From IMG/VR virus record IMGVR_UViG_3300036781_000418, positions 124,001 through 188,000 of that record: 64,000 nt of DNA. The stretch is one strand, 5' to 3'. Both the position numbers and the translations under genes were made by a program. Each line of letters begins with the position of its first letter. The stretch's first letter is position 1. The notes beneath the pieces are model-generated. The model saw only the letters and a list, made by a program, of their open reading frames with translations, was not told the DNA's origin and made no database searches. Origin of the DNA: a virus. This document shows, piece by piece, positions 1 through 64,000 of the stretch.

Positions 1-740
1 ACCTTCATGTCCTGGCCACAGTCCTTGCACTTGATAGTCACCACTTGATCAGGACCCCAGTCGTTCAGGTTCTCGGCCGCCTTCGTGATGGACTCGATCT
101 GTGGCGACGTCAGCGTCTTGATCCACTCTTCAATGTGTTCACGCTCCGTGGTGGTGTCTACTGACTCGATCATGCAGAGTAGGTTGTGGACCGACAGCTT
201 CTTCACGTCGTCGATCGTCATCTCCTTCGACATACCAGTCATCTGGAACATCTCAATGACGTCACGGAAGCGGAGTGGGCGGGTCACCACGACTTCACCG
301 GAGCTAAGGGTAACCTGACGAACCGTCTCAATCAAGGTCGGGTCCAACTGCTTCATGGCGAGCAGCATGTTGTCAAGGTTGACGATGTAGGAGTGGTCCT
401 TGGCCTCGGCACAGGTGTGCTTCACCTCGATACCGAACTCATTACCGTACGTTACCAACCGTAGGAAGAACAGCAGGGCGTCGATGTCGCGACCGAAGAG
501 CTCCAGTGGCTTCTTGATGCTCGGTGCGCACTCGGCGACGATGTCCTCGATGGCGCGACCATTGAACAGCAAGTCCTGGTTCTTCAGGCTAATTTCGTTC
601 AAGGCCGACAGCGGCTTGATTTGAATTTCACCGGTTGAGTAGCTGGCCTCCAACTCACCGTTGTGGTACAGGGCACCACGTGACGGCAGCTGGAAGACGC
701 GGCCTGGGAGACGGTGCTTGAGGAGTGGATTGGTTGACAT
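1..740 (-). CDS. 26: Baseplate hub protein, T4 gp26-like (3' end outside window)
   Basis: Read on the minus strand from an ATG at 738-740 with the ribosome site AGAAGGAACT just upstream; the reading frame stays open for 246 codons to the window edge, so the C-terminus is missing. The N-terminus has the motif LPSRGALYHNGEL, typical of the T4 gp26 baseplate family, and the visible end holds a CxxC motif (KCKDCGQDM) that may begin a zinc finger. gp26 helps build the central hub of the baseplate in T4. The gene is divergent from the large virion gene at 819 and both have a TAAATA late promoter in the shared 78-bp gap. Family assignment is from motif recognition, not alignment. Confidence 0.7.
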   Translation of the reverse strand, partial: MSTNPLLKHRLPGRVFQLPSRGALYHNGELEASYSTGEIQIKPLSALNEISLKNQDLLFNGRAIEDIVAECAPSIKKPLELFGRDIDALLFFLRLVTYGNEFGIEVKHTCAEAKDHSYIVNLDNMLLAMKQLDPTLIETVRQVTLSSGEVVVTRPLRFRDVIEMFQMTGMSKEMTIDDVKKLSVHNLLCMIESVDTTTEREHIEEWIKTLTSPQIESITKAAENLNDWGPDQVVTIKCKDCGQDMK

Positions 741-761
741 TCCGTGAGTTCCTTCTGGGAT

Positions 762-769
762 CTAAATAT
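762..769 (+). promoter_or_regulatory. Late promoter, CTAAATA, for large virion gene
   Basis: CTAAATAT lies about 50 nt before the ATG at 819. Together with the minus-strand copy at 781-790 it forms a divergent late-promoter pair between two virion genes. Confidence 0.6.
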
Positions 770-780
770 GGGGTAGAGGA

Positions 781-790
781 TGGTATTTAC
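781..790 (-). promoter_or_regulatory. Late promoter, GTAAATA, for gp26-like gene
   Basis: Minus-strand GTAAATACCA lies about 44 nt before the gp26-like start. It matches the (G/C)TAAATA motif found before other structural genes here and resembles the T4 late promoter core TATAAATA, which is read by a gp55-type sigma factor. Confidence 0.6.
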
Positions 791-818
791 GACCAACCAC
801 CCAACTCGAAAATGACAC

Positions 819-3800
819 ATGGCGGATACCAACGAAATTGAAGCCCTAAAAACGCTTCAGCGGATCGAGAAGCTGCTGCGTTCGAACTCGGCTACGTCCA
901 GCGCTCCAGCCGCCGAACGGCTGTCCGCAAAACGACTCCCTGGCGGCGCGAACAACGACACCATGAAGGACGCGGCGGACGCGAACAAGACCCTGCGTGC
1001 CGTGGCTGGAGCGTCCAAGAAGCTGAACGCCACGACGATCGCGCTAACGGACTCATTTAAGTCCCTCAACACCGACATTCGTCGTGCCTCGGTTGGCATT
1101 GGTACGTTCACAAGCCAGCTGTCTAAGGCGTTGTCCGCCCTGAAGGGCGAGGTTGCTGGAAAGCCGGCCGAGCAGGCTGAGGTCGTTGGAACTGAGAAGC
1201 CGCTGACTGAACTTGGTGACATGCTCGTCGCCACGACCAAGAACTTTAGCAACCTAAACTCGGAGCTGGAGAAGCTGGTTGGTAACTACGCTAGGCAGGC
1301 GGGCGTTGGCTCTGGTCCAGCCCCACTGCTTGGTGCAATTCCACGTGCTCCTGGCCCAGCACCCGCCCCAGCACCGGCTCCAGGGAAGGTCCCCGGTGCC
1401 CTCCAACAGACCCCGGTGTTGAGCACCATTGGAACGTTCCTTAAGGGGCTCTCGACCTCAACGGTTGGTCTCTACAGTATGACGGAGGTGCTTGGTAAGC
1501 TGTGGAAGGTCACGCAGCAGGTCACCGGTGACTTCTTCGCTCTATCCAAGGTTGGCCTCGGTTCAGCTGGAAACTTGCAGACGTTGTACGTGAACGCCGC
1601 CAAGGCGGGCATGTCGCTGGCTGACTACTCCAAGCTCCTCCAGAACAACGTGTCCTTGGCCGCACGGGCTGGATCACTGAACAACTTTGACAAGCTAACG
1701 TCCGCCGCCGACAAGCAGCTTGCCCAGCTTGGCGTCTTCGGTGAGGACGCCAAGAACCTGCAGGCCACGCTGCTGAACACGGCCACGCTGGCCGGGGTTC
1801 CACAGGCCCAGTTTGCCGACGTCCTGAACGATCAAATTTCAACGTTCGACAAGCTCCGTAAGGTCACCAACCTGACCGCCTCAGAGTTCGCCGACCTTGT
1901 TACGACGGTCTCACAGTCTGATCAAGCCCAAAAGGAGTTGGTTGGTCTCGCCCCAGATGAACGGGCTGCACGTCAAAGCCAGCTCGTTGAGCTGGCCGCC
2001 ACGGGCCGTCAACTTGGTCTGAACGCGGACGCATCGAAGAAGTTGACCGATGCCTTGATCGCCCAGCGCGGTCAGACGGTCAAGCAGCGGTTTGAAGCCG
2101 CTGGCCGAATCCGCCAGCTCGGTGCGTTCCTTGGCTTGGGCGACCAGGCTGAAGAGGCCGCACAGATTACCATGAAGGGTCGTAACGCGACGGTCGAGGA
2201 ACAGCAACGCGCACGTGAGATCGCGGGTAACCTTGATCAGGCCAACCAACAGCAGTACGGTGAGAACGGGTTTGGCGGTCAGAATGTCCAGGACCAACTT
2301 GAAGAGGCGCTGAAAGGCACCGCGTTCGGTGGTCTCATGGAGGCCCAACGTCCAGCCCAACTTGCTGGTCAGTCGGCTGAGGTCTTCAACAAGGACTTTG
2401 GCAAACACGTTGGCGCGTTCGGTCAGGCGGTTGGTAACCTCCTGAAGTACGTGGCCGGAATTGGTGCAAGTCCACTTGGCCCACTGCTGGACGTCGCCGC
2501 CGGCGCGATCGCCGGTGTCTTTGGGAAGTCGCTTATCACGCCGTTGTTCAACATGCTGACCAAGGCGTTCCCAAGTCTGGGCGCCAAGCTGTTCAAGGGG
2601 GTTGAAGGCGGAGCTGAAGCTGGTGGCGGTGGCGTCATGGACAAGATCCGAAGCCTCTTCTCAGCCGCTAAAACGGACGGCGCCGCCCTTGGAACTCGCG
2701 CTCGAGCAAGTATCGCCGGGTTCAAAGAATCTGGCGCTGGCATCCGTGCTGGAGCCGTTGATTGGGTTAAGAACATTGGTCCAAGCACCACCAAGTGGTT
2801 TAAGGACATGGGTGCGACGATCAAGGACCTCAGCGAAACGGTCAAGGCCACGCCAAAGAACGCCTGGGGCGCCACGGTTGACGGTCTAAAATCCATTGGT
2901 TCAACGGTCAAGGATCTAGCGTCAGGTACGAAAACCTTCCTGTCCGACGCGCCGTTGTCTAAGATCGGTACGCTGTTTTCAGATGCGGCCAGCTCGGCTA
3001 AGGTTGGTCTAACTGGGCTTAGCGATATTCTAATCGGTGGTCTCGCCGCAGCCGGTCCCGCTATCAAGACCTTCTTTAAGAGCACGTTCCTCGTCAGCGC
3101 CATCATCGACGGCGTCAGTGAACTGTTTACCGGTGCTATCACCGCGGCCTTCAGTTCAGACGGTGGTGGTATCTTGGATCGCATCGGTGGTGTACTGTTC
3201 GCGGCGCTGCGCGCCATCCCAGCGATGATCACGGACACGATCGACTACATCTTTGGCACGAACCTCACGAACATCCTTGATCAGATTCTGGCCCTAGCAC
3301 GCACCACGCTGATGACGATCTCTGAAAAGGCGGTCGGATTGGTGGTTGAAATCCTGTCCCACATCCCGTTTGTCAAGGACTCAAGGATGTTTAAGGACTT
3401 GAAGGCCTACAACGAGAAGCAGACCAAGGACATCGAGGCTTCCTACGACACGATCTCTCAGCTGCAGGCCGATTCTTCGTCGGACATCATCTCGGTTGGT
3501 AAAAAGCGTAAGGAACAATACGACGCCCAAGAGGATGATGCCAACAAGGCGACTGACAAGGCGATCCAAGCCACGAACAAGTTCAACTCCACCATCATGG
3601 CCGGCTCGGTCACGACCGCGGGCTTGATCGCCGACGCTCAAGCCCTCCAAGGCCAACAGCTCGCCGTGCCAGGAGCGCAGTCCCAGGCAACGGTGAATTC
3701 TCAGGGAGTGACCCAGCAGGCCCCAGTAAATACAGGCACAGATCAAGCTACCGGCGCGCCGAACTCGCAACCAGCCCAGCTCACTCTCGCCGACGTCGTC

Positions 3801-3956
3801 ACCGCGCTAAACAAGCTCATGGCGATCAACCAGCAGAGTGTTGACGCTGAACAACGACAGGTGGAGCTCGCCGAGCAGATGCTGAGCTCAACGGCTCGCA
3901 CGACAAGGACGTTTATGTCCTCTGAGTCGATGAATGCGATGTTGCTGCGCGCCTAA
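819..3956 (+). CDS. Large virion protein, tape-measure/gp29-like candidate
   Basis: 1045 residues. The N-terminal part is helical and Ala/Ser/Lys-rich with a Pro-Ala linker near residues 165-190. Two long hydrophobic Gly/Ala-rich stretches follow (about 535-590 and 735-810), then a Lys/Glu/Asp-rich predicted coiled coil (about 860-930) and a Gln/Ala-rich tail. Helical rods with hydrophobic patches are usual for tail tape-measure proteins, and the gene lies between a gp26-like baseplate gene and the portal gene. T4 gp29 is 590 residues, so this would imply a longer tail. No diagnostic motif was seen; another virion or hub role is possible. It has its own late promoter. Confidence 0.45.
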   Translation: MADTNEIEALKTLQRIEKLLRSNSATSSAPAAERLSAKRLPGGANNDTMKDAADANKTLRAVAGASKKLNATTIALTDSFKSLNTDIRRASVGIGTFTSQLSKALSALKGEVAGKPAEQAEVVGTEKPLTELGDMLVATTKNFSNLNSELEKLVGNYARQAGVGSGPAPLLGAIPRAPGPAPAPAPAPGKVPGALQQTPVLSTIGTFLKGLSTSTVGLYSMTEVLGKLWKVTQQVTGDFFALSKVGLGSAGNLQTLYVNAAKAGMSLADYSKLLQNNVSLAARAGSLNNFDKLTSAADKQLAQLGVFGEDAKNLQATLLNTATLAGVPQAQFADVLNDQISTFDKLRKVTNLTASEFADLVTTVSQSDQAQKELVGLAPDERAARQSQLVELAATGRQLGLNADASKKLTDALIAQRGQTVKQRFEAAGRIRQLGAFLGLGDQAEEAAQITMKGRNATVEEQQRAREIAGNLDQANQQQYGENGFGGQNVQDQLEEALKGTAFGGLMEAQRPAQLAGQSAEVFNKDFGKHVGAFGQAVGNLLKYVAGIGASPLGPLLDVAAGAIAGVFGKSLITPLFNMLTKAFPSLGAKLFKGVEGGAEAGGGGVMDKIRSLFSAAKTDGAALGTRARASIAGFKESGAGIRAGAVDWVKNIGPSTTKWFKDMGATIKDLSETVKATPKNAWGATVDGLKSIGSTVKDLASGTKTFLSDAPLSKIGTLFSDAASSAKVGLTGLSDILIGGLAAAGPAIKTFFKSTFLVSAIIDGVSELFTGAITAAFSSDGGGILDRIGGVLFAALRAIPAMITDTIDYIFGTNLTNILDQILALARTTLMTISEKAVGLVVEILSHIPFVKDSRMFKDLKAYNEKQTKDIEASYDTISQLQADSSSDIISVGKKRKEQYDAQEDDANKATDKAIQATNKFNSTIMAGSVTTAGLIADAQALQGQQLAVPGAQSQATVNSQGVTQQAPVNTGTDQATGAPNSQPAQLTLADVVTALNKLMAINQQSVDAEQRQVELAEQMLSSTARTTRTFMSSESMNAMLLRA

Positions 3957-3974
3957 CTAAAGGATTCCTGACCC

Positions 3975-5714
3975 ATGTCAATGTTTACTGGCTACTGGCA
4001 GATTCTTACGCCGAAGACGCGTAAGGACTTCTACACCACGTTGTCCACCGACGCCTACGACCCTCGTGCAACCGACGGTTCGTCCCTCTCCGCCGTCAGC
4101 TGGTACGCCAGCGTTATGCGTGGCCCAAATACCCGCATGTCGCAGTACAAGCAGTTCGACGCGATGGACGCCGACATCGACATCGCCCGCTCGTTGGACA
4201 TCATCTCCGAGGAGATGACCAACATGGACGACAAGACGAACCTACCGTTCATCATCGACTGGCAGAAGGAGGACAACCAAGACGTGTCCGACTCCGCCGT
4301 CGTGACCGTTCGTGCCGCCCTGCGGCAGTGGACGCAGCTCCAGCAGCTGACACGCCGCAACTTCCAAATTGCACGGAAGATGGTGCTGTACGGAGACTGC
4401 TTCTTCAAGAAGTCGTCTGACACTCGGCGCTGGGAATACGTCGACCCTATCAACGTCGTCGGGATTGAGGTTGACCAGTACGGCAACAAGATCTCGTACC
4501 ACATCAAGCAGCCAACGGCGAACGCTCAGGCGGGCGTGACACGTGGTGACCAAGTCTTCATCGTGCCGGCCGCCGCCATGATTCACTTCTCGATGTCCGA
4601 CGAAATGGGCGACTCCGCTCCGTTCGGTCAGTCGATTCTGCGCCCAATCTACCGCGTCTACCGTCAGCTCTCGATGCTGGAAGACGCGGTGATCATCTAC
4701 CGTATCGTCCGAGCCCCCGAACGTCGTGTGTTCTACCTTGACGTGGGCAACATGAACGCCCAGCAGACGAAGCGCTACATGGAGACCGTCAAGGCCGAGC
4801 AGCGCCAGAAGCGTATTCCAGGCGTCAGCTCGAACAACGCGTCCGACGTTGTCGACGGTGCCTACGATCCACAGTCCATCTCACAGGACCTGTTTTTCCC
4901 CGTTACGGCCGGCGGCCGCTCCTCACGCGTTGAGGTGCTGCCAGGCGGTACTGAGGACTTTGGCACGACCCTGCTGAAGAAGTTTGAAGAGAAGATCTTC
5001 CGCGGTCTGCGTATTCCAACGTCCTACATGGGCGCTTCCACCACCGGTGGTACGGACCCACAAACGAACGACGGTAAGGTCGGTATCGCGTACATCGAGG
5101 AGCTCCGCTTCTGCAAGTTCATTCAGCGTCTCCAGATGCGCATGAATCAAATCTACGACGAAGAGTTCAAGGTCTACATGAAGGTCTGCGGCCTGCAGAT
5201 CGACGATGAAGTCTTCCAGATTCGACTGCCTGAGCCAGCCAACTTTGCCCTGTACCGCCAGGCCGCCCTTGACGCCGACCTTGTGTCGTCCTTCAAGAAC
5301 ATCGAGGACACCGACCTGCTGTCACGTCGTCTGCTTCTCAAGCGCTACCTTGGCCTGACCGACGACGAGATCCAGATGAACGAAGTTCTCCGCAAGGAAG
5401 AGCAAGGTATCGAGGACACGCCAGACTACACGGCGATCCAACAGCTGTACGACCCAGCCATCTACAAGAACCGTGATCCAATCAAGATCAAGAAGGCCAG
5501 TGAGCCTGAACCTGGTGATGAGGGTACCGGTCAAGAGCTTGGTGGCGACATCGGCATCGGCGGCGAGACCGGCGGATTTGGTGGAGGCGAGCAGCCAGGT
5601 GGTGAAGGTAGTGAGGAGGCCGACCTCCTGACACCTGAACCAGAAGAGACCGGTGGCGCTGAGCCAGCCGCTCCGGCCGCCCCAGCAGGTGGTGAAACTG
5701 AACAACCCGCGTAA
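3975..5714 (+). CDS. 20: Portal vertex protein, T4 gp20-like
   Basis: 579 residues. The portal forms the dodecameric ring at the unique head vertex through which terminase pumps DNA. Order (portal, protease, scaffold, capsid) and the gp20-type core support the call, including RAPERRVFYLDVGNM near residue 245 and a following region rich in KRIPG and GGRSS motifs. The last 75 residues are Gly/Glu/Pro-rich low complexity (GGETGGFGGGEQPGG), an extension beyond the 524 residues of T4 gp20. The start is the ATG 18 nt after the preceding stop, with AAAGGAT upstream. The stop codon lies inside the late promoter of the next gene. Confidence 0.92.
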   Translation: MSMFTGYWQILTPKTRKDFYTTLSTDAYDPRATDGSSLSAVSWYASVMRGPNTRMSQYKQFDAMDADIDIARSLDIISEEMTNMDDKTNLPFIIDWQKEDNQDVSDSAVVTVRAALRQWTQLQQLTRRNFQIARKMVLYGDCFFKKSSDTRRWEYVDPINVVGIEVDQYGNKISYHIKQPTANAQAGVTRGDQVFIVPAAAMIHFSMSDEMGDSAPFGQSILRPIYRVYRQLSMLEDAVIIYRIVRAPERRVFYLDVGNMNAQQTKRYMETVKAEQRQKRIPGVSSNNASDVVDGAYDPQSISQDLFFPVTAGGRSSRVEVLPGGTEDFGTTLLKKFEEKIFRGLRIPTSYMGASTTGGTDPQTNDGKVGIAYIEELRFCKFIQRLQMRMNQIYDEEFKVYMKVCGLQIDDEVFQIRLPEPANFALYRQAALDADLVSSFKNIEDTDLLSRRLLLKRYLGLTDDEIQMNEVLRKEEQGIEDTPDYTAIQQLYDPAIYKNRDPIKIKKASEPEPGDEGTGQELGGDIGIGGETGGFGGGEQPGGEGSEEADLLTPEPEETGGAEPAAPAAPAGGETEQPA

Positions 5715-5719
5715 ATAAG
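5711..5719 (+). promoter_or_regulatory. Late promoter, GTAAATA, overlapping the portal stop codon
   Basis: GTAAATAAG contains the portal TAA stop. The gp21 start is 25 nt beyond the motif. It would give the protease its own late transcript with a leader of about 20 nt containing GGAG. Confidence 0.5.
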
Positions 5720-5742
5720 CCATCACCCGTATTGGAGTCCCT

Positions 5743-6354
5743 ATGCAACAGATCCTAAAAGAATACCTCGCCCCTCAGGTGGCCAACCTCACCGAGATGA
5801 AGCAACACAATGGGGACACGTACCTCAGCGGCATCTTGATGCAGTCGGAGGTTATCAACGGCAACGGTCGTAAGTACCGTCGCGGCGAGCTTTCATCGGT
5901 CGTCGAAGAATGCTTTAAGAAGCTGAAGTCCGGCATGTACATCATGGGTGAACTGAACCACCCAGATACGCTGTCCATCGACCTGAACAACGTCTCCCAT
6001 GCCATCACCGAGATGCGCATGGACGGCAACAACGTCGTCGGTCGTATGAAGCTGCTCGGCACCCCGAAGGGTCAGATCGCCAAGGCCATCATGGAAGGTG
6101 GCGTCCGGTTGGGCGTCTCCTCACGTGGTACAGGCTCAGTCAATGAATCTGGTGAAGTGTCTGGCTTTAACTTCGTGACGATGGACATTGTGTCCGTGCC
6201 GTCCGCCAAGGACGCCCTACCTGACCTCGTCTACGAGTCACTAAACTCCAAGAAGATCGTCACGCTGGCCGAGTCCGTGGTGCACGATGAGAAGGCTCAA
6301 GCCCACCTGTTCAAGGCGGTGTCCGCACTGATCCAATCGATCACCAAGAAGTAA
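5743..6354 (+). CDS. 21: Prohead protease, T4 gp21-like
   Basis: 203 residues, close to T4 gp21 (212). It is the serine protease that degrades the scaffold and trims head proteins after L/I-x-E sites during maturation. The probable catalytic His is in GELNHPD and the Ser in LGVSSRGTG; both sit in the order and spacing expected for the family. It follows the portal and precedes scaffold and capsid genes, as in T4. A shorter paralogue at 27171-27578 lacks both residues. The proposed internal-protein locus downstream supplies many candidate substrates. Confidence 0.9.
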   Translation: MQQILKEYLAPQVANLTEMKQHNGDTYLSGILMQSEVINGNGRKYRRGELSSVVEECFKKLKSGMYIMGELNHPDTLSIDLNNVSHAITEMRMDGNNVVGRMKLLGTPKGQIAKAIMEGGVRLGVSSRGTGSVNESGEVSGFNFVTMDIVSVPSAKDALPDLVYESLNSKKIVTLAESVVHDEKAQAHLFKAVSALIQSITKK

Positions 6355-6384
6355 ACCCACGTTCAAAACGTGACAACCGGGTCA

Positions 6385-6393
6385 GGTAAATAC
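6385..6393 (+). promoter_or_regulatory. Late promoter, GTAAATA
   Basis: GGTAAATAC lies 33 nt before the ATG at 6427 in the gap after the protease gene and matches the recurrent late motif. Confidence 0.5.
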
Positions 6394-6426
6394 TTGACCT
6401 TCCACTCAACTAAAGGAGTTCATCAC

Positions 6427-6591
6427 ATGGACTACAAAGAAACGCTCACCGACATGGTGAAGACCCTGATCGCACAAGACCAAGAAGGCGCACGCGCCAT
6501 TGCTCAAAGCATCGTTGTGGCAAAGTCACAAGGCCTCATGCACGGTACCTCAGCTGCTGAAGCTGAAACCACCACGCCTGAAGCGGAATAA
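6427..6591 (+). CDS. Small acidic head-locus protein, prohead core candidate
   Basis: 54 residues, beginning MDYKETLTDM and ending in a Glu/Thr-rich tail. The ATG is chosen over an in-frame GTG at 6370 because AAAGGAG lies just before it and because the GTG lies upstream of the late promoter. In T4 small core proteins gp67 and gp68 are encoded near gp21; this gene occupies the slot between protease and scaffold and may play that role, but similarity cannot be shown by eye. It is followed at once by a strong terminator. Confidence 0.7.
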   Translation: MDYKETLTDMVKTLIAQDQEGARAIAQSIVVAKSQGLMHGTSAAEAETTTPEAE

Positions 6592-6596
6592 GTCGT

Positions 6597-6635
6597 AGAC
6601 CACCAAAAACGTTGAGTTTTTGGTGGTCTTTTTGT
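6597..6635 (+). terminator. Rho-independent terminator after gp21 unit
   Basis: A perfect 14-bp stem (AGACCACCAAAAAC / GTTTTTGGTGGTCT) with a 5-nt loop is followed by TTTTT. It separates the protease unit from the scaffold-capsid unit. Confidence 0.9.
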
Positions 6636-6642
6636 GTGCTCG

Positions 6643-6650
6643 CTAAATAT
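6643..6650 (+). promoter_or_regulatory. Late promoter, GCTAAATA, for scaffold and capsid genes
   Basis: GCTAAATA lies just downstream of the terminator and about 88 nt before the scaffold start. No other promoter is evident for the capsid operon. Confidence 0.6.
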
Positions 6651-6737
6651 CACATGGCGATATTCGACCAAGGTTGAAGAAGCCGGCACAAATACCCGGG
6701 GTCTACGTTAGTGGACCTCACGTTTAAGGAGAAAGCA

Positions 6738-7637
6738 ATGGACGAAATTCTGCAGAAGCTGCTTGAGTCCGAGCTACTCAGTGAAGACACCCGCGCGCTC
6801 ATCAAAGAGCAGTGGACGACCCACGTTGAAGCTTACAAGGCGCAAGTCGCCGAGGAAACTTCCACCAAGGTCCGCCTGGAACTGACCGCTCAACTTACTG
6901 AACAGTTCACGCAAGAGCGTGACGAACTGGTCACGCAAGTCGACTCCCTCATCACTGAAGTTCTTACCAAGGAACTGAAGGAACTGAAGGACGACATCGA
7001 GTACTACCGCGATCTCGAAGCCACCTACGCTGAACGCCTCGTTGAAGAAAAGACTCGTCTCGCTCATGAAGTGCAGACGGAACTTGATCAGCTCGTCGAT
7101 CATCTGGATTCCTTCCTCGACCAAGTCCTCGCCGAAGAGTTCGAAGAACTCAAGGAAGACATTGAAGTCGTGAAGGCCAACCAGTTCGGCAAGAAAATCT
7201 TCGAAGCCTTCGCTGACACGTTCGCCAAGGCGCACGTAGATGAAAAGAGCGCAACCACCAAGCTGACCGTTTCGGAAGGTAAGGTAGTTGACCTGGAAAA
7301 GCGTCTTTCCGAAGCTGAGGAAAGCCGCAACCAACTGGTCCGTGAAGCCAAGCTTGAGAAGGTGCTCGCACCGCTGCAAGGCAAGAAGCGTGAACAGATG
7401 GCGATGCTCCTCAAGTCAATCGACACCGAGAAACTTGACGAGAGCTACAACTTCTTCATTGGCCGCATCATCAAGGGCGACTCGCAAGAGCAGCTTACTG
7501 AAGGTAAGGCTGATGATCGCAAGACCACTGTCGTGACAGGTGACAACACTGGACGCGTGGTTGATAAGACGCCAGCCCAACTGCAACTGGATGAAGAAAT
7601 GAAGAGCTTCTTCCGTGCCGCTGGCATTAAAAACTAA
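6738..7637 (+). CDS. 22: Prohead core scaffold protein, T4 gp22-like
   Basis: 299 residues, highly charged and almost entirely predicted coiled coil (repeats such as KELKELKDDIEYY). gp22 forms the internal core on which the capsid assembles and is destroyed by gp21. A likely cleavage site LTE/GKAD is present near residue 255. The ATG at 6738 is preferred to the in-frame GTG at 6711 because AAGGAG lies 7 nt before it. The call rests on composition, size and its place directly before the capsid gene. Confidence 0.85.
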   Translation: MDEILQKLLESELLSEDTRALIKEQWTTHVEAYKAQVAEETSTKVRLELTAQLTEQFTQERDELVTQVDSLITEVLTKELKELKDDIEYYRDLEATYAERLVEEKTRLAHEVQTELDQLVDHLDSFLDQVLAEEFEELKEDIEVVKANQFGKKIFEAFADTFAKAHVDEKSATTKLTVSEGKVVDLEKRLSEAEESRNQLVREAKLEKVLAPLQGKKREQMAMLLKSIDTEKLDESYNFFIGRIIKGDSQEQLTEGKADDRKTTVVTGDNTGRVVDKTPAQLQLDEEMKSFFRAAGIKN

Positions 7638-7660
7638 CCCGTCCTCTCTAGGAGAAACAA

Positions 7661-8947
7661 ATGCATCAACTACTCAAGGAACAAGCCACCTGGGAACAAG
7701 CCTCCGGTAAGCTGCTTGAAGGCGTCCCAGCCGACAAGGTCAAGCTGACCAAGGCCCTGATGGAACAGCAACGCGCTGCCATCCTGAAGGAAACCGCCGG
7801 TGGCACTGGCACGATCGCTTCGGCAATCGACAACTTCCAAAAGATCACGATTCCGATGATCCGTCGTATCGTTCCTGGAACGATCTCGACCGACCTCGTC
7901 GGCATGCAGCCAATGTCCGGTCCAGTCGGCCTGGTCTACTCGCTGCGCTTCGCGTTCTCGGAAGCTGTTGACACCAACGGCGCCACGATCAACGACATCA
8001 CCGCTGGTGACGAAGTCTTCGCGAACAACTCGAAGATGAAGCGCTTCTACTCAACCGCAAACGTCGGCACGACTGGTTACCCACCAGCTCTGACCGCCAC
8101 CACCTCGACCGGTGTGTCCGCAGCTACTGCTGACTACGAAGGTTTCGGCGGTCGCGCGCTGCGTCTGCAGGTCCTGAAGCAAACCATCACCGCTGGCTCG
8201 CGTAAGCTGCAAGCACGTTGGACCGTTGAAGCCGCTCAGGACATCACGTCCCAGCACGGCCTCGATCTCGAAAACGAACTGACCGCCGCTCTGGCCGCTC
8301 AGATCGCTCACGAAATCGACAACGAAATTCTGACTGACCTTTTGGGTCTGGCTGGTTCCGTCGGTACGTACGACTTCGCTGCTCAACCAGCGAACCTCAC
8401 CCCGAACTACCTTGGCGACTCGTACGCCAACCTCGGTGTTCTGATCAACAAGCTCGCCGGTGAAATCGGTGCTAAGACCCGTCGTGGCCCAGGCAACTGG
8501 CTCGTTGGTTCTTACCTGATCACCTCCTTGCTGCAGTCTGCTGCGAAGTCCGTGTTCGCTCCTGCGATCGCTGGTTCCTTCGACATGCCAGTCGGCAACA
8601 AGATGGTTGGTACGCTGAACGGTCAGATGAAGGTCTACTCGTACAACTGGGGTCTGAACGACGCCTGGACGATCGCTGACTCCGCCGACAACGCCACTGG
8701 CGCGACCGGTGAAGACATCCTGATCGGTTACAAGGGTGGTGCATCGGAGCTTGACTCCGGTTACTTCTACTGCCCATACGTGCCGCTGATGTCCTCTGGT
8801 GTGATCACTGATCCTAACACCTTCAACCCAGCTGTTTCGCTGATGACTCGATACGGTAAGGCCACGTTCACGAACGCTGGTACTTCCCTCGGGAACTCGG
8901 CTGACTACTACGCACGTATCCGCGTGCTGAACGTCGCCTTCAGCTGA
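7661..8947 (+). CDS. 23: Major capsid protein, T4 gp23-like
   Basis: 428 residues with a T4 gp23-type N-terminus: a helical propeptide, then TIPMIRRIVPGTI and LVGMQPMSGPVGLVY, near-diagnostic for the family. The HK97-fold shell protein is trimmed by gp21; the best L/I-x-E site before the conserved core is ILKE/TAGG near residue 44 (T4 cleaves after residue 65), which is inference. Codon use is strongly biased to C/G-ending codons, as expected of the most abundant late protein. The ribosome site is AGGAG, and two hairpins follow the stop. Confidence 0.95.
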   Translation: MHQLLKEQATWEQASGKLLEGVPADKVKLTKALMEQQRAAILKETAGGTGTIASAIDNFQKITIPMIRRIVPGTISTDLVGMQPMSGPVGLVYSLRFAFSEAVDTNGATINDITAGDEVFANNSKMKRFYSTANVGTTGYPPALTATTSTGVSAATADYEGFGGRALRLQVLKQTITAGSRKLQARWTVEAAQDITSQHGLDLENELTAALAAQIAHEIDNEILTDLLGLAGSVGTYDFAAQPANLTPNYLGDSYANLGVLINKLAGEIGAKTRRGPGNWLVGSYLITSLLQSAAKSVFAPAIAGSFDMPVGNKMVGTLNGQMKVYSYNWGLNDAWTIADSADNATGATGEDILIGYKGGASELDSGYFYCPYVPLMSSGVITDPNTFNPAVSLMTRYGKATFTNAGTSLGNSADYYARIRVLNVAFS

Positions 8948-8951
8948 TCGA

Positions 8952-8967
8952 AGCGGCTTCGGCCGCT
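8952..8967 (+). terminator. UUCG hairpin directly after the capsid gene
   Basis: AGCGGC-TTCG-GCCGCT forms a 6-bp stem with a UUCG tetraloop 5 nt after the capsid stop. There is no good T-run, so it may protect the 3' end of the capsid mRNA rather than terminate. Confidence 0.5.
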
Positions 8968-8982
8968 CTTGATAAGTGTTCA

Positions 8983-9011
8983 AAATGGAACCCACAATGT
9001 GGGTTCCATTT
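8983..9011 (+). terminator. Capsid operon terminator
   Basis: A 12-bp perfect stem (AAATGGAACCCA / TGGGTTCCATTT) with a 5-nt loop lies 36 nt after the capsid stop. Confidence 0.7.
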
Positions 9012-9026
9012 GTGGCATCTGCACCG

Positions 9027-9032
9027 TACAAT
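9027..9032 (+). promoter_or_regulatory. Sigma70-like -10 box placing +1 at the start codon
   Basis: TACAAT ends 6 nt before the ATG at 9039, so transcription should begin at or next to the A of the start codon. The same geometry recurs at 18047, 20283, 32247 and 35750. Confidence 0.45.
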
Positions 9033-9038
9033 TGCTAC

Positions 9039-9236
9039 ATGAGCCTCTACATTGAACACCTCACCACCGCCGATCACCTTATGGCCGCCGGACTGGGGTG
9101 CGTGGTTGTAACAACCCTGTATGCTGGCTTGGCGGTGGTCCTCAACTACTACCATCGAGTTACCGACTTGATCTTCCTGCTGATTGGCGTGGTGGGTTGC
9201 CTCATTATGGTCTACGCCCTCTTTGCCATGATCTAA
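9039..9236 (+). CDS. Small two-helix membrane protein
   Basis: 65 residues starting MSLYIEHL, with two hydrophobic segments (about 14-34 and 42-63) separated by a short polar loop. The start is set at 9039, because an upstream in-frame ATG at 8985 lies inside the capsid terminator hairpin. No ribosome site is visible and the -10 box is 6 nt away, so the mRNA is probably leaderless. Function unknown; early membrane peptides often act on the host envelope. Confidence 0.6.
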   Translation: MSLYIEHLTTADHLMAAGLGCVVVTTLYAGLAVVLNYYHRVTDLIFLLIGVVGCLIMVYALFAMI

Positions 9237-9237
9237 T

Positions 9238-9801
9238 ATGACCACCAAAACTAAACCAGCTGACAAGCTGCGGCTTGTGATCTCGCTTCGAAACGAAGCT
9301 CATGATCAGCCGCCAGTTCGACTTGGCTTCATCAACGACTATCGACCTGACCTGGCTGGCTGGGCCGCTAAGCAACACACCCAAGACAACTGGGCGTACG
9401 GCGAAGCGTACGCCCGCAAAGGCGACCCTCCGCGCTACGGATACCATGAAGATGGCAGGGTGTATTCCCTTCGCTGGAAGCGCAGTGAGGTCAACACCTG
9501 GCTGAACGACGTAGATGACGATGGTAAACTTATTCCAATCATTGAAGAGGTTCCAGCCGACCTCCAGCCGACCATCATTAAAAACGTTCCAATGAACGGC
9601 TTCCGCTTGGTCAAAACAGTTACACGTTACAGCACCTCCAACAAGGTCTGGCGCGTTCAAGATCCACGTGGCTTCCAACTTGAGATCAGTTCGGCCAACC
9701 TTGAGACGCTGATCCACAGCACCATCATCTTAGGCGGCCTGATCGACGGCTACTGCGTCTGGAACGGCAAGGTCCTCCAGATCGTGCCCACCCCCACCTA
9801 A
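9238..9801 (+). CDS. Conserved-looking phage protein, unknown function
   Basis: 187 residues, soluble. The C-terminal part (WRVQDPRGFQLEIS, then a leucine-rich helix and YCVWNGK) resembles a module I associate with proteins of other large phages, but I cannot name it. It starts 2 nt after the preceding stop and is probably cotranscribed with the small membrane protein. A terminator follows. Confidence 0.65.
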   Translation: MTTKTKPADKLRLVISLRNEAHDQPPVRLGFINDYRPDLAGWAAKQHTQDNWAYGEAYARKGDPPRYGYHEDGRVYSLRWKRSEVNTWLNDVDDDGKLIPIIEEVPADLQPTIIKNVPMNGFRLVKTVTRYSTSNKVWRVQDPRGFQLEISSANLETLIHSTIILGGLIDGYCVWNGKVLQIVPTPT

Positions 9802-9822
9802 CCTTACCACCGTTCAACCTGT

Positions 9823-9846
9823 CAGGCACCCAATGGGTGCCTGTTT
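9823..9846 (+). terminator. Rho-independent terminator
   Basis: The stem CAGGCACCC / GGGTGCCTG (9 bp, loop AAT) is followed by TTTT. It closes the small early-type unit before the late promoter at 9860. Confidence 0.85.
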
Positions 9847-9859
9847 TGCGTTCGGAATC

Positions 9860-9866
9860 GTAAATA
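9860..9866 (+). promoter_or_regulatory. Late promoter, GTAAATA, for the internal-protein locus
   Basis: GTAAATA lies 21 nt before the ATG at 9888, right after a terminator. It probably drives the run of coupled genes from 9888. Confidence 0.6.
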
Positions 9867-9887
9867 GCACTCCAACTAGAGAGTCCC

Positions 9888-10628
9888 ATGAAGCTTCAAC
9901 AGCTACACGAAAGCGGCAAGTACTCCGAGATCATCAACGGAGTAATCACGCCCGCCACCAACTTTAGCAACGACTCCTACTGTTTGAAGAGCACAGGTGC
10001 CAAGAAGCTAGCGGTCTACGCCGAGCTCACCACCCTTGGAAATATTTTCAACGGCATCTCAGCGGCCAGGGACGTGATCCTGTCAAGCCTGACGGCGCTC
10101 ACCTCCATCAAGGGCCTGCCTGACAACGTCGAAACCCTGCGCCTTGAGGCGCTGCCAAACATTAGGAGCCTTGAAGGCTGTCCGTCAACGCTCCGAACCT
10201 TCTCATCTCAGCGATGCGGCCTTACCTCGCTGAAGGGCCTACCACGCACGTTGGCCGGCAGCCTCTATCTATCGCACAACCACGAGCTCTCCGATCTAAC
10301 TGGCATGCCCAGTGAGGTTGGCTACAGCATCAGCATCACGGGTGGAGCCACCATTGATTTGACTGGCATCCACAAGAAGCTCAAAAGTATGGGCTCAGGC
10401 TCAAAGAACACCAGCATCTTTAAGTGCGATTCGTTTAAGGGTGGCGTCCTTGGACTGTTGATGATTGAGGATCTAGGTAAAGTTGACCTGGGCAGCGCCA
10501 ACTTCGAACAGTTGAACGCCATCATCAACAAACACCTGCATGAGGACGCCAAGGTGTCAACTGACCGCATGCTGACATGCCAAGAAGAGCTGATTGACGC
10601 CGGTTACGACGAGTACGCAAAGCTATGA
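9888..10628 (+). CDS. LRR protein with capsid-targeting-like N-terminus (copy 1)
   Basis: 246 residues. The first eight (MKLQQLHE) end in L-x-E, the gp21 cleavage consensus, and resemble the removable N-termini of T4 internal proteins. The middle carries degenerate leucine-rich repeats (LTSIKGLP, LRLEALPNIRSL, LTSLKGLP, SLYLSHNHELSDL). It overlaps the next, related LRR gene by 4 nt (ATGA). Late promoter, position after the capsid gene and leader suggest packaging in the head; LRRs suggest binding a host protein after injection. This role is inference. A tail-fibre adhesin is less likely given the N-terminus. Confidence 0.75.
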   Translation: MKLQQLHESGKYSEIINGVITPATNFSNDSYCLKSTGAKKLAVYAELTTLGNIFNGISAARDVILSSLTALTSIKGLPDNVETLRLEALPNIRSLEGCPSTLRTFSSQRCGLTSLKGLPRTLAGSLYLSHNHELSDLTGMPSEVGYSISITGGATIDLTGIHKKLKSMGSGSKNTSIFKCDSFKGGVLGLLMIEDLGKVDLGSANFEQLNAIINKHLHEDAKVSTDRMLTCQEELIDAGYDEYAKL

Positions 10629-11356
10629 AGATCAAACAACTACACGAAGTCAAGGTTCCAGAAGGCGCGTCCTTCTCCATGGACAAGCACAGCATCATGA
10701 CCATCCATACACTGGATGAGCACGGCCACGTGCTGCCCGACGTCGCCGCCTTCAAGTTCAAGGTGGCCGGTATCATCGCCCAGAACATCGGCTTGACCTC
10801 CCTCGAGGGTCTACCGAAGGTTATCAAGGGCAGCCTGGTGGTCAGCAAGAACAAGCTGACCACGATGGTGGGTGGGCCTACTGAGGTTCACGGCGTCATG
10901 GATGTGAACAGCAACGAACTGACCTCGATTGAAGGCGTTCCACGTAAGCTGACCAAGTTAGCCGCCAGCGACAACCGTATCAAGTCGTTGCACAACATTC
11001 ATAAACACATTGATGAGTTCATTCCACCATCAAAGACCGCCGCCGGCTACAACAGTGGCTACTATGGAACTGTGGCTGCTGGGGGTCTTGAATTTAGTGA
11101 CAATCCTCTAACCGAAGCGGCCCTTGGTATTTTGAAGATCAAAGGGTTTGACACGATTGTCTTTGTGAGTGAGTCAAGTGGCCCTATGTACGCCGCGATG
11201 GTACTTGTCAATCGCGCCATTAGCGACAATGTCCGTAAGAACGCAGACGGCCATGGCGACAACCTTGGTTGGTCCTGCCCGGTTACGAACGCCCAGCTTC
11301 TTGAAATGCAGGAGCTGTGGATGGATTTGGGTCTAGAGGACCTAGCCCAGCTGTGA
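10625..11356 (+). CDS. LRR protein with capsid-targeting-like N-terminus (copy 2)
   Basis: 243 residues, paralogous in layout to the preceding gene: MKIKQLHE leader ending in L-x-E, then repeats such as LTSLEGLPKVIKGSLVVSKN, NELTSIEGVP and KLTKLAASDNRI, and a similar C-terminus ending in DLAQL (AKL in copy 1). The start codon overlaps the upstream stop, so translation is coupled. The pair looks like a tandem duplication that diverged. Packaging with the DNA is proposed from the leader. Confidence 0.75.
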   Translation: MKIKQLHEVKVPEGASFSMDKHSIMTIHTLDEHGHVLPDVAAFKFKVAGIIAQNIGLTSLEGLPKVIKGSLVVSKNKLTTMVGGPTEVHGVMDVNSNELTSIEGVPRKLTKLAASDNRIKSLHNIHKHIDEFIPPSKTAAGYNSGYYGTVAAGGLEFSDNPLTEAALGILKIKGFDTIVFVSESSGPMYAAMVLVNRAISDNVRKNADGHGDNLGWSCPVTNAQLLEMQELWMDLGLEDLAQL

Positions 11357-11361
11357 TTCCT

Positions 11362-11368
11362 CTAAATA
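11362..11368 (+). promoter_or_regulatory. Late promoter, CTAAATA
   Basis: CTAAATA lies 30 nt before the ATG at 11399 and 6 nt after the upstream stop. Confidence 0.55.
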
Positions 11369-11398
11369 CGTAGATTATCTCCATCAGGGACACCATAC

Positions 11399-12277
11399 AT
11401 GAGCACGATCTTGGAGCTTCTACAGCTCACTGAAGCAAAGAACCACATGGGCGAGAAGACCTACGCTTCATGGGATTCTTGGAAGAAGGCCATCCGTAAG
11501 GCCTATCCAGAAGTTTGGTTCGACGGCGACAAGGACATTGCTAACGCGATGATCGGCGCAAAGCCATACAAGCAAGGAAGCACCCATCAAGTGGGTGAGT
11601 GGGACGGCAACGAAGGCTGCATCCACAACCTGTCTGAAGGCAAAAAGGACAAGAAAAATCCAGCTGACATGAGCCCAACCAAGCTCTACAACTACGTATT
11701 GGATGTGATGATTGGCGACGACGATGAAGAAGGTCAGGAACGTTTCATCAATGCCTTGCGTGGCAACAGTGGCGGTACAAAACGAGCCCGTGAAGACGCA
11801 AAACAAGACATGCTTCGGTACATTGAACGCGAAGGCCTAACTGAAGGCAAGTCCAAGATCATGGACAAGATTTATCCAAAGACTAAGGGTCCAGCTGAGA
11901 AGTCAGGCCGGCACATGAAGGCTGGTTACTACGTCTTCGACGAAGACGGCGTGCCAGTGCATGGACCGTTTGACACGGACCGCAAGGCGGAGCGTGAAGC
12001 GGCCCATCTGAACGCTGGTAAGAACCGCGGCTTCTACATGGACTACCTCGAAGCTGGTGATGAAGTTTCTGAAGGTCAGCTTGTCGAGGACGAAGGCATC
12101 GATAAGATCGATGCTTGGAAGGCCGCTGTAAAGAAGGCCCACCCAGACGTCGCCGCCAAGTTGAAGTTTAAGGCCAACGTGGAAGACGACACCCTTGAAG
12201 CCTGCATCTCTGGCCAGGACCGCCTCTACGGTGTGTTCGACCTTGATAAGGAACGCGGCCAAGTACTTGGCAACTAA
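11399..12277 (+). CDS. Internal-protein candidate with duplicated domain
   Basis: 292 residues. The leader MSTILELLQLTE/AK ends in a textbook gp21 site. Two copies of a small domain flank the middle: WDSWKKAIRKAYPEVWF near residue 25 and IDAWKAAVKKAHPDV near residue 240, each followed by a segment with Gly and acidic residues. Further L-x-E sites (NLSE/GK, GLTE/GK) suggest processing into fragments in the prohead. The protein is very rich in Lys, Asp and Glu, as T4 internal proteins are. Function after injection unknown. Confidence 0.75.
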   Translation: MSTILELLQLTEAKNHMGEKTYASWDSWKKAIRKAYPEVWFDGDKDIANAMIGAKPYKQGSTHQVGEWDGNEGCIHNLSEGKKDKKNPADMSPTKLYNYVLDVMIGDDDEEGQERFINALRGNSGGTKRAREDAKQDMLRYIEREGLTEGKSKIMDKIYPKTKGPAEKSGRHMKAGYYVFDEDGVPVHGPFDTDRKAEREAAHLNAGKNRGFYMDYLEAGDEVSEGQLVEDEGIDKIDAWKAAVKKAHPDVAAKLKFKANVEDDTLEACISGQDRLYGVFDLDKERGQVLGN

Positions 12278-12286
12278 GGAACCACC

Positions 12287-12571
12287 ATGGCAAGCATCAC
12301 TCCAAACGTTACCCTCTACACCCAGCACATCACTGAGGCCGGCCAATGCCGCTCCGTGTTGACGGCGCTCAAGGCACTGGTCGACGGTGGTACGTTCCGT
12401 CAAAACTTGATCAGCCTCAACTCCATTGAAGCCAACCTCACCAACCTACCGTATCCAGACGAACTAGTTGGTCGCGTCAACGCGCTGAGCGTGGCGATTC
12501 AGGAACTTGAGACGACCCTTGGCATCATTGAAAACGGCATCCGCGGAGCCTTGCTCTACCCACGTCAATGA
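12287..12571 (+). CDS. Small internal-protein candidate
   Basis: 94 residues with leader MASITPNVTLYTQHITE/AG, an I-x-E gp21 consensus site. The remainder is helical and mildly acidic, with no recognised domain. It starts 9 nt after the previous stop and overlaps the kinase-like gene by 4 nt. Late expression and packaging are inferred from context. Confidence 0.7.
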   Translation: MASITPNVTLYTQHITEAGQCRSVLTALKALVDGGTFRQNLISLNSIEANLTNLPYPDELVGRVNALSVAIQELETTLGIIENGIRGALLYPRQ

Positions 12572-13272
12572 AGCTGATCGACCTACGCAAGGTGCGCCTC
12601 ATCACGAAGACCAGCGTGGCCGCCGCCAAGCAGCCACGCATTGACCTGCCAATCTTCGGTATCAGCATTGGAACTGAGCAGTCAACGGGCGACACCTCAC
12701 GAGTCAACGAAGCGGCGGAGTATTCCGACCATGATGAGTACATCATGCAGCTGTGGAAGAAGCACAAGCTAAAGCCTATCGCTGAAGGTCAGTACGCCAA
12801 CGTGTACCAACATCCAACGCACGCAAACGTCGTTGTGAAGATCAGCCACAATGACGTGCCTTACATCAAGTACCTTAAGTGGGCCGAGAAGCAGCATGGC
12901 AACCCCTACCTGCCGCACGTGTTGAGTCTCCATGAGTACAAAGACGAAGCCTTCGAAAAAGGCGAGGTGTTTCACATCGTCTTCATGGAGAAGCTTTACC
13001 CACCGTCCAAGAAGGACGTGAAGAACTTCCTGCTCCACTCTGGTCTCTATGAGATCGGCATTGACGCTGAAGAGTTTGGCAACGTCACCGATGAGGATCT
13101 TGAGGAGGCTATGAAGTCCGACTCAATTGACCCAAAGCTTAAGTCTATTCTTACTTACATCAGGCGTTCACCGTACGCTTTCGATATCCATGATCAGAAC
13201 TTCATGGTCCGCAAAGGCGGTCAACTTGTTCTGACCGATCCAACCTCACATATCGGGCACGTCCCAAAATGA
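12568..13272 (+). CDS. Protein-kinase-like fold protein
   Basis: 234 residues. Kinase-type motifs appear in order: Gly-rich/VY strand EGQYANVYQHP (about residue 73), VVKIS with the ATP-binding Lys (about 91), a hinge-like FMEKL, the catalytic-loop equivalent FDIHDQNFMVR (about 211, pattern D-x-H-x-x-N as in aminoglycoside phosphotransferases), and metal-binding Asp in LTDPTSH. All key residues seem present, so it may be active. The N-terminus (MKLIDLRKVRL) lacks an L-x-E site. It is coupled by ATGA overlaps on both sides. If packaged, it could phosphorylate host proteins on entry; if not, it may be a late cytoplasmic kinase. T4 itself has no such enzyme. Confidence 0.6.
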   Translation: MKLIDLRKVRLITKTSVAAAKQPRIDLPIFGISIGTEQSTGDTSRVNEAAEYSDHDEYIMQLWKKHKLKPIAEGQYANVYQHPTHANVVVKISHNDVPYIKYLKWAEKQHGNPYLPHVLSLHEYKDEAFEKGEVFHIVFMEKLYPPSKKDVKNFLLHSGLYEIGIDAEEFGNVTDEDLEEAMKSDSIDPKLKSILTYIRRSPYAFDIHDQNFMVRKGGQLVLTDPTSHIGHVPK

Positions 13273-13601
13273 AACACTCCTTCAAATCCTACCTAGCAGA
13301 GGCCGAGGTCAACGCGGCGGTTGAAAAGCCAAAGGCGCCTGACGCTTCATCACCTGACGCGAACGCGATGAAGATCGCGGCTGAGTTCCTTGACACGACG
13401 CCTGAACACCTTGAAATTATTGACAAGGGAACTGAAGCGAAGGTGCTCGACACTGGTCGTGAAATCGCCAAGAAGTTCATCAAGATGGCTACTGGCTCTT
13501 GGGTCATTCGCCAGTTCAAGGCGCTAGGCAAGATGTTCGCCCGCGTTGAAGCACCAAACGGCAACGCCCGCACATACCAGTCGGACGTCGCGACGGAGTA
13601 A
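13269..13601 (+). CDS. Small internal-protein candidate with T4 IP-type leader
   Basis: 110 residues. The leader MKHSFKSYLAE/AE closely resembles the T4 internal-protein leader MKTYQEFIAE/A in length, charge and cleavage site. The mature part is a basic and acidic mix with a Pro/Ala-rich start. T4 internal proteins are injected with the DNA and can counter host nucleases; no such activity can be read here. It overlaps the kinase-like gene by 4 nt. Confidence 0.75.
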   Translation: MKHSFKSYLAEAEVNAAVEKPKAPDASSPDANAMKIAAEFLDTTPEHLEIIDKGTEAKVLDTGREIAKKFIKMATGSWVIRQFKALGKMFARVEAPNGNARTYQSDVATE

Positions 13602-13605
13602 GTAA

Positions 13606-14769
13606 GTGCCCACCACCGCCATCAAGCACCTGGCCAAGAAGACCCACCACTCGATCGATCGCGTCGAGCACCTGTGGAAGAAGGCCAAGGACATTGTCAC
13701 CAAGGAGTATGGAGCCGACCACCAAGGCTACTATGCGCTGGTGATGGGCATCACGAAGAAGATGCTTGGGCTTAGCGAGCGACTGTCGTTCGGCGACTAC
13801 CTGGTGTTGAAGGAAGTGGACACTGGTAAGTCAGTGCTCTATCAATCCATCGTGAAGCTGTTGAACGCTGGTAAAGAGGTGCGAGTGCGGATCAACCGAG
13901 TTGGAGCTGATACAAGTTCACTCAAGATGTTCTTCGACGGTAGTCTATGGACTTCTCGGGCCCTAGGCTCAAGTGACGATATTATTCGCTTCAACGGCAC
14001 CTGTGAAGTTGGTGCTGGTGCGCCGAGGCTCCTCAGCGCTTCTACAGCTCTAGAACAACATCTCAAACATGACGATGCTGACGACGACTACACCATCAAG
14101 AAGGACAGTTGGGCCGGCGGCTACTTGGTGACCAACATTGACAAGGTCGATGAAGCTGAAGACGTGTCCGTCCTTTGGCTCGCGATCATGAAGCTGACCG
14201 ACGCTGGGCATCATATTGAAGTCAACTTCGACAACTACAATCGAGCTGGCACCTTCTCAACTTATCAAGGCATTCTGCGCAGCTCACGCCACACCACTAC
14301 ACCTGAGTTTTTTGGAGTGTACATTGACCCACAGCGCGATAAGCATCAGCTGAACTACTCCTATAACCTCACTGAGTTCTTCAAGCCTGAAGACGCAGAC
14401 GACATCTTTAAGTTGGAGAAGCATGGTGATACGTACCGCATCTCAAAGATGAAGAAGGTTGACGAGTCAGCTACCAACACCGTGTTGTTCACGCTTATCC
14501 ATAAGTTGCTGGATGCTGGACACCATGTGAAGGCTGACTTTACCTCGGGGAACACAGCTGACTGGCCGTTCCCCGACAATTCGAAGCGCTATCAAGGCGC
14601 ACTTAAGGTGGTTGGCAACCACATCGCCCTGTACGGCACCATTACCACCGGATCGAAGCTGCCTGATACTACCTCTGGTCGCGTTGTCAGCGCTATCAAC
14701 GCTGAAAACGCCGACGAACACTTCAACCTCGAGAAAGACGGTACAGACTATGTACTACGAAACGCCTGA
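13606..14769 (+). CDS. Three-repeat internal-protein candidate (GTG start)
   Basis: 387 residues from a GTG with GGAG 8 nt upstream. Residues 1-50 (IKHLAKKTHHSIDRVEHLWK, then VMGITKKMLGL) form a module I associate with large T4-like phage proteins. It is followed by FGDYLVLKE/VD, a possible gp21 site. The rest is three copies of a domain of about 105 residues, each beginning like VLYQSIVKLLNAGKEV, VLWLAIMKLTDAGHHI or VLFTLIHKLLDAGHHV and ending in a strand with K-K/H-D/G and Y. The gene at 15510 encodes a single copy of the same unit. Function unknown. Confidence 0.7.
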   Translation: MPTTAIKHLAKKTHHSIDRVEHLWKKAKDIVTKEYGADHQGYYALVMGITKKMLGLSERLSFGDYLVLKEVDTGKSVLYQSIVKLLNAGKEVRVRINRVGADTSSLKMFFDGSLWTSRALGSSDDIIRFNGTCEVGAGAPRLLSASTALEQHLKHDDADDDYTIKKDSWAGGYLVTNIDKVDEAEDVSVLWLAIMKLTDAGHHIEVNFDNYNRAGTFSTYQGILRSSRHTTTPEFFGVYIDPQRDKHQLNYSYNLTEFFKPEDADDIFKLEKHGDTYRISKMKKVDESATNTVLFTLIHKLLDAGHHVKADFTSGNTADWPFPDNSKRYQGALKVVGNHIALYGTITTGSKLPDTTSGRVVSAINAENADEHFNLEKDGTDYVLRNA

Positions 14770-15151
14770 CGGCGACGCACCACCTTCCAAGCCAATGGAC
14801 GCCTTGATTGGCCTCCTGCTGAAGGCCCGTTCTGCCGCCCACCTCAACCACTGGAAGACAAAGTCCTTCGCCATGCACATCGCCTTGGAGGAGCTCTATG
14901 AGCTTCTCGCCGAGTTCGTTGATCAGCTGGCTGAAGTATGGATGGGCATGTCGACCGATGAGCTGAACATCGATCAGAATCAACCGTCTGGCTTCGTAGT
15001 CGGCGATCCGCTGACGTTCATCAAGCAGCTCAGTGTGGCACTTGAGGAGTTCGCTAAGCTTATCCCGCAGCTCCCACCCCTTGTAAATATCTACGAAGAG
15101 CTTCAAGGTGCCGTTGCCCGAGTGAAGTTCAAGCTCGAGCGCCTCGCTTAA
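14750..15151 (+). CDS. Dps/ferritin-like helical protein
   Basis: 133 residues starting MYYETPDG inside the end of the preceding gene (20-nt overlap). The pattern HLNHWKTKSFAMHIALEELY followed by EFVDQLAEVW fits the four-helix Dps/ferritin-like family seen in many large phages, with His, His, Asp and Glu at positions used for metal binding. A role in protecting packaged or injected DNA, or as a head decoration, is speculative. Confidence 0.6.
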   Translation: MYYETPDGDAPPSKPMDALIGLLLKARSAAHLNHWKTKSFAMHIALEELYELLAEFVDQLAEVWMGMSTDELNIDQNQPSGFVVGDPLTFIKQLSVALEEFAKLIPQLPPLVNIYEELQGAVARVKFKLERLA

Positions 15152-15162
15152 CAGGATCTACC

Positions 15163-15513
15163 ATGGGTAACCCATTTGACTTCGCCAAGCCCGTCATCAA
15201 GTTCAACAAGCTTGACGACCTTCCAAAGAAGCCGCACACCCCACAAGAGGTGATCGCGGCCCTGAAGGTCCTGCACAAGATGGTGCACGCTCAGGCGGAC
15301 CACTACGGTGGTAAGCACGGGATTCTGCTCCCAGCGCAGATCTCGGAGGAGTCGCTGCTGTCCTCGCTTATGAACCTGAAGAATGAAGCGGATGAAGCCA
15401 AGCTGGACGCCGAGCTGGACCTTGAAGAGGCTGCCGAGGACCTGATGGACAACATGGACGCTGAGAACATCGTCCGCTTCGGCACGCTTCTAAGCTTGCT
15501 TATCAAGCCATGA
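15163..15513 (+). CDS. Acidic helical protein, unknown
   Basis: 116 residues. The second half is very acidic (DEAKLDAELDLEEAAEDLMD). The start ATG has AGGATC upstream and the stop overlaps the next gene (ATGA). It belongs to the late internal-protein cluster but shows no clear L-x-E leader. Confidence 0.65.
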   Translation: MGNPFDFAKPVIKFNKLDDLPKKPHTPQEVIAALKVLHKMVHAQADHYGGKHGILLPAQISEESLLSSLMNLKNEADEAKLDAELDLEEAAEDLMDNMDAENIVRFGTLLSLLIKP

Positions 15514-15848
15514 ACCTAGCCGACTTGCTTGAAGCTCGCTATGAGGTAACGGACTCATCTCCGATTATCTACATCGCCATCAAGAAGTTGCTGGCTAAGA
15601 CCGAGTACATCTACCTCAAGTGCAACGTTCGAGCTTCCTTCGCCATCGGTGGCAAGGTACAGAAGCTCCACGTTAACGGAAAGTTGATCAGCATTTCCGA
15701 AGGTGGCGGTCTGCGGTATGTAGACTGGCAGTCTAAGTCGGTACGCGACGTTACCAAGATCATCTATCCTGACCTTAACACCATTGACGACGAACTGCGC
15801 ATCGACAAAGATCCGCATGACGATGCGTACATGATTGAAAACTTCTAG
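15510..15848 (+). CDS. Single-repeat paralogue of the 13606 protein
   Basis: 112 residues. The leader MNLADLLE/AR is a gp21-type site. The body (IIYIAIKKLLAKTEYIYL, ending LRIDKDPHDDAYMIENF) matches one unit of the three-repeat protein at 13606. This suggests unit shuffling within the locus. Coupled to the upstream gene. Confidence 0.7.
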   Translation: MNLADLLEARYEVTDSSPIIYIAIKKLLAKTEYIYLKCNVRASFAIGGKVQKLHVNGKLISISEGGGLRYVDWQSKSVRDVTKIIYPDLNTIDDELRIDKDPHDDAYMIENF

Positions 15849-15858
15849 GCGGCGCCAT

Positions 15859-15865
15859 GTAAATA
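15859..15865 (+). promoter_or_regulatory. Late promoter, GTAAATA, abutting a start codon
   Basis: GTAAATA ends only 4 nt before the ATG at 15870, so by T4 spacing transcription would begin within the start codon. Either the hydrolase mRNA is leaderless from this promoter or the motif serves the downstream terminase. Confidence 0.45.
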
Positions 15866-15869
15866 CGGG

Positions 15870-16466
15870 ATGGATAAACATCTCGTCTTCATTCATGGGC
15901 TCAACGCCACGAGCAACTCCTTCAACTACCTTACGGCGAAGCTGAACCTTCCAAGTGAGCGCGTGACGTGCATCAACTACACGTCTCAGCAGGAGCTGCT
16001 GCTTTCACTGCACCAAGTCGATGAACTGCTCCCATCAAGTGGGGAGCTCGTTCTCATTGGGCACTCGCTTGGCGGCATCATCTCAACGTTGCTGGCCCAC
16101 AAGTACCCAGAGCGCGTCAAGCAGGTGATCACGATCGCCTCGCCGTTCGGTGGATCGAAGGCGGCCATCTTCATGCAGTGGATTCCTGGTACGTCACCTG
16201 TACTGCAGGACATTACGCCGTACTCACGGCTCATCAAGCTGTCACAGTCCAAGCCGGCCGCGCTGGTTCACTCCATCATCACGCAGGGTGCGTCCATCAT
16301 CGGCTCGTCGGAGCCCAGTGACGGCGTCATCACGGTCGCTTCGCAGCTTATGACGCCCGCGGGCAAGCATACGGCGAAGATTAGATCCAACCACTTCGAG
16401 GTGCTGATGATGCCGCGCACCGCTAAACTAATCCAAAAAATTCTGGAGATCAAACCACATGGGTAA
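15870..16466 (+). CDS. Lipase-like alpha/beta hydrolase
   Basis: 198 residues. Oxyanion motif FIHGLNA (residues 7-13), nucleophile elbow GHSLGG (Ser about 66), a probable acid in PSDGVITVASQ and a catalytic His in SNHFEVLM complete the triad in order. The closest general class is the lipase/PGAP1-like hydrolases. There is no signal peptide, so it acts in the host cytoplasm or enters the virion. It overlaps the terminase start by 8 nt. A role in lysis or membrane lipid cleavage late in infection is possible but unproven. Confidence 0.75.
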   Translation: MDKHLVFIHGLNATSNSFNYLTAKLNLPSERVTCINYTSQQELLLSLHQVDELLPSSGELVLIGHSLGGIISTLLAHKYPERVKQVITIASPFGGSKAAIFMQWIPGTSPVLQDITPYSRLIKLSQSKPAALVHSIITQGASIIGSSEPSDGVITVASQLMTPAGKHTAKIRSNHFEVLMMPRTAKLIQKILEIKPHG

Positions 16467-17997
16467 TAAGTTCATCAAGCGCGCCAACGCGACCGCTGAG
16501 TACACGCCTGAAGCCTTGGCCGACTTCACACGCTGCGCGAAGGATCCAATCTACTTCATGACGAACTACGTCTGGATCTCGGATCCAAAGAAGGGACCAA
16601 CGCTGTTCAAGCTCTTCGACTATCAGATCGAGATGGTGCAGCACATCCACGAGAACAAGGACACCGTCATCCTTGCATCACGTCAGCTTGGTAAGACCAC
16701 CGTGGTGGCCATGTACATGCTGTGGTTCGCGCTGTTCCACAAGCGTAAGAAGTGCATCATCGCCTCCAAGGGCATGGGCCACGCAACTGAAATTATGTCA
16801 CGGATCAAGTACGCCTATGAGGAGCTGCCGAACTGGTTGAAGTGCGGCTGCAAGTTCTACAACCGTACGTCCATTCAGTTCGACAACGGCTCTGAAATCA
16901 AGTGCGAGGCAACGTCCATCAACACCGGTCGAGGCGACTCCCCTTCAATCTTGTTCATCGATGAGTTGGCGTTTATCCCACGTCGCATTCAAGATGAGAT
17001 GTGGGCGTCGATTACGCCGGCTCTCTCAAACGGCGGCAAGTTCATCATGACTTCAACGCCGAACGGTGACAACGAACTCTACTCCACCATCTGGCGTGGT
17101 GCCAACTCGCAGCAGAACTCCTTCAAGCCGCTGCGTGTCATGTGGTACCAACATCCTGACCGTGGCCAAGAGTACTACAACGAGATGAAGGGTAAGCTTG
17201 GTGAGCTTAAGACCCGTCAGGAGTTGGACTGTGAGTTCCTGTCCTCCGACGCACTGCTCATCAACTCCATCGTGCTGGCTCAGCTTCGTTCACAGGTGCA
17301 CGTGGAGACGAACCTCGGCTTCAAGTTCTTCCAACCAATGGACTCGCTGCCAGGCCGTGACAAGACCTACCTTGTCGGCCTGGATCCGGCAACCGGTCAT
17401 GGTGGTGACTGCTCCGTGATCGAGGTGTTCGCGTTTCCGTCGATGGAGCAGGTTGCCGAGTTCCGTTCAAACGAGATCAACATTCCACTGCTGTACGCCA
17501 AGCTCAAGTGGCTCCTTAACTTCCTGTCACAGAACCGCAACGGTGGCGAGGCTGAGGTGCACTGGACGTTTGAGCGCAACGGCATCGGTGAGGCCTTGTC
17601 CGCGCTGTACTTCAACGATGAGACGCAGCCCGAACATCCGCAGCTGTTGTCCGAGGGCATGGACAAGTTCGGCGTCTACACGACGGGCAAGCAGAAGATC
17701 CTCTCCTGTCTAAAGCTCAAGCAGCTTGTAGAGAAGTCGGAAAACGGCCTCAAGCTGAACTCTCAGGACCTGCTCGAGGAGCTCAAGAACTTCGTCTCGA
17801 AGGGTGGCGGCTACGCGGCGAAGCCTGGTGGCACGGATGACTGCGTCATGGCCGTCGTGCTGGTCGTGCGACTCCTGGAGCGGCTCGCCTACTCAAACGA
17901 AGAGGCCTTCAAGCGTGTGAACGAGTACGTCTCCGTGGACGATCAGGCACAGCTTCCAATGGACGACTCCGACGAGCCAATGCCGTTCTCCTTCTGA
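16459..17997 (+). CDS. 17: Terminase large subunit, T4 gp17-like
   Basis: 512 residues (T4 gp17 has 610). ATPase: Walker A SRQLGKTT (74-81), Walker B ILFIDE (164-169), coupling motif TSTPNG (about 198). Nuclease: first acidic residue in VGLDPATG (Asp 309) and late acidic pair in PGGTDDCVM (460-461). It packages concatemeric DNA into proheads through the portal. No small terminase gene is recognisable beside it. Confidence 0.95.
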   Translation: MGNKFIKRANATAEYTPEALADFTRCAKDPIYFMTNYVWISDPKKGPTLFKLFDYQIEMVQHIHENKDTVILASRQLGKTTVVAMYMLWFALFHKRKKCIIASKGMGHATEIMSRIKYAYEELPNWLKCGCKFYNRTSIQFDNGSEIKCEATSINTGRGDSPSILFIDELAFIPRRIQDEMWASITPALSNGGKFIMTSTPNGDNELYSTIWRGANSQQNSFKPLRVMWYQHPDRGQEYYNEMKGKLGELKTRQELDCEFLSSDALLINSIVLAQLRSQVHVETNLGFKFFQPMDSLPGRDKTYLVGLDPATGHGGDCSVIEVFAFPSMEQVAEFRSNEINIPLLYAKLKWLLNFLSQNRNGGEAEVHWTFERNGIGEALSALYFNDETQPEHPQLLSEGMDKFGVYTTGKQKILSCLKLKQLVEKSENGLKLNSQDLLEELKNFVSKGGGYAAKPGGTDDCVMAVVLVVRLLERLAYSNEEAFKRVNEYVSVDDQAQLPMDDSDEPMPFSF

Positions 17998-18034
17998 ACC
18001 TGAACGTACTCGGTGACTCGGGTGCCGACGGTGC

Positions 18035-18040
18035 TATGAT
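18035..18040 (+). promoter_or_regulatory. Sigma70-like -10 box, leaderless geometry
   Basis: TATGAT ends 6 nt before the ATG at 18047. An early-type operon of small coupled genes follows the terminase. Confidence 0.5.
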
Positions 18041-18046
18041 GCGCGA

Positions 18047-18304
18047 ATGAGCGTATACATCTTTGCAGTCGATCCGGACGGTGACGTGGTACACCGTCGG
18101 TTCACACAGGGCGATCTCCTGAAACAAGGCATGGAGGCCGCCGAGTGGTTCCGGAAAAATGGACATAGCCATGTGTCCATCTCCTACGAGAACGAGAACC
18201 TCGTCGGAAAACCTGGAGTAGCGGCCGTCGAGAACGGTAAGACCCCCGACGGTGAAGCGTACGAGTGGTCCAAGGCTGGTCGAGCCGGAAAGATGCGGAG
18301 ATGA
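18047..18304 (+). CDS. Small protein, unknown
   Basis: 85 residues, soluble, beginning MSVYIFAVDPDGDVVHRRFT. Predicted leaderless start. Its stop overlaps the next ATG (ATGA). No domain recognised. Confidence 0.6.
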   Translation: MSVYIFAVDPDGDVVHRRFTQGDLLKQGMEAAEWFRKNGHSHVSISYENENLVGKPGVAAVENGKTPDGEAYEWSKAGRAGKMRR

Positions 18305-18540
18305 ACTTCGCACACTACGCCCTCGGTTACTTCACCCAGTCGCTGGACGACCCGGCGTTCTACTACGTCTTCCGCAAGCCTGAACTGCCCAACACCTTCA
18401 TGGTGGAGATGCCGGAAGGCCACCTTCGGATGGTGTTTGAGCGTGAGTTCGTAGACCGTGGCGTGCTCTGTCGAGAGTATGTCAAGCACCCGGACTATGC
18501 GCACTCCTCCAACTTCTACATCAGGTACTACTTCGTATGA
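18301..18540 (+). CDS. Small protein, unknown
   Basis: 79 residues, beginning MNFAHYALGYF, with several aromatic residues and a C-terminus YIRYYFV. The ATG at 18301 overlaps the upstream stop, preferred over an upstream in-frame start at 18265. Coupled to the next gene by ATGA. Confidence 0.55.
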   Translation: MNFAHYALGYFTQSLDDPAFYYVFRKPELPNTFMVEMPEGHLRMVFEREFVDRGVLCREYVKHPDYAHSSNFYIRYYFV

Positions 18541-18737
18541 TTGATCTAGCAAGCCAGCGGTCCAAGGATGTGATGCTTATGTTGAGCAGCTGCATAATCA
18601 CGTTTGGTATTGGTTTCCTCTGGGGCATGTGCGCCGGTCCCAGCGTTGAAACTGATATGCAGATTGGTTTCGGCTTTACCGCCGCAAACCTCGTCTTCAT
18701 TGCACTGTTCAGGTGGATGGCATGGCTGACCGATTAA
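18537..18737 (+). CDS. Small two-helix membrane protein
   Basis: 66 residues with two hydrophobic helices (about 13-32 and 45-62). Coupled on the upstream side. Inner-membrane location is predicted; function unknown. Confidence 0.6.
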   Translation: MIDLASQRSKDVMLMLSSCIITFGIGFLWGMCAGPSVETDMQIGFGFTAANLVFIALFRWMAWLTD

Positions 18738-18976
18738 ACCCTGTTCAAGAAGACGGACCGTGGACGGTCGCGCAGGAAGGTCGAGCACTGTACTCCGATG
18801 ACTTCCACCATGACGTGACCCTCAAGATCATGGGGGACTTTGCTAACGATGAAGACCGGACGGCGTACGCCAAGCACCTCGCCGCCATCCTGAACATGGC
18901 CATCCTCCAGGAAAAGCTGGTGCAAGCCAGAACCGTTACACTTTCTTCACGAGAGCGCCCGGAAGGCGGCGTATAA
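18722..18976 (+). CDS. Small protein, unknown
   Basis: 84 residues beginning MADRLNPV. ATG 18722 is preferred to 18713 because AGGTGG lies 5 nt before it. The gene overlaps its neighbour by 16 nt, and its 3' end contains the next promoter. Confidence 0.55.
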   Translation: MADRLNPVQEDGPWTVAQEGRALYSDDFHHDVTLKIMGDFANDEDRTAYAKHLAAILNMAILQEKLVQARTVTLSSRERPEGGV

Positions 18977-18977
18977 T
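18935..18977 (+). promoter_or_regulatory. Bipartite promoter GTTACA-N30-GTATAAT
   Basis: GTTACA at 18935-18940 and a perfect TATAAT -10 box at 18972-18977. No recognisable -35 hexamer lies 17 nt upstream of the -10. Three more promoters in the window share this arrangement. Confidence 0.6.
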
Positions 18978-19005
18978 GGCCTCACGATAAATCCTGGAGA
19001 GCGTC

Positions 19006-19464
19006 ATGCAGTATGTCTGCCTTGATCGAAAAGGAAAGGTGTTGGGTCTTGTCGCCAACAATCCATACAGCTACGGGCTGATCAATAAGGACGCCGTGCC
19101 GAAGGGCACGCACAAGGCCAAGGCCAACTGGGACTTTGAGTCGTTTGAAGAAGTTGAGGCGATCGCCGAGATGCTCACGACCTTGACCAAGGCCCAGTGG
19201 ATTGCCTACGACGAAGGCCCCAGCCACTCCCCGCGCTTTGGCATCATGGAGATGTTCAAGGCTGGCGATGAAATCTCCTATGGATACAACGGTGACAGCA
19301 ACCCATGCTGCACCGTGATTCGAATCACGCCCACCCTTGTAGTCGTCGGCTCCGACGGTGAGCGTTTTCGTCGACGTGGATCCACCTCCACGTGGCGTCG
19401 TGAAGGCAGCCGTGGTTGGACCTTGTCCAAGGGTCACCACTCCAGCCGCAACCCAAGCTACTAA
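19006..19464 (+). CDS. Protein with C-terminal NGD/RRG module, unknown
   Basis: 152 residues. The C-terminal half (ISYGYNGDSNPCCTVIRI, then FRRRGSTSTW and WTLSKGHHSSRNPSY) resembles a small beta-rich module I associate with other phage proteins. The N-terminal half is a separate small domain. Ribosome site GGAGAG. Expressed from the GTTACA-type promoter just upstream. Confidence 0.65.
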   Translation: MQYVCLDRKGKVLGLVANNPYSYGLINKDAVPKGTHKAKANWDFESFEEVEAIAEMLTTLTKAQWIAYDEGPSHSPRFGIMEMFKAGDEISYGYNGDSNPCCTVIRITPTLVVVGSDGERFRRRGSTSTWRREGSRGWTLSKGHHSSRNPSY

Positions 19465-19478
19465 AACAAGGGAACGAG

Positions 19479-20216
19479 ATGAGTAAGATCCATTGGAAGG
19501 GTGAAGAGGTCTATCACTTCCTCTACAACTATGCCAAGATCATGTTGGACAACCCTGACATCGGCATCGCTGAAGCCGCTCGTCAAGCTCAAGAACTCTC
19601 AATCAAGGAAGGCTGGATTCAGGTCGGCCGACGTCGTGAAATCCACAACGCCTCGTTCATGAACGCGGAGTGGCGCGAAAAGCTAATCGGCATGCGTGAG
19701 AAGGTCTTGAAGGACCGCATTCTCGCAGCCGAGGCCGTCGCTGAGGAACCCAAGCCGATCGACCACGCACACGAGGCCTTGGTTACGAACGTGCTGGCTC
19801 TACTGGGCGACACACGCATTCAGCACAAGCTGCGTGAGGTAATGGGGTTACCGAACATGCTGAACTACCCCACCACCGACGCCGCGAAGGCCGTCATCTC
19901 GCCCAAGGAGAAGACCGAGGCCGTCAAGAAGAAGAAACGCATCTTCATCGTCGGCCTAAAGGGTTCCCAGCCTGACGCCATCAAGCGGTTCGCTGGAGCT
20001 CGCTTAGACCTACACTTCCTCGACGCTGGTGACAGACGTGAGCGCATGCGTGAGCAAGCCCGCTCCGCCGACGTCTCGATCGCGATGCTCAGCTTCGTCA
20101 ACCATGGAGTGACGGACGCCGTCAAGACGGCCGCTGAGAAGGCTGGTAAGGAGTACAAGCAAATCTCCGGCACCTTGGGCGATCTGCAACGCGTGATTGG
20201 TCTGATTCCATCCTAA
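19479..20216 (+). CDS. DUF2325-like protein with helical N-terminus
   Basis: 245 residues from the ATG at 19479 (AAGGGAACG upstream). The C-terminal part (KKRIFIVGLKGSQPDAIKRF, then DLHFLDAG and ADVSIAMLSFVNHG) resembles DUF2325, a Rossmann-like fold. The N-terminal half has a helix-turn-helix-like stretch (IGIAEAARQAQELSIKEGWI), suggesting DNA binding. Possibly a regulator; uncertain. A terminator follows. Confidence 0.55.
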   Translation: MSKIHWKGEEVYHFLYNYAKIMLDNPDIGIAEAARQAQELSIKEGWIQVGRRREIHNASFMNAEWREKLIGMREKVLKDRILAAEAVAEEPKPIDHAHEALVTNVLALLGDTRIQHKLREVMGLPNMLNYPTTDAAKAVISPKEKTEAVKKKKRIFIVGLKGSQPDAIKRFAGARLDLHFLDAGDRRERMREQARSADVSIAMLSFVNHGVTDAVKTAAEKAGKEYKQISGTLGDLQRVIGLIPS

Positions 20217-20240
20217 ACGTAGGTCACCTCGATCCTTCAG

Positions 20241-20261
20241 AAAGGGCCCTATGGGCCCTTT
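20241..20261 (+). terminator. Terminator hairpin
   Basis: Perfect 9-bp stem AAAGGGCCC / GGGCCCTTT, loop TAT. It lies 10 nt before the next -10 box, so terminator and promoter are back to back. Confidence 0.7.
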
Positions 20262-20270
20262 GTTGCGTCT

Positions 20271-20276
20271 TACAAT
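20271..20276 (+). promoter_or_regulatory. Sigma70-like -10 box, leaderless geometry
   Basis: TACAAT ends 6 nt before the ATG at 20283. No ribosome site is seen. Confidence 0.5.
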
Positions 20277-20282
20277 TGCAGT

Positions 20283-21425
20283 ATGGATGCACTTCACTAC
20301 ATCACACAATTCAAGCTGACCCCAGCGTGGGCTTCCATGCTGAGCACGGTCGAGGACTCCACATGGCACCGTGAGGAGAACGTCGCGGTACACACCGAGA
20401 TGTCGATCACAAAGTACCTGGAAAGTTACTCAACGATCCACACCGCCCAACAGCAGAAGCTCTGTCTCCTGGCCTTGCTCTACCACGACGTTGGTAAGCC
20501 CGCCGCCGAGGAGCTCAAGACGAAGGAGGACGGAACAACGTATCGCCGGTACTCTGGCCACGAACAGGACTCCGCCGTCGCGTTCATGCAGGACTATGTT
20601 CGAGTGCCGGAGCTGCGCACACTCCTGAACCTGCAGGAAGCACGTGCCGTCCGGTGGATCATCGAGAATCACCTGCCGTATGGCTACACGCGAGAGGAGA
20701 AACGCGGAGGCCTCGCCGTTGCACTACGTGGGGCCCTGAGCACCGCGGGCGTGGTCGATGAGACGTTCTATGCGTGCCTCCGCTCCGATGCAGCCGGCCG
20801 CATTTCCGACGACCACGAGGTGAAGCTCGCAAACGTTGAGTCCTGGATCGCTGAGTTCGACCTCCTGCCGAAGGAACCACGAACTTCGTTCAAGACGAAC
20901 CGGAACATGTACATCCTTGTCGGGCCGTCCGGTTCTGGTAAGACGACGTGGCGCACTCGGATGTCGACCCTCACCAACGGCATCTTCGGCATTCGCATCA
21001 TGTCGGTGGACGACCTGCGCGTGGCGTACTTCAACCTTGTTCACGCTGAGCTTCAGCTGGATGAAGCCGAACGGTACCGTCAAGCGTGGGACTTCACATG
21101 TGCTGACAAGGAGTTCACTAAGTGGGCGGACGCGGCAATTGACCGTCAGTACAAGCTAGCGGAGCAGCATCACTGTTCCGTGATCGTGGACATGACGAAC
21201 GGCGGCCGCAAGAAGCGAGTGCAGTGGACGGACCGTGCGAAGAAGGAGAAGCTTAACGTCATCATCGTTGAGTTTTGGAGCACCTTTGAAACGCTCATCA
21301 AGCGTCAGAAGACGCGCGGCGACAAGGCCGTTCCGGCCAGCGCGGTTCACAGTCAACTCTACGCTACCAACACCGCGTGGCAGGGTTATGAGTGTGATAC
21401 CGTCATCTTGGAGATTGGAGCCTAA
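20283..21425 (+). CDS. HD-Pnk: HD phosphohydrolase fused to polynucleotide kinase
   Basis: 380 residues. The N-terminal HD domain has His 37, the His-Asp pair at 68-69 (ALLYHDVGK), His 93 and Asp 170. The C-terminal P-loop kinase has GPSGSGKTT (214-222), followed by an AAA_33/Pnk-type acceptor region (SVDDLR) and a late lid with arginines. The order matches bacterial HD-Pnk enzymes, which heal RNA ends by removing 2',3'-cyclic phosphate and adding 5' phosphate. In T4 the kinase is fused to a HAD phosphatase instead. With the RNA ligase at 52836 it could form a repair pathway against host anticodon nucleases. Confidence 0.85.
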   Translation: MDALHYITQFKLTPAWASMLSTVEDSTWHREENVAVHTEMSITKYLESYSTIHTAQQQKLCLLALLYHDVGKPAAEELKTKEDGTTYRRYSGHEQDSAVAFMQDYVRVPELRTLLNLQEARAVRWIIENHLPYGYTREEKRGGLAVALRGALSTAGVVDETFYACLRSDAAGRISDDHEVKLANVESWIAEFDLLPKEPRTSFKTNRNMYILVGPSGSGKTTWRTRMSTLTNGIFGIRIMSVDDLRVAYFNLVHAELQLDEAERYRQAWDFTCADKEFTKWADAAIDRQYKLAEQHHCSVIVDMTNGGRKKRVQWTDRAKKEKLNVIIVEFWSTFETLIKRQKTRGDKAVPASAVHSQLYATNTAWQGYECDTVILEIGA

Positions 21426-21427
21426 CC

Positions 21428-21769
21428 ATGCTGATCGCCAGGTACTTCCCGTCCTTCTGCGATGACGATGACTTCGACGACTACGTCACTGAAGTCCTGA
21501 CAATGGAGGCGCTGCTCGCCCTCCCTTGGGTAAAGGAGTGGGAGAAGCTGGACGGCTTCACCGGCTGGTTTATCCGTGAACACATCCTCATCGCGGGTGT
21601 CGACACCACGGGGCCAAGGGCACGTCAAGGTTGGCCAATCAAAGACGGCTGCTACGTGGCCTACGCGATCTACAACCGCGCTGAACCCTACCTGTGGGCG
21701 CCCACGGCAACTCGCGATCTGGTGCAGCTCTCGCTTCTGCCTTGCGTCTCAGACGTGAAGACATACTAA
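21428..21769 (+). CDS. Small protein, unknown
   Basis: 113 residues beginning MLIARYFPSFCDDDDFDDYV. It starts 2 nt after HD-Pnk and is probably cotranscribed. No recognised domain. Confidence 0.55.
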   Translation: MLIARYFPSFCDDDDFDDYVTEVLTMEALLALPWVKEWEKLDGFTGWFIREHILIAGVDTTGPRARQGWPIKDGCYVAYAIYNRAEPYLWAPTATRDLVQLSLLPCVSDVKTY

Positions 21770-21792
21770 CCACCGCGCCACCAAACGCACAC

Positions 21793-21812
21793 GAGGGACC
21801 TTCGGGTCCCTC
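21793..21812. terminator. Hairpin with UUCG loop, possibly bidirectional
   Basis: GAGGGACC-TTCG-GGTCCCTC, 8-bp stem. No long T-run on the plus strand. A possible minus-strand remnant ORF ends inside it. Confidence 0.6.
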
Positions 21813-21939
21813 AACTGTTATGCGCTTCACCTAACACGCCCACGACAACCGGCGTCCCATACTGCCACGTCCACGCAAGACTACCGACCCAGTCAGCCGC
21901 ATACAATTCATCTTCTACGCTGTTGAACAAACGGTGTTG

Positions 21940-21990
21940 ATCGAGAAAGTCGCTAAATAGACAAGCTGCTTAACTGCAGTGTTTCTCGAT
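21940..21990 (+). promoter_or_regulatory. Late promoter within an inverted repeat upstream of gp32
   Basis: GCTAAATA (21952-21959) is bracketed by ATCGAGAAA (21940-21948) and TTTCTCGAT (21982-21990), a perfect 9-bp inverted repeat. It could be an operator or an mRNA structure in the gp32 leader; T4 gp32 is autoregulated through its leader. Confidence 0.5.
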
Positions 21991-22021
21991 TTTCATTTTT
22001 TCAAGTTTAGGAGATTTTTGT

Positions 22022-22888
22022 ATGACCACGAAACTGACCGTAGCCGACCTCGCCGCAGCCTTTGACAAGAAGGCATCCGCCGGCAATGGCAACCCTACCT
22101 GGAAGTTGTTCTTCTCTTTCTGGAAAGCACCCGTCGATTCCACGACGACCGTTCGCTTCCTGCCTGACGCTGACACCAGCAACCCCTTCGCCTTCCTCGT
22201 CCAGAACTTCACCCATGAACTCTTCATCAATGGGAAGAAGCAGGTCGTCGCCTGCTTGAAGATGTACGGTGAGGACTGCCCGATCTGCGCGCTGTCTGCT
22301 CACTTCTACGACGAGAAGAGCCCTGACCACAACAAGGAAATGGGCAAGAAGTTCTACCGCAAGATGTCGTACATCGGCCAAGTGCTGGTTCTGGACACCC
22401 CAGTTCCACACCCAGACGAAAACCAACTCGTGAAGCTGATCGACTTTGGACCGCAGATCTTCAAGCAGATCGACGCTGGCTTCAAGAGCGGTGACATGGA
22501 CGAAGTTCCGTACGACTACAAGGGTGGATACAACTTCCGTATCCGCAAGACCTTGACTGGCCAAGGTCAGAACTCGTACATCACCTCGAACTTCGCGCCG
22601 AAGCAACAGCCTCTGGCCGACGATCTGATCGAGAAGATTCAGCTGTTCAACCTCGCTGAGTACCGCGAGAAGAAGACTCCGCGTGAAACGCTGGAAGCTA
22701 TGCTGCTGTCCGCTTCGACGGGCGCTCCGATGGAAGTTGCTGGCAGTGATGCACCAGCCTCGACCGACGACGCACCAGCGACCGCACCGGCTGCGACTCC
22801 CGTCGCAACTCCAGCCGTGACCTCGGGCATGTCAGCGGTAGAAGCGCTTCGCGCTCGAACTCTGGCCATGGCCCAGAACGCTGAGTAA
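22022..22888 (+). CDS. 32: Single-stranded DNA-binding protein, T4 gp32-like
   Basis: 288 residues (T4: 301). The zinc site is visible: His in FTHELF and Cys residues in CLKMYGEDCPIC (about 79-90). It is followed by an aromatic-rich core. The acidic Ala/Asp/Thr-rich C-terminal tail would recruit replication and recombination partners. Ribosome site AGGAGA. It begins a recombination block with uvsX, uvsY-like and uvsW genes. The 5' leader is AT-rich and structured, consistent with the autoregulation known in T4. Confidence 0.92.
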   Translation: MTTKLTVADLAAAFDKKASAGNGNPTWKLFFSFWKAPVDSTTTVRFLPDADTSNPFAFLVQNFTHELFINGKKQVVACLKMYGEDCPICALSAHFYDEKSPDHNKEMGKKFYRKMSYIGQVLVLDTPVPHPDENQLVKLIDFGPQIFKQIDAGFKSGDMDEVPYDYKGGYNFRIRKTLTGQGQNSYITSNFAPKQQPLADDLIEKIQLFNLAEYREKKTPRETLEAMLLSASTGAPMEVAGSDAPASTDDAPATAPAATPVATPAVTSGMSAVEALRARTLAMAQNAE

Positions 22889-22905
22889 GTAACTGCTTAA
22901 GCAGC

Positions 22906-22933
22906 AGGGCTAAGGGATTCCTTAGCCCTTTTC
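22906..22933 (+). terminator. Terminator after gp32
   Basis: 10-bp perfect stem AGGGCTAAGG / CCTTAGCCCT with loop GATT, then TTTCTC. Confidence 0.85.
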
Positions 22934-22953
22934 TCGTCTCTACAGGAGTAAAC

Positions 22954-24027
22954 ATGGCTCTCTCGTTCCTCAAGGATTTTAAGAAGACTGCCGCCAAGCT
23001 CGACACCGTCGGCGTTGGCATTCGATCAACTGAGGTGTGGCTCAGCACCGGTAACTACGCGCTTAACCGCGCCCTGAGCGGGGACTTTCTCAAGGGCATC
23101 CCACTGTCCAAGCTGACGCTGTTCGCCGGCCCATCGGGCTCGGGCAAGTCGTTCATTGCGGGCAACCTTGTCAGGCAAGCCCAGCTTGATGGGTATCACA
23201 TCCTCTTCCTCGACTCTGAACACGCGATCGACGTTGACTACCTCGCCAAGATCGGCGTGGACGTCAGTGAAGAAGCGCTGACCTACATGTCGGTGGCCAC
23301 CATCGAGGACGTGAACGCCATCTTGGCGAACTTCTTCTCGGGCTACATCAAGTCCTACGGCAAGGACAACCCCGACGCCCAAAAGACGCTCATCGTCATG
23401 GACTCACTCGCCATGCTGTCATCCTCCACCGAAATGGAGAACTACGACGGCAAGGGCATCGTCAAGGGCGACCAAGGCCAGCTGGCCAAGCGGCGCAAGG
23501 CCATGCTGCGGATGGCGGTTGGCCACATCGGTCGACTGCCAATCTCCATGGTGTTGACCGACCACGTGTACCCACAGGATATCATGATGGGCGACGGTGC
23601 TTGGGCCATCACCAACTCAACCAAGTTCTCGGTGTCGATCATCGGCATCATTACGAAGTTGAAGCTGCGTGAAGAGGGTGAAGTTACTGGTGTGCGCATG
23701 AAGTTCGAGACCTACAAGTCTCGCTTCGCGAAGCTGGGCACGAAGGTCGAGCTGGAGGTGCCGTACAACAAGGGCATGTCCTCAACAAGTGGTCTGCTTG
23801 AGTTGCTTGGCCCAGATGGTATGGGCGTGATCGCCAAGGGTACCCAGCCCGGTGAGAAGCTGTCTTGGGTTTGTGAATACGGCGAGGTTCGCCTCGTGTT
23901 CAAGGAGAAGGACTTCACCGACGTACTCGCACGAGAGGTGCTTAAGCATCCAATGTGTGCGCCGATGTTGGCCCGAGCCGAGGTTCCAGAAGTGGAACCT
24001 ACTGACGACGAAGTCGAAGCAGTTTGA
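22954..24027 (+). CDS. uvsX: UvsX RecA-like recombinase
   Basis: 357 residues. Walker A GPSGSGKS (59-66), Walker B-type strand TLIVMDSLAML, and a RecA-family core. The acidic C-terminus (EVEPTDDEVEAV) is typical. UvsX forms filaments on ssDNA coated with gp32, for recombination-dependent replication. Start ATG with AGGAG; a terminator follows the stop. Confidence 0.93.
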   Translation: MALSFLKDFKKTAAKLDTVGVGIRSTEVWLSTGNYALNRALSGDFLKGIPLSKLTLFAGPSGSGKSFIAGNLVRQAQLDGYHILFLDSEHAIDVDYLAKIGVDVSEEALTYMSVATIEDVNAILANFFSGYIKSYGKDNPDAQKTLIVMDSLAMLSSSTEMENYDGKGIVKGDQGQLAKRRKAMLRMAVGHIGRLPISMVLTDHVYPQDIMMGDGAWAITNSTKFSVSIIGIITKLKLREEGEVTGVRMKFETYKSRFAKLGTKVELEVPYNKGMSSTSGLLELLGPDGMGVIAKGTQPGEKLSWVCEYGEVRLVFKEKDFTDVLAREVLKHPMCAPMLARAEVPEVEPTDDEVEAV

Positions 24028-24030
24028 ACG

Positions 24031-24048
24031 GAGGGGCTTCGGCCCCTC
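24031..24048 (+). terminator. UUCG-loop terminator after uvsX
   Basis: GAGGGGC-TTCG-GCCCCTC, 7-bp stem 3 nt after the stop. A second 7-bp stem, GTGGGTG / CACCCAC, follows about 12 nt later. Confidence 0.7.
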
Positions 24049-24098
24049 TCGTCCTATGTGTGGGTGTCCAACGGCACCCACCTTGATAAAGTACTCGA

Positions 24099-24563
24099 AT
24101 GAACATCTTTAAGCTTAGCACCGACATCAATCAGCTGCAGCTCCAGATGATCGCGTTCTTCGATCGGTGGGAACAGCAGATCAAGCTGGCTGAACCTCTC
24201 TTTAAGATCGAGGGCTCCAAACTCGAGGACCTTGCACGCACGATTCCACAGCACCAGTTCCACTTTGCTGGGCTGGCCCAGGAGGCGAAGGCTGCGGTTA
24301 AATACTTCGAGTCCATGCTTGAACAGCAAGAGGCCATCTACGCCAAGAACTACGCGCACGGCAACCGTGCCTACGGTTCACGTGAGGTCCAGCAGTTCAT
24401 CCAAGGCGAGAAGGAGGTGGTTGAGATGAAGCAGTTGATCGTCCAAGCCGCCTTCTACCAAAACCAGCTCGCTGAAATCGTCGAGGCCATCAAACAAATG
24501 GGGTGGATGCTCGGCCATATCGTCAAGCTCCGTGTCGCATCACTTGAAGAGACCATCATCTAA
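24099..24563 (+). CDS. uvsY: UvsY-like recombination mediator
   Basis: 154 residues (T4 UvsY: 137), helical throughout. The C-terminal pattern AAFYQNQLAEIVEAIKQMGW, then LGHIVKLR, resembles the UvsY C-terminus, and the gene sits between uvsX and uvsW. UvsY loads UvsX onto gp32-coated DNA. There is no ribosome site; TAAAGT ends 6 nt before the ATG, so the mRNA may be leaderless. It overlaps the next gene by 1 nt. Confidence 0.65.
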   Translation: MNIFKLSTDINQLQLQMIAFFDRWEQQIKLAEPLFKIEGSKLEDLARTIPQHQFHFAGLAQEAKAAVKYFESMLEQQEAIYAKNYAHGNRAYGSREVQQFIQGEKEVVEMKQLIVQAAFYQNQLAEIVEAIKQMGWMLGHIVKLRVASLEETII

Positions 24564-25060
24564 TGAACAAATTTTACAACTCCTTCTCCGACTACCAGTT
24601 CAACCAGCAAACCATGCAAGTGGCGCCACCGATCACCAGTGGTGGAGTTCTGGGTGGTGGCGTATCGTACGGCGTCATTGCGCAGCCAGTCCAGCTGACC
24701 GCAGCCGCGCCAGCGTTCGTCACGTACCAAACCTACAACTTGACAAGTGGCGCCCAGATGGGCTGGTCTGACATGAAGGTGGAGGCTAACCCGGCCACGC
24801 AGCCGTCCACGCACCACGACTGCTTCAACCAACGCGCCGACAGCACCGATAGCATCACCACGATGTTCGCTGGCTGGTTGCCTGACGGCCGCAACGTCGT
24901 CATGACGTTGAGCCCAGAGCAGAACATCACACCACGTGACTCGCTCAAGCTGCAGGAGCTGATCGCCTTCATGACCGATTCCAAGGCCAAGGGCAAGCTT
25001 AACCCGTACGCCTACGCCATGAAGCACCACATCATCCAGCACTTCAAGCTGGAGGTCTGA
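24563..25060 (+). CDS. Unknown protein in recombination block
   Basis: 165 residues. The N-terminus is low in charge and rich in Gly, Val and Pro; the C-terminal half is soluble with a DxxLKLQEL helix. It is coupled to the uvsY-like gene and to uvsW (single-base overlaps), which suggests a role with them. No domain recognised. Confidence 0.6.
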   Translation: MNKFYNSFSDYQFNQQTMQVAPPITSGGVLGGGVSYGVIAQPVQLTAAAPAFVTYQTYNLTSGAQMGWSDMKVEANPATQPSTHHDCFNQRADSTDSITTMFAGWLPDGRNVVMTLSPEQNITPRDSLKLQELIAFMTDSKAKGKLNPYAYAMKHHIIQHFKLEV

Positions 25061-26472
25061 TGACCAAGAAGGCCGACATCTGGGTGCATGACGAAGTCTA
25101 CGCCCACATCAAAGGTCTTCAACCCCAGGACCGACAGTTCCTTTGGAACAAGTTTGGCATTGAGGTTGAAGGCTCCTTCTACATGCCGGCCCGCCGCACT
25201 GGTCGCTGGGACGGCAAGTTGCGCTTCTTCGACAAGGAAGACCGCATCTTCATTCGGCTGTTGGATGAGCTGATTCCCTACCTTGACAAGTGGGGCTACG
25301 AGGTTGAGCTGCACGACGAGCGTAAGCCCGTCCAGCTTATCAAGTCGCGCATCACTGAGGACTACTTCATCAAGGATCCGGACCAGCCAATCAAGGTGAA
25401 GCTGCGCCCATACCAAGTGCACGCCATCAACAAGGCGATGGACTCAACGTACGGCATTCTTGAGATGGCAACGGGCTCAGGTAAGTCGTTGACGATCGCC
25501 GGCATCTGCGCCCTCTTTACGGAGAACGACAAGCGCTGCATGGTGATCGTGCCGTCGGCCGACTTGGTTGGCCAGACGTCAGCCTCCTATCAACTCGTCG
25601 GCATTCCACATGGTACCTACTCAGGCAGTGCCAAGGACCTCTCTCAGCCACACGTCGTGGCCACGTGGCAGGCCCTGCAGAACAACCCTTCGATCGTGAA
25701 GGACTTCGACTGCATCATCATTGACGAGACGCACGGCGCAACGGCCGAGGTCGTGGGCAAGCTGATCTGCGACCACGCCAAGCACGTGCCGTACCGCTTC
25801 GGCTTTACAGGCACGATGCCCAAGAAGCAAACCGACCTCTACACCTTGCGGGGTTCGATCGGTGAGGTGCTCTACCAAATCTCGGCGGCCGAGCTCATTC
25901 AAATGGGTTACCTCGCTGATTTGGAGATTACGCCGGTTGAGGTGCAGGCTGACGTTGATGAGGAGTTTCCAGACTACGGCTCTGAGAAGACCTACTTGGC
26001 GTCCAACACCGAGCGACTTGACCTGCTGGCCGACTTCATCGTGAACACGTGCGAAAAGCACGGCAACACGCTGGTCCTTGTCAACTCCATCAAGCAGGGC
26101 CGCAAGCTGGAAAAGCTGATCAAGGACTCCGTCTTCCTCTGTGGTGCGACGGAGAACGAGGTCCGAGCCGAGTGGTACTCAACCTTCGCTGACCGTGACG
26201 ATTTGATCGTGATCGCAACAGCTGGGATCGCGTCAACCGGAATTTCGATTGACCGTATCTTTGCCCTTGTTATGATTGACTCTGGCAAGTCGTTCATTCG
26301 GTGCATTCAGTCCATTGGACGCGCAATTCGGAAGAACGGCGACAAGGTACGAGCGGCCGTGTACGACATCTACTCCTCCCTGAAGTGGAGTAAGAAGCAC
26401 GCTAGAGAGCGTCAGAAGTTTTACAAGGAAGCGAAGTACCCACTTAACAAAGTTGCAAAGGTGAAGGCATGA
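25060..26472 (+). CDS. uvsW: UvsW superfamily 2 helicase
   Basis: 470 residues (T4: 502). N-terminal substrate-binding domain, then Walker A MATGSGKS (136-143), DETH box (222-225), TGT motif in FGFTGTMP, and motif VI QSIGRAIRK near 425. UvsW unwinds R-loops and branched recombination intermediates, closing origins and driving late replication. Its stop overlaps the next start (ATGA). Confidence 0.93.
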   Translation: MTKKADIWVHDEVYAHIKGLQPQDRQFLWNKFGIEVEGSFYMPARRTGRWDGKLRFFDKEDRIFIRLLDELIPYLDKWGYEVELHDERKPVQLIKSRITEDYFIKDPDQPIKVKLRPYQVHAINKAMDSTYGILEMATGSGKSLTIAGICALFTENDKRCMVIVPSADLVGQTSASYQLVGIPHGTYSGSAKDLSQPHVVATWQALQNNPSIVKDFDCIIIDETHGATAEVVGKLICDHAKHVPYRFGFTGTMPKKQTDLYTLRGSIGEVLYQISAAELIQMGYLADLEITPVEVQADVDEEFPDYGSEKTYLASNTERLDLLADFIVNTCEKHGNTLVLVNSIKQGRKLEKLIKDSVFLCGATENEVRAEWYSTFADRDDLIVIATAGIASTGISIDRIFALVMIDSGKSFIRCIQSIGRAIRKNGDKVRAAVYDIYSSLKWSKKHARERQKFYKEAKYPLNKVAKVKA

Positions 26473-26642
26473 CCGAAGCTGTACCGACACGCGTAGTTGT
26501 CCAGTTTAGTGTTGAGGACATGGATGGGTTGGTGGTAGCGTTTGGTGAAACCGCCGTCATTTACGTTGATGGAAAACACTGCGCCTCCACGATGAAGTAC
26601 ACAGGGCTAGATTTTAAGATTAAGGCGGATAAACATGGTTGA
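26469..26642 (+). CDS. Small protein, unknown
   Basis: 57 residues, beginning MTEAVPTRVVVQF and predicted mostly beta (VVAFGETAVIYVDGK). It is coupled to uvsW by ATGA and overlaps the next ORF by 8 nt. Confidence 0.5.
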   Translation: MTEAVPTRVVVQFSVEDMDGLVVAFGETAVIYVDGKHCASTMKYTGLDFKIKADKHG

Positions 26643-26799
26643 ACTAGAAGACGTCGAGCTGAAGCTCTTAGCCACAATGGTGGCCGAGGTTCGCTGCAAA
26701 TCCAACGAGGTTGGTGACATCCATACGGCGGTCTTGGAGGCCGTGCGCATGGTGTTGTACCGCTACGGTGGCTCGATCGTGGAGGCGCAGTGGCCATGA
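26635..26799 (+). CDS. Small helical protein, unknown
   Basis: 54 residues, MVELEDVELKLLATMVAEV onward. The AAGGCGGAT upstream is a weak ribosome site. It overlaps both neighbours, so translation is likely coupled. Confidence 0.5.
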   Translation: MVELEDVELKLLATMVAEVRCKSNEVGDIHTAVLEAVRMVLYRYGGSIVEAQWP

Positions 26800-27167
26800 C
26801 AACTTCAACTGAAATCCGTGAGTGGTTCAGCGATGACGCCGAAAATCGACAGCGTGAGACGATCAGCCACTTCATCTGCGATAAGCGCGTGGACGTTGAG
26901 GAGCGGTTGGCCATCTGGCGAGAAACGCCAGACAACTTGGCTACCACTCTCAACTACATCACCGATGTCGACCTGCCCGTGTTTGAGTCAATGTACTCAG
27001 ACTTCAACATTTTCGAGGTGGTGGCTGAAATTGGTAGCAAGTACCAGGAGGTTGACCTTCGTGAGGTCACTGGCTACTTGACGGAAAAGTACACCACTGA
27101 AGAGCTGCGTGCCCTTGACGTCGAGCTCATGGAACACGGCGCCCACTACGTTATCTTGGATTGGTAA
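26796..27167 (+). CDS. Acidic protein, unknown
   Basis: 123 residues beginning MTTSTEIREWF. The ATG overlapping the upstream stop is preferred to an in-frame GTG at 26790. Strongly acidic and helical. Ends 3 nt before the gp21-like paralogue. Confidence 0.55.
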   Translation: MTTSTEIREWFSDDAENRQRETISHFICDKRVDVEERLAIWRETPDNLATTLNYITDVDLPVFESMYSDFNIFEVVAEIGSKYQEVDLREVTGYLTEKYTTEELRALDVELMEHGAHYVILDW

Positions 27168-27170
27168 ATC

Positions 27171-27578
27171 ATGTACTACACCGCAACTATCCTTACCCTT
27201 GATCAACCAACCGGCAACGGCCGAACCTACACGACTGAGGTGGCGCGTGAGATGATCGAGCAGCATTACAAGCGCCACATTCAAACTGGCAAGGCCAGCT
27301 TCGGCCAGTTTGGATACCCAACTGAAGAATCCAAACAGGCAACGATCGACCTGAACTCGGTCTCGCATGTAGTCGAAAGTCTGCGTGTCGAAGACGGCAA
27401 GTTGGTGGGCACCATTCGCGTGCTTGGATCTCCATTGGGCAATATCCTCAAGGAGCTGTTGTTGAACAACACCCCCAACTGTGGCTTCCGCCCGCGCGGT
27501 CTTGCCTGTGTCACTCACGAAGGCGTCATCTTCAACTACGAGTACATCAGCATCGACTTCACTCGCAACCCTGCATGA
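27171..27578 (+). CDS. gp21-like paralogue lacking catalytic residues
   Basis: 135 residues aligning with the core of the prohead protease at 5743. Shared blocks include NGNGRKY / NGRTY, IDLNNVSH / IDLNSVSH, GRMKLLGTPKG / GTIRVLGSPLG and the final FNFVTMDIVS / FNYEYISIDF. The catalytic His region GELNHPD becomes GQFGYPT, and the Ser region LGVSSRGTG becomes CGFRPRGLA, so it should be inactive. It lies outside the head cluster, among early-type genes. It could regulate gp21 or be reused; inference only. Confidence 0.75.
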   Translation: MYYTATILTLDQPTGNGRTYTTEVAREMIEQHYKRHIQTGKASFGQFGYPTEESKQATIDLNSVSHVVESLRVEDGKLVGTIRVLGSPLGNILKELLLNNTPNCGFRPRGLACVTHEGVIFNYEYISIDFTRNPA

Positions 27579-27844
27579 AGGCGCGTCAACTCAAGTATGC
27601 CTTGCAGCGCCAAGGCCCGCGCCGAATTCAGGCGGAGGGTATGGAACGGTACCCTGAAGACGGCACGCCACCCAACTACGTGGCTATCACGAAGATCGTG
27701 GTGCCAACACAGCGAGACAAGGACGAGCTGTTGAGGGCGATAGAGTACATTCACTATCTGCGTGAGCTAGACACCGACTACATCGCGGTGAATACGCTGG
27801 CCCACATGTACCTACGCCCTGAACTTATCGAAGTAGCACCATGA
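27575..27844 (+). CDS. Small basic protein, unknown
   Basis: 89 residues, basic N-terminus MKARQLKYALQRQGPRRIQA. ATGA overlaps on both sides. No domain recognised. Confidence 0.55.
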   Translation: MKARQLKYALQRQGPRRIQAEGMERYPEDGTPPNYVAITKIVVPTQRDKDELLRAIEYIHYLRELDTDYIAVNTLAHMYLRPELIEVAP

Positions 27845-28359
27845 TCATCCTCAACGAAATCAACCGTCTGTACCTGCTGGACAGCCTTACCTCGCCGTTG
27901 CCTGAAGGCAGCCGCTTTCACTGGACGTTCAGTGCCCAGCAGCTCGACTTCATGCTCTCGGAGATGCAGTACCTTGAGGAGTACGAGGGCAGCTGTGTGA
28001 GCCTGATTACTGAGGACTCCACCATCACCGTGCCGACCAGCTGGAACGTGATGATCGTGGACCGTGAGACGTACACCGTTGAGATGATTCCAGCCCACCT
28101 CGCGGCCGTGTTCAACCACGACGTCATGGTGTTCTCGCCGACCGACACGAAGTTGCAGACCGTAAAGATTCGTGTCGACCAGCTGCTTGAAGACCACCGC
28201 ATCGTCTACCCATCGTTCGACAAGTCGTCCGCGATGGTCTACGGCATCGCCCCGAAGCTGCAGCTTGGCCGTGACCCAATGGCACGTGGCATCATCGTTG
28301 GCCCGTCCGACCTCTTCCGCTACATCAACCGCAAGACGGTTGGCGACATTCTCTCCTAA
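27841..28359 (+). CDS. Unknown protein
   Basis: 172 residues, soluble, mixed alpha/beta, beginning MIILNEINRLYLLDSL. Coupled to the upstream gene. No motif recognised. Confidence 0.6.
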   Translation: MIILNEINRLYLLDSLTSPLPEGSRFHWTFSAQQLDFMLSEMQYLEEYEGSCVSLITEDSTITVPTSWNVMIVDRETYTVEMIPAHLAAVFNHDVMVFSPTDTKLQTVKIRVDQLLEDHRIVYPSFDKSSAMVYGIAPKLQLGRDPMARGIIVGPSDLFRYINRKTVGDILS

Positions 28360-28367
28360 GGAAAACC

Positions 28368-28787
28368 ATGTCTGGACTTGTTGAACAACTTGAACTGAAG
28401 ACCGACAACTCGGAGTCGTTGGAACATGCCATTGCCATCTGCATGAAGTGGAACTCAAGGGTGTCCTCCTTCTACGTTACCGAAGAGAATGGCTTGCCAT
28501 GGATGCACCTCTGCTGGGGTGACGGCAAGGACCAAAAGCTAGGCGTGAACTTCTTTCCAGCACCGCTGGAGAACCCGAAAATGGTTACCGACCAGGTGTG
28601 GAGTTGGCTCCAAGCTCAGTTTAAGGACCAGAAGAGCGGCTGTAAGCGGTGGCCTGGATTTGACACCCTTGGTGATGGAACCGATTCGCCGGGCTTTTAT
28701 TTCAAGAGCTGCCATGACTTTTCTGGTGCGAAGGGGGTCTACCCCTTCATCAAGGTTTCACCGTACTACATCTACTATTCCAAGTAG
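28368..28787 (+). CDS. Unknown protein
   Basis: 139 residues, rich in Trp, Phe, Tyr and Lys, with motifs WMHLCWGDGKDQ and FYFKSCHDFSG. Ribosome site AAGGAAA. Last gene before the late endolysin promoter. Confidence 0.6.
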   Translation: MSGLVEQLELKTDNSESLEHAIAICMKWNSRVSSFYVTEENGLPWMHLCWGDGKDQKLGVNFFPAPLENPKMVTDQVWSWLQAQFKDQKSGCKRWPGFDTLGDGTDSPGFYFKSCHDFSGAKGVYPFIKVSPYYIYYSK

Positions 28788-28792
28788 GCCGG

Positions 28793-28829
28793 GCTAAATA
28801 GGCGATCATTAAGCGGGCTAGACCCGCTT
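28793..28829 (+). promoter_or_regulatory. Late promoter and leader hairpin of endolysin
   Basis: GCTAAATA (28793-28800) followed by a perfect 7-bp hairpin AAGCGGG / CCCGCTT (loop CTAGA) just upstream of the ribosome site GAGGT. The hairpin may tune translation of the lysis enzyme or block read-through from early transcripts. Confidence 0.55.
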
Positions 28830-28840
28830 TGAGGTCTCCT

Positions 28841-29416
28841 ATGTCAATGAATTTCCCTGATGCCGTGGCGTTCGCCATGAAGTACGAGGTTGGACCCTTC
28901 TTCAACCAAGCCGATCCAGAAACTATCGCAGGTCTGATCGCAACCCAAGCACAACGCCACAAGGTCGGCTACACCAACGACCCGCATGATAAAGGTAGTG
29001 AGACCAAGTTTGGTGTCGCCATCACCGCCAACCCTGGTGTCAACATCACCACCCTCACGTGGCCACAAGCGGTGGAGATCTACCGCGCAAAATATTGGAT
29101 GGCCGGCGGCTGCCACCTCCTCAACGAACGTGTAGCGGTGATCCACTTCGACGGTTGCGTCAACCATGGCGTAGGTCGCGCCTCGAAGTTTCTGCAGCAG
29201 ATCGCTGGAGTCAACCAAGACGGCAACGTCGGTCAAGTGACCGCCAACGCCCTCGCGGCGATGGACCCACTTAGCGTGTGCTCGCGAATTGCCGCTCGCC
29301 GCGAGCAGTTCTACCACGACATCGTCATCAACGATCCAACCCAGTCTAGGTTCCTCAATGGGTGGCTCGCACGAATCGAGGACGTGTTGGCAACCGTGTC
29401 TAAACCAACGTTCTGA
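28841..29416 (+). CDS. Endolysin, GH108-type muramidase
   Basis: 191 residues. The glycosyl hydrolase 108 fold is shown by DPHDKGSETKFGVAITANPG and the helix after it; the C-terminal peptidoglycan-binding part carries RREQFYHDI and FLNGWLARI, hallmarks of the PG_binding_3 partner domain. It cleaves cell-wall glycan at lysis. The ATG at 28841 has GAGG at good spacing. There is no signal peptide, so a holin is needed. Confidence 0.85.
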   Translation: MSMNFPDAVAFAMKYEVGPFFNQADPETIAGLIATQAQRHKVGYTNDPHDKGSETKFGVAITANPGVNITTLTWPQAVEIYRAKYWMAGGCHLLNERVAVIHFDGCVNHGVGRASKFLQQIAGVNQDGNVGQVTANALAAMDPLSVCSRIAARREQFYHDIVINDPTQSRFLNGWLARIEDVLATVSKPTF

Positions 29417-29427
29417 CGTTACCTTGG

Positions 29428-29455
29428 TTGACCGGATATTACAGGAGCGTACAAT
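29428..29455 (+). promoter_or_regulatory. Sigma70-type promoter before nrdA
   Basis: TTGACC-N16-TACAAT. The -10 box overlaps the ATG of the small ORF at 29454, so the main product is probably nrdA mRNA starting inside that ORF. Confidence 0.6.
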
Positions 29456-29702
29456 GAACTCTGATGAAGCCCCTCCACGGCTGTTCACTAAGGTGACGGC
29501 CGCTCAGGTAAACTATGACTCTGATTTTGTTGAGTACTGCGTTGGACAAGAACAAGCACGACTGAAGGCCGCTGGACAGACGATGTCACAAGCGGCCGTT
29601 CTCGCCTTTAGGCGTGAAGTGCTGCGGACGATGATCACTGGACGCCCAGACCTTGCGATGAACTTGAGGACCAACAATCAACTACTCTTTGAAAATCAAT
29701 AA
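29454..29702 (+). CDS. Small protein before nrdA, unknown
   Basis: 82 residues, beginning MNSDEAPPRLFTKV, with AGGAG upstream. The -10 box of a strong promoter overlaps its start, so it could be made only from upstream transcripts. No domain seen. Confidence 0.5.
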   Translation: MNSDEAPPRLFTKVTAAQVNYDSDFVEYCVGQEQARLKAAGQTMSQAAVLAFRREVLRTMITGRPDLAMNLRTNNQLLFENQ

Positions 29703-29711
29703 GGAAAATAA

Positions 29712-32183
29712 ATGAATCTGTTCAAGCGAAGTGGCACTAAGGTGCCATTCGATCTCTCTAAATGGCAAGCGCACATCGCCAAGATGTGCGAGGGGGTTCC
29801 AGGCGTCTCGCCGTCAATGATCGAGATCGCCGCACAACCGCACTTTCAAGACGGCATGACGACACGTGAGCTGGACGACATCGCCCTCAAGTCAATCGTC
29901 AGCCTCATCGACGAGGAGCTGAACCCAGACACTGGCGACGTGAACTACCAGATGGTCGCGGGCAAACACCGCAACACCATGCTTCGCAAGGACGTGTTCG
30001 GTTCATGGGTGGTGCCGCACCTGTACGACATCGTCAAGCAGAACGTCGCCGACAAGCTCTACACGCCAGACCTGCTGACGTGGTACACGGAAGACGAGTG
30101 GAACTTCTTCAACAAGCACGTCGACCATGAGAAGGACGAGAACCTACCATACGCCGCGGTTGAGCAGCTGATCGAGAAGTACCTAGTCCGCAACCGCGCC
30201 ACGGGCCGTGTCGTTGAAACGCCGCAAGTCCGCTACATGGTCGCCGCGGCCACGATGTTCCACGCTGAGAAGAAGGACCGCCTTAAATGGGTGCGTGACT
30301 TCTACACCGCCGCGTCGGACGGCCAGTTCACGCTCGCCACGCCAGTCCTTGCCGGCCTCGGCACCAAAACCAAGCAGTTCTCCTCGTGCGTGCTGCTTCG
30401 TACGGACGACGACCTTGACTCGATCTTCGACACGGGCAAGGTGATGGCCAACTACGCGGCCAAGCGCGCCGGCATCGGTCTTGAGTTCGGTCGCATGCGA
30501 CCGCTCGGCGCCCCGATCCGTGACGGTGAGGTGATGCACACGGGTATCCTACCCTTCTTGAAGAAGTGGTTCGGCGACCTGCGGTCCTGCTCACAAGGCG
30601 GCATCCGCAACGCGTCGGCCACGATGAACTTTCCAATCTGGCACTACCAGTTCGACGACTACATCACGATGAAGAACAACAAGGGCACCGACGAGACTCG
30701 TGTCCGTCAGCTCGACTACTGTGTCGTGCTGAGCTCGTTCTTCTGGAAGCGGTTCCTCGCCAAGGGTGACATCACCTTCTTCGATCCGAACCAAGTGCCT
30801 GACCTCTACGAGGCCTTCTACCGCGACATCGAGCTGTTCGAGAAGCTGTACGTCAAGTACGAGAAGCGCACTGACCTGCGCACCAAGGTGCAGCCCGCCG
30901 AGCTGGTGATGAAGGGCTGGATCATCAACGAGCGCTCCGACACCGGTCGCATCTACTTCCTGAACATCGACAACGTCCAGCGCCAAGGCTCACTTGATCC
31001 GCGCCAGTACCCCGTCTACCAGACGAACCTCTGCACGGAGATCATGCTCCACACCGAGGCGATCGGCAAGACGGTCAAGACACGGATTGTCAAGGCGATC
31101 AACGAGGCGTTGGACTTCACGTGTGACCTGCCACGTTCGATGTCCAACCCAAAGATCGTCGAGAGGACCGCCGAGACCATTACGTTCGAGCTGGATGAGG
31201 ACGTCGGTCGCATCGCGCTGTGCACCCTCGGTTCCATGAACTGGGGCGCCGTCCGTCACCCAGAGGACCTGCGCCGTCCACTGCGCCTGCTCCACCGCGG
31301 CCTCCACAACCTGCTGCAGTACCAGGACTTCCTGTCGTCGCACTCGTACATGCACAACCTTGAATTCGAACCGCTCGGCATTGGCATCACAAACCTCGCG
31401 TACTGGCACGCCAAGCGCAAGCTGAAATACGGCACCGAGGAGTCGCTGGCCGAGGTCAAGCGCTGGAACGAACACCAGAACTTCTACCTCACCGAGATGT
31501 CGGTCGACCTTGCCGAGGAGAAGGGTCCATGCTTGAAGAGTGCCGACACCTGCTACGGTAAGGGCATCTTCCCATGGGAGCGTCGTGCACCAGGCGTCAA
31601 CGAGTTGACCGACTTCACGCCGGATCCAGACCTGCCGTGGGAGCCGCTTCGTATCCGCATGGTCAAGTTCGGCGTTAAGAACGCCCACACCGGTGCGATC
31701 GCCCCCGTCGAGTCCTCGTCGGTCGTGCTGAACTCAACGAACGGCGGTAACCTCGTCAAGCAGCTGATCGTCACCAAGCGCTCCAAGGCCGGTGACTTTG
31801 TGCAGGTGGTGCCTGAGTACCGCAAGCTGAAGAACTACTACGAGTTGCAGTGGGAGCAGCCTGACTGCCTGCCGTATTTGAAGACGATGGCCGTGCTGCA
31901 GGTCCACACCGACCAAGGCATCTCGATCGACACGTACTACACACCACGGAACTTCCGCTCCGAGGATCCGGAGAAGGACGGCAAGATCGACGTGAACGTG
32001 GTCATTCGCAACCACCTCTTGGCGCACAAGTGGGGCATCAAGTCCTTCTACTACCACCTGGTCGAGAAGCAAGCCTCGGTGGACGCGATGCGTGAGGAAC
32101 CGGCCTCGATCGACGAGGTCAACGCCATGCTGCAAGAGCTGGCACAGGCCGAGGAAGAGTACTGCGAGAGCTGCGTGCTGTAG
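29712..32183 (+). CDS. nrdA: Ribonucleotide reductase large subunit, class Ia
   Basis: 823 residues. N-terminal ATP-cone (about 1-90). Active-site residues: Cys in FSSCVLL, NLCTEI (Asn, Cys, Glu), and the partner Cys in IALCTLGSMNWG. The C-terminal redox pair is CESCVL. No intein or split is seen. It converts NDPs to dNDPs with NrdB and the nearby glutaredoxin. AAGGAAAATAA precedes the start. Confidence 0.96.
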   Translation: MNLFKRSGTKVPFDLSKWQAHIAKMCEGVPGVSPSMIEIAAQPHFQDGMTTRELDDIALKSIVSLIDEELNPDTGDVNYQMVAGKHRNTMLRKDVFGSWVVPHLYDIVKQNVADKLYTPDLLTWYTEDEWNFFNKHVDHEKDENLPYAAVEQLIEKYLVRNRATGRVVETPQVRYMVAAATMFHAEKKDRLKWVRDFYTAASDGQFTLATPVLAGLGTKTKQFSSCVLLRTDDDLDSIFDTGKVMANYAAKRAGIGLEFGRMRPLGAPIRDGEVMHTGILPFLKKWFGDLRSCSQGGIRNASATMNFPIWHYQFDDYITMKNNKGTDETRVRQLDYCVVLSSFFWKRFLAKGDITFFDPNQVPDLYEAFYRDIELFEKLYVKYEKRTDLRTKVQPAELVMKGWIINERSDTGRIYFLNIDNVQRQGSLDPRQYPVYQTNLCTEIMLHTEAIGKTVKTRIVKAINEALDFTCDLPRSMSNPKIVERTAETITFELDEDVGRIALCTLGSMNWGAVRHPEDLRRPLRLLHRGLHNLLQYQDFLSSHSYMHNLEFEPLGIGITNLAYWHAKRKLKYGTEESLAEVKRWNEHQNFYLTEMSVDLAEEKGPCLKSADTCYGKGIFPWERRAPGVNELTDFTPDPDLPWEPLRIRMVKFGVKNAHTGAIAPVESSSVVLNSTNGGNLVKQLIVTKRSKAGDFVQVVPEYRKLKNYYELQWEQPDCLPYLKTMAVLQVHTDQGISIDTYYTPRNFRSEDPEKDGKIDVNVVIRNHLLAHKWGIKSFYYHLVEKQASVDAMREEPASIDEVNAMLQELAQAEEEYCESCVL

Positions 32184-32187
32184 TTCG

Positions 32188-32209
32188 ATGGGGGCTTGGT
32201 CCCCCATCT
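32188..32209 (+). terminator. Hairpin after nrdA
   Basis: 8-bp stem GATGGGGG / CCCCCATC, loop CTTGGT, 4 nt after the stop. No T-run, so it is a weak or partial terminator. Confidence 0.5.
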
Positions 32210-32234
32210 CGAGTTGTAAACCTCGCCATCCAAT

Positions 32235-32240
32235 TAGAAT
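32235..32240 (+). promoter_or_regulatory. Sigma70-like -10 box, leaderless geometry, for nrdB
   Basis: TAGAAT ends 6 nt before the nrdB ATG. nrdB could be transcribed separately from nrdA. Confidence 0.4.
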
Positions 32241-32246
32241 GACACC

Positions 32247-33404
32247 ATGACCGACTACACCAAGCAGACCAACTACTCAAAGCGTCGAATGTTCCTCGAC
32301 GTGGAAGGGGCCGTAACCATCCAACGGTACGACCAGTTCGCCTTTCCAAAGCAGGACAAGTTCACCAAGACCCAGCGCGGCCAGTTCTGGATTCCTGATG
32401 AGGTCACCCTTACGAAGGACCGCATCGACTTCACCAACGCAAACGAGGCCACCCGCTTTGTTTTCACGCAGAATCTCCTCCGCCAGACGGCCCTGGACTC
32501 GATCCAAGGCCGCGCACCTGTTCAGATCTTCACACCCGTATGCTCCGTTCCGGAGACTGAAGCGTGGGTCCAATGGTGGTCGGCCTTCGAACAAATTCAC
32601 TCTGAGTCGTACTCACACATCATCCGCAACATCTACCAGATGCCATCGGACCAGTTCAACGCTATCCATGATACAGCCCCTATCGTAGGCATGCTGTCGG
32701 GCATTGACAAGTACTACCAAGACCTGCACGTCATCAACTCGGCGATCGTCACGAAGCTGAACCTTCAAGCCGAACTGTCCAAGGCGCCAGTGCTCGAGGC
32801 GGTGCTCGCCCCCGCGATCAAGTGGCTGGAGGTCTTCACCTCTGAAGAACGCCACATCAAGGCGATCTACCTTGCCCTTGTCGCGTCGTACGGCCTTGAA
32901 GCCATCCGCTTCATGGTCTCCTTCTGCACGTCGCTCGGCATGGTGGAGAACAAGATCTTCATCGGCAACGGCAACGTGATCCAGTTGATCTTGTCGGACG
33001 AGTTGCTCCACACCGACGCGACCGCGTGGATGATCAACACCAACGTCAAGACGGATCCGCGCTTTGCACAGGTTGCGGCCGAGTGCCGCAAGGAAGTGTA
33101 CGACATGCTGATCGCCGTCCGTGACGAAGAAGCGGCTTGGGCCAAGTACCAGTTCTCCAAGGGCACGATCCTCGGCATGAACGAGAAGATCATGGTGTCG
33201 AAGGTGGACCACACGGCTGAGCACCGCTTCCGCGACATCGGCATCAAGTTCGACTCAGGCATCAAGTCAGATCCGTTGCCTTGGATGGGCAAGTACACCA
33301 ACACCAACAAGTCGCAGACCGCTCTGCAGGAAAATGAGTCCGTCAGCTACATGCTGTCGGCCATGACCTCCGAGGTCCGGTACGACGAACTTCCATCTCT
33401 GTAA
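32247..33404 (+). CDS. nrdB: Ribonucleotide reductase small subunit
   Basis: 385 residues. Metal ligands are all visible: Asp in LDSIQGR, Glu and His in FEQIHSESY, Glu in EAIRF, and Glu and His in SDELLH. The radical Tyr is the last residue of EQIHSESY. Thus a class Ia di-iron/tyrosyl radical subunit. No ribosome site is seen, consistent with a leaderless start. Confidence 0.96.
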   Translation: MTDYTKQTNYSKRRMFLDVEGAVTIQRYDQFAFPKQDKFTKTQRGQFWIPDEVTLTKDRIDFTNANEATRFVFTQNLLRQTALDSIQGRAPVQIFTPVCSVPETEAWVQWWSAFEQIHSESYSHIIRNIYQMPSDQFNAIHDTAPIVGMLSGIDKYYQDLHVINSAIVTKLNLQAELSKAPVLEAVLAPAIKWLEVFTSEERHIKAIYLALVASYGLEAIRFMVSFCTSLGMVENKIFIGNGNVIQLILSDELLHTDATAWMINTNVKTDPRFAQVAAECRKEVYDMLIAVRDEEAAWAKYQFSKGTILGMNEKIMVSKVDHTAEHRFRDIGIKFDSGIKSDPLPWMGKYTNTNKSQTALQENESVSYMLSAMTSEVRYDELPSL

Positions 33405-33407
33405 ACC

Positions 33408-34073
33408 ATGGCCACCATCATCACGTCGTCTGGCACGACAGTTCGCACCGTCCACACGTCACCGTTCAACGGGGCCGCAATCAAGACGCTGTTCCCAAAG
33501 CACCGTCAGAAGTTCAGGGTTAGCTTCTACTTGAACGACCCAACGCTGTTTTCACCATCCGAGAACGCGACGATCATCGAGCACATCAAGGTGTTGGAGC
33601 AGGCCGTCGTGCGACTTGAGCTGCCAGTGATGTCGTTTGTGCCGACTACCGTAGCGATGTCCGTTGGCGCTACCGTCAACTGGGCGTCGAGGATTACGGC
33701 TGAACCACACTCGCCGATCGGGGTGATCTTCATGGACGACCTCCGATCAGAGGTGATTCGCTCCTTGAACGTGTTCGCCGTTTCCCAAATGCGCTCGCCC
33801 TTTAGCATCATGGTTGAGCTGCTTGACGTCAACGATTCCGTCGTTGAAACACTGATCGCCTCGGTGATGTTCAACGCCTTCTCACGTAGTGAGTTGGACT
33901 ACGCGCCGCTTACCAAGCAGGTCACTGGCACGATCACCGATATTGGCCCGTCTCAAGCGCCGCAAAACGGCCGCACAGTCAACTTGAACATGCCCAACAC
34001 CCAAGAGTTCGATCACAACGTGATCGTCGGCCAATTTGAAATCGATGGACTCGTGTCCATGATCTACCCATAA
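33408..34073 (+). CDS. Unknown protein, possible tail-tube-like fold
   Basis: 221 residues, predicted mostly beta. The flow FRVSFYLNDP, LPVMSFVPTTV, a strand ending in FMDD, and a C-terminal SELDYAP strand is loosely like the gp19 tail-tube family. It lies inside the nucleotide-metabolism operon 3 nt after nrdB, an odd place for a tail gene and without its own late promoter. Treat as unknown. Confidence 0.4.
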   Translation: MATIITSSGTTVRTVHTSPFNGAAIKTLFPKHRQKFRVSFYLNDPTLFSPSENATIIEHIKVLEQAVVRLELPVMSFVPTTVAMSVGATVNWASRITAEPHSPIGVIFMDDLRSEVIRSLNVFAVSQMRSPFSIMVELLDVNDSVVETLIASVMFNAFSRSELDYAPLTKQVTGTITDIGPSQAPQNGRTVNLNMPNTQEFDHNVIVGQFEIDGLVSMIYP

Positions 34074-34081
34074 GGAAAACT

Positions 34082-34330
34082 ATGTACACCGTCTACTCCA
34101 AACCTGACTGTCCGCAGTGCGACGCCGCGAAGGCGCTGCTGACCTTCAACGGCCACCCGTACCGTGAGGTCATTCTCGACGTCGGTCAAGCCAAGCTTGA
34201 TGAATCCACGTACATCTCACGTGAGGACCTGCTCCAGCAGATTCCAACGGCCCGCACGATGCCACAAATCTACGAGGGCATCAAGCTCGTCGGTGGGTTG
34301 ATCGACCTGAAGCGTCACCTGATCACATGA
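34082..34330 (+). CDS. nrdC: Glutaredoxin
   Basis: 82 residues. Redox motif CPQC at 13-16, cis-Pro in RTMPQI and GSH-binding VGGLID. It would reduce the phage ribonucleotide reductase. Its stop overlaps the next start (ATGA). Confidence 0.92.
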   Translation: MYTVYSKPDCPQCDAAKALLTFNGHPYREVILDVGQAKLDESTYISREDLLQQIPTARTMPQIYEGIKLVGGLIDLKRHLIT

Positions 34331-34755
34331 AGATCATGGACATGAAACCTGAGCTCGGCACCTACGTTTGGCTGACCCCGACTTCTGGCACGGTTGAGGG
34401 CCTGCGCGCCTGGGCCGGAGTTCAAGGCTTTGAGTCGCTGATCGACTTTACCAAGCTCCACGTGACCGTGCTCTACTCAAGGTCGTACCTTCCGGTGATC
34501 CCTGATAAGACCTGGTTCTACCCAGCGACGGCGTCGGGCTTCAAGCAGCTAGACAAGAGCATGTTCGTCATGACCCTTGACTCGCCTGGTATCGTGCAGC
34601 GTCATGAGAAGCTGATGTCAATTGGCGCCACACACGACTGGGCGACCTTCATCCCACACATGTCCCTGTGGAAGGGGCCACCTCCGCCGCAACTCGAGCC
34701 GCCAGGGTTCACGATGATCTTCACGAACGAGCAGTGCGAACCGCTCAAGCCATAA
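34327..34755 (+). CDS. acb1: Acb1-like anti-CBASS 2H phosphodiesterase
   Basis: 142 residues. Two H-x-T/S motifs define the 2H fold: LHVTVLYS (His 45, Thr 47) and IPHMSLWKG (His 111, Ser 113). Their spacing, and Tyr 13, match my recollection of T4 Acb1 (gene 57B: Tyr 12, His 44, Thr 46, His 113, Thr 115). Acb1 degrades cyclic oligonucleotide signals of CBASS defence. The second Thr is Ser here. It is coupled to nrdC. An RNA-processing 2H enzyme is the main alternative. Confidence 0.75.
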   Translation: MKIMDMKPELGTYVWLTPTSGTVEGLRAWAGVQGFESLIDFTKLHVTVLYSRSYLPVIPDKTWFYPATASGFKQLDKSMFVMTLDSPGIVQRHEKLMSIGATHDWATFIPHMSLWKGPPPPQLEPPGFTMIFTNEQCEPLKP

Positions 34756-34780
34756 AGGACCTTCGGGTCCTTTTCTTTTG
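34754..34780 (+). terminator. Terminator after acb1-like gene
   Basis: 8-bp stem AAAGGACC / GGTCCTTT with TTCG loop, then TCTTTT. The stop codon lies at its base. Confidence 0.9.
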
Positions 34781-34943
34781 CTCAGACCCTTCACGCGAGT
34801 TCGCTCGTAGAGGCATTAGCTGGCAGATAGTGCGGGTTCACGTGACGGCGACACGGTTGAGGCTGAGGGCCTCCCGATCGGTGAAGGTGGTTGGCTCTGC
34901 ATCGGAACCAAACAAGTGCAACCGGTGACCCCGGGTGACGCCA

Positions 34944-34951
34944 GGTCTAAA
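34944..34951 (+). promoter_or_regulatory. Late promoter, CTAAATA
   Basis: TCTAAATA lies 24 nt before the ATG at 34976. The 170 nt between the terminator and this promoter show no gene. Confidence 0.55.
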
Positions 34952-34975
34952 TACTGAAACAAGTAGAGAGCTACC

Positions 34976-35362
34976 ATGACGCCAGTAACCGCCGCCGCAA
35001 TGACGATCACCGCCTTCGGCTTCACCATCAACCTGATCTCCCTGATGATCATCCTCCTGATCATTGGCCTGGTGGTGCTCTTCATTCGCATTCAGCTCAG
35101 CAACCGTCTCGACTTCGCCGACATGCTCACGAAGGACGGTCACACCGTGTCCTTGACGAAGGTCCTACAGCTGCTTGGCGGGACGACCTCCACGTGGGTC
35201 GTGATCAAGCTCGCCTCTTCAGGTGCGCTCGGCGTCGAGATCTTCGCCACGTACCTGGCCTACGTCGCCTCCATCGAGGGGTTCAGCAAGTTCATCTCCG
35301 CGAAGTACGGCTACCGTGAGACCGGTGCCAGCGGTAAAGGCGACCCGACTAAGCCAGAATAA
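34976..35362 (+). CDS. Late membrane protein, holin candidate
   Basis: 128 residues. A strong transmembrane helix (about 14-38) is followed by a short basic region and a second, weaker hydrophobic stretch (about 70-100), then a charged Gly/Lys-rich tail. Late promoter and size would suit a holin partner for the GH108 endolysin, but no holin family motif is recognised. Confidence 0.6.
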   Translation: MTPVTAAAMTITAFGFTINLISLMIILLIIGLVVLFIRIQLSNRLDFADMLTKDGHTVSLTKVLQLLGGTTSTWVVIKLASSGALGVEIFATYLAYVASIEGFSKFISAKYGYRETGASGKGDPTKPE

Positions 35363-35414
35363 CCGGGTTGCTATAAGGTTATGATGGCGATGTACTGACC
35401 ACTCAGGGATCATC

Positions 35415-35690
35415 ATGACCTCCTTCCAAGAACCAGCCCCGTTGTCGCCGTCCTACGGCGGTGAGCGGCTGGCCTCCAAGATTCTGATGGGCTCGCGTGT
35501 ACGTCGTGAAATCTTCGACCCGACGAACCTCGAGCACCTCCAGAGCTACCGCACCTACCTGACCACTGGCAACTGGGGTGACGTCCAGTTCTACTACGAA
35601 AACCCGTTCGCCACCGTGCCGGCCACCGTCAACTACAAGTTCGCGATCGCCGCCCTGAACTCGACGTTGGGCGACGGCAACGTCAACTGA
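35415..35690 (+). CDS. Small protein, unknown
   Basis: 91 residues beginning MTSFQEPAPLSPSYGG. Ribosome site CAGGGA. Upstream GGTTATGATGG may be its promoter. A strong terminator follows. Confidence 0.6.
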   Translation: MTSFQEPAPLSPSYGGERLASKILMGSRVRREIFDPTNLEHLQSYRTYLTTGNWGDVQFYYENPFATVPATVNYKFAIAALNSTLGDGNVN

Positions 35691-35707
35691 TCCCACCCAA
35701 CCCAAAC

Positions 35708-35736
35708 AAAGGGGACGCCATTGGCGTCCCCTTTTC
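35708..35736 (+). terminator. Strong terminator
   Basis: 12-bp stem AAAGGGGACGCC / GGCGTCCCCTTT, loop ATT, then TTCG. It is immediately followed by the next -10 box. Confidence 0.9.
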
Positions 35737-35737
35737 G

Positions 35738-35743
35738 TATGAT
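35738..35743 (+). promoter_or_regulatory. Sigma70-like -10 box, leaderless geometry
   Basis: TATGAT ends 6 nt before the dCMP deaminase ATG; no ribosome site. Confidence 0.5.
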
Positions 35744-35749
35744 GGTGAT

Positions 35750-36238
35750 ATGGAACAACTCACCACCAACCCAAACAGGATCGACCTTGACGAGGCCTAC
35801 ATGCAGATGGCCGAGATCTGGGCGAAACGCTCCAAGGCGAACCGCAAGCAGGTCGGTGCCCTGATCGTCAAGGACAAGCAGATCATCTCGGACGGCTACA
35901 ACGGCATGCCAAGTGGCGCCAGTGACGACGTCTGTGAAGTCATGGTCTACCCTGACTCATACGATGGGCGTGACGGTATCGGTGGATCACCGGACAAGCT
36001 CATGAAGACGAAGAACGAGGTCCTCCATGCCGAGTCCAACGCCCTCATGAAGGTGGCCGAGAATGGTGGTGTTGGCGTCCAAGGCGCGACCCTCTACGTG
36101 ACCATGTCGCCGTGCCGTGACTGCGCCAAGCTGATCAAGCAGGCCAAGATCGCCCGTGTGGTTTACCGTGAAGAATACCGTGACACCGGTGGCGTCGACT
36201 TCCTCCGTGAATACGGTGTGCAGGTGATCAAGCTATGA
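35750..36238 (+). CDS. cd: dCMP deaminase
   Basis: 162 residues. Zinc and catalytic motif LHAESNAL (His-Ala-Glu) and PCRDCAK (Pro-Cys-x-x-Cys) in cytidine-deaminase order. It supplies dUMP for thymidylate. Predicted leaderless. Its stop overlaps the split polymerase gene A (ATGA), so pool supply and polymerase are co-expressed. Confidence 0.93.
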   Translation: MEQLTTNPNRIDLDEAYMQMAEIWAKRSKANRKQVGALIVKDKQIISDGYNGMPSGASDDVCEVMVYPDSYDGRDGIGGSPDKLMKTKNEVLHAESNALMKVAENGGVGVQGATLYVTMSPCRDCAKLIKQAKIARVVYREEYRDTGGVDFLREYGVQVIKL

Positions 36239-36807
36239 GCCTTGACACCCTTACGACTGAGCTAAACGGCCGCACCCTTCGATACGACGGCGTCAGCATC
36301 GTCAGCCCTGAAGCCGTGCCCGACCTGTTCATGAAGGGCGTCAACCCTTGCCTGCTCCGCGTGAACGTGCTGGACCCTGACATCGAGACGTTCAACCGCC
36401 TAGTGCCACTGGATCCAGTCAACGTGGTTGGACCTGAACCGATCACGTTCAACCGTGGCTGGCTTCTACCTAGGCTGACGGCGAAGCTGGACGTCCAAGC
36501 ACACGTCATGACGCTGCTCCAGGCAAAGCTGTTGACTGGGTGTTACCTCAAGCACGAGCAGGTCGATGCGGCCATGAAGCGTACCGAGGCGGAGCTGGCC
36601 CTGTTCACCAAGCATGGGATGGACGACCTGCTCCGCTGCCTCATCTGGGTGATTGAAAAGTTCAAGGAGCACAAGGTCGTGTACGGCGTCGGTCGTGGCT
36701 CGAGCTGTGCGTCGTACGTGCTCTTCCTGATTGGTCTCCACCTGGTGGATCCAATCAAGCATGAAATCCCAATTGAGGAGTTCTTCAAGCCGGCTGAGCA
36801 GCCGTGA
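36235..36807 (+). CDS. Split DnaE-like (C-family) polymerase, part A
   Basis: 190 residues. The C-terminal 75 match the Pol III alpha palm entry: RTEAELALFTKHGMDDLLRC, then VVYGVGRGSSCASYVLFLIG (DnaE: PVGPGRGSGAGSLVAYAL), then VDPI and PIEEFFKP (DnaE: LFERFLNPER). The gene stops precisely where DnaE continues with MPDFDVDF, and part B at 42359 starts with GDIDID. No PHP domain. Residues 1-100 are unrecognised. It is coupled to dCMP deaminase and presumably pairs with part B to make a polymerase; no family-B gp43 is seen in the window. Confidence 0.8.
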   Translation: MSLDTLTTELNGRTLRYDGVSIVSPEAVPDLFMKGVNPCLLRVNVLDPDIETFNRLVPLDPVNVVGPEPITFNRGWLLPRLTAKLDVQAHVMTLLQAKLLTGCYLKHEQVDAAMKRTEAELALFTKHGMDDLLRCLIWVIEKFKEHKVVYGVGRGSSCASYVLFLIGLHLVDPIKHEIPIEEFFKPAEQP

Positions 36808-36811
36808 AAGC

Positions 36812-36839
36812 TAAATAGGGAAGCCCAAAACCCTATTTA
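36812..36839. promoter_or_regulatory. Palindromic late promoter, bidirectional
   Basis: TAAATAGGG (36814-36822) and CCCTATTTA (36831-36839) form a perfect inverted repeat, so TAAATA motifs face both ways. The plus copy lies about 35 nt before the ATG at 36855. The minus copy would make antisense RNA to polymerase part A. Confidence 0.55.
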
Positions 36840-36854
36840 ACAGGAGATGCCCTT

Positions 36855-37079
36855 ATGGCAGTTATTCGCAGCGCTCGCGGTGAGCTCATCGACACCCGTC
36901 TGATGGCCATCAAGGCCCAGCTGGCGAAGGCCCCGCTTCCAAAGGCCGTTCAGGCCCGCCAAGTTGAGATCACGGAACTTGAAGGTGGCAAGGTCGAAGA
37001 GCAAGTTGTTACCGCCGAAATGATGGAGATGATGGCCGCGGCCGAAGTCTCCGATGTTAAACCCAAGAAAGCAAAGTAA
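36855..37079 (+). CDS. Small protein before cochaperonin
   Basis: 74 residues, Ala/Glu/Lys/Met-rich, ribosome site CAGGAG. Its TAA overlaps the cochaperonin ATG (TAATG). Late promoter upstream. Function unknown. Confidence 0.6.
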   Translation: MAVIRSARGELIDTRLMAIKAQLAKAPLPKAVQARQVEITELEGGKVEEQVVTAEMMEMMAAAEVSDVKPKKAK

Positions 37080-37408
37080 TGAGCTTCGAAAAGCTACGTC
37101 CAATTCTGAACACCGTGCTCTTCACCTTCCTCGATAAGACCGAGGGTGCAAAGGGCGCTTTCTCTGAACGCACACGTGGCGGCATTATCCTGCCAACCGT
37201 CAAGTCCACTCAGCGCGACGACCGCTGGGGTCGAGTCGAGGCGGTCGGTCCGGACGTCTACGGCCTTGAAGTAGGGGAGTTCATCCTCATCGAGGCCCTG
37301 CAGTGGAACCGTTCCGAGGTCTTTGAGGGCGACAAGCTCTGGAAGACCGATGACACCAAGATCCTCTTGGTTACGACCGACGAGAACCTCACCGTCAACT
37401 ACGGATAA
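37079..37408 (+). CDS. 31: GroES/gp31-like cochaperonin
   Basis: 109 residues (T4 gp31: 111). GroES-type beta-barrel pattern: RPILNTVLF, mobile-loop-like FSERTRGGIILP, DDRWGRVEAVGPDV and GEFILIEAL. In T4 gp31 replaces GroES so that GroEL can fold the large capsid protein. Here the mobile loop ends GGIILP, close to the GroES G-G-I-V/M-L consensus. Late promoter upstream fits a capsid-folding role. Confidence 0.8.
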   Translation: MSFEKLRPILNTVLFTFLDKTEGAKGAFSERTRGGIILPTVKSTQRDDRWGRVEAVGPDVYGLEVGEFILIEALQWNRSEVFEGDKLWKTDDTKILLVTTDENLTVNYG

Positions 37409-37411
37409 ATC

Positions 37412-37627
37412 ATGATGAGTGCTTGTGCATGTATGGGACCAGCGGGCGACTGCCCATGTCTTCGCCGTCAACGTGGCCAGAAGGTGGAGATTACGGAGAC
37501 GTTCATCTCCCCAAGCCTCTTCGCCCTCTTGACTGACGAGGACAAGAACACCGTCAATGAGATCAAGCGGAAAGCACTTGGTCTGTGGATGGCTGAGAAA
37601 CATGCCAAGAAGGTAGTCAATGATTAA
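37412..37627 (+). CDS. Small Cys-rich protein
   Basis: 71 residues. N-terminal CACMGPAGDCPC could bind metal. The rest is a charged helix. It overlaps the next gene by 8 nt. Unknown function. Confidence 0.55.
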   Translation: MMSACACMGPAGDCPCLRRQRGQKVEITETFISPSLFALLTDEDKNTVNEIKRKALGLWMAEKHAKKVVND

Positions 37628-37931
37628 CACGGTGCTACTGTCTAAAGTCGAGGTGAAGAAGCTGTTGGCTATTCTACTTGATGAAAGCCTGACTGACGTT
37701 GCTGCTTGGAACCAAACGTACGCGATCTTTCATAGTCGAGATGTTGAGCGTGCGTACATGCATGAGAATCACCTCGTCACGCAGGAGTATCAGGAAAATG
37801 TCAATGCGGACGATGTTCGCTGGTCGCTGTTTGACTCTGAACTTGGTGGGCAGGTGGACTTTCCTAATCGCACCGAGATGATCGGTGAATTGGCAATATA
37901 CGAATACCTACTTCGGAAGGCGAAACCATGA
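37620..37931 (+). CDS. Small protein, unknown
   Basis: 103 residues, acidic and helical. ATGA overlap with the next gene. Codons look somewhat less G/C-ending than in neighbouring genes. Confidence 0.55.
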   Translation: MINTVLLSKVEVKKLLAILLDESLTDVAAWNQTYAIFHSRDVERAYMHENHLVTQEYQENVNADDVRWSLFDSELGGQVDFPNRTEMIGELAIYEYLLRKAKP

Positions 37932-38191
37932 TCATCAGCAGCGAAGGCCTCACCTTCTCCTATGAGCGTGACGGCAGGTACTGGGTGCTGCACATTGACA
38001 AGAGCCCAACCCCATTGAGGTGGGACCCTAGCGCGACGTTCACGCCCAAATCGCTCGATCTTCCAGTGCTACGTGCTGAGTATCGGCGCGCCATCGGCGC
38101 CATCATTGACGACATGTTTTCGTACCTGTCGTTCAATGATCGCCACGAAATTTTCAACCTAACCATCAAGCACATCCCTTGTCCTTTCTAA
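37928..38191 (+). CDS. Small protein, unknown
   Basis: 87 residues, beginning MIISSEGLTFSYERDGRYWV. Coupled to its upstream neighbour. No domain recognised. Confidence 0.55.
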   Translation: MIISSEGLTFSYERDGRYWVLHIDKSPTPLRWDPSATFTPKSLDLPVLRAEYRRAIGAIIDDMFSYLSFNDRHEIFNLTIKHIPCPF

Positions 38192-38209
38192 CTTTGTGAG
38201 TTTACATGC

Positions 38210-39307
38210 ATGACCTTTATCATCCTTACCTTCCTAGCGGCCTTTCTCATTGAAGGACTAGGAACCGCCACCTCGGTCATTGGTCTCAGTGCGCTCTTCG
38301 GCGCCAACCCAATCATCATCGCGCTGGCCATCGCCCTCGACTTGGGCAAGATCGTCGTGGTCTCCCTGTTGTACAAGTACTGGAGCACCCTGGGCAAGGT
38401 GATGAAGTCGTACGCGTTCATCGCGGCCGCGATCACCATGGTCATCACGTCCGCTGGGGCCGCGGGCTACCTGACTGGCGAGTTCCAGAAGGCCATCATG
38501 GGCTCACAGGAAAGTGGGCTGCGTGTTGAGGCGCTGAAGGGCGAGCAGGCCAAGCTGGAAGAGCGCAAGAAGCAGATCGACAACCAGATCGAGCACCTGC
38601 CCGAGAAGTACACGGCGACCGCTCGGATCCGCATGATCAACCAGTTCAAGGACGAGCAGAAGACGGTGACGGCGCGGCTTGGTGAGATCACCACGCAGCT
38701 GCCCGACCTACAGGTTCACCAGCTGGGTGTGGAGGCGAAGGCTGGACCGATCCTGACCATCGCCAAGTCGTTCAACATCCCAGTCGAGCAGGCGATCAAG
38801 TACGTCATCCTCATGATCATCGTGGTGTTCGACCCGTTGGCGATCTTCTTGATCATCGCCGGCAACTTCTTGGTGGAACAGCGGAAGAAAGGTCAACAGG
38901 CGGAATACATCGAGCGTATCAAGGATGAGGTGCGCACGAAACGTATACCTGTCATGACGCCACCGCCACCGCCACCGCCTGAGAAAGAGACACCCGAGCC
39001 AACCGATGAGACCACAGCGGTGATGGAGGAAGCGCCCGTCATGCCGATCTACGAGGTCTTGGAGCCGACTCCACAGCCACTTGAGGAGCCACCAGAACCG
39101 CCTGAGGTGAAACCAGCCGACCCCAATGAGATCACCCTCAACGACCTCGGTCCAAGGGCCGAGATCACGCTTGACACCGTGAAGGGTAAGCTGCACCGCT
39201 CCTCAATGCACGACGCTGACGAGGGCGACGTGGAGATGGACGTTGGGGTTGGGCTGCACGGCAAACCTTCGCGTGCTCGTACCGTGTACCAAGGCCAGAG
39301 ACGATGA
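38210..39307 (+). CDS. Membrane protein with coiled coil and Pro-rich tail
   Basis: 365 residues. N-terminal helices (about 1-25, 30-53 and 65-85), a charged coiled coil (about 100-165), another transmembrane helix (about 200-225), then a cytoplasmic Pro-rich tail (PPPPPPPEKETPEP) and an acidic end. The C-terminus has a cluster RSSMHDADEGDVEMDVG that may be a docking motif. It lies upstream of the clamp loader but has no replication domain. It could anchor a complex to the inner membrane; function unknown. Confidence 0.6.
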   Translation: MTFIILTFLAAFLIEGLGTATSVIGLSALFGANPIIIALAIALDLGKIVVVSLLYKYWSTLGKVMKSYAFIAAAITMVITSAGAAGYLTGEFQKAIMGSQESGLRVEALKGEQAKLEERKKQIDNQIEHLPEKYTATARIRMINQFKDEQKTVTARLGEITTQLPDLQVHQLGVEAKAGPILTIAKSFNIPVEQAIKYVILMIIVVFDPLAIFLIIAGNFLVEQRKKGQQAEYIERIKDEVRTKRIPVMTPPPPPPPEKETPEPTDETTAVMEEAPVMPIYEVLEPTPQPLEEPPEPPEVKPADPNEITLNDLGPRAEITLDTVKGKLHRSSMHDADEGDVEMDVGVGLHGKPSRARTVYQGQRR

Positions 39308-39311
39308 CAGG

Positions 39312-39347
39312 TTCGATGTTCGCTACAATGAAAGTATCGACATCGAA
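39312..39347 (+). promoter_or_regulatory. Promoter with -10 inside an inverted repeat, before gp44
   Basis: Arms TTCGATGT (39312-39319) and ACATCGAA (39340-39347) flank TACAAT (39324-39329). The clamp-loader ATG is 12 nt further with AAAGGAG. Same design as at 45244, 47735 and 54337. Confidence 0.5.
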
Positions 39348-39358
39348 AAGGAGCCTTC

Positions 39359-40276
39359 ATGGCCGTCAACACGCTTTGGGTAGATCGCTACAAACCAAAG
39401 ACCCTCGCTGACCTCGTTCTCCAAAACGAAAGCGTCCGCAAGATCTTCGCCAAGTACATCGAGGAGAAGAGCATTCCCAACCTGCTCTTGGTTGGGCCAG
39501 CTGGTACGGGCAAGAGCTCAATGTCCAACGTCCTCAAGCGTGAGCTTGAGATCGACCGCCTTGACACGTTGCGCATCAACTGCTCGGATGAAGGCATCGA
39601 GGCGATTCGCGACAAGGTCAAGTCCTTCGCCACGACCCTGCCGTACGGTGACTTCAAGCTTGTCCAGCTTGAGGAGATTGACGGCCTCGGCCACCAAGCC
39701 CAGAAGATGCTGCGCAGCTTCATGGAGGACGTGACCCACACGTGTCGGTTCATCGCCACGGCGAACAACAAGAACCTGCTCCTCCCAGCCATCCAGTCGC
39801 GGTTCCAGACCTTCGAGTTCCAAGCTCCGGGCCGTGACTTCGTCATGCTCCGTGGTGCGGAGATCATGGAGAAGGAGGAGATCGCCTTCGACCTTGACAC
39901 CATCGAGCGGTTGGCCGCCATCACCTACCCCGACGTTCGCCAGTTCATCCAGCAGCTGGAGAAGAACTCGACGTCAGGCGCGTTGAAGATCGTCGCGGCT
40001 GAAGCCTCAGCCCAAGACTGGAAGCTCAGCCTGCTTGACCTGATGGGAACCAGCAACTGGGCCGCCGCACGAAAGCTCGTGTGTGAGAACTCCAGCAAGG
40101 AGGAGCTCGTCGACGTCTACCGCTTCCTCTACCAGAACATCCACCGCACTGACGTGTCTCAGGCGAAGCGTGACTTGGCGGTCGTCGTCATTGCCAAGTA
40201 TCAGTACCAACATCCATTCTGTGCCGACGGGGAACTCAACCTCGCGGCCTGCTTCATTGAACTGGGGATTTTGTAA
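39359..40276 (+). CDS. 44: Clamp loader large subunit, T4 gp44-like
   Basis: 305 residues (T4: 319). AAA+ ATPase with N-terminal LWVDRYKPKTLADL, Walker A GPAGTGKS (46-53), Walker B variant LEEID, and sensor/SRC-like LLPAIQSRFQTFEF where Phe replaces the usual Cys. It loads the sliding clamp at primer ends. Its TAA overlaps the following ATG. No clamp gene (gp45) is recognised nearby. Confidence 0.92.
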   Translation: MAVNTLWVDRYKPKTLADLVLQNESVRKIFAKYIEEKSIPNLLLVGPAGTGKSSMSNVLKRELEIDRLDTLRINCSDEGIEAIRDKVKSFATTLPYGDFKLVQLEEIDGLGHQAQKMLRSFMEDVTHTCRFIATANNKNLLLPAIQSRFQTFEFQAPGRDFVMLRGAEIMEKEEIAFDLDTIERLAAITYPDVRQFIQQLEKNSTSGALKIVAAEASAQDWKLSLLDLMGTSNWAAARKLVCENSSKEELVDVYRFLYQNIHRTDVSQAKRDLAVVVIAKYQYQHPFCADGELNLAACFIELGIL

Positions 40277-40632
40277 TGGCCGATACCGCAGACCGTCGCT
40301 CAGAGGGCGACCTTTCAATGACTGACAGTGCAATACAGAATCGGCTCACCTACCGACACTGTCAAGCTCATGGCATCTGCGTGAGCTGCAAAACCAAGGA
40401 GGTGCGAGGCCGTTCGTACTGCTACGACTGCTCAATCACGCAGAAGCTCCACACCTACCGGACGGGGTTGAGGCACTTCATGACCGACGCCGGGCTAGAC
40501 AACACAACGAACGTCCTCAACGTGGTTGAGGGCATGATTGATCGGCACCAGCTGTCGCTGGATGAAATGGTGCTGCTCAATTCACTCCTGGTGCTCATCA
40601 GCAAAGCACACACTACAAGGAAAACAACATGA
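40276..40632 (+). CDS. Zinc-ribbon protein in replication operon
   Basis: 118 residues. A four-Cys motif, CVSCKTKEVRGRSYCYDC, forms a probable zinc ribbon near residue 40, followed by helices. It lies between gp44 and other replication genes with 1- and 4-nt overlaps. A later in-frame ATG at 40318 is a possible alternative start. Function unknown. Confidence 0.6.
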   Translation: MADTADRRSEGDLSMTDSAIQNRLTYRHCQAHGICVSCKTKEVRGRSYCYDCSITQKLHTYRTGLRHFMTDAGLDNTTNVLNVVEGMIDRHQLSLDEMVLLNSLLVLISKAHTTRKTT

Positions 40633-41159
40633 TCATCACCCTCTGCGGCTCCGCCCGCTTCGAACGTCTCTTCAAGGCCTGGAACGAGGCCCTCACCCTC
40701 GGTGGCCACACCGTCTTCGACCTATCAGTCTATCCGAGCGAGAAGGCGGGCGTCAAGCAGTGGTACAACGACGTCGAGAAGATCCAGCTCGATGCGGCCC
40801 ACCTCGCCAAGATCGCCGCCTCAGACGCGATCGTCGTCATCAACCGCTACGGCTACATCGGTGAGTCCACCCTGCGTGAGGTGATGTTCGCCAAAGCCGC
40901 CGGCAAAAAGCTCTACTTCCAAGAAGGCTGGATGCAAGGCTATGGCTTCGACCCAGATGCCGAACGACGTGTTCAAGATGGCGACATCGTCGACGAGTTC
41001 GAGGCCTCAGCCATCAAGGACGGCATCGCCCTCCCCGTTAAGTCGCCCATCAACACGGGTTGGTACTCCACCGACGTCACAGGCGACACGTTGCTTGAAA
41101 GTTGTGACCAAGATGGCATCTACTGGAAGCGCGTCTCCGACGCCATAAACGCGGAGTAA
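40629..41159 (+). CDS. Nucleoside 2-deoxyribosyltransferase-like protein
   Basis: 176 residues. LCGSARFERLFKAWNEALTL at the N-terminus, the SDAIVVIN strand and GYIGESTLREVMFAKAAGKK match the Rossmann-like deoxyribosyltransferase/DUF4406 group. It may trim or exchange bases of deoxynucleotides. With dCMP deaminase it hints at control of the dNTP pool or base modification; substrate unknown. Confidence 0.65.
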   Translation: MIITLCGSARFERLFKAWNEALTLGGHTVFDLSVYPSEKAGVKQWYNDVEKIQLDAAHLAKIAASDAIVVINRYGYIGESTLREVMFAKAAGKKLYFQEGWMQGYGFDPDAERRVQDGDIVDEFEASAIKDGIALPVKSPINTGWYSTDVTGDTLLESCDQDGIYWKRVSDAINAE

Positions 41160-41161
41160 CC

Positions 41162-41680
41162 ATGGCCGCACGCGACGCACTGGACCTCTTTGGCTTTCTT
41201 GGCCAGCTCAACTCAGGCAACACCAACGCCTACGCTGAGCTGACTGACGAGGCGAAGAAGGTCGCCCACCCGTTGGTGATCATGCGGTGGTTGGCAGGCA
41301 CCACCGATCCACAGCAGATTCTCCGCCTCAACATGTTCGTCAACCCATACGTCTTCAGCTTGGGCGACGAGAAGGAGCTGCTGTTCCAGCTCTCCGCGGC
41401 GGCCTGTACTGGCTACCAACGTAGCACCTGGTTGAAGGGGCCTGGACAGGACAAGCGATCCAAGCTGCTCCTTGAGACCGTTGCTCAAGCCTACGAGTGC
41501 ACGAACCGGGATGCGGGTCACCTACTCGAGTTGATGAGTGAGGCCGATGTGCTACTATGTGCAGAGCAGCTCGGCCTCGAGAAGGAACAGGTGACGAAGC
41601 TGAAGGCTGACTTCAACAAAGGTAAAGATGAAGCGCGAGGAACTAAGACAAGCGGCAAGCCATCGGCGCGTAAGCGCTGA
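41162..41680 (+). CDS. 62: Clamp loader small subunit candidate, gp62-like
   Basis: 172 residues (T4 gp62: 187). Pattern LFGFLGQLNSGNTNAYAEL, then HPLVIMRWLAG, NMFVNPYVF and a helical tail, like the gp62 family in other T4-type phages (domain then a PFhhxRxLS helix). It is three genes after gp44, where a partner subunit is expected. Motif resemblance is moderate. Confidence 0.6.
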   Translation: MAARDALDLFGFLGQLNSGNTNAYAELTDEAKKVAHPLVIMRWLAGTTDPQQILRLNMFVNPYVFSLGDEKELLFQLSAAACTGYQRSTWLKGPGQDKRSKLLLETVAQAYECTNRDAGHLLELMSEADVLLCAEQLGLEKEQVTKLKADFNKGKDEARGTKTSGKPSARKR

Positions 41681-42362
41681 ATCGGCTGAGCAGTCTCGTT
41701 GGGACTGCGAATACTGCAACCACAGCTGGGCCACTGAGAACGGCTTCATGGGGCACACCTGTAAGGGTCGAGCGAAGCTTGACCAGTTGCAGTCGATCAC
41801 TGGACAGGTGGCGTACTCCTACTACGGTGACTGGATGCGGGCACGTCGAAGGTCGGTGCCTAGCGCGGAGAAGTTCCTGACCTCTCGGTACTACAACACG
41901 TTCATCCGCTTCGCCGACTTCGCCGACAAGACGGCGATTCCCAACACTGAGCAGTTCATCAAGCAGATGGTCGAGCTCAACTACGACCCGGTGCTGTGGA
42001 CGAACCGTGGAGTCTACGCGGCGTACCTTGAATGGTTTGACCGGGCCTACCCACCCGAGTCGCAGTTCATGGAGTCACTTGACCAGCTTACTCGGCTGGC
42101 GGCCGATGGTGAAGTGCAGCTCACCAACATCTACGAGTACCTCGGTGCTGAGTCGTTGGTGAAGCTTGTCCGTCGTCGCAAGGTCTCGCCGTGGTTCCTC
42201 GTGACGTCGAAGAAGTTCATCTCATGGGCGACGGCCTTGCCAACCCTTGAGAAACAGCTCGTGACGGACTGCGTGAACGTGGGTGCGTACGGCCTGAAGC
42301 TTCAAGCTCGGCCTGATCTTGTCCACATGTTCCGTGCCGCGTCGGCGGAGGTTGGCCTATGA
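41628..42362 (+). CDS. Zinc-finger protein before polymerase part B
   Basis: 244 residues with a 53-nt overlap with the preceding gene. A C2H2-type finger, CEYCNHSWATENGFMGHTC, lies near residues 27-45; the rest is helical. ATGA overlap couples it to polymerase part B, so it may be part of the replisome (for instance a helicase loader or primer-binding protein). No family recognised. Confidence 0.6.
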   Translation: MKREELRQAASHRRVSAESAEQSRWDCEYCNHSWATENGFMGHTCKGRAKLDQLQSITGQVAYSYYGDWMRARRRSVPSAEKFLTSRYYNTFIRFADFADKTAIPNTEQFIKQMVELNYDPVLWTNRGVYAAYLEWFDRAYPPESQFMESLDQLTRLAADGEVQLTNIYEYLGAESLVKLVRRRKVSPWFLVTSKKFISWATALPTLEKQLVTDCVNVGAYGLKLQARPDLVHMFRAASAEVGL

Positions 42363-42937
42363 TTGGTGACATTGACATCGACACGGCGACCTCCTTCGAT
42401 CCGACGAAGGTCTTCCCATGGATTCGCGCCAGCATGGTGAAGGACGGCCAGTTGTTGAAGCACCCGTGTGGCGTCTACCCACAGCGCATTGCTCGAGACC
42501 CGATCACTGGCCTGGCCGCCGTGCCGTACGACGTGGCTGAGGACCTCGGCTTCATCAAGCTCGACTTCCTTCACCTGACCGTCTACGACAACCTCAACTC
42601 GCGTGAGGAGCTCGAGACGCTGGTCAACAAGGAACCGGAGTGGACGCTGCTACAGCTCCCCTCCACCCACAAGAAACTCTTTCAACTGGCAAAGCACGGT
42701 GAGCTCCTGATGAAGCTCAAGCCGACGTCGTTGGAGGAGCTGGCCGACGTGCTGGCGCTCATCCGCCCCGGTAAGTCGACCCTCGTTCCGCTCTACACCA
42801 AGAGCAAGACGACGGCTCGCCAGCTCCTCTGGGCGCAGGACTCGGAGAACGGCTACACCTTCAAGAAGGCCCACGCGTACGGCTACGCCCTGGTCATCGT
42901 GCTCCAACTTCACCTCATTGACATGGGACGGATATGA
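42359..42937 (+). CDS. Split DnaE-like (C-family) polymerase, part B
   Basis: 192 residues. Catalytic Asp pair in the first residues, GDIDID (DnaE: PDFDVDF), third Asp in GFIKLDFLHL (DnaE: GLVKFDFLGL), upstream HPCGVYP (DnaE: HAGGVVI), then LFQLAKHGELLMKLKPTSLE and LALIRPGK (DnaE: VFQLESRGMKDLIKRLQP, VALFRPGP), and KKAHAYGYALVIVLQLHLI (DnaE: NKSHSAAYALVSYQTLWLK). All three catalytic acids are kept. About 100 residues between the Asp pair and HPCGV, and everything after the fingers, are absent. It starts just where part A ends. Confidence 0.82.
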   Translation: MIGDIDIDTATSFDPTKVFPWIRASMVKDGQLLKHPCGVYPQRIARDPITGLAAVPYDVAEDLGFIKLDFLHLTVYDNLNSREELETLVNKEPEWTLLQLPSTHKKLFQLAKHGELLMKLKPTSLEELADVLALIRPGKSTLVPLYTKSKTTARQLLWAQDSENGYTFKKAHAYGYALVIVLQLHLIDMGRI

Positions 42938-43224
42938 AACGTAAAGGCGTCAAAAATTCGCTGCAGTATCACGGCTGGACCGCCGATCAGTTCAAGGCGC
43001 TGACCACTGAACACCTGATCACCATCTTGGCGGCGTCACGGATGATCATCACGTGCGGGTGTCACTACCACTGTGGTGACGACTACCTGGATCCAAGCGA
43101 CCGTGCCTTCAACAATGGACAGCGCGCGTTACGTGAAACCGTTAAGATAGCCTTGGTAGGTCGTGAACACCGCCCTCGTTCTTGCGCGCCGGCGTGCCGG
43201 GAGAAGAAGCAACTGCGGTACTGA
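42934..43224 (+). CDS. Small Cys/His-rich protein
   Basis: 96 residues with CGCHYHCGDDY and a second Cys pair near the end, a possible metal site. Coupled to polymerase part B by ATGA. Last gene of the replication operon. Confidence 0.55.
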   Translation: MKRKGVKNSLQYHGWTADQFKALTTEHLITILAASRMIITCGCHYHCGDDYLDPSDRAFNNGQRALRETVKIALVGREHRPRSCAPACREKKQLRY

Positions 43225-43233
43225 CCCGGCACC

Positions 43234-43275
43234 GTTACACCTTCGTCGTTATCCGGTCTCGTAACGGTGTATAAT
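43234..43275 (+). promoter_or_regulatory. Bipartite promoter GTTACA-N29-GTATAAT
   Basis: GTTACA at 43234-43239; perfect TATAAT at 43270-43275. Drives the gene at 43304. Confidence 0.65.
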
Positions 43276-43303
43276 CGGACGTACACACTTACACGAGGGA
43301 CGT

Positions 43304-44059
43304 ATGGGTGCCAACAGCAAAAGCAAGGACCGTAAGCTCGATCCAGAGCTCGCGGTCAAGACCGTCGCGGAGGCCGTGAAGGTTCGCGACGAAATCAGCG
43401 GCTACTACCGACGGTACCATGGGCTCGCCAAGATCGCCATGGTTTTTCTGAACGTGAAGCCGCACAACTTCAAGAAGGCCGTCGACGCCATCTACTACCT
43501 TGGTGGAGCTGGTGAGTACGCGGACCGACTCGCCGCGACGCTTGACAGCGTCGCCAAGATGTACATGATCCTTGACTTCATCGGCGAAGGCAAGGTCGTT
43601 GAGGAGTACTTGAAGGACACGTACGGCATCAAGATCTCCATCCCCGCCAAGGAGCGGATCAAGGAGGTCAAGATCGGTGACCGTGAGCGTGTGACCATCA
43701 ACAACCTCATGAAGCCGAAGTCGCACGGTATCGACATGGATGAGATGAAGACGAACCGCGACCTCGTCAAGTTTTGCTTCGACGGGTGCCTTGGGCTGCA
43801 GTCCACAATCTGCAGCACCGCGGACTACATCAAGGACCACCTCAAGCCGAAGATTGAGAACGCCCTCCTCATCCAACCGCCCGAGTACGCCCGCTTCTTC
43901 AACATCGCGAAGGCCAAGCTCGGCAAGAAAACTGAGGAGAGACAGGCCCGCAAGAAGAAGGGTTTCGAGACCTCGCACGAGGGTATGAACCTTGGTTTCG
44001 CCCAACTCAAGGCGACTCCCATCAAGGACTTGATCGCGGCCTCGAAGGCGAACGAGTAA
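43304..44059 (+). CDS. Basic helical protein, unknown
   Basis: 251 residues, Lys-rich at both ends, mostly helical, without a recognised domain. The ribosome site is GAGGGA. It is expressed alone from a GTTACA-type promoter and followed by another. The basic nature could fit nucleic-acid binding. Confidence 0.65.
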   Translation: MGANSKSKDRKLDPELAVKTVAEAVKVRDEISGYYRRYHGLAKIAMVFLNVKPHNFKKAVDAIYYLGGAGEYADRLAATLDSVAKMYMILDFIGEGKVVEEYLKDTYGIKISIPAKERIKEVKIGDRERVTINNLMKPKSHGIDMDEMKTNRDLVKFCFDGCLGLQSTICSTADYIKDHLKPKIENALLIQPPEYARFFNIAKAKLGKKTEERQARKKKGFETSHEGMNLGFAQLKATPIKDLIAASKANE

Positions 44060-44073
44060 AATCCGTACACCCC

Positions 44074-44115
44074 GTTACAGATTTGTCTACATAATCCTGG
44101 AGGAGGATGTAGAAT
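44074..44115 (+). promoter_or_regulatory. Bipartite promoter GTTACA-N29-GTAGAAT
   Basis: GTTACA at 44074-44079; -10 TAGAAT at 44110-44115. Predicted +1 coincides with an ATG at 44122 that opens a two-codon ORF (Met-Arg-stop). Confidence 0.6.
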
Positions 44116-44167
44116 CTCTCCATGCGTTGATCCACAACGTACAACCTGGCAACCTTGGAGAGCTATC

Positions 44168-45223
44168 ATGAACCTTCGTACCCTGTTCGCCCTGACCCTA
44201 GCGGTCGCCCTGACCGCCTGCGGTGGAGGTGGTGGATCCGACAACGGATCAACTCCCCCGCCTCCACCGCCTCCCCCACCCGCGCCGACGGCCACGCTGA
44301 CAAGCTCAGCCGCCTACGCGATCGTTGGAACACCCTTCACGCTGACGTGGAGCTCCAACCAAACCGCCTGCACCGGCACGAACTTCACGGCGAGCGCAGC
44401 CTCCGGCACGGTCACCCCGACCCTGACGGCAGGCACCGCCACCTTTACCGTCACGTGCGGCACAGCGACGGCCTCGGTGACCACGAAGGTCCTGCCCGAG
44501 TACACCGCGATTCCGGACGTCGGCTTCCAAGCCGCCCTCATCAACCTCCACGTTCCAGTGAGCGCTGGCCAGGTGAAGACCGCCGACATCGCGGGTATCA
44601 CAAGCATCGTGATGTCCAGCACCCAGAGCCCCACCATGCCTGGCCAAGCGAGCATCGCGGACTACTCCGTCAGCGACCTCACCGGCCTCGCGAACTTCGT
44701 GAGCCTCACCACCCTGTACGCTGAGCACCAGAACCTTGACAACCGCGTGGACTTCTCGCAGAACCCGGCATTGGTCAACCTGCAGCTGTGGGACAACAAG
44801 ATCACCCACCTGGACGTCTCCGCCCTGGTGAACTTGCAGATCCTCGGTACGGGCTGCTTGGACCTCGACGCCCTGGACGTCTCGAAGAACGTCAACATCG
44901 TCGAGCTGGACCTGCAGAACACCGCCACCTGCGTCACCCGCGCACGCACCCTCGACCTCTCAAAGAACGTCAAGCTCCAGCGACTGTACACCCAGTACAC
45001 GCAACTGGCGAGCCTTGACCTCTCGCACAACCCGCTGATGACGGACGTTTGGGTCTCGAACAACCAGCTGACCTACTTGAACCTCAAGGGCGTCGGACTG
45101 CTGAAGATCCTTGACACCCGCAACAACCCTGGCTTGACACAGATTCTCGTGTCCACCCTGCCGCCTGCCAACCAGGCTGGTTACCTCCAAGATCCAGGCC
45201 AGGTCTTCGTGATCGCGCCCTGA
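44168..45223 (+). CDS. LRR lipoprotein, secreted to host envelope
   Basis: 351 residues. A type II signal peptide (MNLRTLFALTLAVALTAC) ends in lipobox LTAC, followed by GGGGGS and a Pro-rich linker, a style common in Burkholderiales lipoproteins. Next comes an Ig-like beta region with two Cys (about 45-110). Then leucine-rich repeats of the LDVSKNxxL type (about 180-320). It should be lipidated and sent to the outer or inner membrane. Surface LRR lipoproteins could block receptors (superinfection exclusion); this is inference. Likely acquired from a bacterium. Ribosome site GGAGAG; GTTACA promoter. Confidence 0.85.
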   Translation: MNLRTLFALTLAVALTACGGGGGSDNGSTPPPPPPPPPAPTATLTSSAAYAIVGTPFTLTWSSNQTACTGTNFTASAASGTVTPTLTAGTATFTVTCGTATASVTTKVLPEYTAIPDVGFQAALINLHVPVSAGQVKTADIAGITSIVMSSTQSPTMPGQASIADYSVSDLTGLANFVSLTTLYAEHQNLDNRVDFSQNPALVNLQLWDNKITHLDVSALVNLQILGTGCLDLDALDVSKNVNIVELDLQNTATCVTRARTLDLSKNVKLQRLYTQYTQLASLDLSHNPLMTDVWVSNNQLTYLNLKGVGLLKILDTRNNPGLTQILVSTLPPANQAGYLQDPGQVFVIAP

Positions 45224-45236
45224 TCCTTGATGTAGG

Positions 45237-45280
45237 TTGCCAACTGGGGTGATAGAGGTACGATGCCTCTATCACCCCAG
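45237..45280 (+). promoter_or_regulatory. Promoter with -10 in loop of 15-bp inverted repeat
   Basis: -35 TTGCCA (45237-45242), 16-nt spacer, -10 TACGAT (45259-45264). The -10 is the loop of CTGGGGTGATAGAGG / CCTCTATCACCCCAG, a perfect 15-bp repeat. No T-run follows, so it is not an ordinary terminator. Confidence 0.65.
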
Positions 45281-45289
45281 AGGCATTTC

Positions 45290-46378
45290 ATGGACCACCT
45301 TAAGATCATCTCACAACTCAAGTCGCCAATCATCTGCGCACTGCCGTATGGCTCCAGGCTGTATGGAACCTCAACGCCTTCGTCTGACTACGACTACAAG
45401 GCCGTCTACATGCCCACGCTCCGTACCCTGCTCCTCAACAAGGAGCTGAAGGTGGAGCGAGCTCGCTTCCACGCCGACGGTACCCGAGCCGCGGACGGTG
45501 ACTCCATGACGGCCGACGGCCTGGAGATCGAAAGCTTCTCGATCCACAAACTGTTCCATGACTACGTGCGTGGTCAAGCCTACGCAATGGAGCTCGTGTT
45601 CGCCATGCAGCAAGGCTTCACGTTGACCGACGCGACGCTGACCACCGTGTGGGGCCAGTCGACCATGGCCACGCTGTCCAAGGAGCTGGTCGCCAAGGCA
45701 CCCCACAAGAACGTCTACTCCATGGTCTCCTTCGCGGTGAAGCAGACGATGGACTACGTGCAGCGTGGAGAACGGTTGAAGGCCGCCTCGAACGTGCTGC
45801 GCAAGGTCAAGAACTGGGAGTTGTTGCTCAAGACGAACGGTGCGGTGCCGCGGCTCGACACGATGGTCGCGTACGCGGACGACACTGGGTATGGAATCAT
45901 CACTGAGCGCGTGATCGACAACGTAGCTCGTGCGACCGGGTTGACCATCGGCGAGTCCATGAACCAGTCGAAGAAGATGGACACGCTCAAGCTGAACGGC
46001 CGCGAGTACCTTGAGACGACCCGCTTGGACCACCTCATCGGCGCGCTGGAAAAGTTGGTGGAGAGCTACGGCACACGCACCAACGAGGCCGCCGAGAAGG
46101 ACGTCGACTGGAAGTCGCTGAGCCACGCGGTGCGTGTGTACCAGCAGGTTGAGGAGTTCCTTGACACTGGCTTCATCACGTTCCCACGTGCCAACGTCCA
46201 ACAGTTGATCGACATCAAGGAAGGTCGAACGTCGCTTGAGGACGTGAAGGTCCTGCTACGCGACCTTGACACGCGCATTCACCCGCGTTGTGTCACGCCA
46301 ACTCAGACCGAGATCGCCGAGCTTGACAAGCAAGCCGACGCCATCCTATACAGCTGGGTTTACGAGGCCACGCTGTAG
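45290..46378 (+). CDS. RlaP-type nucleotidyltransferase
   Basis: 362 residues from ATG 45290 (AGAGG upstream; the in-frame ATG at 45263 overlaps the promoter). The polymerase-beta-like motif is clear: YGSRLYGTSTPSSDYDYKAV, with the G-S and D-x-D metal site, as in the predicted nucleotidyltransferase family RlaP. The large helical C-terminus may bind RNA. A tRNA or RNA end-modifying role alongside HD-Pnk and RNA ligase is plausible. Its last 33 nt overlap a convergent gene. Confidence 0.75.
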   Translation: MDHLKIISQLKSPIICALPYGSRLYGTSTPSSDYDYKAVYMPTLRTLLLNKELKVERARFHADGTRAADGDSMTADGLEIESFSIHKLFHDYVRGQAYAMELVFAMQQGFTLTDATLTTVWGQSTMATLSKELVAKAPHKNVYSMVSFAVKQTMDYVQRGERLKAASNVLRKVKNWELLLKTNGAVPRLDTMVAYADDTGYGIITERVIDNVARATGLTIGESMNQSKKMDTLKLNGREYLETTRLDHLIGALEKLVESYGTRTNEAAEKDVDWKSLSHAVRVYQQVEEFLDTGFITFPRANVQQLIDIKEGRTSLEDVKVLLRDLDTRIHPRCVTPTQTEIAELDKQADAILYSWVYEATL

Positions 46379-46810
46379 CGCGTAGATCGTCGCCTTTGGG
46401 CGAATTTCGACGAACTCAGGAATTACGGGGACACGACGACGTTTGATTCGTCCATGTCCACGTAGGTCCGTGGAGAACCCACGGCCAACGAGTCGACGAA
46501 CGTGCGCCAAGGCGAAGGTCTTGTAGATCGGCTGCGTGATCTCGGACAGGCCAAGCTTGGAGAGTTCAAAGGACAACGGGTGTCGTACCCCTGACTGTTC
46601 CCAATCTCCAGCGACGTTGATGAACGCCTCGAGGTCAACGCCTTCCTGCTGCGCAAAGTCAAGGACGTACGCCGTAAGCTCGTCCTCCGTGATGTTGTCC
46701 ACGATGACAAGGTACTGCTCGTGGCGGTGCTCGAGCAGGCTGAGCATCATCATGTTGGCGTTGCCAGTGACGTGTTCAACGATGAGGTTGGAGATCTTCT
46801 TCTTGGTCAT
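46346..46810 (-). CDS. Late protein, unknown
   Basis: 154 residues on the minus strand, N-terminus MTKKKISNLIVEHVTGNANM, basic C-terminus. A TAAATA late promoter lies 25 nt upstream. The middle (LVIVDNITEDELTAYVLDFA, then LSFELSKLGLSE) reads like a conserved phage protein, but I cannot name it. A late gene isolated among early-type genes. Confidence 0.65.
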   Translation of the reverse strand: MTKKKISNLIVEHVTGNANMMMLSLLEHRHEQYLVIVDNITEDELTAYVLDFAQQEGVDLEAFINVAGDWEQSGVRHPLSFELSKLGLSEITQPIYKTFALAHVRRLVGRGFSTDLRGHGRIKRRRVPVIPEFVEIRPKATIYALQRGLVNPAV

Positions 46811-46834
46811 GTAGTGCAGGAGTCGGTGTCCTGG

Positions 46835-46840
46835 TATTTA
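46835..46840 (-). promoter_or_regulatory. Late promoter, TAAATA (minus)
   Basis: Minus-strand CATAAATACC lies 25 nt before the start of the 46346-46810 gene. Confidence 0.5.
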
Positions 46841-46875
46841 TGGACCCCGGTTGCACCGTAACGATTCTTGAACCT

Positions 46876-46918
46876 GTTACAGAATCCTAGTGTACTTATC
46901 TCAGGATAAGCGTAGAAT
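46876..46918 (+). promoter_or_regulatory. Bipartite promoter GTTACA-N30-GTAGAAT
   Basis: GTTACA at 46876-46881; TAGAAT at 46913-46918. Predicted +1 falls on an ATG at 46925 that opens a two-codon ORF (Met-Phe-stop) before the true start at 46943. Confidence 0.6.
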
Positions 46919-46942
46919 TCAACCATGTTCTAGGAGAACGCC

Positions 46943-47296
46943 ATGTTTAAGAATCCACGCCTGTTGATCTTCATCGCCCTCATCATCGTCGTCTGCCGCT
47001 CCCTGTTCGGATCGTGGCGTGCGACGGAGATCGGACAAGGCGCGCACTTCGGAGTTGGAGTGATCATCTTCGGCTTGCTCTTCTTCCTGTGGGCCATCAC
47101 TATGTTCGGGTCGTTCCGAAACGTTGTGATTGTCCTGACCGCCTTCACCGCGGTCGGCGCGACCCTCGTTTTCTGCGCGGCCTTTACCATGGCCTTCGCC
47201 TTTCATATCCTTGGTGGTCAGCCAATCACTGACCCGGACGGTGCCTTCATGACGATGGTCACATTCGCCAAGGAATTCTGGCACTTGGTGTTCTGA
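46943..47296 (+). CDS. Membrane protein, three helices
   Basis: 117 residues with hydrophobic helices at about 7-20, 33-55 and 60-90. Ribosome site TAGGAG overlaps the stop of a two-codon upstream ORF. Predicted inner-membrane protein of unknown function. Confidence 0.6.
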   Translation: MFKNPRLLIFIALIIVVCRSLFGSWRATEIGQGAHFGVGVIIFGLLFFLWAITMFGSFRNVVIVLTAFTAVGATLVFCAAFTMAFAFHILGGQPITDPDGAFMTMVTFAKEFWHLVF

Positions 47297-47297
47297 C

Positions 47298-47708
47298 ATG
47301 ATAATCTACCACGCTTCACCGACACAGCTGGCCAGCTTCGGGCCAACCCCTGCCTGGTTTTCCACTAACACCCGTGACGCCGCGGGTTGGCATAAAGCCG
47401 GTGGCCAGGTGAAAAGCTACACGCACATCTGCACCTTCGCCGGCGTTATCGCGCCGATCACGACCGTGGTTGAGCTCGCCAAGCGGGTGTGGCCGAACGA
47501 CGAGTTCATCTACTCGATGCTGGACCCGCACATCGGCGAGTTTGAGGTGAGCAAGATCGAGGAGTTTGTCCGAGTGCTCAAGGTTGCCGGGTTTGACGCG
47601 GCCTATGTTGAGGACTACGACCCGCACGACTTCGAGCACGGTCGAACCATCAGCATGTGCGTCCTTAACCCGTCGAGCACGGTGCAGGTTCAGATCTTCA
47701 TGGAGTAA
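47298..47708 (+). CDS. ADP-ribosyltransferase-like protein
   Basis: 136 residues. The first strand IIYHASPTQL gives the H of an H-Y-E type active site, AWFSTNTRDAAGWHKAGGQV supplies the FST strand and following helix, and the C-terminal AGFDAAYVEDYD then MCVLNPSSTVQV matches the usual ...VVFDPSxIK end of ART domains. The catalytic Glu/Gln is not certain. T4 uses three ARTs (Alt, ModA, ModB) to modify host proteins; this could be a small analogue. Starts 1 nt after the upstream stop. Confidence 0.5.
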   Translation: MIIYHASPTQLASFGPTPAWFSTNTRDAAGWHKAGGQVKSYTHICTFAGVIAPITTVVELAKRVWPNDEFIYSMLDPHIGEFEVSKIEEFVRVLKVAGFDAAYVEDYDPHDFEHGRTISMCVLNPSSTVQVQIFME

Positions 47709-47726
47709 CGTACCCTGGTGCGGTGA

Positions 47727-47769
47727 TGTACAACGTGGGGCTGGTGTCTTAAAATGGCACCAGCCCCAC
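47727..47769 (+). promoter_or_regulatory. Promoter with -10 in loop of 12-bp inverted repeat
   Basis: TGTACA (47727-47732)-N17-TAAAAT (47750-47755). The arms GTGGGGCTGGTG and CACCAGCCCCAC (47735-47746, 47758-47769) flank the -10. Drives DNA ligase. Confidence 0.65.
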
Positions 47770-47784
47770 AACCGTTTACACACC

Positions 47785-49152
47785 ATGAACTTCGCCGACG
47801 TCCTGAAAACCTGTGAACAAGCCAGTGGTGCTGGCTCCAAGAAGGTCATCAAGGAGGCCTTGGGTCGCTTTGACGCGACTTCACGTCGCTTGATGTACTA
47901 CCTGTTCAACCCGTTCTACACGTTCGGCGTCAAGAAGTACGATCAACCAATCTGTCACACGGTCAACGAAAATGACCTGGACACCGCGATCAACGAGCTC
48001 TTCCTGACGCTGGACCAACTCCGCAACCGCGAGCTGACGGGCAACGCCGCCCGCAACGCCGTGACGGACATTCTCGAGCTCTTCACCGAGGACACGGCCA
48101 AGTACATCGCCCGTGTGATCGACAAGGACCCACAAGCTGGGTTCTCCAACGAGACCTACAACAAGGTCTGGCCTGACGATCCAGTGCCAATCTTCTCCGT
48201 GATGCTGGCCGACAAGTTGGCCGTGACGGAGACCGAGGCCGACGACGGTGGTGACGACTTTGACCAGATCGTCTACCCCATCTGGTCGGACGTGAAGTAC
48301 GACGGTGAACGCAACCTCTGCATCGTCAAAGAAACCGACATCACCTACCTGTCGCGCTCGGGCTTGGAAGCCGAGCACATGTACGGCCTGTTCGACGAAG
48401 AGCTCATCAAGATCCGCGCACACCTTGGCTATGACTTCGTGATGGACGGTGAACGGATGGCCGCCTCCTACATCGACACGATCAACGCCAAGAAGTCTGG
48501 CGCTGAGGGTGAGGTTGGTAAGAAGGCCATGCGCTTCCGAGTCTTCTTCATGATGTCGCTTGACAACTGGAACGCTCAGCAGTGCGCCACCACGATGCGC
48601 CAGAACCGTGCCAACCTCACCGCCATCTTCGCGGCCTGTGAGTGCGTCAAGCTGACCCAGACCGTTGGCCGTGAAGTCGTCGACCATGACGACATGATGA
48701 GCCACCTCGACGAGGTCACCAAGCCCGGTTACGACGGCCAGAAGAAAGGCCACGAGGGTTTGATCCTCAAGCAGTACGAAGCCTTGTACTCATGGGACCG
48801 CTCCATGTCATGGTGCAAGGTCAAGAAGTTCTACGAGGTGGACGTTCGCATCATGACCTACGAGATGGGTCGCAAGTCCCTGTCGCACACCATCGGTCGT
48901 GTCAACTACGTCGGCTTCCTTGAAGACGGTCGTCGTGTTGAAGGTGGCGTTGGATCTGGTCTGCGCCTGAAGTCGCGCAACGACGGCGCCCCAACCCGTG
49001 ACGAGCTGCTCGCCAACTGGGAGAAGTACGAAGGTACGACCATGGTGCTGAAGTACCAGGAAGTCTCGAAGGCCAAGGACAAGCAAGTCCTCAGCCTGCG
49101 CTTCCCCACGGTCTTCCGTTTCCGCGACGACAAGATCATCAACGTTGACTGA
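47785..49152 (+). CDS. 30: ATP-dependent DNA ligase, T4 gp30-like
   Basis: 455 residues (T4: 487). Nucleotidyltransferase motifs: I VKYDGER with Lys 171, IIIa/III around DFVMDGERM, IV HEGLILKQ, V WCKVKKF. OB-like C-terminus. It seals nicks on the phage DNA during replication and recombination. The ATG at 47785 is chosen because it lies 30 nt after the promoter and begins the ligase N-terminus (MNFADVLKTCEQ). No clear ribosome site. Confidence 0.93.
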   Translation: MNFADVLKTCEQASGAGSKKVIKEALGRFDATSRRLMYYLFNPFYTFGVKKYDQPICHTVNENDLDTAINELFLTLDQLRNRELTGNAARNAVTDILELFTEDTAKYIARVIDKDPQAGFSNETYNKVWPDDPVPIFSVMLADKLAVTETEADDGGDDFDQIVYPIWSDVKYDGERNLCIVKETDITYLSRSGLEAEHMYGLFDEELIKIRAHLGYDFVMDGERMAASYIDTINAKKSGAEGEVGKKAMRFRVFFMMSLDNWNAQQCATTMRQNRANLTAIFAACECVKLTQTVGREVVDHDDMMSHLDEVTKPGYDGQKKGHEGLILKQYEALYSWDRSMSWCKVKKFYEVDVRIMTYEMGRKSLSHTIGRVNYVGFLEDGRRVEGGVGSGLRLKSRNDGAPTRDELLANWEKYEGTTMVLKYQEVSKAKDKQVLSLRFPTVFRFRDDKIINVD

Positions 49153-49162
49153 GGAGTTTGAC

Positions 49163-49333
49163 ATGAAGTGGGAAGCTATTAGCGGTGCCATCGCCATCTG
49201 TGCCTTCATGGGCATGTTGGCCTATACCGACTCGACCAAGAACAAGGCCGACGCGGAGATCAAAATCTCCTGCAACAACCTGCGGGCCGCCGCCGTTGCA
49301 GCCAGTCAGCCTACCCCGGTCTGCAGCCTGTAA
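49163..49333 (+). CDS. Small anchored protein
   Basis: 56 residues with one N-terminal hydrophobic helix and two Cys near the C-terminus. GGAG precedes the ATG at 49163. Probably exposed in the periplasm. Could be a small spanin-like or regulatory peptide; unknown. Confidence 0.5.
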   Translation: MKWEAISGAIAICAFMGMLAYTDSTKNKADAEIKISCNNLRAAAVAASQPTPVCSL

Positions 49334-49352
49334 CACAGAACCTGCGCAAGCT

Positions 49353-49402
49353 CGGCGACACCAGGGATGACCGGTGTCGCCGATTCGTTTGTGGTGGTAT
49401 GA
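49353..49402 (+). promoter_or_regulatory. Hairpin followed by -10 box TATGAT
   Basis: CGGCGACACC / GGTGTCGCCG (10 bp) at 49353-49382, then TATGAT about 15 nt on. Terminator and promoter back to back. Confidence 0.5.
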
Positions 49403-49466
49403 TCAACACCTACGCCGAACGGTTGCAACCGACGACCGCCTGGCACCAACGACCATACAAGAAGAC

Positions 49467-49826
49467 ATGACCGAAGATGAGCTGATCACTGAGGTGAAGC
49501 GCCTGGCCTACGAGCTCCATGTGGTGACCATGGCCCGTGGCAAACTGTACCGGCGCGCCAAAGACTCGTTTGCGCCTGGTGAGGCCAAGCAGATTATCAA
49601 CAAGGTCTGGACTGAGACCTTGAACAACTTCCAGAAGGAAAACAGGCCTGGCTACTTGGTGATCAACGATCCGTCCCTGACGCGGATGATGCCTGAACCG
49701 ACACCTGAGCCGCCAGTCCCCGAGCCAGTGGTTGAGCCAGAACCAGCCGCGCTTGAAGCGCCAACCGAACAACCAGCTGAAGCACCAGTTGAGGAGTCCA
49801 AAGATGACGACCGAAGCAGTCCATGA
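49467..49826 (+). CDS. Protein with Pro/Glu-rich tail, unknown
   Basis: 119 residues starting MTEDELITEV. A helical, basic N-terminal domain is followed by a long Pro/Glu/Ala-rich tail (PEPTPEPPVPEPVVEPEP). Overlaps the next gene by 23 nt. Confidence 0.55.
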   Translation: MTEDELITEVKRLAYELHVVTMARGKLYRRAKDSFAPGEAKQIINKVWTETLNNFQKENRPGYLVINDPSLTRMMPEPTPEPPVPEPVVEPEPAALEAPTEQPAEAPVEESKDDDRSSP

Positions 49827-50715
49827 TTTTCTGCACTGCGGAATTGACCGCGATGTTTTGAAGGCGCGATGTGACCTAGTCGACCAGCTCATCAACTTCG
49901 TCGACCGTGCTGAGTGCCTGTGGGAACACAGCGGTCAGCGGGGCGGTGGCCAGCAGCGCGTAGCCGAACTTGGAACGTACAAGGACGTCTGTGAAGGCGC
50001 CATGTTCAAGAAGGTTCGACTGCACCAACACCAGCCGGCGCTCATCAAGCACCTGGCTAACGTGAACTCCGTGTTGCACACTCACGAGTTCCTGCGGACA
50101 ACTTGGCGGCGCAACGCCTACTTCCTGTGCCACGAAGACGAGAAGATGGGCAGTCCACCGCTGAACATTCCAGTTGAAGAGCTGAAGCTGTGGGTGTATG
50201 AGTTTGGTCCCGTGCCGTCGCCGAGCTTGAATGCCAACGCGCCGACGGCCGACGTGCTGGGTGCGTTGGGGAACGCCTACCACACGTTCAACGTTTCTCG
50301 ACTTCGAGTTCGTGCGCTGGACGTCATCCGCGACCTGTTGTCAAACGACGACCATTTCAAGTACATTGACGAGTCAATTCGACGCGTTGAGGGTCAAATC
50401 AGGCGAGCGCTCTACGACCAGATGACGGCTCAACTGGTGAACATCAGCATGTTCGGCATGCTGGCTGGTGGAACGCACCTGGCGAAGGCCACACAGTTCC
50501 TCTACAACTTCAACCTGCGGCCACATGGCTCCGTTGGCGTGACGCTCATTCAGTACCTGACGCACGAACATCGTTATCCAGGCTATTGGATGTCTAAGAC
50601 GGAGACTGACCTCCGAGCCGACATCGACAAGCGCTACGCCGCGCGGATCAAGAACTTAAAGGTGGATAAGTTGGCCGACCTTGATGTGCAGCAGGATGGC
50701 GAACGCTCGAGCTGA
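49804..50715 (+). CDS. Helical protein, unknown
   Basis: 303 residues from ATG 49804 with GAGGAG upstream. Mostly helical with many His and Arg. No motif recognised. Its 3' end overlaps a convergent gene by 60 nt. Confidence 0.6.
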   Translation: MTTEAVHDFLHCGIDRDVLKARCDLVDQLINFVDRAECLWEHSGQRGGGQQRVAELGTYKDVCEGAMFKKVRLHQHQPALIKHLANVNSVLHTHEFLRTTWRRNAYFLCHEDEKMGSPPLNIPVEELKLWVYEFGPVPSPSLNANAPTADVLGALGNAYHTFNVSRLRVRALDVIRDLLSNDDHFKYIDESIRRVEGQIRRALYDQMTAQLVNISMFGMLAGGTHLAKATQFLYNFNLRPHGSVGVTLIQYLTHEHRYPGYWMSKTETDLRADIDKRYAARIKNLKVDKLADLDVQQDGERSS

Positions 50716-51060
50716 GTTCTCGGACGCCAGCTCTGGCGTCCGCACCATCATGTCGCCGTACCGTAGCTGAACGATCCAGCCGAGCTGTTCCTTGAACGCG
50801 GTCTCTGGGAAAAAGATCATGGGCTGAACGCCAAGCTTGATCTCAAGCTTGGACAGCTCGTCAAGGCTGTTGATGTAGTTGACCTCGCTGTTCGCGTAGG
50901 ACGACAGCTTCGAGCGGAAGAACTCGTTGATGCGGCCAACCTTGATCACCTGCTCCCATTCACCCATCAGCTCATCACTCATCTGATCGATGAGCTTTGG
51001 GATGTCTTGCGGCGGGGTGGGGGCGCCTGCCTTAGGGAACGCGAAGATCTTAGCTGTCAT
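50656..51060 (-). CDS. Unknown protein, convergent
   Basis: 134 residues, minus strand, start overlapping the metallophosphatase stop. Helical; no domain recognised. 60-nt tail overlap with the plus-strand neighbour. Confidence 0.6.
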   Translation of the reverse strand: MTAKIFAFPKAGAPTPPQDIPKLIDQMSDELMGEWEQVIKVGRINEFFRSKLSSYANSEVNYINSLDELSKLEIKLGVQPMIFFPETAFKEQLGWIVQLRYGDMMVRTPELASENSARAFAILLHIKVGQLIHL

Positions 51061-51869
51061 ACCTCAATTGAAGCCGTTCCGTCGTAGCGGTGGTACTTTA
51101 GATCCACTTCAAAGTGGTAGCCACCTGGGTTGCACAGCACCTGCGTGCGGTACAGCTGTCGGTTGATCGTGTCATGGGTGTGACCGAAGATCCAGTAAGC
51201 GGGCGCGTTGTCGTCCATCATCATCAGACCGCAGTCGGAGGCGAAGCCGCCGTTCATGGAGCTGCCGTGACGCGGGTGGCACAGTGAATGGGACGGCACG
51301 TGGTGGGTCACCACGATCGTCTTGCCGTCGTGCTTCGACGCAAGGGCCAGGCCGATTCGTTCACGGTTTACCTTGTTCATCTCGAACATGTCGCCGGCCG
51401 TGAATAGTTGGGCCGAGTGAACGTCACCGATCGTGATCTCACGGAAGTCCCACATGCCGTTCTGCACTACCAGGGTCTCCAATGGGTTTGAACCGCCGTC
51501 GGCCCAGAGCACGGACATGATGAAACGCACATCGTCGATGTAGACCGTCTTCACGCCCTTGACGACGTACGTGACGTTCGTCAGGGTAGTCCAGGCCGGA
51601 CCCATGATGGCCGCCTCGTACTCGTTCATGTTGTAGCCGTAGAACTCGTGGTTTCCAGCGACCATCAGGACGTGCTTGAAACGCTTCGACAGGACTTCCA
51701 AGACGACCTGCAAGTAGTTGCGCTTGGCGCAGATGTCACCAGCCAGTACCAGGACGGTTGCCTCGTCACCGAGGAGCGTCGGGATGTGGTCCTCAACTAG
51801 GTCGGCGACGGAGCGCTTTTGGCCCACCTTGAACTCAAGGTGGAGGTCGGAGACGTATCGAATCTTCAT
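51057..51869 (-). CDS. Calcineurin-like metallophosphatase
   Basis: 270 residues. Complete motif set: SDLHLEF, VLAGDI, GNHEFYG, THHVPS, FGHTHD. Binds two metals and hydrolyses phosphoester bonds; substrate unknown, possibly nucleotides or RNA ends. ATG 51869 is preferred to an upstream in-frame start because it overlaps the stop of the small gene before it. Late promoter at 52045-52050. Confidence 0.88.
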   Translation of the reverse strand: MKIRYVSDLHLEFKVGQKRSVADLVEDHIPTLLGDEATVLVLAGDICAKRNYLQVVLEVLSKRFKHVLMVAGNHEFYGYNMNEYEAAIMGPAWTTLTNVTYVVKGVKTVYIDDVRFIMSVLWADGGSNPLETLVVQNGMWDFREITIGDVHSAQLFTAGDMFEMNKVNRERIGLALASKHDGKTIVVTHHVPSHSLCHPRHGSSMNGGFASDCGLMMMDDNAPAYWIFGHTHDTINRQLYRTQVLCNPGGYHFEVDLKYHRYDGTASIEV

Positions 51870-52039
51870 GATGCTTTCTTGAGCTCGAGCTGGAGTTCCA
51901 TCCAACACTTAAGCTTCTGCTTTAGTTCTACAACGACACCCGGCTTGCTGAGCGCACCTTGGATCGCCGCGAGCTGGAGCTCGGCGATCAGGGCTTCGCG
52001 TCTCGCCACGTACTGGGCGAACAAGTAGATGTTACTCAT
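51866..52039 (-). CDS. Small coiled-coil protein
   Basis: 57 residues, MSNIYLFAQYVARREALIAE onward, predicted one long helix. Its stop overlaps the metallophosphatase ATG. The late promoter TAAATA ends 5 nt before its ATG, so the mRNA would be leaderless. Confidence 0.55.
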   Translation of the reverse strand: MSNIYLFAQYVARREALIAELQLAAIQGALSKPGVVVELKQKLKCWMELQLELKKAS

Positions 52040-52044
52040 GCGTA

Positions 52045-52051
52045 TATTTAC
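52045..52051 (-). promoter_or_regulatory. Late promoter, GTAAATA, at start codon (minus)
   Basis: Minus-strand GTAAATA with 5 nt before the ATG. By T4 spacing the +1 is the A of the start codon. Confidence 0.5.
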
Positions 52052-52157
52052 CCATTTTGGTGGGTTGTGAGTCCCAAATTGAGGTACATGGGTATGAACC
52101 CAACTTGCTACAATTCAAGCTGTTGTTCCACCAAGTCGTGCTCACGCACACCCACTT

Positions 52158-52433
52158 ATGCAAAAGCGTTTTCAAGATCACACCTCCAGCGTGGCGTTGT
52201 ACGCCGTCCTTAACGAGGACGGGACGTACTTCGCGGGGTTTGACCCACTTAAAGGTGAGGCTGTCAAGGTCGTAGACCCACTGAGAGCCAAGCTGTTCAC
52301 CAACAAGTTCAAAGCGTCTCTTCGTCCAGGGGAGCAGCTGGTGGAGCTGCTCGTCACGCTGTCCTTAGACAACACCCACGTCTCCAAACCCTTCCGCCCA
52401 AAGCGTCGGACCGATCCAACTACAACGGAGTAA
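52158..52433 (+). CDS. Small basic protein, unknown
   Basis: 91 residues. Starts MQKRFQDHTSS; upstream CTACAATT may be its -10 box. No domain recognised. Confidence 0.55.
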   Translation: MQKRFQDHTSSVALYAVLNEDGTYFAGFDPLKGEAVKVVDPLRAKLFTNKFKASLRPGEQLVELLVTLSLDNTHVSKPFRPKRRTDPTTTE

Positions 52434-52436
52434 TCC

Positions 52437-52832
52437 ATGTCAAGATACCGTAACGACAACAGTGCCGGCGTTGCTATCCTCGCGGTGCTGTTTATCATCC
52501 TCGCCTTCTGTGGCGTCGTCGGTGCCATTGGCACCGCGATCTACTTCCAGTTCTCAACGATCATGCATGGGGTGCTGGCCCTAACCAACTGGGTGCCAAC
52601 GATGGGGGTCAAGACCGGAATCTTCGTCGGCACCTGCCTCATCATGTTGTACTTCCGAGCGTTGTACACGTTCGGTGGCATGGCGCTGGGTTGGTTCGTG
52701 TTGGGCATGTCCTGGTGGCAACCGCCGTTGATCTTCTTCCCGTTCATCGCCTTCGCCCTCTTCGGTACGTCGCTTCTCGCGGCCGTCACGCTGCTGGGTT
52801 CGGTGGTCGTTGACTTTTTCGATCGGAGATAA
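52437..52832 (+). CDS. Membrane protein, three to four helices
   Basis: 131 residues with hydrophobic segments at about 10-35, 50-70, 76-95 and 98-125. Starts 3 nt after the previous stop and is followed by RNA ligase after 3 nt. Function unknown. Confidence 0.6.
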   Translation: MSRYRNDNSAGVAILAVLFIILAFCGVVGAIGTAIYFQFSTIMHGVLALTNWVPTMGVKTGIFVGTCLIMLYFRALYTFGGMALGWFVLGMSWWQPPLIFFPFIAFALFGTSLLAAVTLLGSVVVDFFDRR

Positions 52833-52835
52833 TTC

Positions 52836-54173
52836 ATGTCACGTAAGCTAGTTTCAGTCCGCACCATCGACGCGCTGCGCCCGATTCCCGGTGCGGACGC
52901 CATCGAGGTCGCAACCATCGGCGGCTGGGAGCTCGTGGTGAAGCGTGGCGAGTTCGAAGTGGGGGTCCCATGCCTGTACTTCGAGATCGACTCATTCCTA
53001 CCCAAGCACGTTCCGGCCTTCAGCTTCCTAATGACTCGTGGACTGCGCACCTTTGAGGGCGTCGAAGGCCACAAGCTGAAGACGATCCGCCTGCGTGGTC
53101 AGCGTTCGCAAGGCCTGGCCCTGCCGCTTACCATGTTCGCCTTCATGGAGCCGCTGCTCCGCGGTGTCCAAACAACGGACGAGGAGCTGGCCAACTACTG
53201 GCTGCCCGCCGAGAAGATTCCAATGTGGCGGGAGTACTTCTTCGGCATGCACGAGTACGAGGCCGCCCTGGCTCCACAGGACTTTGACTGGGCGCCGATG
53301 TTCGACGTGGTGAAGTGGGAAGTTGAACTGCCCGCCAGCTTGAAGGGTCAGGCCAAGGGCACGTTCCCGTCGTTCATCCGCAAGACGGACCAAGAGCGCT
53401 GCCAGAACATGAAGCAGGAGATCTTCGGTTCCCCTGACGAGACGTACGTGTTTGACGTCTCCACGCTGCCACAGGAGGCGATCGACGCGATGCTCCAGAA
53501 GGGTCACCTCCAAGTGATCAACGGCATCTACCACCGCATCGTGTCGGGGTTGGCTGGCCAAGATCCTGACACCGTGTACGAAGTCACGTTGAAGGTGGAC
53601 GGTTCGTCGTTCACCGCCTACGTCAAGGCCGACGACGATGGCAACGTGGTCACGGGTGTCTGCAGTCGGAACCTTGAGCTGAAGGTGAACGACGAGAACA
53701 AGGACAACGCGTTCGTCAAGATGTTCGTGGAGAGCGGTCTCCAGGCCGCGATGATCGAGATGTACAACAACCCAAACAACCACATTCCGGACGGTCGCCC
53801 ATTCGCGTTTGCGGTGCAGGGTGAGTTGATGGGGCCTGGCATTCAGAGCAACCGTGAAGGCTTCACGGAGAACAAGCTGTTCGTGTTCGACATCTTCGAC
53901 ATCAACCAAGGGTTCTACATGCCGCCGATGTTCCGACACGACGTCGTAGAGGAGCTGCAGAAGTTGGGCGCCAAGCTTGAACACGTGCCGATTCTCGACG
54001 CTTGCGCAAAGCTGTCCGACCTCGGGCTGCACGACATCGCGTCGATCTTGGCCTTCGCCAATGGCCCCAGCATCAACAACCCGGTTCGGGAAGGCGTCGT
54101 CTTCAAGCGCATGGACGGTCAGTTCAGCTTCAAGGCGATCAGCAACCTGTACCTGGAAATGGAGAAGGACTGA
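52836..54173 (+). CDS. RNA ligase, DRB0094/Rnl5-type
   Basis: 445 residues. An N-terminal OB-like domain (IPGADAIEVATIGGWELVV, FEVGVPCLYFEIDSFLP) is typical of the DRB0094 RNA ligase family. The catalytic part has motif I TLKVDGSSF (Lys 253), motif IIIa around FAVQGELMGPG, motif IV EGVVFKR and motif V FSFKAIS. It seals 3'-OH/5'-PO4 RNA ends, probably after healing by the HD-Pnk protein. Its stop shares a base with the next ATG. Confidence 0.85.
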   Translation: MSRKLVSVRTIDALRPIPGADAIEVATIGGWELVVKRGEFEVGVPCLYFEIDSFLPKHVPAFSFLMTRGLRTFEGVEGHKLKTIRLRGQRSQGLALPLTMFAFMEPLLRGVQTTDEELANYWLPAEKIPMWREYFFGMHEYEAALAPQDFDWAPMFDVVKWEVELPASLKGQAKGTFPSFIRKTDQERCQNMKQEIFGSPDETYVFDVSTLPQEAIDAMLQKGHLQVINGIYHRIVSGLAGQDPDTVYEVTLKVDGSSFTAYVKADDDGNVVTGVCSRNLELKVNDENKDNAFVKMFVESGLQAAMIEMYNNPNNHIPDGRPFAFAVQGELMGPGIQSNREGFTENKLFVFDIFDINQGFYMPPMFRHDVVEELQKLGAKLEHVPILDACAKLSDLGLHDIASILAFANGPSINNPVREGVVFKRMDGQFSFKAISNLYLEMEKD

Positions 54174-54313
54174 TGGAACCGAACAAGATGCTCGTTGAGC
54201 TCTTCGGCGGCATTATGGTCAGGCTCGCGATCGTCGCGGCGATCGGTGCCGTGTCCACGTTTGCCTGGATTATCTACGGCCTAGTGCACCTCATCAGGTA
54301 CATCGTGACCTGA
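54173..54313 (+). CDS. Single-helix membrane peptide
   Basis: 46 residues, MEPNKMLVELFGG then one strong hydrophobic helix. Start overlaps the RNA ligase stop (TGATG). Unknown function. Confidence 0.5.
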   Translation: MEPNKMLVELFGGIMVRLAIVAAIGAVSTFAWIIYGLVHLIRYIVT

Positions 54314-54328
54314 ACCTAAAACCATTGG

Positions 54329-54368
54329 TGTACACAGCGGGTGAGGTCGTTAAAATGACCTCACCCGC
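54329..54368 (+). promoter_or_regulatory. Promoter with -10 in loop of 12-bp inverted repeat
   Basis: TGTACA (54329-54334)-N16-TAAAAT (54351-54356). Arms GCGGGTGAGGTC and GACCTCACCCGC flank the -10. It opens the envelope-transport module. Confidence 0.65.
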
Positions 54369-54407
54369 ACATGTATGCGGATGGCGTGTAACTTTGAAGG
54401 GAATTCT

Positions 54408-55061
54408 ATGTGGGACAAACTCAAGGGTTTGGTCATTGAGTCGGATCCGGCCCCCGCCGCGTCCGCACCTCAAGTGGCCGCACCTGGAAAACCGTTGGTG
54501 ACACCAATGGGCAGCACTCCGATCACGTTCACTCCGCCTGGTGTGAACATGGACTTCGTCAACGCGATCAAGAAGGCGATCTTCAGCCGGCCGAGCGCGT
54601 ACCTCACGCTCCTGGAGGCGTCCACGAAGTTGGAGGCCTTCATCGCGGATCCGAACATGCGGATGAAAGCCGCGTGGCAGACTTCGGGTGGTGGTCGCTC
54701 CGCACAGGAAGTCGTGAACGCGGTCACCGCCCACTTGGCGGACGTGGACGGTGAAGAACGCAAGTTCAACGTCGCCGTACAGAACCAGATTCAGACGGCC
54801 GTCGGCACGTTGGTCAACCAAGCCGCCACGCTGCGACAGGACAATGACAACTGCCGCAAGCAGGTCGAACAGCTGACACAGCAGATCACCCAGCTCAACG
54901 ACCGCGTCACGCAACAAGACACGATGGCCTTGCAGCTCGACGGTCAAATCACCGACTCGCGCGCGAAGCTGGATCAGTCCTCCAACGAGTTCAAGGTCGC
55001 CGCACAGGTCGTGCGTGACGAGCTCTCCGCCCACCGCACCACCATCACCTCCACCCTTTAA
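54408..55061 (+). CDS. Coiled-coil protein of the envelope module
   Basis: 217 residues from ATG 54408 (AAGGGA upstream). A Pro/Ala-rich N-terminus precedes a helical domain and a long coiled coil (about 115-215). Soluble. It begins the module and stops 9 nt before the membrane coiled-coil protein, so the two may interact. Function unknown. Confidence 0.6.
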   Translation: MWDKLKGLVIESDPAPAASAPQVAAPGKPLVTPMGSTPITFTPPGVNMDFVNAIKKAIFSRPSAYLTLLEASTKLEAFIADPNMRMKAAWQTSGGGRSAQEVVNAVTAHLADVDGEERKFNVAVQNQIQTAVGTLVNQAATLRQDNDNCRKQVEQLTQQITQLNDRVTQQDTMALQLDGQITDSRAKLDQSSNEFKVAAQVVRDELSAHRTTITSTL

Positions 55062-55070
55062 GGTACCACC

Positions 55071-56090
55071 ATGTCGAATGAACTGACAACGCAACAAGCG
55101 AAGTCCTTCTGGGCTCGCCCAGAAGGCAAGACGGGTATGCTCGCCATCGCGGGCGGTGGCGTCGGCCTCTGGCTCGCCGGCCCCTTCCTCATCGGCCTCT
55201 TCGCGACGGCCATCACCCTCGTCGGCCAGGCGATCACGCTGACGATTCTCGGCGCGATCCTCTTCGCGCTGTGGATGATCTTGTCGAACAAGAAGTTCCA
55301 GACGCTGGTCTCCTACTTCTTCAAGTCCGCGATGCGCTCCCTCACCGGTGTGATCGTGGAGATCGATCCGATCGGCATCATGAAGTCGTACGTCGAGGAC
55401 ATGAAGAAGAAGCGCGACGTCATCTCCGAGGCGCGCGACAAGCTCAACGGCCAGGTGAAGAACCTCGAGCAGAAGATTCGCGACAACGACAGTGGTCGTG
55501 AAAACGCGATGGCCAAGGCGAAGGTTGCACAGGAAAAGGGCATGGGCGCCGCGCTTCAAGTGCAGGCCCGCCAAGCTGGCCGCCTGGAAAAGCTGAACGA
55601 AGGCAGCTTCAAGCCGATGCTCGCCAAGATGAACGCGCACAAGAAGGCGTTGGACAAGTACTACGAGGTCACGGGCATCGTGATCGAGGACTTGCAGAAC
55701 GAAGTTGAGATGCGCGAGATCCAGCGCAAGACCATCTTGGCCTCGTACTCCGCGATGAAGGCGGCTTCCGCGATCATCAACGGCGGCACGAACGAGAAGG
55801 AGCTCTTCGACCAAGCCACTGAGTTCGTCGCGATGGACTACGCCGCGAAGCTGGGTGAGATCGAGTCCTTCATCGAGAACTCGCAAGGCTTCGTCGACGG
55901 CATCGACATCGAGAACGGCGTCTACGAGGCGTCCGCCCTCAAGAACCTCGAGCTGTGGGAAGGTTCCGACTCCATCCTGCTCGGTCATGGCAAAGCGGCG
56001 CTGGTTCAAGCTGACCTGAGCGTCTCGCCGCTGACCACCAAGATCGGCAACGACTCGCTGGACTACGCAACGCTGCTGTCCCGCAAATAA
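55071..56090 (+). CDS. Membrane-anchored coiled-coil protein, PspA-like architecture
   Basis: 339 residues. Two hydrophobic helices (about 22-45 and 48-68), an amphipathic stretch, then a long charged coiled coil (about 105-245) of the PspA/IM30 type (GYVEDM-like start, KLNGQVKNLEQKIRDNDSG). A C-terminal domain follows. PspA proteins protect inner membranes. Unlike PspA it is anchored by helices. Resemblance is architectural; exact family unproven. Confidence 0.5.
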   Translation: MSNELTTQQAKSFWARPEGKTGMLAIAGGGVGLWLAGPFLIGLFATAITLVGQAITLTILGAILFALWMILSNKKFQTLVSYFFKSAMRSLTGVIVEIDPIGIMKSYVEDMKKKRDVISEARDKLNGQVKNLEQKIRDNDSGRENAMAKAKVAQEKGMGAALQVQARQAGRLEKLNEGSFKPMLAKMNAHKKALDKYYEVTGIVIEDLQNEVEMREIQRKTILASYSAMKAASAIINGGTNEKELFDQATEFVAMDYAAKLGEIESFIENSQGFVDGIDIENGVYEASALKNLELWEGSDSILLGHGKAALVQADLSVSPLTTKIGNDSLDYATLLSRK

Positions 56091-56099
56091 GTATGGTCC

Positions 56100-56132
56100 C
56101 TGGCAGCCGCTCCTTGGCTGCCAGCATAGAAT
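56100..56132 (+). promoter_or_regulatory. Hairpin and -10 box before SBP-OmpA gene
   Basis: CTGGCAGCC / GGCTGCCAG (9 bp, loop 7) then TAGAAT at 56127-56132. A transcript start about 55 nt before the ATG at 56192. Confidence 0.5.
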
Positions 56133-56191
56133 GACCTACGCCTCTGAGCGTGTATTAGCGTGTTCAACACTTCAAACCTGAGGGTTTAATC

Positions 56192-57934
56192 ATGGGAAAA
56201 CTGAAGACACTCCCCAAAGCCATCATCGGACTTATCGTCATCGGTGGTGTCGCTTTCGGAGTCAACACCGCCATCAACAAAGGCTACTTCAAGCAGAAAA
56301 CTGAAGTGGCCGTCCAGGTGCCGGACAAGATCGACGGCCTTGGTGGTGGCATCACCTCCACCGCACCGAAACCGACCGCAACCACAGCCATCAACGTGAT
56401 GGCCGCCACAACGGGTGAGACCCTCCGCGTGAAGACCATTCCGTGGAACGGCACGCTTGGCCTGATGCACGCCCAAGCGTCCGGCGCCTTCCGTGCCCAC
56501 AACCTCAACGTGGACATCAAGCGTGAAGACGACTACTCCAAGATGATCGCCGACATGGCGGCCTTCGCGAAGGATCCGACGCAAGGTGTTCACTTCACGG
56601 TGATCATGGGTGACGGCCTGCCGGCCTACATCATCGGCCTGAACGAGGCGCTCAAGCCCTTCGGTCAGCAGGCTGAAATGATCGCGGGTATCGGCTACTC
56701 GCGTGGTGAGGACAAGTGCGTGATCGCGGACGAGGCCAACCCTCGCGGTGCCCTGATCGCCGGCGTCCTTGGTGACGGCGACATCAACATCTGCATCAAG
56801 TACGCCGCGGACAACGCCATCCCGATCAACGCCAACCCGAAGACCTACGACCCCGACGCCATGAACTTCATGGGCACCGGCTCGTTCGTTGAAGCGGACG
56901 AGAAGTTCATCTCCTCGGCCCGCAACAACTACAAGGGTGGTGCGTGTGAAGAGCGCAAGAACACGAAGACCGGTGACAAGCAGACGGTCTGTGTCACGGG
57001 CTCGGCCACCTGGACTCCCGGTGACGTGAAGGACTTCAGCGAGCTGAAGAAGCTTGGCAAGTCGCTTCGTGTGATCGGCTCTACCAAGGAGTACGCATGG
57101 CAGATGCCAGCCGCGATCATCGGCAACAAGACGTGGATGGCCAACAACCGCCCGACGGTCGAAGCCTTCCTCGCCTCCATCCTTGAATCCGGTGAGAAGG
57201 TCCGCGGTGACAACCAAGCGCTGATGGTCGCCTCCGCCGAACAGGCCAAGGTGATCGGTGAGCAGGACGCTAGCTACTGGGCTGAAATGTTCAAGGGCAC
57301 GACGGACGTTAGCCCCAACGGCAAGACGATTCAGCTTGGTGGCTCCACCACCAACGGTCTCTCGGACGCGGCCTTCATGTTCGGCTTGAACGGAGCGGAC
57401 GACCTCTACTCCAAGGTGTACAACGTGTACGGCAAGATCTCGGTGAAGTACTTCCCCGACCTCATGCCCGGCGGTCTCCGCCCATACGGCGACGTCGTAA
57501 ACAAGTCGTTCATCCAAGCGTTGCTCGCCAAGGCCACCAACGTCGCGCAGGTCGACAAGCCGGTTTACTCCAGCACGACGACTGAAACCTTCGCGGCCAA
57601 GTCGTACGCCATCGAGTTCGAAACCGGCAAGGCCACCTTCTCGCCCTCCGCGGTCAAGGTGCTGAACGACCTGTTGGATCAAGCCGCCGTGACGACGCTG
57701 AACGTGCAGATCAACGGCCACACGGACAACACTGGTGATTCTGGCACGAACATCGGGCTGTCCAAGGACCGAGCCGAAGCGGTGAAGAACTTCCTGATGA
57801 AGAACGCACCGTCCACCTTCACGGCCGAACGTGTCCAAACGCGCGGCTACGGTGACACGCAACCGATCGCGGACAACAACACCGTCGCGGGCAAGGCCAA
57901 GAACCGCCGCGTTGAGGTTATCCTCCGCAAGTAA
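56192..57934 (+). CDS. Substrate-binding protein fused to OmpA domain
   Basis: 580 residues. N-terminal uncleaved anchor (LPKAIIGLIVIGGVAFGV), a periplasmic substrate-binding domain of NMT1/phosphate-type (about 75-460, beginning TLRVKTIPWNGTLGLMHAQA), and a C-terminal OmpA-like peptidoglycan-binding domain (about 475-580: INGHTDNTGDSG, LSKDRAEAV, KNRRVEVILRK). So it is tethered to the inner membrane and grips the cell wall. It is the likely partner of the permease and ATPase downstream. The anchor is related to that of the protein at 60246. Rare for a phage. Confidence 0.82.
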   Translation: MGKLKTLPKAIIGLIVIGGVAFGVNTAINKGYFKQKTEVAVQVPDKIDGLGGGITSTAPKPTATTAINVMAATTGETLRVKTIPWNGTLGLMHAQASGAFRAHNLNVDIKREDDYSKMIADMAAFAKDPTQGVHFTVIMGDGLPAYIIGLNEALKPFGQQAEMIAGIGYSRGEDKCVIADEANPRGALIAGVLGDGDINICIKYAADNAIPINANPKTYDPDAMNFMGTGSFVEADEKFISSARNNYKGGACEERKNTKTGDKQTVCVTGSATWTPGDVKDFSELKKLGKSLRVIGSTKEYAWQMPAAIIGNKTWMANNRPTVEAFLASILESGEKVRGDNQALMVASAEQAKVIGEQDASYWAEMFKGTTDVSPNGKTIQLGGSTTNGLSDAAFMFGLNGADDLYSKVYNVYGKISVKYFPDLMPGGLRPYGDVVNKSFIQALLAKATNVAQVDKPVYSSTTTETFAAKSYAIEFETGKATFSPSAVKVLNDLLDQAAVTTLNVQINGHTDNTGDSGTNIGLSKDRAEAVKNFLMKNAPSTFTAERVQTRGYGDTQPIADNNTVAGKAKNRRVEVILRK

Positions 57935-57977
57935 AAGTTACACGCTATGGTCGGGTTCCCTCCCTGACCATCTTTAT

Positions 57978-58007
57978 AGGACGAGTCGAAAGGCTCGTCC
58001 TTTTTTG
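57978..58007 (+). terminator. Strong terminator after SBP-OmpA gene
   Basis: AGGACGAG / CTCGTCCT stem, loop of 8 nt, then TTTTT. A weaker hairpin ATGGTC / GACCAT lies just before. Confidence 0.92.
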
Positions 58008-58136
58008 ACTCGTGAGCACCACCAGACGGCGACCGGTTGCACCCGAATATACGATGCACAGAGCACAACACCGTAGCCGGCCAGTGCCTCAGACGTCGCC
58101 TCGTGTCGCCGAACGACGTACACCTGAATTCACTCG

Positions 58137-58165
58137 TTCACAACGGCTTGGCCGATCGTTATGAT
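58137..58165 (+). promoter_or_regulatory. Sigma70-type promoter before permease
   Basis: TTCACA-N17-TATGAT, the best-spaced classic promoter in the module. Confidence 0.65.
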
Positions 58166-58194
58166 GGTCGAGCGTGTACTAACCGAGATCAACT

Positions 58195-58974
58195 ATGAAC
58201 GTTCTTGAACCCTACCACCTAGGACGGCGCTTCAACCTGAAGCTGCTGTCCGGCATCTCAGCTGGCGTGATGTTCGTCGCGTGGATGCTGGCTCCCGCCT
58301 CCACTGGCATTCCGTCGCCGCTCGCCATCGCGATAGCGTGGAACAACATGGCCTTGTCACAGGGCCTGTTGATCGAGCTGTTCAACTCGATGGTGGTGAT
58401 CTGGCAGGCCCTGCTGTTCTCCGCCATCCTGTCATGTGGCATCGCCTTCCTCACGACGGCCGACATCTTCAAGGGTGTTGGGACGTTCATCGCCTCACTC
58501 CGGTTTCTAGGGTTTGCCGGCCTGACGTTCCTGTTCACGCTGTGGACGAGCAGCGGCACGTCCCTGAAGCTCGCGCTCCTCACCTTCGGCATGACGGTGT
58601 TTCTGACGCGCTCCACGATCGACGTGATCAAGTCCATTCCGCAGTCGGACATCGACTACGCCCGTTCACTCGGGCTGAGTGGCTGGCGACTCGCGTGGGA
58701 GGTTGGTGCTTGCGGCAAGCAGGCGGACATGCTCGACCTGGTGCGCCAGAACGCGGCCATCGGTTGGACGTTGCTCTCCATGGTGGAGGGCCTTGTCCGA
58801 AGTGAAGGCGGTGTCGGTGCGATGTTGCTCAGCCAGAACAAGTACTTCAACCTCAGCGCGGTCTTCGCGATCCAACTCACCATCCTCGCCTACGGCATTC
58901 TGCAGGACGTGGCGTTGAGTTGGATCCGTGGCGTCATCTGCCCGTGGACGCGCATTAACCGGAGCGACGAATGA
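58195..58974 (+). CDS. ABC transporter permease
   Basis: 259 residues with about six hydrophobic helices. The EAA-type cytoplasmic loop DYARSLGLSGWRLAWEVGAC, followed by a helix with LVRQNAAIGWTL, contacts the ATPase and marks the SsuC/TauC-like family. It probably takes substrate from the tethered binding protein at 56192. Stop overlaps the next start. Confidence 0.82.
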   Translation: MNVLEPYHLGRRFNLKLLSGISAGVMFVAWMLAPASTGIPSPLAIAIAWNNMALSQGLLIELFNSMVVIWQALLFSAILSCGIAFLTTADIFKGVGTFIASLRFLGFAGLTFLFTLWTSSGTSLKLALLTFGMTVFLTRSTIDVIKSIPQSDIDYARSLGLSGWRLAWEVGACGKQADMLDLVRQNAAIGWTLLSMVEGLVRSEGGVGAMLLSQNKYFNLSAVFAIQLTILAYGILQDVALSWIRGVICPWTRINRSDE

Positions 58975-59366
58975 CCTTCGTTATCATCAACACCAACTTG
59001 GCGGTTCGCCCGGTCCGTGATCACCCCATTCCGAATCACCGTGACCGACTTGAAGTGCGCCCCCACCTGTGGAAGAACGAAAAAGGAGATGGGTGGTACT
59101 GTGCACGGAAACCGGCTGGCCACTCATACCCAGAATACTCGATCAACGGCATGGCGCCCACGGCGCTTGAAGCCTGGGCCAGGTGGAAGATACGAGACCA
59201 GCGCCGAGTTCGCATTCCTCGCGCTGGCATTCAGAACAAGCGTGATACGCGCAACTGGTTCTTCGACGGTTGCTTCTACATCAGCTCCTACATTTCGCAT
59301 GAAGGAGTTCTGCGCATCATCCACGGCTACGACCCAATCACCGACGAACTCATCTTGAGGGGCTAA
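58971..59366 (+). CDS. Unknown protein between permease and ATPase
   Basis: 131 residues, basic with many aromatic residues, no transmembrane segment. Coupled to the permease by ATGA. Appears phage-specific; unknown. Confidence 0.55.
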   Translation: MTFVIINTNLAVRPVRDHPIPNHRDRLEVRPHLWKNEKGDGWYCARKPAGHSYPEYSINGMAPTALEAWARWKIRDQRRVRIPRAGIQNKRDTRNWFFDGCFYISSYISHEGVLRIIHGYDPITDELILRG

Positions 59367-59367
59367 C

Positions 59368-60162
59368 TTGAACTACGAGAAACACGAGCGACTCCTGACG
59401 GTCGACCACCTCAACCTGCAGTACGGTGAGAAGATCATTCTGCGTGACGTCAACGTCTGCATCGACAACATCACCCGCCCTGACACGGTGCAAGGCCAGG
59501 TGGTCGCGCTCCTTGGCCCATCGGGTATCGGTAAGACGCAGCTCTTCCGCTGCCTGTCGGGCATGCAGCAAGCGACCAACGGGCACGTGCTCATCGGTGA
59601 TCAGCAGCTGCAAGTCAACGGTGGTGAGGTTGGCGTGGTGCAGCAAGCCTACCCACTCTTCGCCCACCGTACGGTGCTCAGCAACCTGCGCCTGGCCGCC
59701 AGAAAACTTGGCAAAAACTCCGAGCCGGAGATTGAGCGGCTGCTCACCCACTTCGGACTGCAGGACAAGAAGAAGTCCTACCCCACCGAGCTGAGTGGCG
59801 GTCAGCGCCAACGCATCGCGATCATCCAGCAGCTGCTGTGTTCCAACCACTTCCTGCTCATGGACGAGCCGTTCAGCGGCCTTGACGTGATGGCGAAGCA
59901 GCGGGTGTTCGACACGATCCGCACCGTGAGTCAGGCTCATGACCTGAACACGATCATCTTCACGACACACGACCTGGAGGCGGCCGTGAACTTGGCCGAC
60001 AACATCTGGGTGCTTGGCCGAGTTGAAGGCCAGCCGGGCGCGACGATCGTGCAGCAGATTGACTTGGCCGCGGCCGGCCTTGCATGGTCGCCGGACATCG
60101 AGCACCACCCGAAGTATTGGCCCATGGTGTTGCAGCTCAAGGAGCTGTTCAAGCACCTTTAA
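59368..60162 (+). CDS. ABC transporter ATPase (TTG start)
   Basis: 264 residues, TTG start with GAGGGG at good spacing. Walker A GPSGIGKT (50-57), Q-loop VQQAYPL (about 91), signature LSGGQ (142-146), Walker B LLMDEP (163-168), switch His 201. All active residues intact. Energises the permease at 58195. Closest class is the nitrate/sulfonate/taurine group. Confidence 0.88.
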   Translation: MNYEKHERLLTVDHLNLQYGEKIILRDVNVCIDNITRPDTVQGQVVALLGPSGIGKTQLFRCLSGMQQATNGHVLIGDQQLQVNGGEVGVVQQAYPLFAHRTVLSNLRLAARKLGKNSEPEIERLLTHFGLQDKKKSYPTELSGGQRQRIAIIQQLLCSNHFLLMDEPFSGLDVMAKQRVFDTIRTVSQAHDLNTIIFTTHDLEAAVNLADNIWVLGRVEGQPGATIVQQIDLAAAGLAWSPDIEHHPKYWPMVLQLKELFKHL

Positions 60163-60245
60163 CCTGGTCCGTGAACCTTCATTCGTGCATGTTCGAACGA
60201 CGGCTTACGGACTAAAATGAAGTACCTTTAACTAGGAGGCGTGTA

Positions 60246-60515
60246 ATGAAGCTTAAGACTTTCCCGAAGGTTGTGATTGGTTTGGTGGTGCTCGGCGTGG
60301 CCGGCTTTTTCTTGTCCAAACAGGACTTGAGCAAGCTCGTTCCGCCGAAGAAGGTCGAGGTGGTGGAGCAACAGCCCGCCCAAGACAGTCCACCGGTCGT
60401 GCAACAGCAAGAACCCGTCCAGCAGGATCCGCCTGCCGCTCAGCCGGCGCCGCAGCCCGCTCAACCAGCACAGCAGGACGCCGGTTTGGCGGCCGTGCTG
60501 GGCAAGAAGAAGTGA
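60246..60515 (+). CDS. Anchored Pro/Gln-rich protein
   Basis: 89 residues. N-terminus KLKTFPKVVIGLVVLGV is clearly related to that of the SBP-OmpA protein, then a Pro/Gln/Ala linker to the C-terminus. Could be a periplasmic spacer. Ribosome site TAGGAGG. Upstream TAAAAT at about 60211. Confidence 0.65.
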   Translation: MKLKTFPKVVIGLVVLGVAGFFLSKQDLSKLVPPKKVEVVEQQPAQDSPPVVQQQEPVQQDPPAAQPAPQPAQPAQQDAGLAAVLGKKK

Positions 60516-60523
60516 GGTGAACC

Positions 60524-61150
60524 ATGGTCACACGTGCAAAGACAAGCACACCAGCCACGCTGGACAAGGCCACCAAGCCACTTTGGACTGCCTTGGACCC
60601 TGAGAACTACAAGGGTCCGAACTTTGACAAGGAACCGCTGAAGGGCCTTGGACTGTTGGTTCGCGACGAGGTCACCGGCTACACTGGCATGGTCACTCAA
60701 GTCAGCGTCCTGCTGAGCGGTAACGTCCAGTTCGCCGTTCAGCCGTCCTCCACCGACTGTGGGGTGACAATGCCCGACGCGATGCAGTTGGACGTACATT
60801 CGCTCAAGGCCGTCGGTGATGGTCTGTCGAAGACCGTCATCAAGGTGCCGAATCCGACGACCATTCCGCTCGGCGTCGAGGTTGAGGACATCATCACTGG
60901 TATTAAGGCGATAACGACCCAGAAGACCACGTTCATGAACGGCTGTGAGGTCTTCTTGCTTGAGGTCGCGTTGAAGAACCGCCAGCCACTGACGGAGTTT
61001 GCCCACCACATCAACGCCATCCGCCTCAAGGTAACTGGCAAGAATGACAAGACCAAGCAGCTCAACTTGCCGCCCGCTGACGACCGGGGCCGCCCTCCTG
61101 GTGGACCGAGCAAACGGCTCACCCACACTCCCACCACACGTCTCCGTTAA
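60524..61150 (+). CDS. Tandem-repeat beta protein, unknown
   Basis: 208 residues. Two related units, GLLVRDEVTGYTGMVTQVSV and GVEVEDIITGIKAITTQKTT, resemble a small KOW-like module I associate with phage proteins. Basic C-terminus. Its place inside a transporter module suggests phage adaptation. Function unknown. Confidence 0.6.
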   Translation: MVTRAKTSTPATLDKATKPLWTALDPENYKGPNFDKEPLKGLGLLVRDEVTGYTGMVTQVSVLLSGNVQFAVQPSSTDCGVTMPDAMQLDVHSLKAVGDGLSKTVIKVPNPTTIPLGVEVEDIITGIKAITTQKTTFMNGCEVFLLEVALKNRQPLTEFAHHINAIRLKVTGKNDKTKQLNLPPADDRGRPPGGPSKRLTHTPTTRLR

Positions 61151-61159
61151 GGACCAACC

Positions 61160-62050
61160 ATGAAGAAGACACTTTCCCTGCTGCTCGGTGTTGTGCTGAG
61201 CATGGGTGCCCACGCCGCCTCAGTTGGCATCGCCAGCGGCAACACCACGGGCACCAACTACCCGATGGCCGAGGACATCAAGCGTGTGTGCAGCACGCCG
61301 CAGTCGCCGATCTATAACGTGGTGTCTGACGGTTCGGTGGACAACATCTTCAAGATCTACAACGACAAGTCCGTCCAGTACGGCATCATTCAAGCCGACG
61401 CACTGGTCTACCAGCAAGGCATCGACAAGAAGATGATGAGCAACATCTTGATGGTGTTCCCGTTCTTCTCGACGGAGATTCACCTGATCGTGAAGGACGG
61501 TGCGCCCATCACCGACATCAGCCAGCTGCGTGGCAAGCGCGTGGTTGAAGGTCCTGAAGGTTCCGGCACGTGGGTGACGGTGCAGGTGATCAAGGCCCTC
61601 ACCGGACTTCAGTGGACCGCCATCAACAAGAGCCAGCAGGACGGCTTCAACGCGGTGATGAGCAACCAAGCGGACGCTGAGTTTATTGTGGCTGGCGCGC
61701 CAATCAGCCTGCTGCAAAAGTCGACTGGGTTTCGCCTCGTGCCCATCAAGCACCCAGCGCTGGACGGCTTCAAGTTGTACACGAAGACGATGCTGAGCTC
61801 TGGCATGTACCCGTCGGTCCGTGGCACAGTGTCCACGTACAAGGTGGACAACGTGTTGGCGACGTACGCCTTCAAGAACCAATACCAGCGGGAGATTGGC
61901 GACCTCGTGACGTGCATCGCGAGGAACATCGGTGAACTCCAGCAGACTGGACATCCGAAGTGGCGTGACGTCGATCCGGCGGATATTAACCGGATTGACT
62001 GGCCTGCACATCCGGCCGCCGTCGCCGCCATCAAGCGCGTTTCCCGGTAA
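61160..62050 (+). CDS. TAXI-family periplasmic binding protein
   Basis: 296 residues. Signal peptide MKKTLSLLLGVVLSMGAHA, then the TAXI-type start SVGIASGNTTGTNYPMAED and a bilobal binding fold (KRVVEGPEGSGTW). TAXI proteins normally feed TRAP transporters; no TRAP membrane subunit is seen, so it may work with the ABC permease or alone. Ribosome site AAGGACC. Confidence 0.85.
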   Translation: MKKTLSLLLGVVLSMGAHAASVGIASGNTTGTNYPMAEDIKRVCSTPQSPIYNVVSDGSVDNIFKIYNDKSVQYGIIQADALVYQQGIDKKMMSNILMVFPFFSTEIHLIVKDGAPITDISQLRGKRVVEGPEGSGTWVTVQVIKALTGLQWTAINKSQQDGFNAVMSNQADAEFIVAGAPISLLQKSTGFRLVPIKHPALDGFKLYTKTMLSSGMYPSVRGTVSTYKVDNVLATYAFKNQYQREIGDLVTCIARNIGELQQTGHPKWRDVDPADINRIDWPAHPAAVAAIKRVSR

Positions 62051-62601
62051 ACACGGACTTCTCCTCCGTCGGCCCGAACCTGTGAAGGTCTCGGGCCGAC
62101 TCGTCTCCAGATCTGGCCCGTTACACTCGAGTAAGTTTTACTACCTGCCGGCGGCCCCGAGTAAGACTTACTTAAATGTGTAACAAATAGGCGTTGAAGT
62201 AGTAACTTTTACAGCGCTATGTTATAGTGGTTCCATCACTTCATAATATGGCGTGTAATAAGCCCGGACAATAAGAAAGCCGGGTAGAGGAGCTCTGTAG
62301 TACCCCTTCCCGTTACAAAAGATCGTCATCACGATCCGGCGTAGCTGTACGCGGAAGCTCAGTTTTGACCGAGTAGGGTAGAAGTTTGCCCTTGCGAAGC
62401 GTTTGTCGGTCCAGTTAGTTATTGCTTAAGTTTGAGTGGCAGAATATCGAGGCCATATTATGGTTTCGATAATGACGAATATTATCTAGATCTGAACCCA
62501 AATTCAGAATCGAAATAAGTGCAGTTTCTATGTTTGTGCTTCGAAATATACGTTAAGATGCTACTCGCAATCACAAACCTTTTGCTCTAAGGCCCACTGC
62601 A
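62051..62601. other. 551-bp AT-richer non-coding region
   Basis: The longest gap in the window. No ORF of note on either strand. It contains CGAGTAAG direct repeats (62128, 62158), the palindrome GTAAGACTTAC, a possible -10 TATAGT at 62218-62226, hairpins CCCGG/CCGGG and GATCGT/ACGATC, GTTACA boxes at 62120 and 62312, and TAAGAT near 62551. Candidate for an origin, a regulatory hub or an untranslated RNA; none can be shown. Confidence 0.5.
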
Positions 62602-63219
62602 ATGTCTGATGTGAACACAGCCCGAGAAAATGGCAAGAAGATCCTTCTGGTCTCTTCGCCAGTTCAAGCAATTCTGATGAACAAAGTGCTGATCGATGAG
62701 ATTCGATCCGGCTTTTGGGCGAATCACCGACCATCCGGCCATGGTGATCACTGGACTGAAGTCGAAGCGATCGTGTCGACGGACGGTCAACTCGGTCCGA
62801 TCAACTGGTCGGCACCACGCACCTACAACGTACTCAACCTCGACTTCTTCAACCCCAACGCTGACAAGCTCGTCGCGCTGGCCAAGTCCGTGAAGCCGAA
62901 CTCCAACGAGCGCTCCGTCAAGAAGGAGCTCATCGAACTTGGTCGCATCATCGGCGGCCGCCTGGCTTCGCGCACCTCCGAGCCGATCAAGCTCGAACGC
63001 GGCAACCACAAGCCTGGCACCTTGACCGCCTCGGTCCGCAAAGCCCGTGAAGCTGGTTGCACCTTGGCCGACGTGATCGCCCTCTCGAAAAGCGGTACGG
63101 CCGCCGCGAGCGTGAAGCCGAAGACGACCACCGTCAAGAAGCGCGTTGAAGACGCGGGTCTCGAACTTACCGGTGCGATCGCTGGTCCGATCACCCACGT
63201 CGCCGCCCTCGCCGAGTAA
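62602..63219 (+). CDS. Unknown protein
   Basis: 205 residues starting MSDVNTARENGKKILLVSSP. C-terminal half Lys/Ala/Thr-rich and basic. No domain recognised. No clear ribosome site; TAAGAT lies about 50 nt upstream. Confidence 0.65.
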   Translation: MSDVNTARENGKKILLVSSPVQAILMNKVLIDEIRSGFWANHRPSGHGDHWTEVEAIVSTDGQLGPINWSAPRTYNVLNLDFFNPNADKLVALAKSVKPNSNERSVKKELIELGRIIGGRLASRTSEPIKLERGNHKPGTLTASVRKAREAGCTLADVIALSKSGTAAASVKPKTTTVKKRVEDAGLELTGAIAGPITHVAALAE

Positions 63220-63231
63220 ACCTCTGGCGCC

Positions 63232-63270
63232 TCACAACGGGCCGTAGACCATGTCGGTTCACGGCCTTTG
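63232..63270 (+). terminator. Imperfect hairpin terminator
   Basis: GGGCCGT / ACGGCC stem with a 15-nt partly paired loop, then TTTGTTT. Confidence 0.5.
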
Positions 63271-63289
63271 TTTCATCTAGGAGCACACC

Positions 63290-64000
63290 ATGGACTTTGC
63301 CATTTTCAAGGCGGCGGTCTCGAAGCGATTCGAGTTTCTCGCCAGGCACTCGCTGTTTCGCGTCAACCTCGACGCTGACAACGGTCAAGGCACGATCATC
63401 TCGGGCCGCGACCGCATCTGGGCAACCTACCTGAGCGCCTTTCCGGCCGGCGCGGACCCCATCTTCCGTGAACGCACGGAACACGACTGCAACTGCTGCA
63501 AGTCGTTCATCCGCGCGGTCGGCAACTGCGTCGCCATCGTGGACGGCAAGTTGGAAACCCTCTGGGACCTGAAGGTCAGCGATCCAAACTACCAGATCGT
63601 CGCCGACGCGATGGCCGCCTTCGTGCGCAACGGCAAGGTGACCGACATCTTCCTGCACATGGAGTCCACGGCTGGCCGTGACAAGACGTTTGAGCAAGTC
63701 CTCGGCGGCGAGAACATCACGTGGAACCACCTCGCTGTCACGCTGCCGCGCGACACGGTGGTGGACAAGCATGACATCCCGTCGACGCTGAACGGTCCGC
63801 GCGACGACCACCAAGTCCTGCACCGCTCGCTCACCGAGTTCAGTGTGGAAGCCTTGGACATCGTGCGTGAGCTCATCGCGCAGAACTCCCTTTACCGCGG
63901 TGAAGAGGACAAGTACGCCACGACCGAGTTCCACAAGCTGAAGACGGTGTTCGACACCCTGCTCACGGACCAGGCCAAGGACCTCTTCGTCTGGACGAAG
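63290..64000 (+). CDS. Unknown protein (3' end outside window)
   Basis: 237 codons to the window edge. Ribosome site TAGGAG. Motif RERTEHDCNCCKSFIRAVGN may bind metal and reads like a family I associate with large phages. Function unknown. Confidence 0.7.
   Translation, partial: MDFAIFKAAVSKRFEFLARHSLFRVNLDADNGQGTIISGRDRIWATYLSAFPAGADPIFRERTEHDCNCCKSFIRAVGNCVAIVDGKLETLWDLKVSDPNYQIVADAMAAFVRNGKVTDIFLHMESTAGRDKTFEQVLGGENITWNHLAVTLPRDTVVDKHDIPSTLNGPRDDHQVLHRSLTEFSVEALDIVRELIAQNSLYRGEEDKYATTEFHKLKTVFDTLLTDQAKDLFVWTK

Follow-up and report, generated by a model that had tools for sequence, protein, structure and literature searches.

A phage-borne version of a bacterial PspA/ESCRT-III-like and ABC transporter operon in very large phages

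The closest described systems

The closest described counterpart of the locus reported here is bacterial. In their PSP survey, Ravi et al. (2024, mSystems, PMC11237479) described a bacterial operon that combines a PspA/Snf7-like protein bearing transmembrane (TM) segments with an ABC ATPase, a permease, and a PBPB-OmpA protein (example, OGG56892.1), and they tied it to membrane remodeling plus solute transport. We analyzed a 64,000-nucleotide window (positions 124,001 to 188,000 of IMG/VR record IMGVR_UViG_3300036781_000418), in which a block at positions 54408 to 62050 encodes the same protein types, with a TM-bearing PspA/Snf7-like protein beside the ATPase, permease, and PBP-OmpA proteins; the match to OGG56892.1 is by description. 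The locus differs from the surveyed operon in being carried by a huge phage and in the addition of a TAXI binding protein in the window's clade. A sequence-only reading of the window had called a near-complete importer exceptional for a phage. The importer is indeed present, together with a PspA-like partner, but it is a version of a bacterial operon rather than a phage invention. In the open-access literature on jumbo, huge, mega, and Lak phages, we found no description of a phage version of this operon.

A partial likeness is seen in Achromobacter phage Motura, where gp279-gp278-gp276 comprise a TAXI solute-binding protein (SBP; 25% identity) behind a coiled-coil protein with a hydrophobic N terminus and a further coiled-coil protein, but without SBP-OmpA, permease, or ATPase. 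Motura gp278 is not claimed as a relative of g2, given that it was matched by a profile containing gp278 itself and was not recovered once gp278 was left out. We also dropped a polyamine link, suggested by the homospermidine and glutathionylspermidine (GSP) synthases among the Motura neighbors, since no GSP synthase was found in the window phage or its relatives.

Gene products of the block

The block is carried by a T4-like jumbo phage record of 342,591 bp, which also encodes a T4-like portal, major head protein, terminase, UvsX, and ribonucleotide reductase. Judging from the place of the module in the tree (see below), the host of this phage would be a member of the Betaproteobacteria. All eight products named in the sequence-only reading are present as intact plus-strand open reading frames (ORFs), and a ninth, unconserved ORF lies among them (Table 1). 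As a single module the block stands only in part: g1, g2, g3, g4, and g6 form a widespread core, while the Pro/Gln-rich, tandem-beta, and TAXI proteins fall outside it.

Table 1. Features of the block, in window coordinates
Feature	Position	Strand	Evidence and remarks
g1, coiled-coil protein, 217 aa	54408..55061	+	ORF; conserved N-terminal motif MWDKLKGLVIESD; heads the module in relatives
g2, PspA/ESCRT-III-like, 339 aa	55071..56090	+	Foldseek; Pfam PspA_IM30 subthreshold
g3, SBP-OmpA fusion, 580 aa	56192..57934	+	PF00691 5e-18; AF2; Foldseek
Intrinsic-terminator-like stem-loop after g3	57978..58001	+	Pattern match; 10 pairs plus U tract
Promoter-like site before g4, TTCACA-17-TATGAT	58137..58165	+	Pattern match only
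g4, 259 aa, probable ABC importer permease of TauC/SsuC type	58195..58974	+	TauC 2e-6; order conserved
g5, small ORF	58971..59366	+	Between permease and ATPase; no match in relatives; outside core
g6, ABC ATPase, TTG start, 264 aa	59368..60162	+	PF00005 2e-27; all motifs intact
g7, 89 aa, membrane anchor with Pro/Gln linker	60246..60515	+	Resembles N terminus of anchored TAXI (L005/L006)
g8, phage protein, lineage specific	60524..61150	+	phrog_16275 1e-11; missing from relatives' modules
g9, TAXI-type SBP with signal sequence, 296 aa	61160..62050	+	TIGR02122; conserved in clade

The protein g2 has an N-terminal hydrophobic region with two predicted TM segments (residues ∼23 to 73), followed by a cytosolic helical hairpin. 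Its score against Pfam PspA_IM30 (E value of 0.017, 15.2 bits) lies below the cutoff of 33.9, although this family is the top one among g2 homologues (best E value, 7e-5). Coiled coils are prone to unspecific matches. Because a PDB sequence search with SBP or g2 profiles returned nothing meaningful, a comparison of folds was needed for both proteins. For g2, the best Foldseek match was Vipp1 (5e-4), followed by PspA, CHMP, CdvB, and Snf7, so that the modeled hairpin shows an ESCRT-III fold and supports the PspA-like membrane protein proposed earlier; the model itself is only partly confident (pLDDT of 64 and pTM of 0.38), its confident part being the hairpin. What sets g2 apart from the PspA/Vipp1/ESCRT-III superfamily is the pair of N-terminal hydrophobic helices and the subthreshold Pfam score. 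A true PspA occupying the same slot in acidobacterial operons aligns with g2 over 59 columns only, and a bona fide PspA query had no match in the named phages.

The predicted ESCRT-III-like fold, together with the OmpA tether of g3, would also fit a role in the infection itself, in which g2 shapes the inner membrane to serve replication or assembly, or sets the time of lysis by keeping wall and membrane joined, with the ABC proteins as the energy source. However, we saw no membrane compartment or link to lysis, and the nearest cellular copies sit in uninfected bacteria, making this role improbable.

The product of g3 starts with a TM anchor, continues with an NMT1/TauA-type solute-binding domain, and ends with an OmpA peptidoglycan-binding domain. 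Its AF2 model (pLDDT of 88) was matched by Foldseek to TauA (3e-11) and NrtA (5e-10), as well as to CmpA, SsuA, and OmpA domains, which identifies an NMT1/TauA-fold binding protein and agrees with the SBP-OmpA fusion described earlier. The conserved positions of the OmpA domain, which the PF00691 match also supports, include D512 and R527, which we take to be the D and R that characterize the peptidoglycan-binding motif. The ATPase was likewise recovered as described, with the residues of Walker A (GPSGIGKT), Q-loop, LSGGQ, Walker B, and H-loop intact and near invariant. The permease call is less firm, as the window copy of g4 scores 13.8 against PF00528 (cutoff, 26.4), but a sister phage copy exceeds this cutoff and the window copy matches TauC.

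In SBP fold, in ATPase type and, provisionally, in permease type, these proteins resemble the TauABC, SsuABC, and NrtABC importers of the NitT/TauT family, from which they differ in that the SBP is fused to an OmpA domain, anchored in the membrane, and only ∼10% identical to solved SBPs. Among relatives with this SBP fold, the ligands are sulfonates, nitrate, bicarbonate, or pyrimidine precursors. The module could mainly feed the infected cell a scarce solute, with g2 merely stabilizing the importer. The completeness of the importer, its intact ATPase and conserved SBP domain, and the addition of a TAXI protein in the window's clade all fit this notion, but it does not account for the retention of g1, g2, and the OmpA tether alongside the transporter in both phages and bacteria, and we regard it as possible but rather unlikely.

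The TAXI binding protein noted earlier was confirmed, with g9 scoring 92.2 bits against TIGR02122 (cutoff, 84.35), and is confined to the phage clade of the window. The TRAP membrane subunit DctM (PF06808) was found neither in this phage nor in three relatives, while controls were positive, so that g9 does not make a TRAP transporter by itself. The Pro/Gln-rich anchored protein g7 is an intact ORF consisting of an anchor plus a linker; in L005 and L006 a similar anchor and linker are fused to TAXI, and from this likeness g7 is probably a detached TAXI anchor. The tandem-beta protein g8 is intact but unconserved.

The block had also been described as containing organized promoters and terminators. 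Counts of both patterns do not exceed those in shuffled sequences; what stands is one strong terminator-like stem-loop between g3 and g4, followed by a promoter-like site. Judged by its pattern, this terminator may split the unit.

Conservation and exchange with bacteria

Scans for further loci used an SBP-only alignment, because full PspA and permease alignments gave no usable motif. The core, g1-g2-g3-g4-g6, was found on 72 distinct IMG/VR contigs, with the full order in 54 of the 57 that had room for it, and also in LR756500 (462 kb) and in the complete genome of Prevotella phage Lak-A1 (542 kb). The order is held across dozens of viral contigs, and the possibility that the module is absent from related phages does not hold. 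In six related contigs, not only the gene order but also the flanks are conserved, with an RNA ligase upstream and g10 downstream.

Transfers between phages and bacteria did happen, and the module might accordingly be host genes acquired by chance and functionless in the phage. However, all five core genes are under purifying selection (dN/dS of 0.01 to 0.27), order and flanks are maintained, and viral modules co-occur with capsid and terminase genes, Lak-A1 carrying the module in a complete genome. Passive cargo is already disfavored by dN/dS and synteny, and we consider it very improbable.

Operons with the same order are found in the chromosomes of Beta- and Gammaproteobacteria, Acidobacteria, CPR, and Bacteroidota. 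This argues against a superinfection barrier, in which the envelope or periplasm would be modified so that rival phages cannot inject. Phages commonly carry exclusion genes, and the predicted location of the products at membrane and wall would suit such a barrier, but PADLOC returned only generic OmpA, ATPase, and coiled-coil matches and no defense model beyond these. We therefore set aside a defense system and regard exclusion of rivals as quite improbable.

The AAA+ genes neighboring the bacterial operons L072 and L130 had no match in the phage loci. AAA+ is optional in bacterial operons too, as none was seen next to the operon of Serratia (L054).

In the tree, the phage clade that contains the window's phage nests in Betaproteobacteria, and a second phage clade lies in Bacteroidota. 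None of the named phages that were searched falls in the clade of the window's phage. A single phage clade was rejected (p-AU of 0.0003), indicating at least two exchanges between phages and bacteria.

A proposed role in the envelope of the infected cell

We propose, with moderate confidence, that in the five-gene core the phage carries its own copy of a bacterial envelope operon, a captured set of genes for envelope maintenance and transport. This proposal draws on the intact genes and their conserved order, the occurrence in bacteria of several phyla, purifying selection, the folds modeled for g2 and g3, the ATPase motifs, the repeated exchange with bacteria, and the connection that the PSP survey drew between this type of operon and membrane remodeling with solute transport. 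Points against it are the subthreshold sequence match and partly confident model of g2, the absence of AAA+ beside the phage modules, and the terminator between g3 and g4.

In such a unit, g2 would be an inner-membrane protein whose ESCRT-III-like hairpin mediates assembly at the cytoplasmic side; g1 would be its partner, and g4 and g6 would form a type I ABC importer. The TM helix of g3 would hold the inner membrane and its OmpA domain the peptidoglycan, with the binding domain passing solute to g4; importer and ESCRT-like patch would thereby be fixed between membrane and wall. During infection by a huge phage, the unit may maintain a sealed inner membrane, aligned with the wall, and import solute at the same time; in the window's clade TAXI would serve as a second periplasmic receptor.

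The many very large phages with the complete five-gene operon, this one among them, thus probably take care of the infected cell's envelope. More tentatively, an ESCRT-III-like remodeler, coupled through a wall-tethered SBP to an ABC transporter, may repeatedly have been acquired and retained by huge phages of different hosts as virus-run envelope support. Complete multigene operons for transport and membrane maintenance are not a recognized part of phage genomes, and such support, if true, would be a functional class of phage gene without earlier description. The fixed order in dozens of viral contigs, with known huge phages among them, and the at least two exchanges point to a shared problem of very large phages, e.g., long infections or strained envelopes, for which the module offers a genetic handle. 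It also provides a compact system for probing the role of an uncharacterized bacterial operon.

Gene content and order of the module

The virus record spans 342,591 bp (the window being its bases 124001 to 188000) and encodes a T4-like portal, major head protein, terminase, UvsX, helicase and ribonucleotide reductase. Its terminase is ∼37 to 42% identical to the nearest named ones, those of Stenotrophomonas phages CM1/RAS14, Xanthomonas phage XacN1 and PA5oct-like phages, in which SBP-OmpA, permease and PspA-like queries found no match. The eight products named in the sequence-only reading are all encoded and intact, together with one further small ORF.

Features of the window in and around the module
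Feature	Position	Strand	Remark
RlaP-family RNA-repair nucleotidyltransferase	45263-46378
ATP-dependent DNA ligase	47566-49152
RNA ligase	52836-54173		flanks the module in relatives as well
Module	54408-62050	+	all genes on this strand
Terminator, good	57978-58001		pattern match, between SBP-OmpA and permease
Promoter-like site	58137-58165		pattern match, between SBP-OmpA and permease
Small ORF	58971	+	no counterpart in eight compared IMG/VR contigs
ORF	60524	+	no counterpart in eight compared IMG/VR contigs
Gene after TAXI	62602-63219		conserved, without known family; present in every related contig of sufficient length

In the eight compared IMG/VR contigs, the order RNA ligase, coiled-coil protein, PspA-like protein, SBP-OmpA, ABC permease, ABC ATPase, TAXI binding protein and following gene is kept wherever length permits. 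The 89-amino-acid Pro/Gln-rich protein matches an N-terminal anchor and linker that are fused directly to TAXI in two related phage contigs (L005 and L006), and for this reason it is probably an anchor split off from TAXI. Beyond the window's clade, the core consists of five genes, from the coiled-coil protein to the ATPase; TAXI was detected only in this clade and in Achromobacter phage Motura, whose copy stands without ABC genes, and no DctM partner for the window's TAXI was found in the genomes searched. In Motura (L013:3975-9757), TAXI and two coiled-coil proteins that contain hydrophobic segments have homospermidine synthase and glutathionylspermidine synthase as neighbors; this region may be a polyamine cluster of the phage. 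Upstream of the window's module, the nucleotidyltransferase and the two ligases suggest a nucleic-acid repair set.

Since a terminator and a promoter-like site separate SBP-OmpA from the permease, the module may give two transcripts. The proposed internal organization of promoters and terminators is weakly supported: apart from these two sites, pattern counts in the block are not above those of shuffles.

Distribution, bacterial counterpart and transfer

A search with an SBP-only alignment plus two additional queries turned up the module on 72 distinct viral contigs; gene order is conserved, with all five genes in order in 54 of the 57 contigs with enough flank. Large module contigs carry phage hallmarks: terminase and, in 13 of the 16 records examined, a match to the T4-type major capsid protein. 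Capsids inside the window's clade are 65 to 71% identical to that of the window phage, against ∼33% for the other main clade. Among named huge phages, LR756500 (462 kb) and Prevotella phage Lak-A1 (542 kb) have the same genes in the same order. Profiles built with both left out recover all five Lak-A1 genes (in module order, 3e-10, 4e-43, 4e-14, 2e-8 and 3e-31) and the SBP-OmpA, permease and ATPase of LR756500, whose first two genes were missed by these profiles but fit by position and by way of clade-mates. On the 74-kb contig L048 (IMGVR_UViG_3300005614_000040), a Major Vault Protein-like ORF (4294-6738; MVP_shoulder, 5e-22; Vault_3, 4e-10) lies directly upstream of the module; neither terminase nor capsid was found there, so this contig may be bacterial.

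Relatives were found in 155 stretches of bacterial genomes. Among the best 80 of these 155, all five genes stand in the phage order in Beta- and Gammaproteobacteria, some Acidobacteria, CPR and Bacteroidota; in other Acidobacteria, and in Myxococcota and Armatimonadota, the profiles detected SBP-OmpA, permease and ATPase. In one acidobacterial locus (L072), these three genes are preceded by those for a coiled-coil protein and for a genuine PspA_IM30 protein (3e-15) and followed by an AAA+ gene. A published survey of PSP systems recorded such a bacterial operon, and its authors proposed membrane remodelling linked with solute transport (PMC11237479). The open-access literature searched reported no phage version. 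The phage module is a version of a described bacterial operon, and its phage-borne form is new; the reading as an envelope transport module was right in outline, but three of the genes it listed lie outside the widespread core. We know of no experimental test of the bacterial operon.

In a 54-row tree, built by quick searches from the joined SBP-OmpA, permease and ATPase sequences, the window's six-phage clade nests inside Betaproteobacteria, adjoining a Massilia MAG (MAG contigs can be mis-binned), and a ten-row clade including LR756500 nests inside Bacteroidota. After removal of long or doubtful rows, a constraint keeping all 16 phage rows in one clade lowered lnL by 781 and was rejected (p-AU 0.0003), and therefore at least two transfers are needed. 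The long branches of Lak-A1, L023, L045 and L048 may represent further ones. The nesting favors host-to-phage capture, a direction short of strict proof. One contig binned as Limnohabitans (L131, JASGCW010000002.1) carries a Bacteroidota-type module with Bacteroidota-like neighbors and looks mis-binned.

Protein identities, selection and possible role

The SBP-OmpA model (pLDDT 88, pTM 0.83; AF2) combines a transmembrane helix (residues ∼4 to 29), a binding-protein part matching TauA, CmpA, NrtA and SsuA in Foldseek, and a C terminus matching OmpA, TagL and OprF domains. The permease is TauC-like, and a sister phage's copy exceeds the PF00528 cutoff. For the second core protein (pLDDT 64; the hairpin at ∼100 to 220 is modeled confidently), Foldseek returned Vipp1 first (5e-4), then PspA, CHMP1B, CHMP2A, CdvB and Snf7; the match to Pfam PspA_IM30 was subthreshold, and when its profile was compared with that of the true PspA in the syntenic position, no more than 59 columns aligned (E 3e-4, probability 39%). 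Its model points to a PspA/ESCRT-III-like protein, short of proven membership.

Pairwise dN/dS among phages is 0.01 to 0.27 for each core gene, the ATPase retains intact, near-invariant motifs, and 68 SBP-OmpA positions show at least 93% conservation across 107 phage and bacterial proteins. These patterns show selection for function within phages and leave its kind unspecified; they disfavor the rival reading of the module as passive cargo.

Together, the gene products would make up an importer in the inner membrane, its binding protein anchored both there and on the wall, with an ESCRT-III-like membrane protein beside it. On the simplest reading, this would be a maintenance complex keeping the inner membrane sealed and held to the wall, a task coupled to solute uptake; as speculation, the abundance of conserved acidic residues might hint at a cationic ligand. 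Rival readings see the module as a pure feeder, as a superinfection barrier or as a remodelling or lysis aid. A maintenance complex of this kind would benefit a phage that needs an intact host until its very large virions are built.
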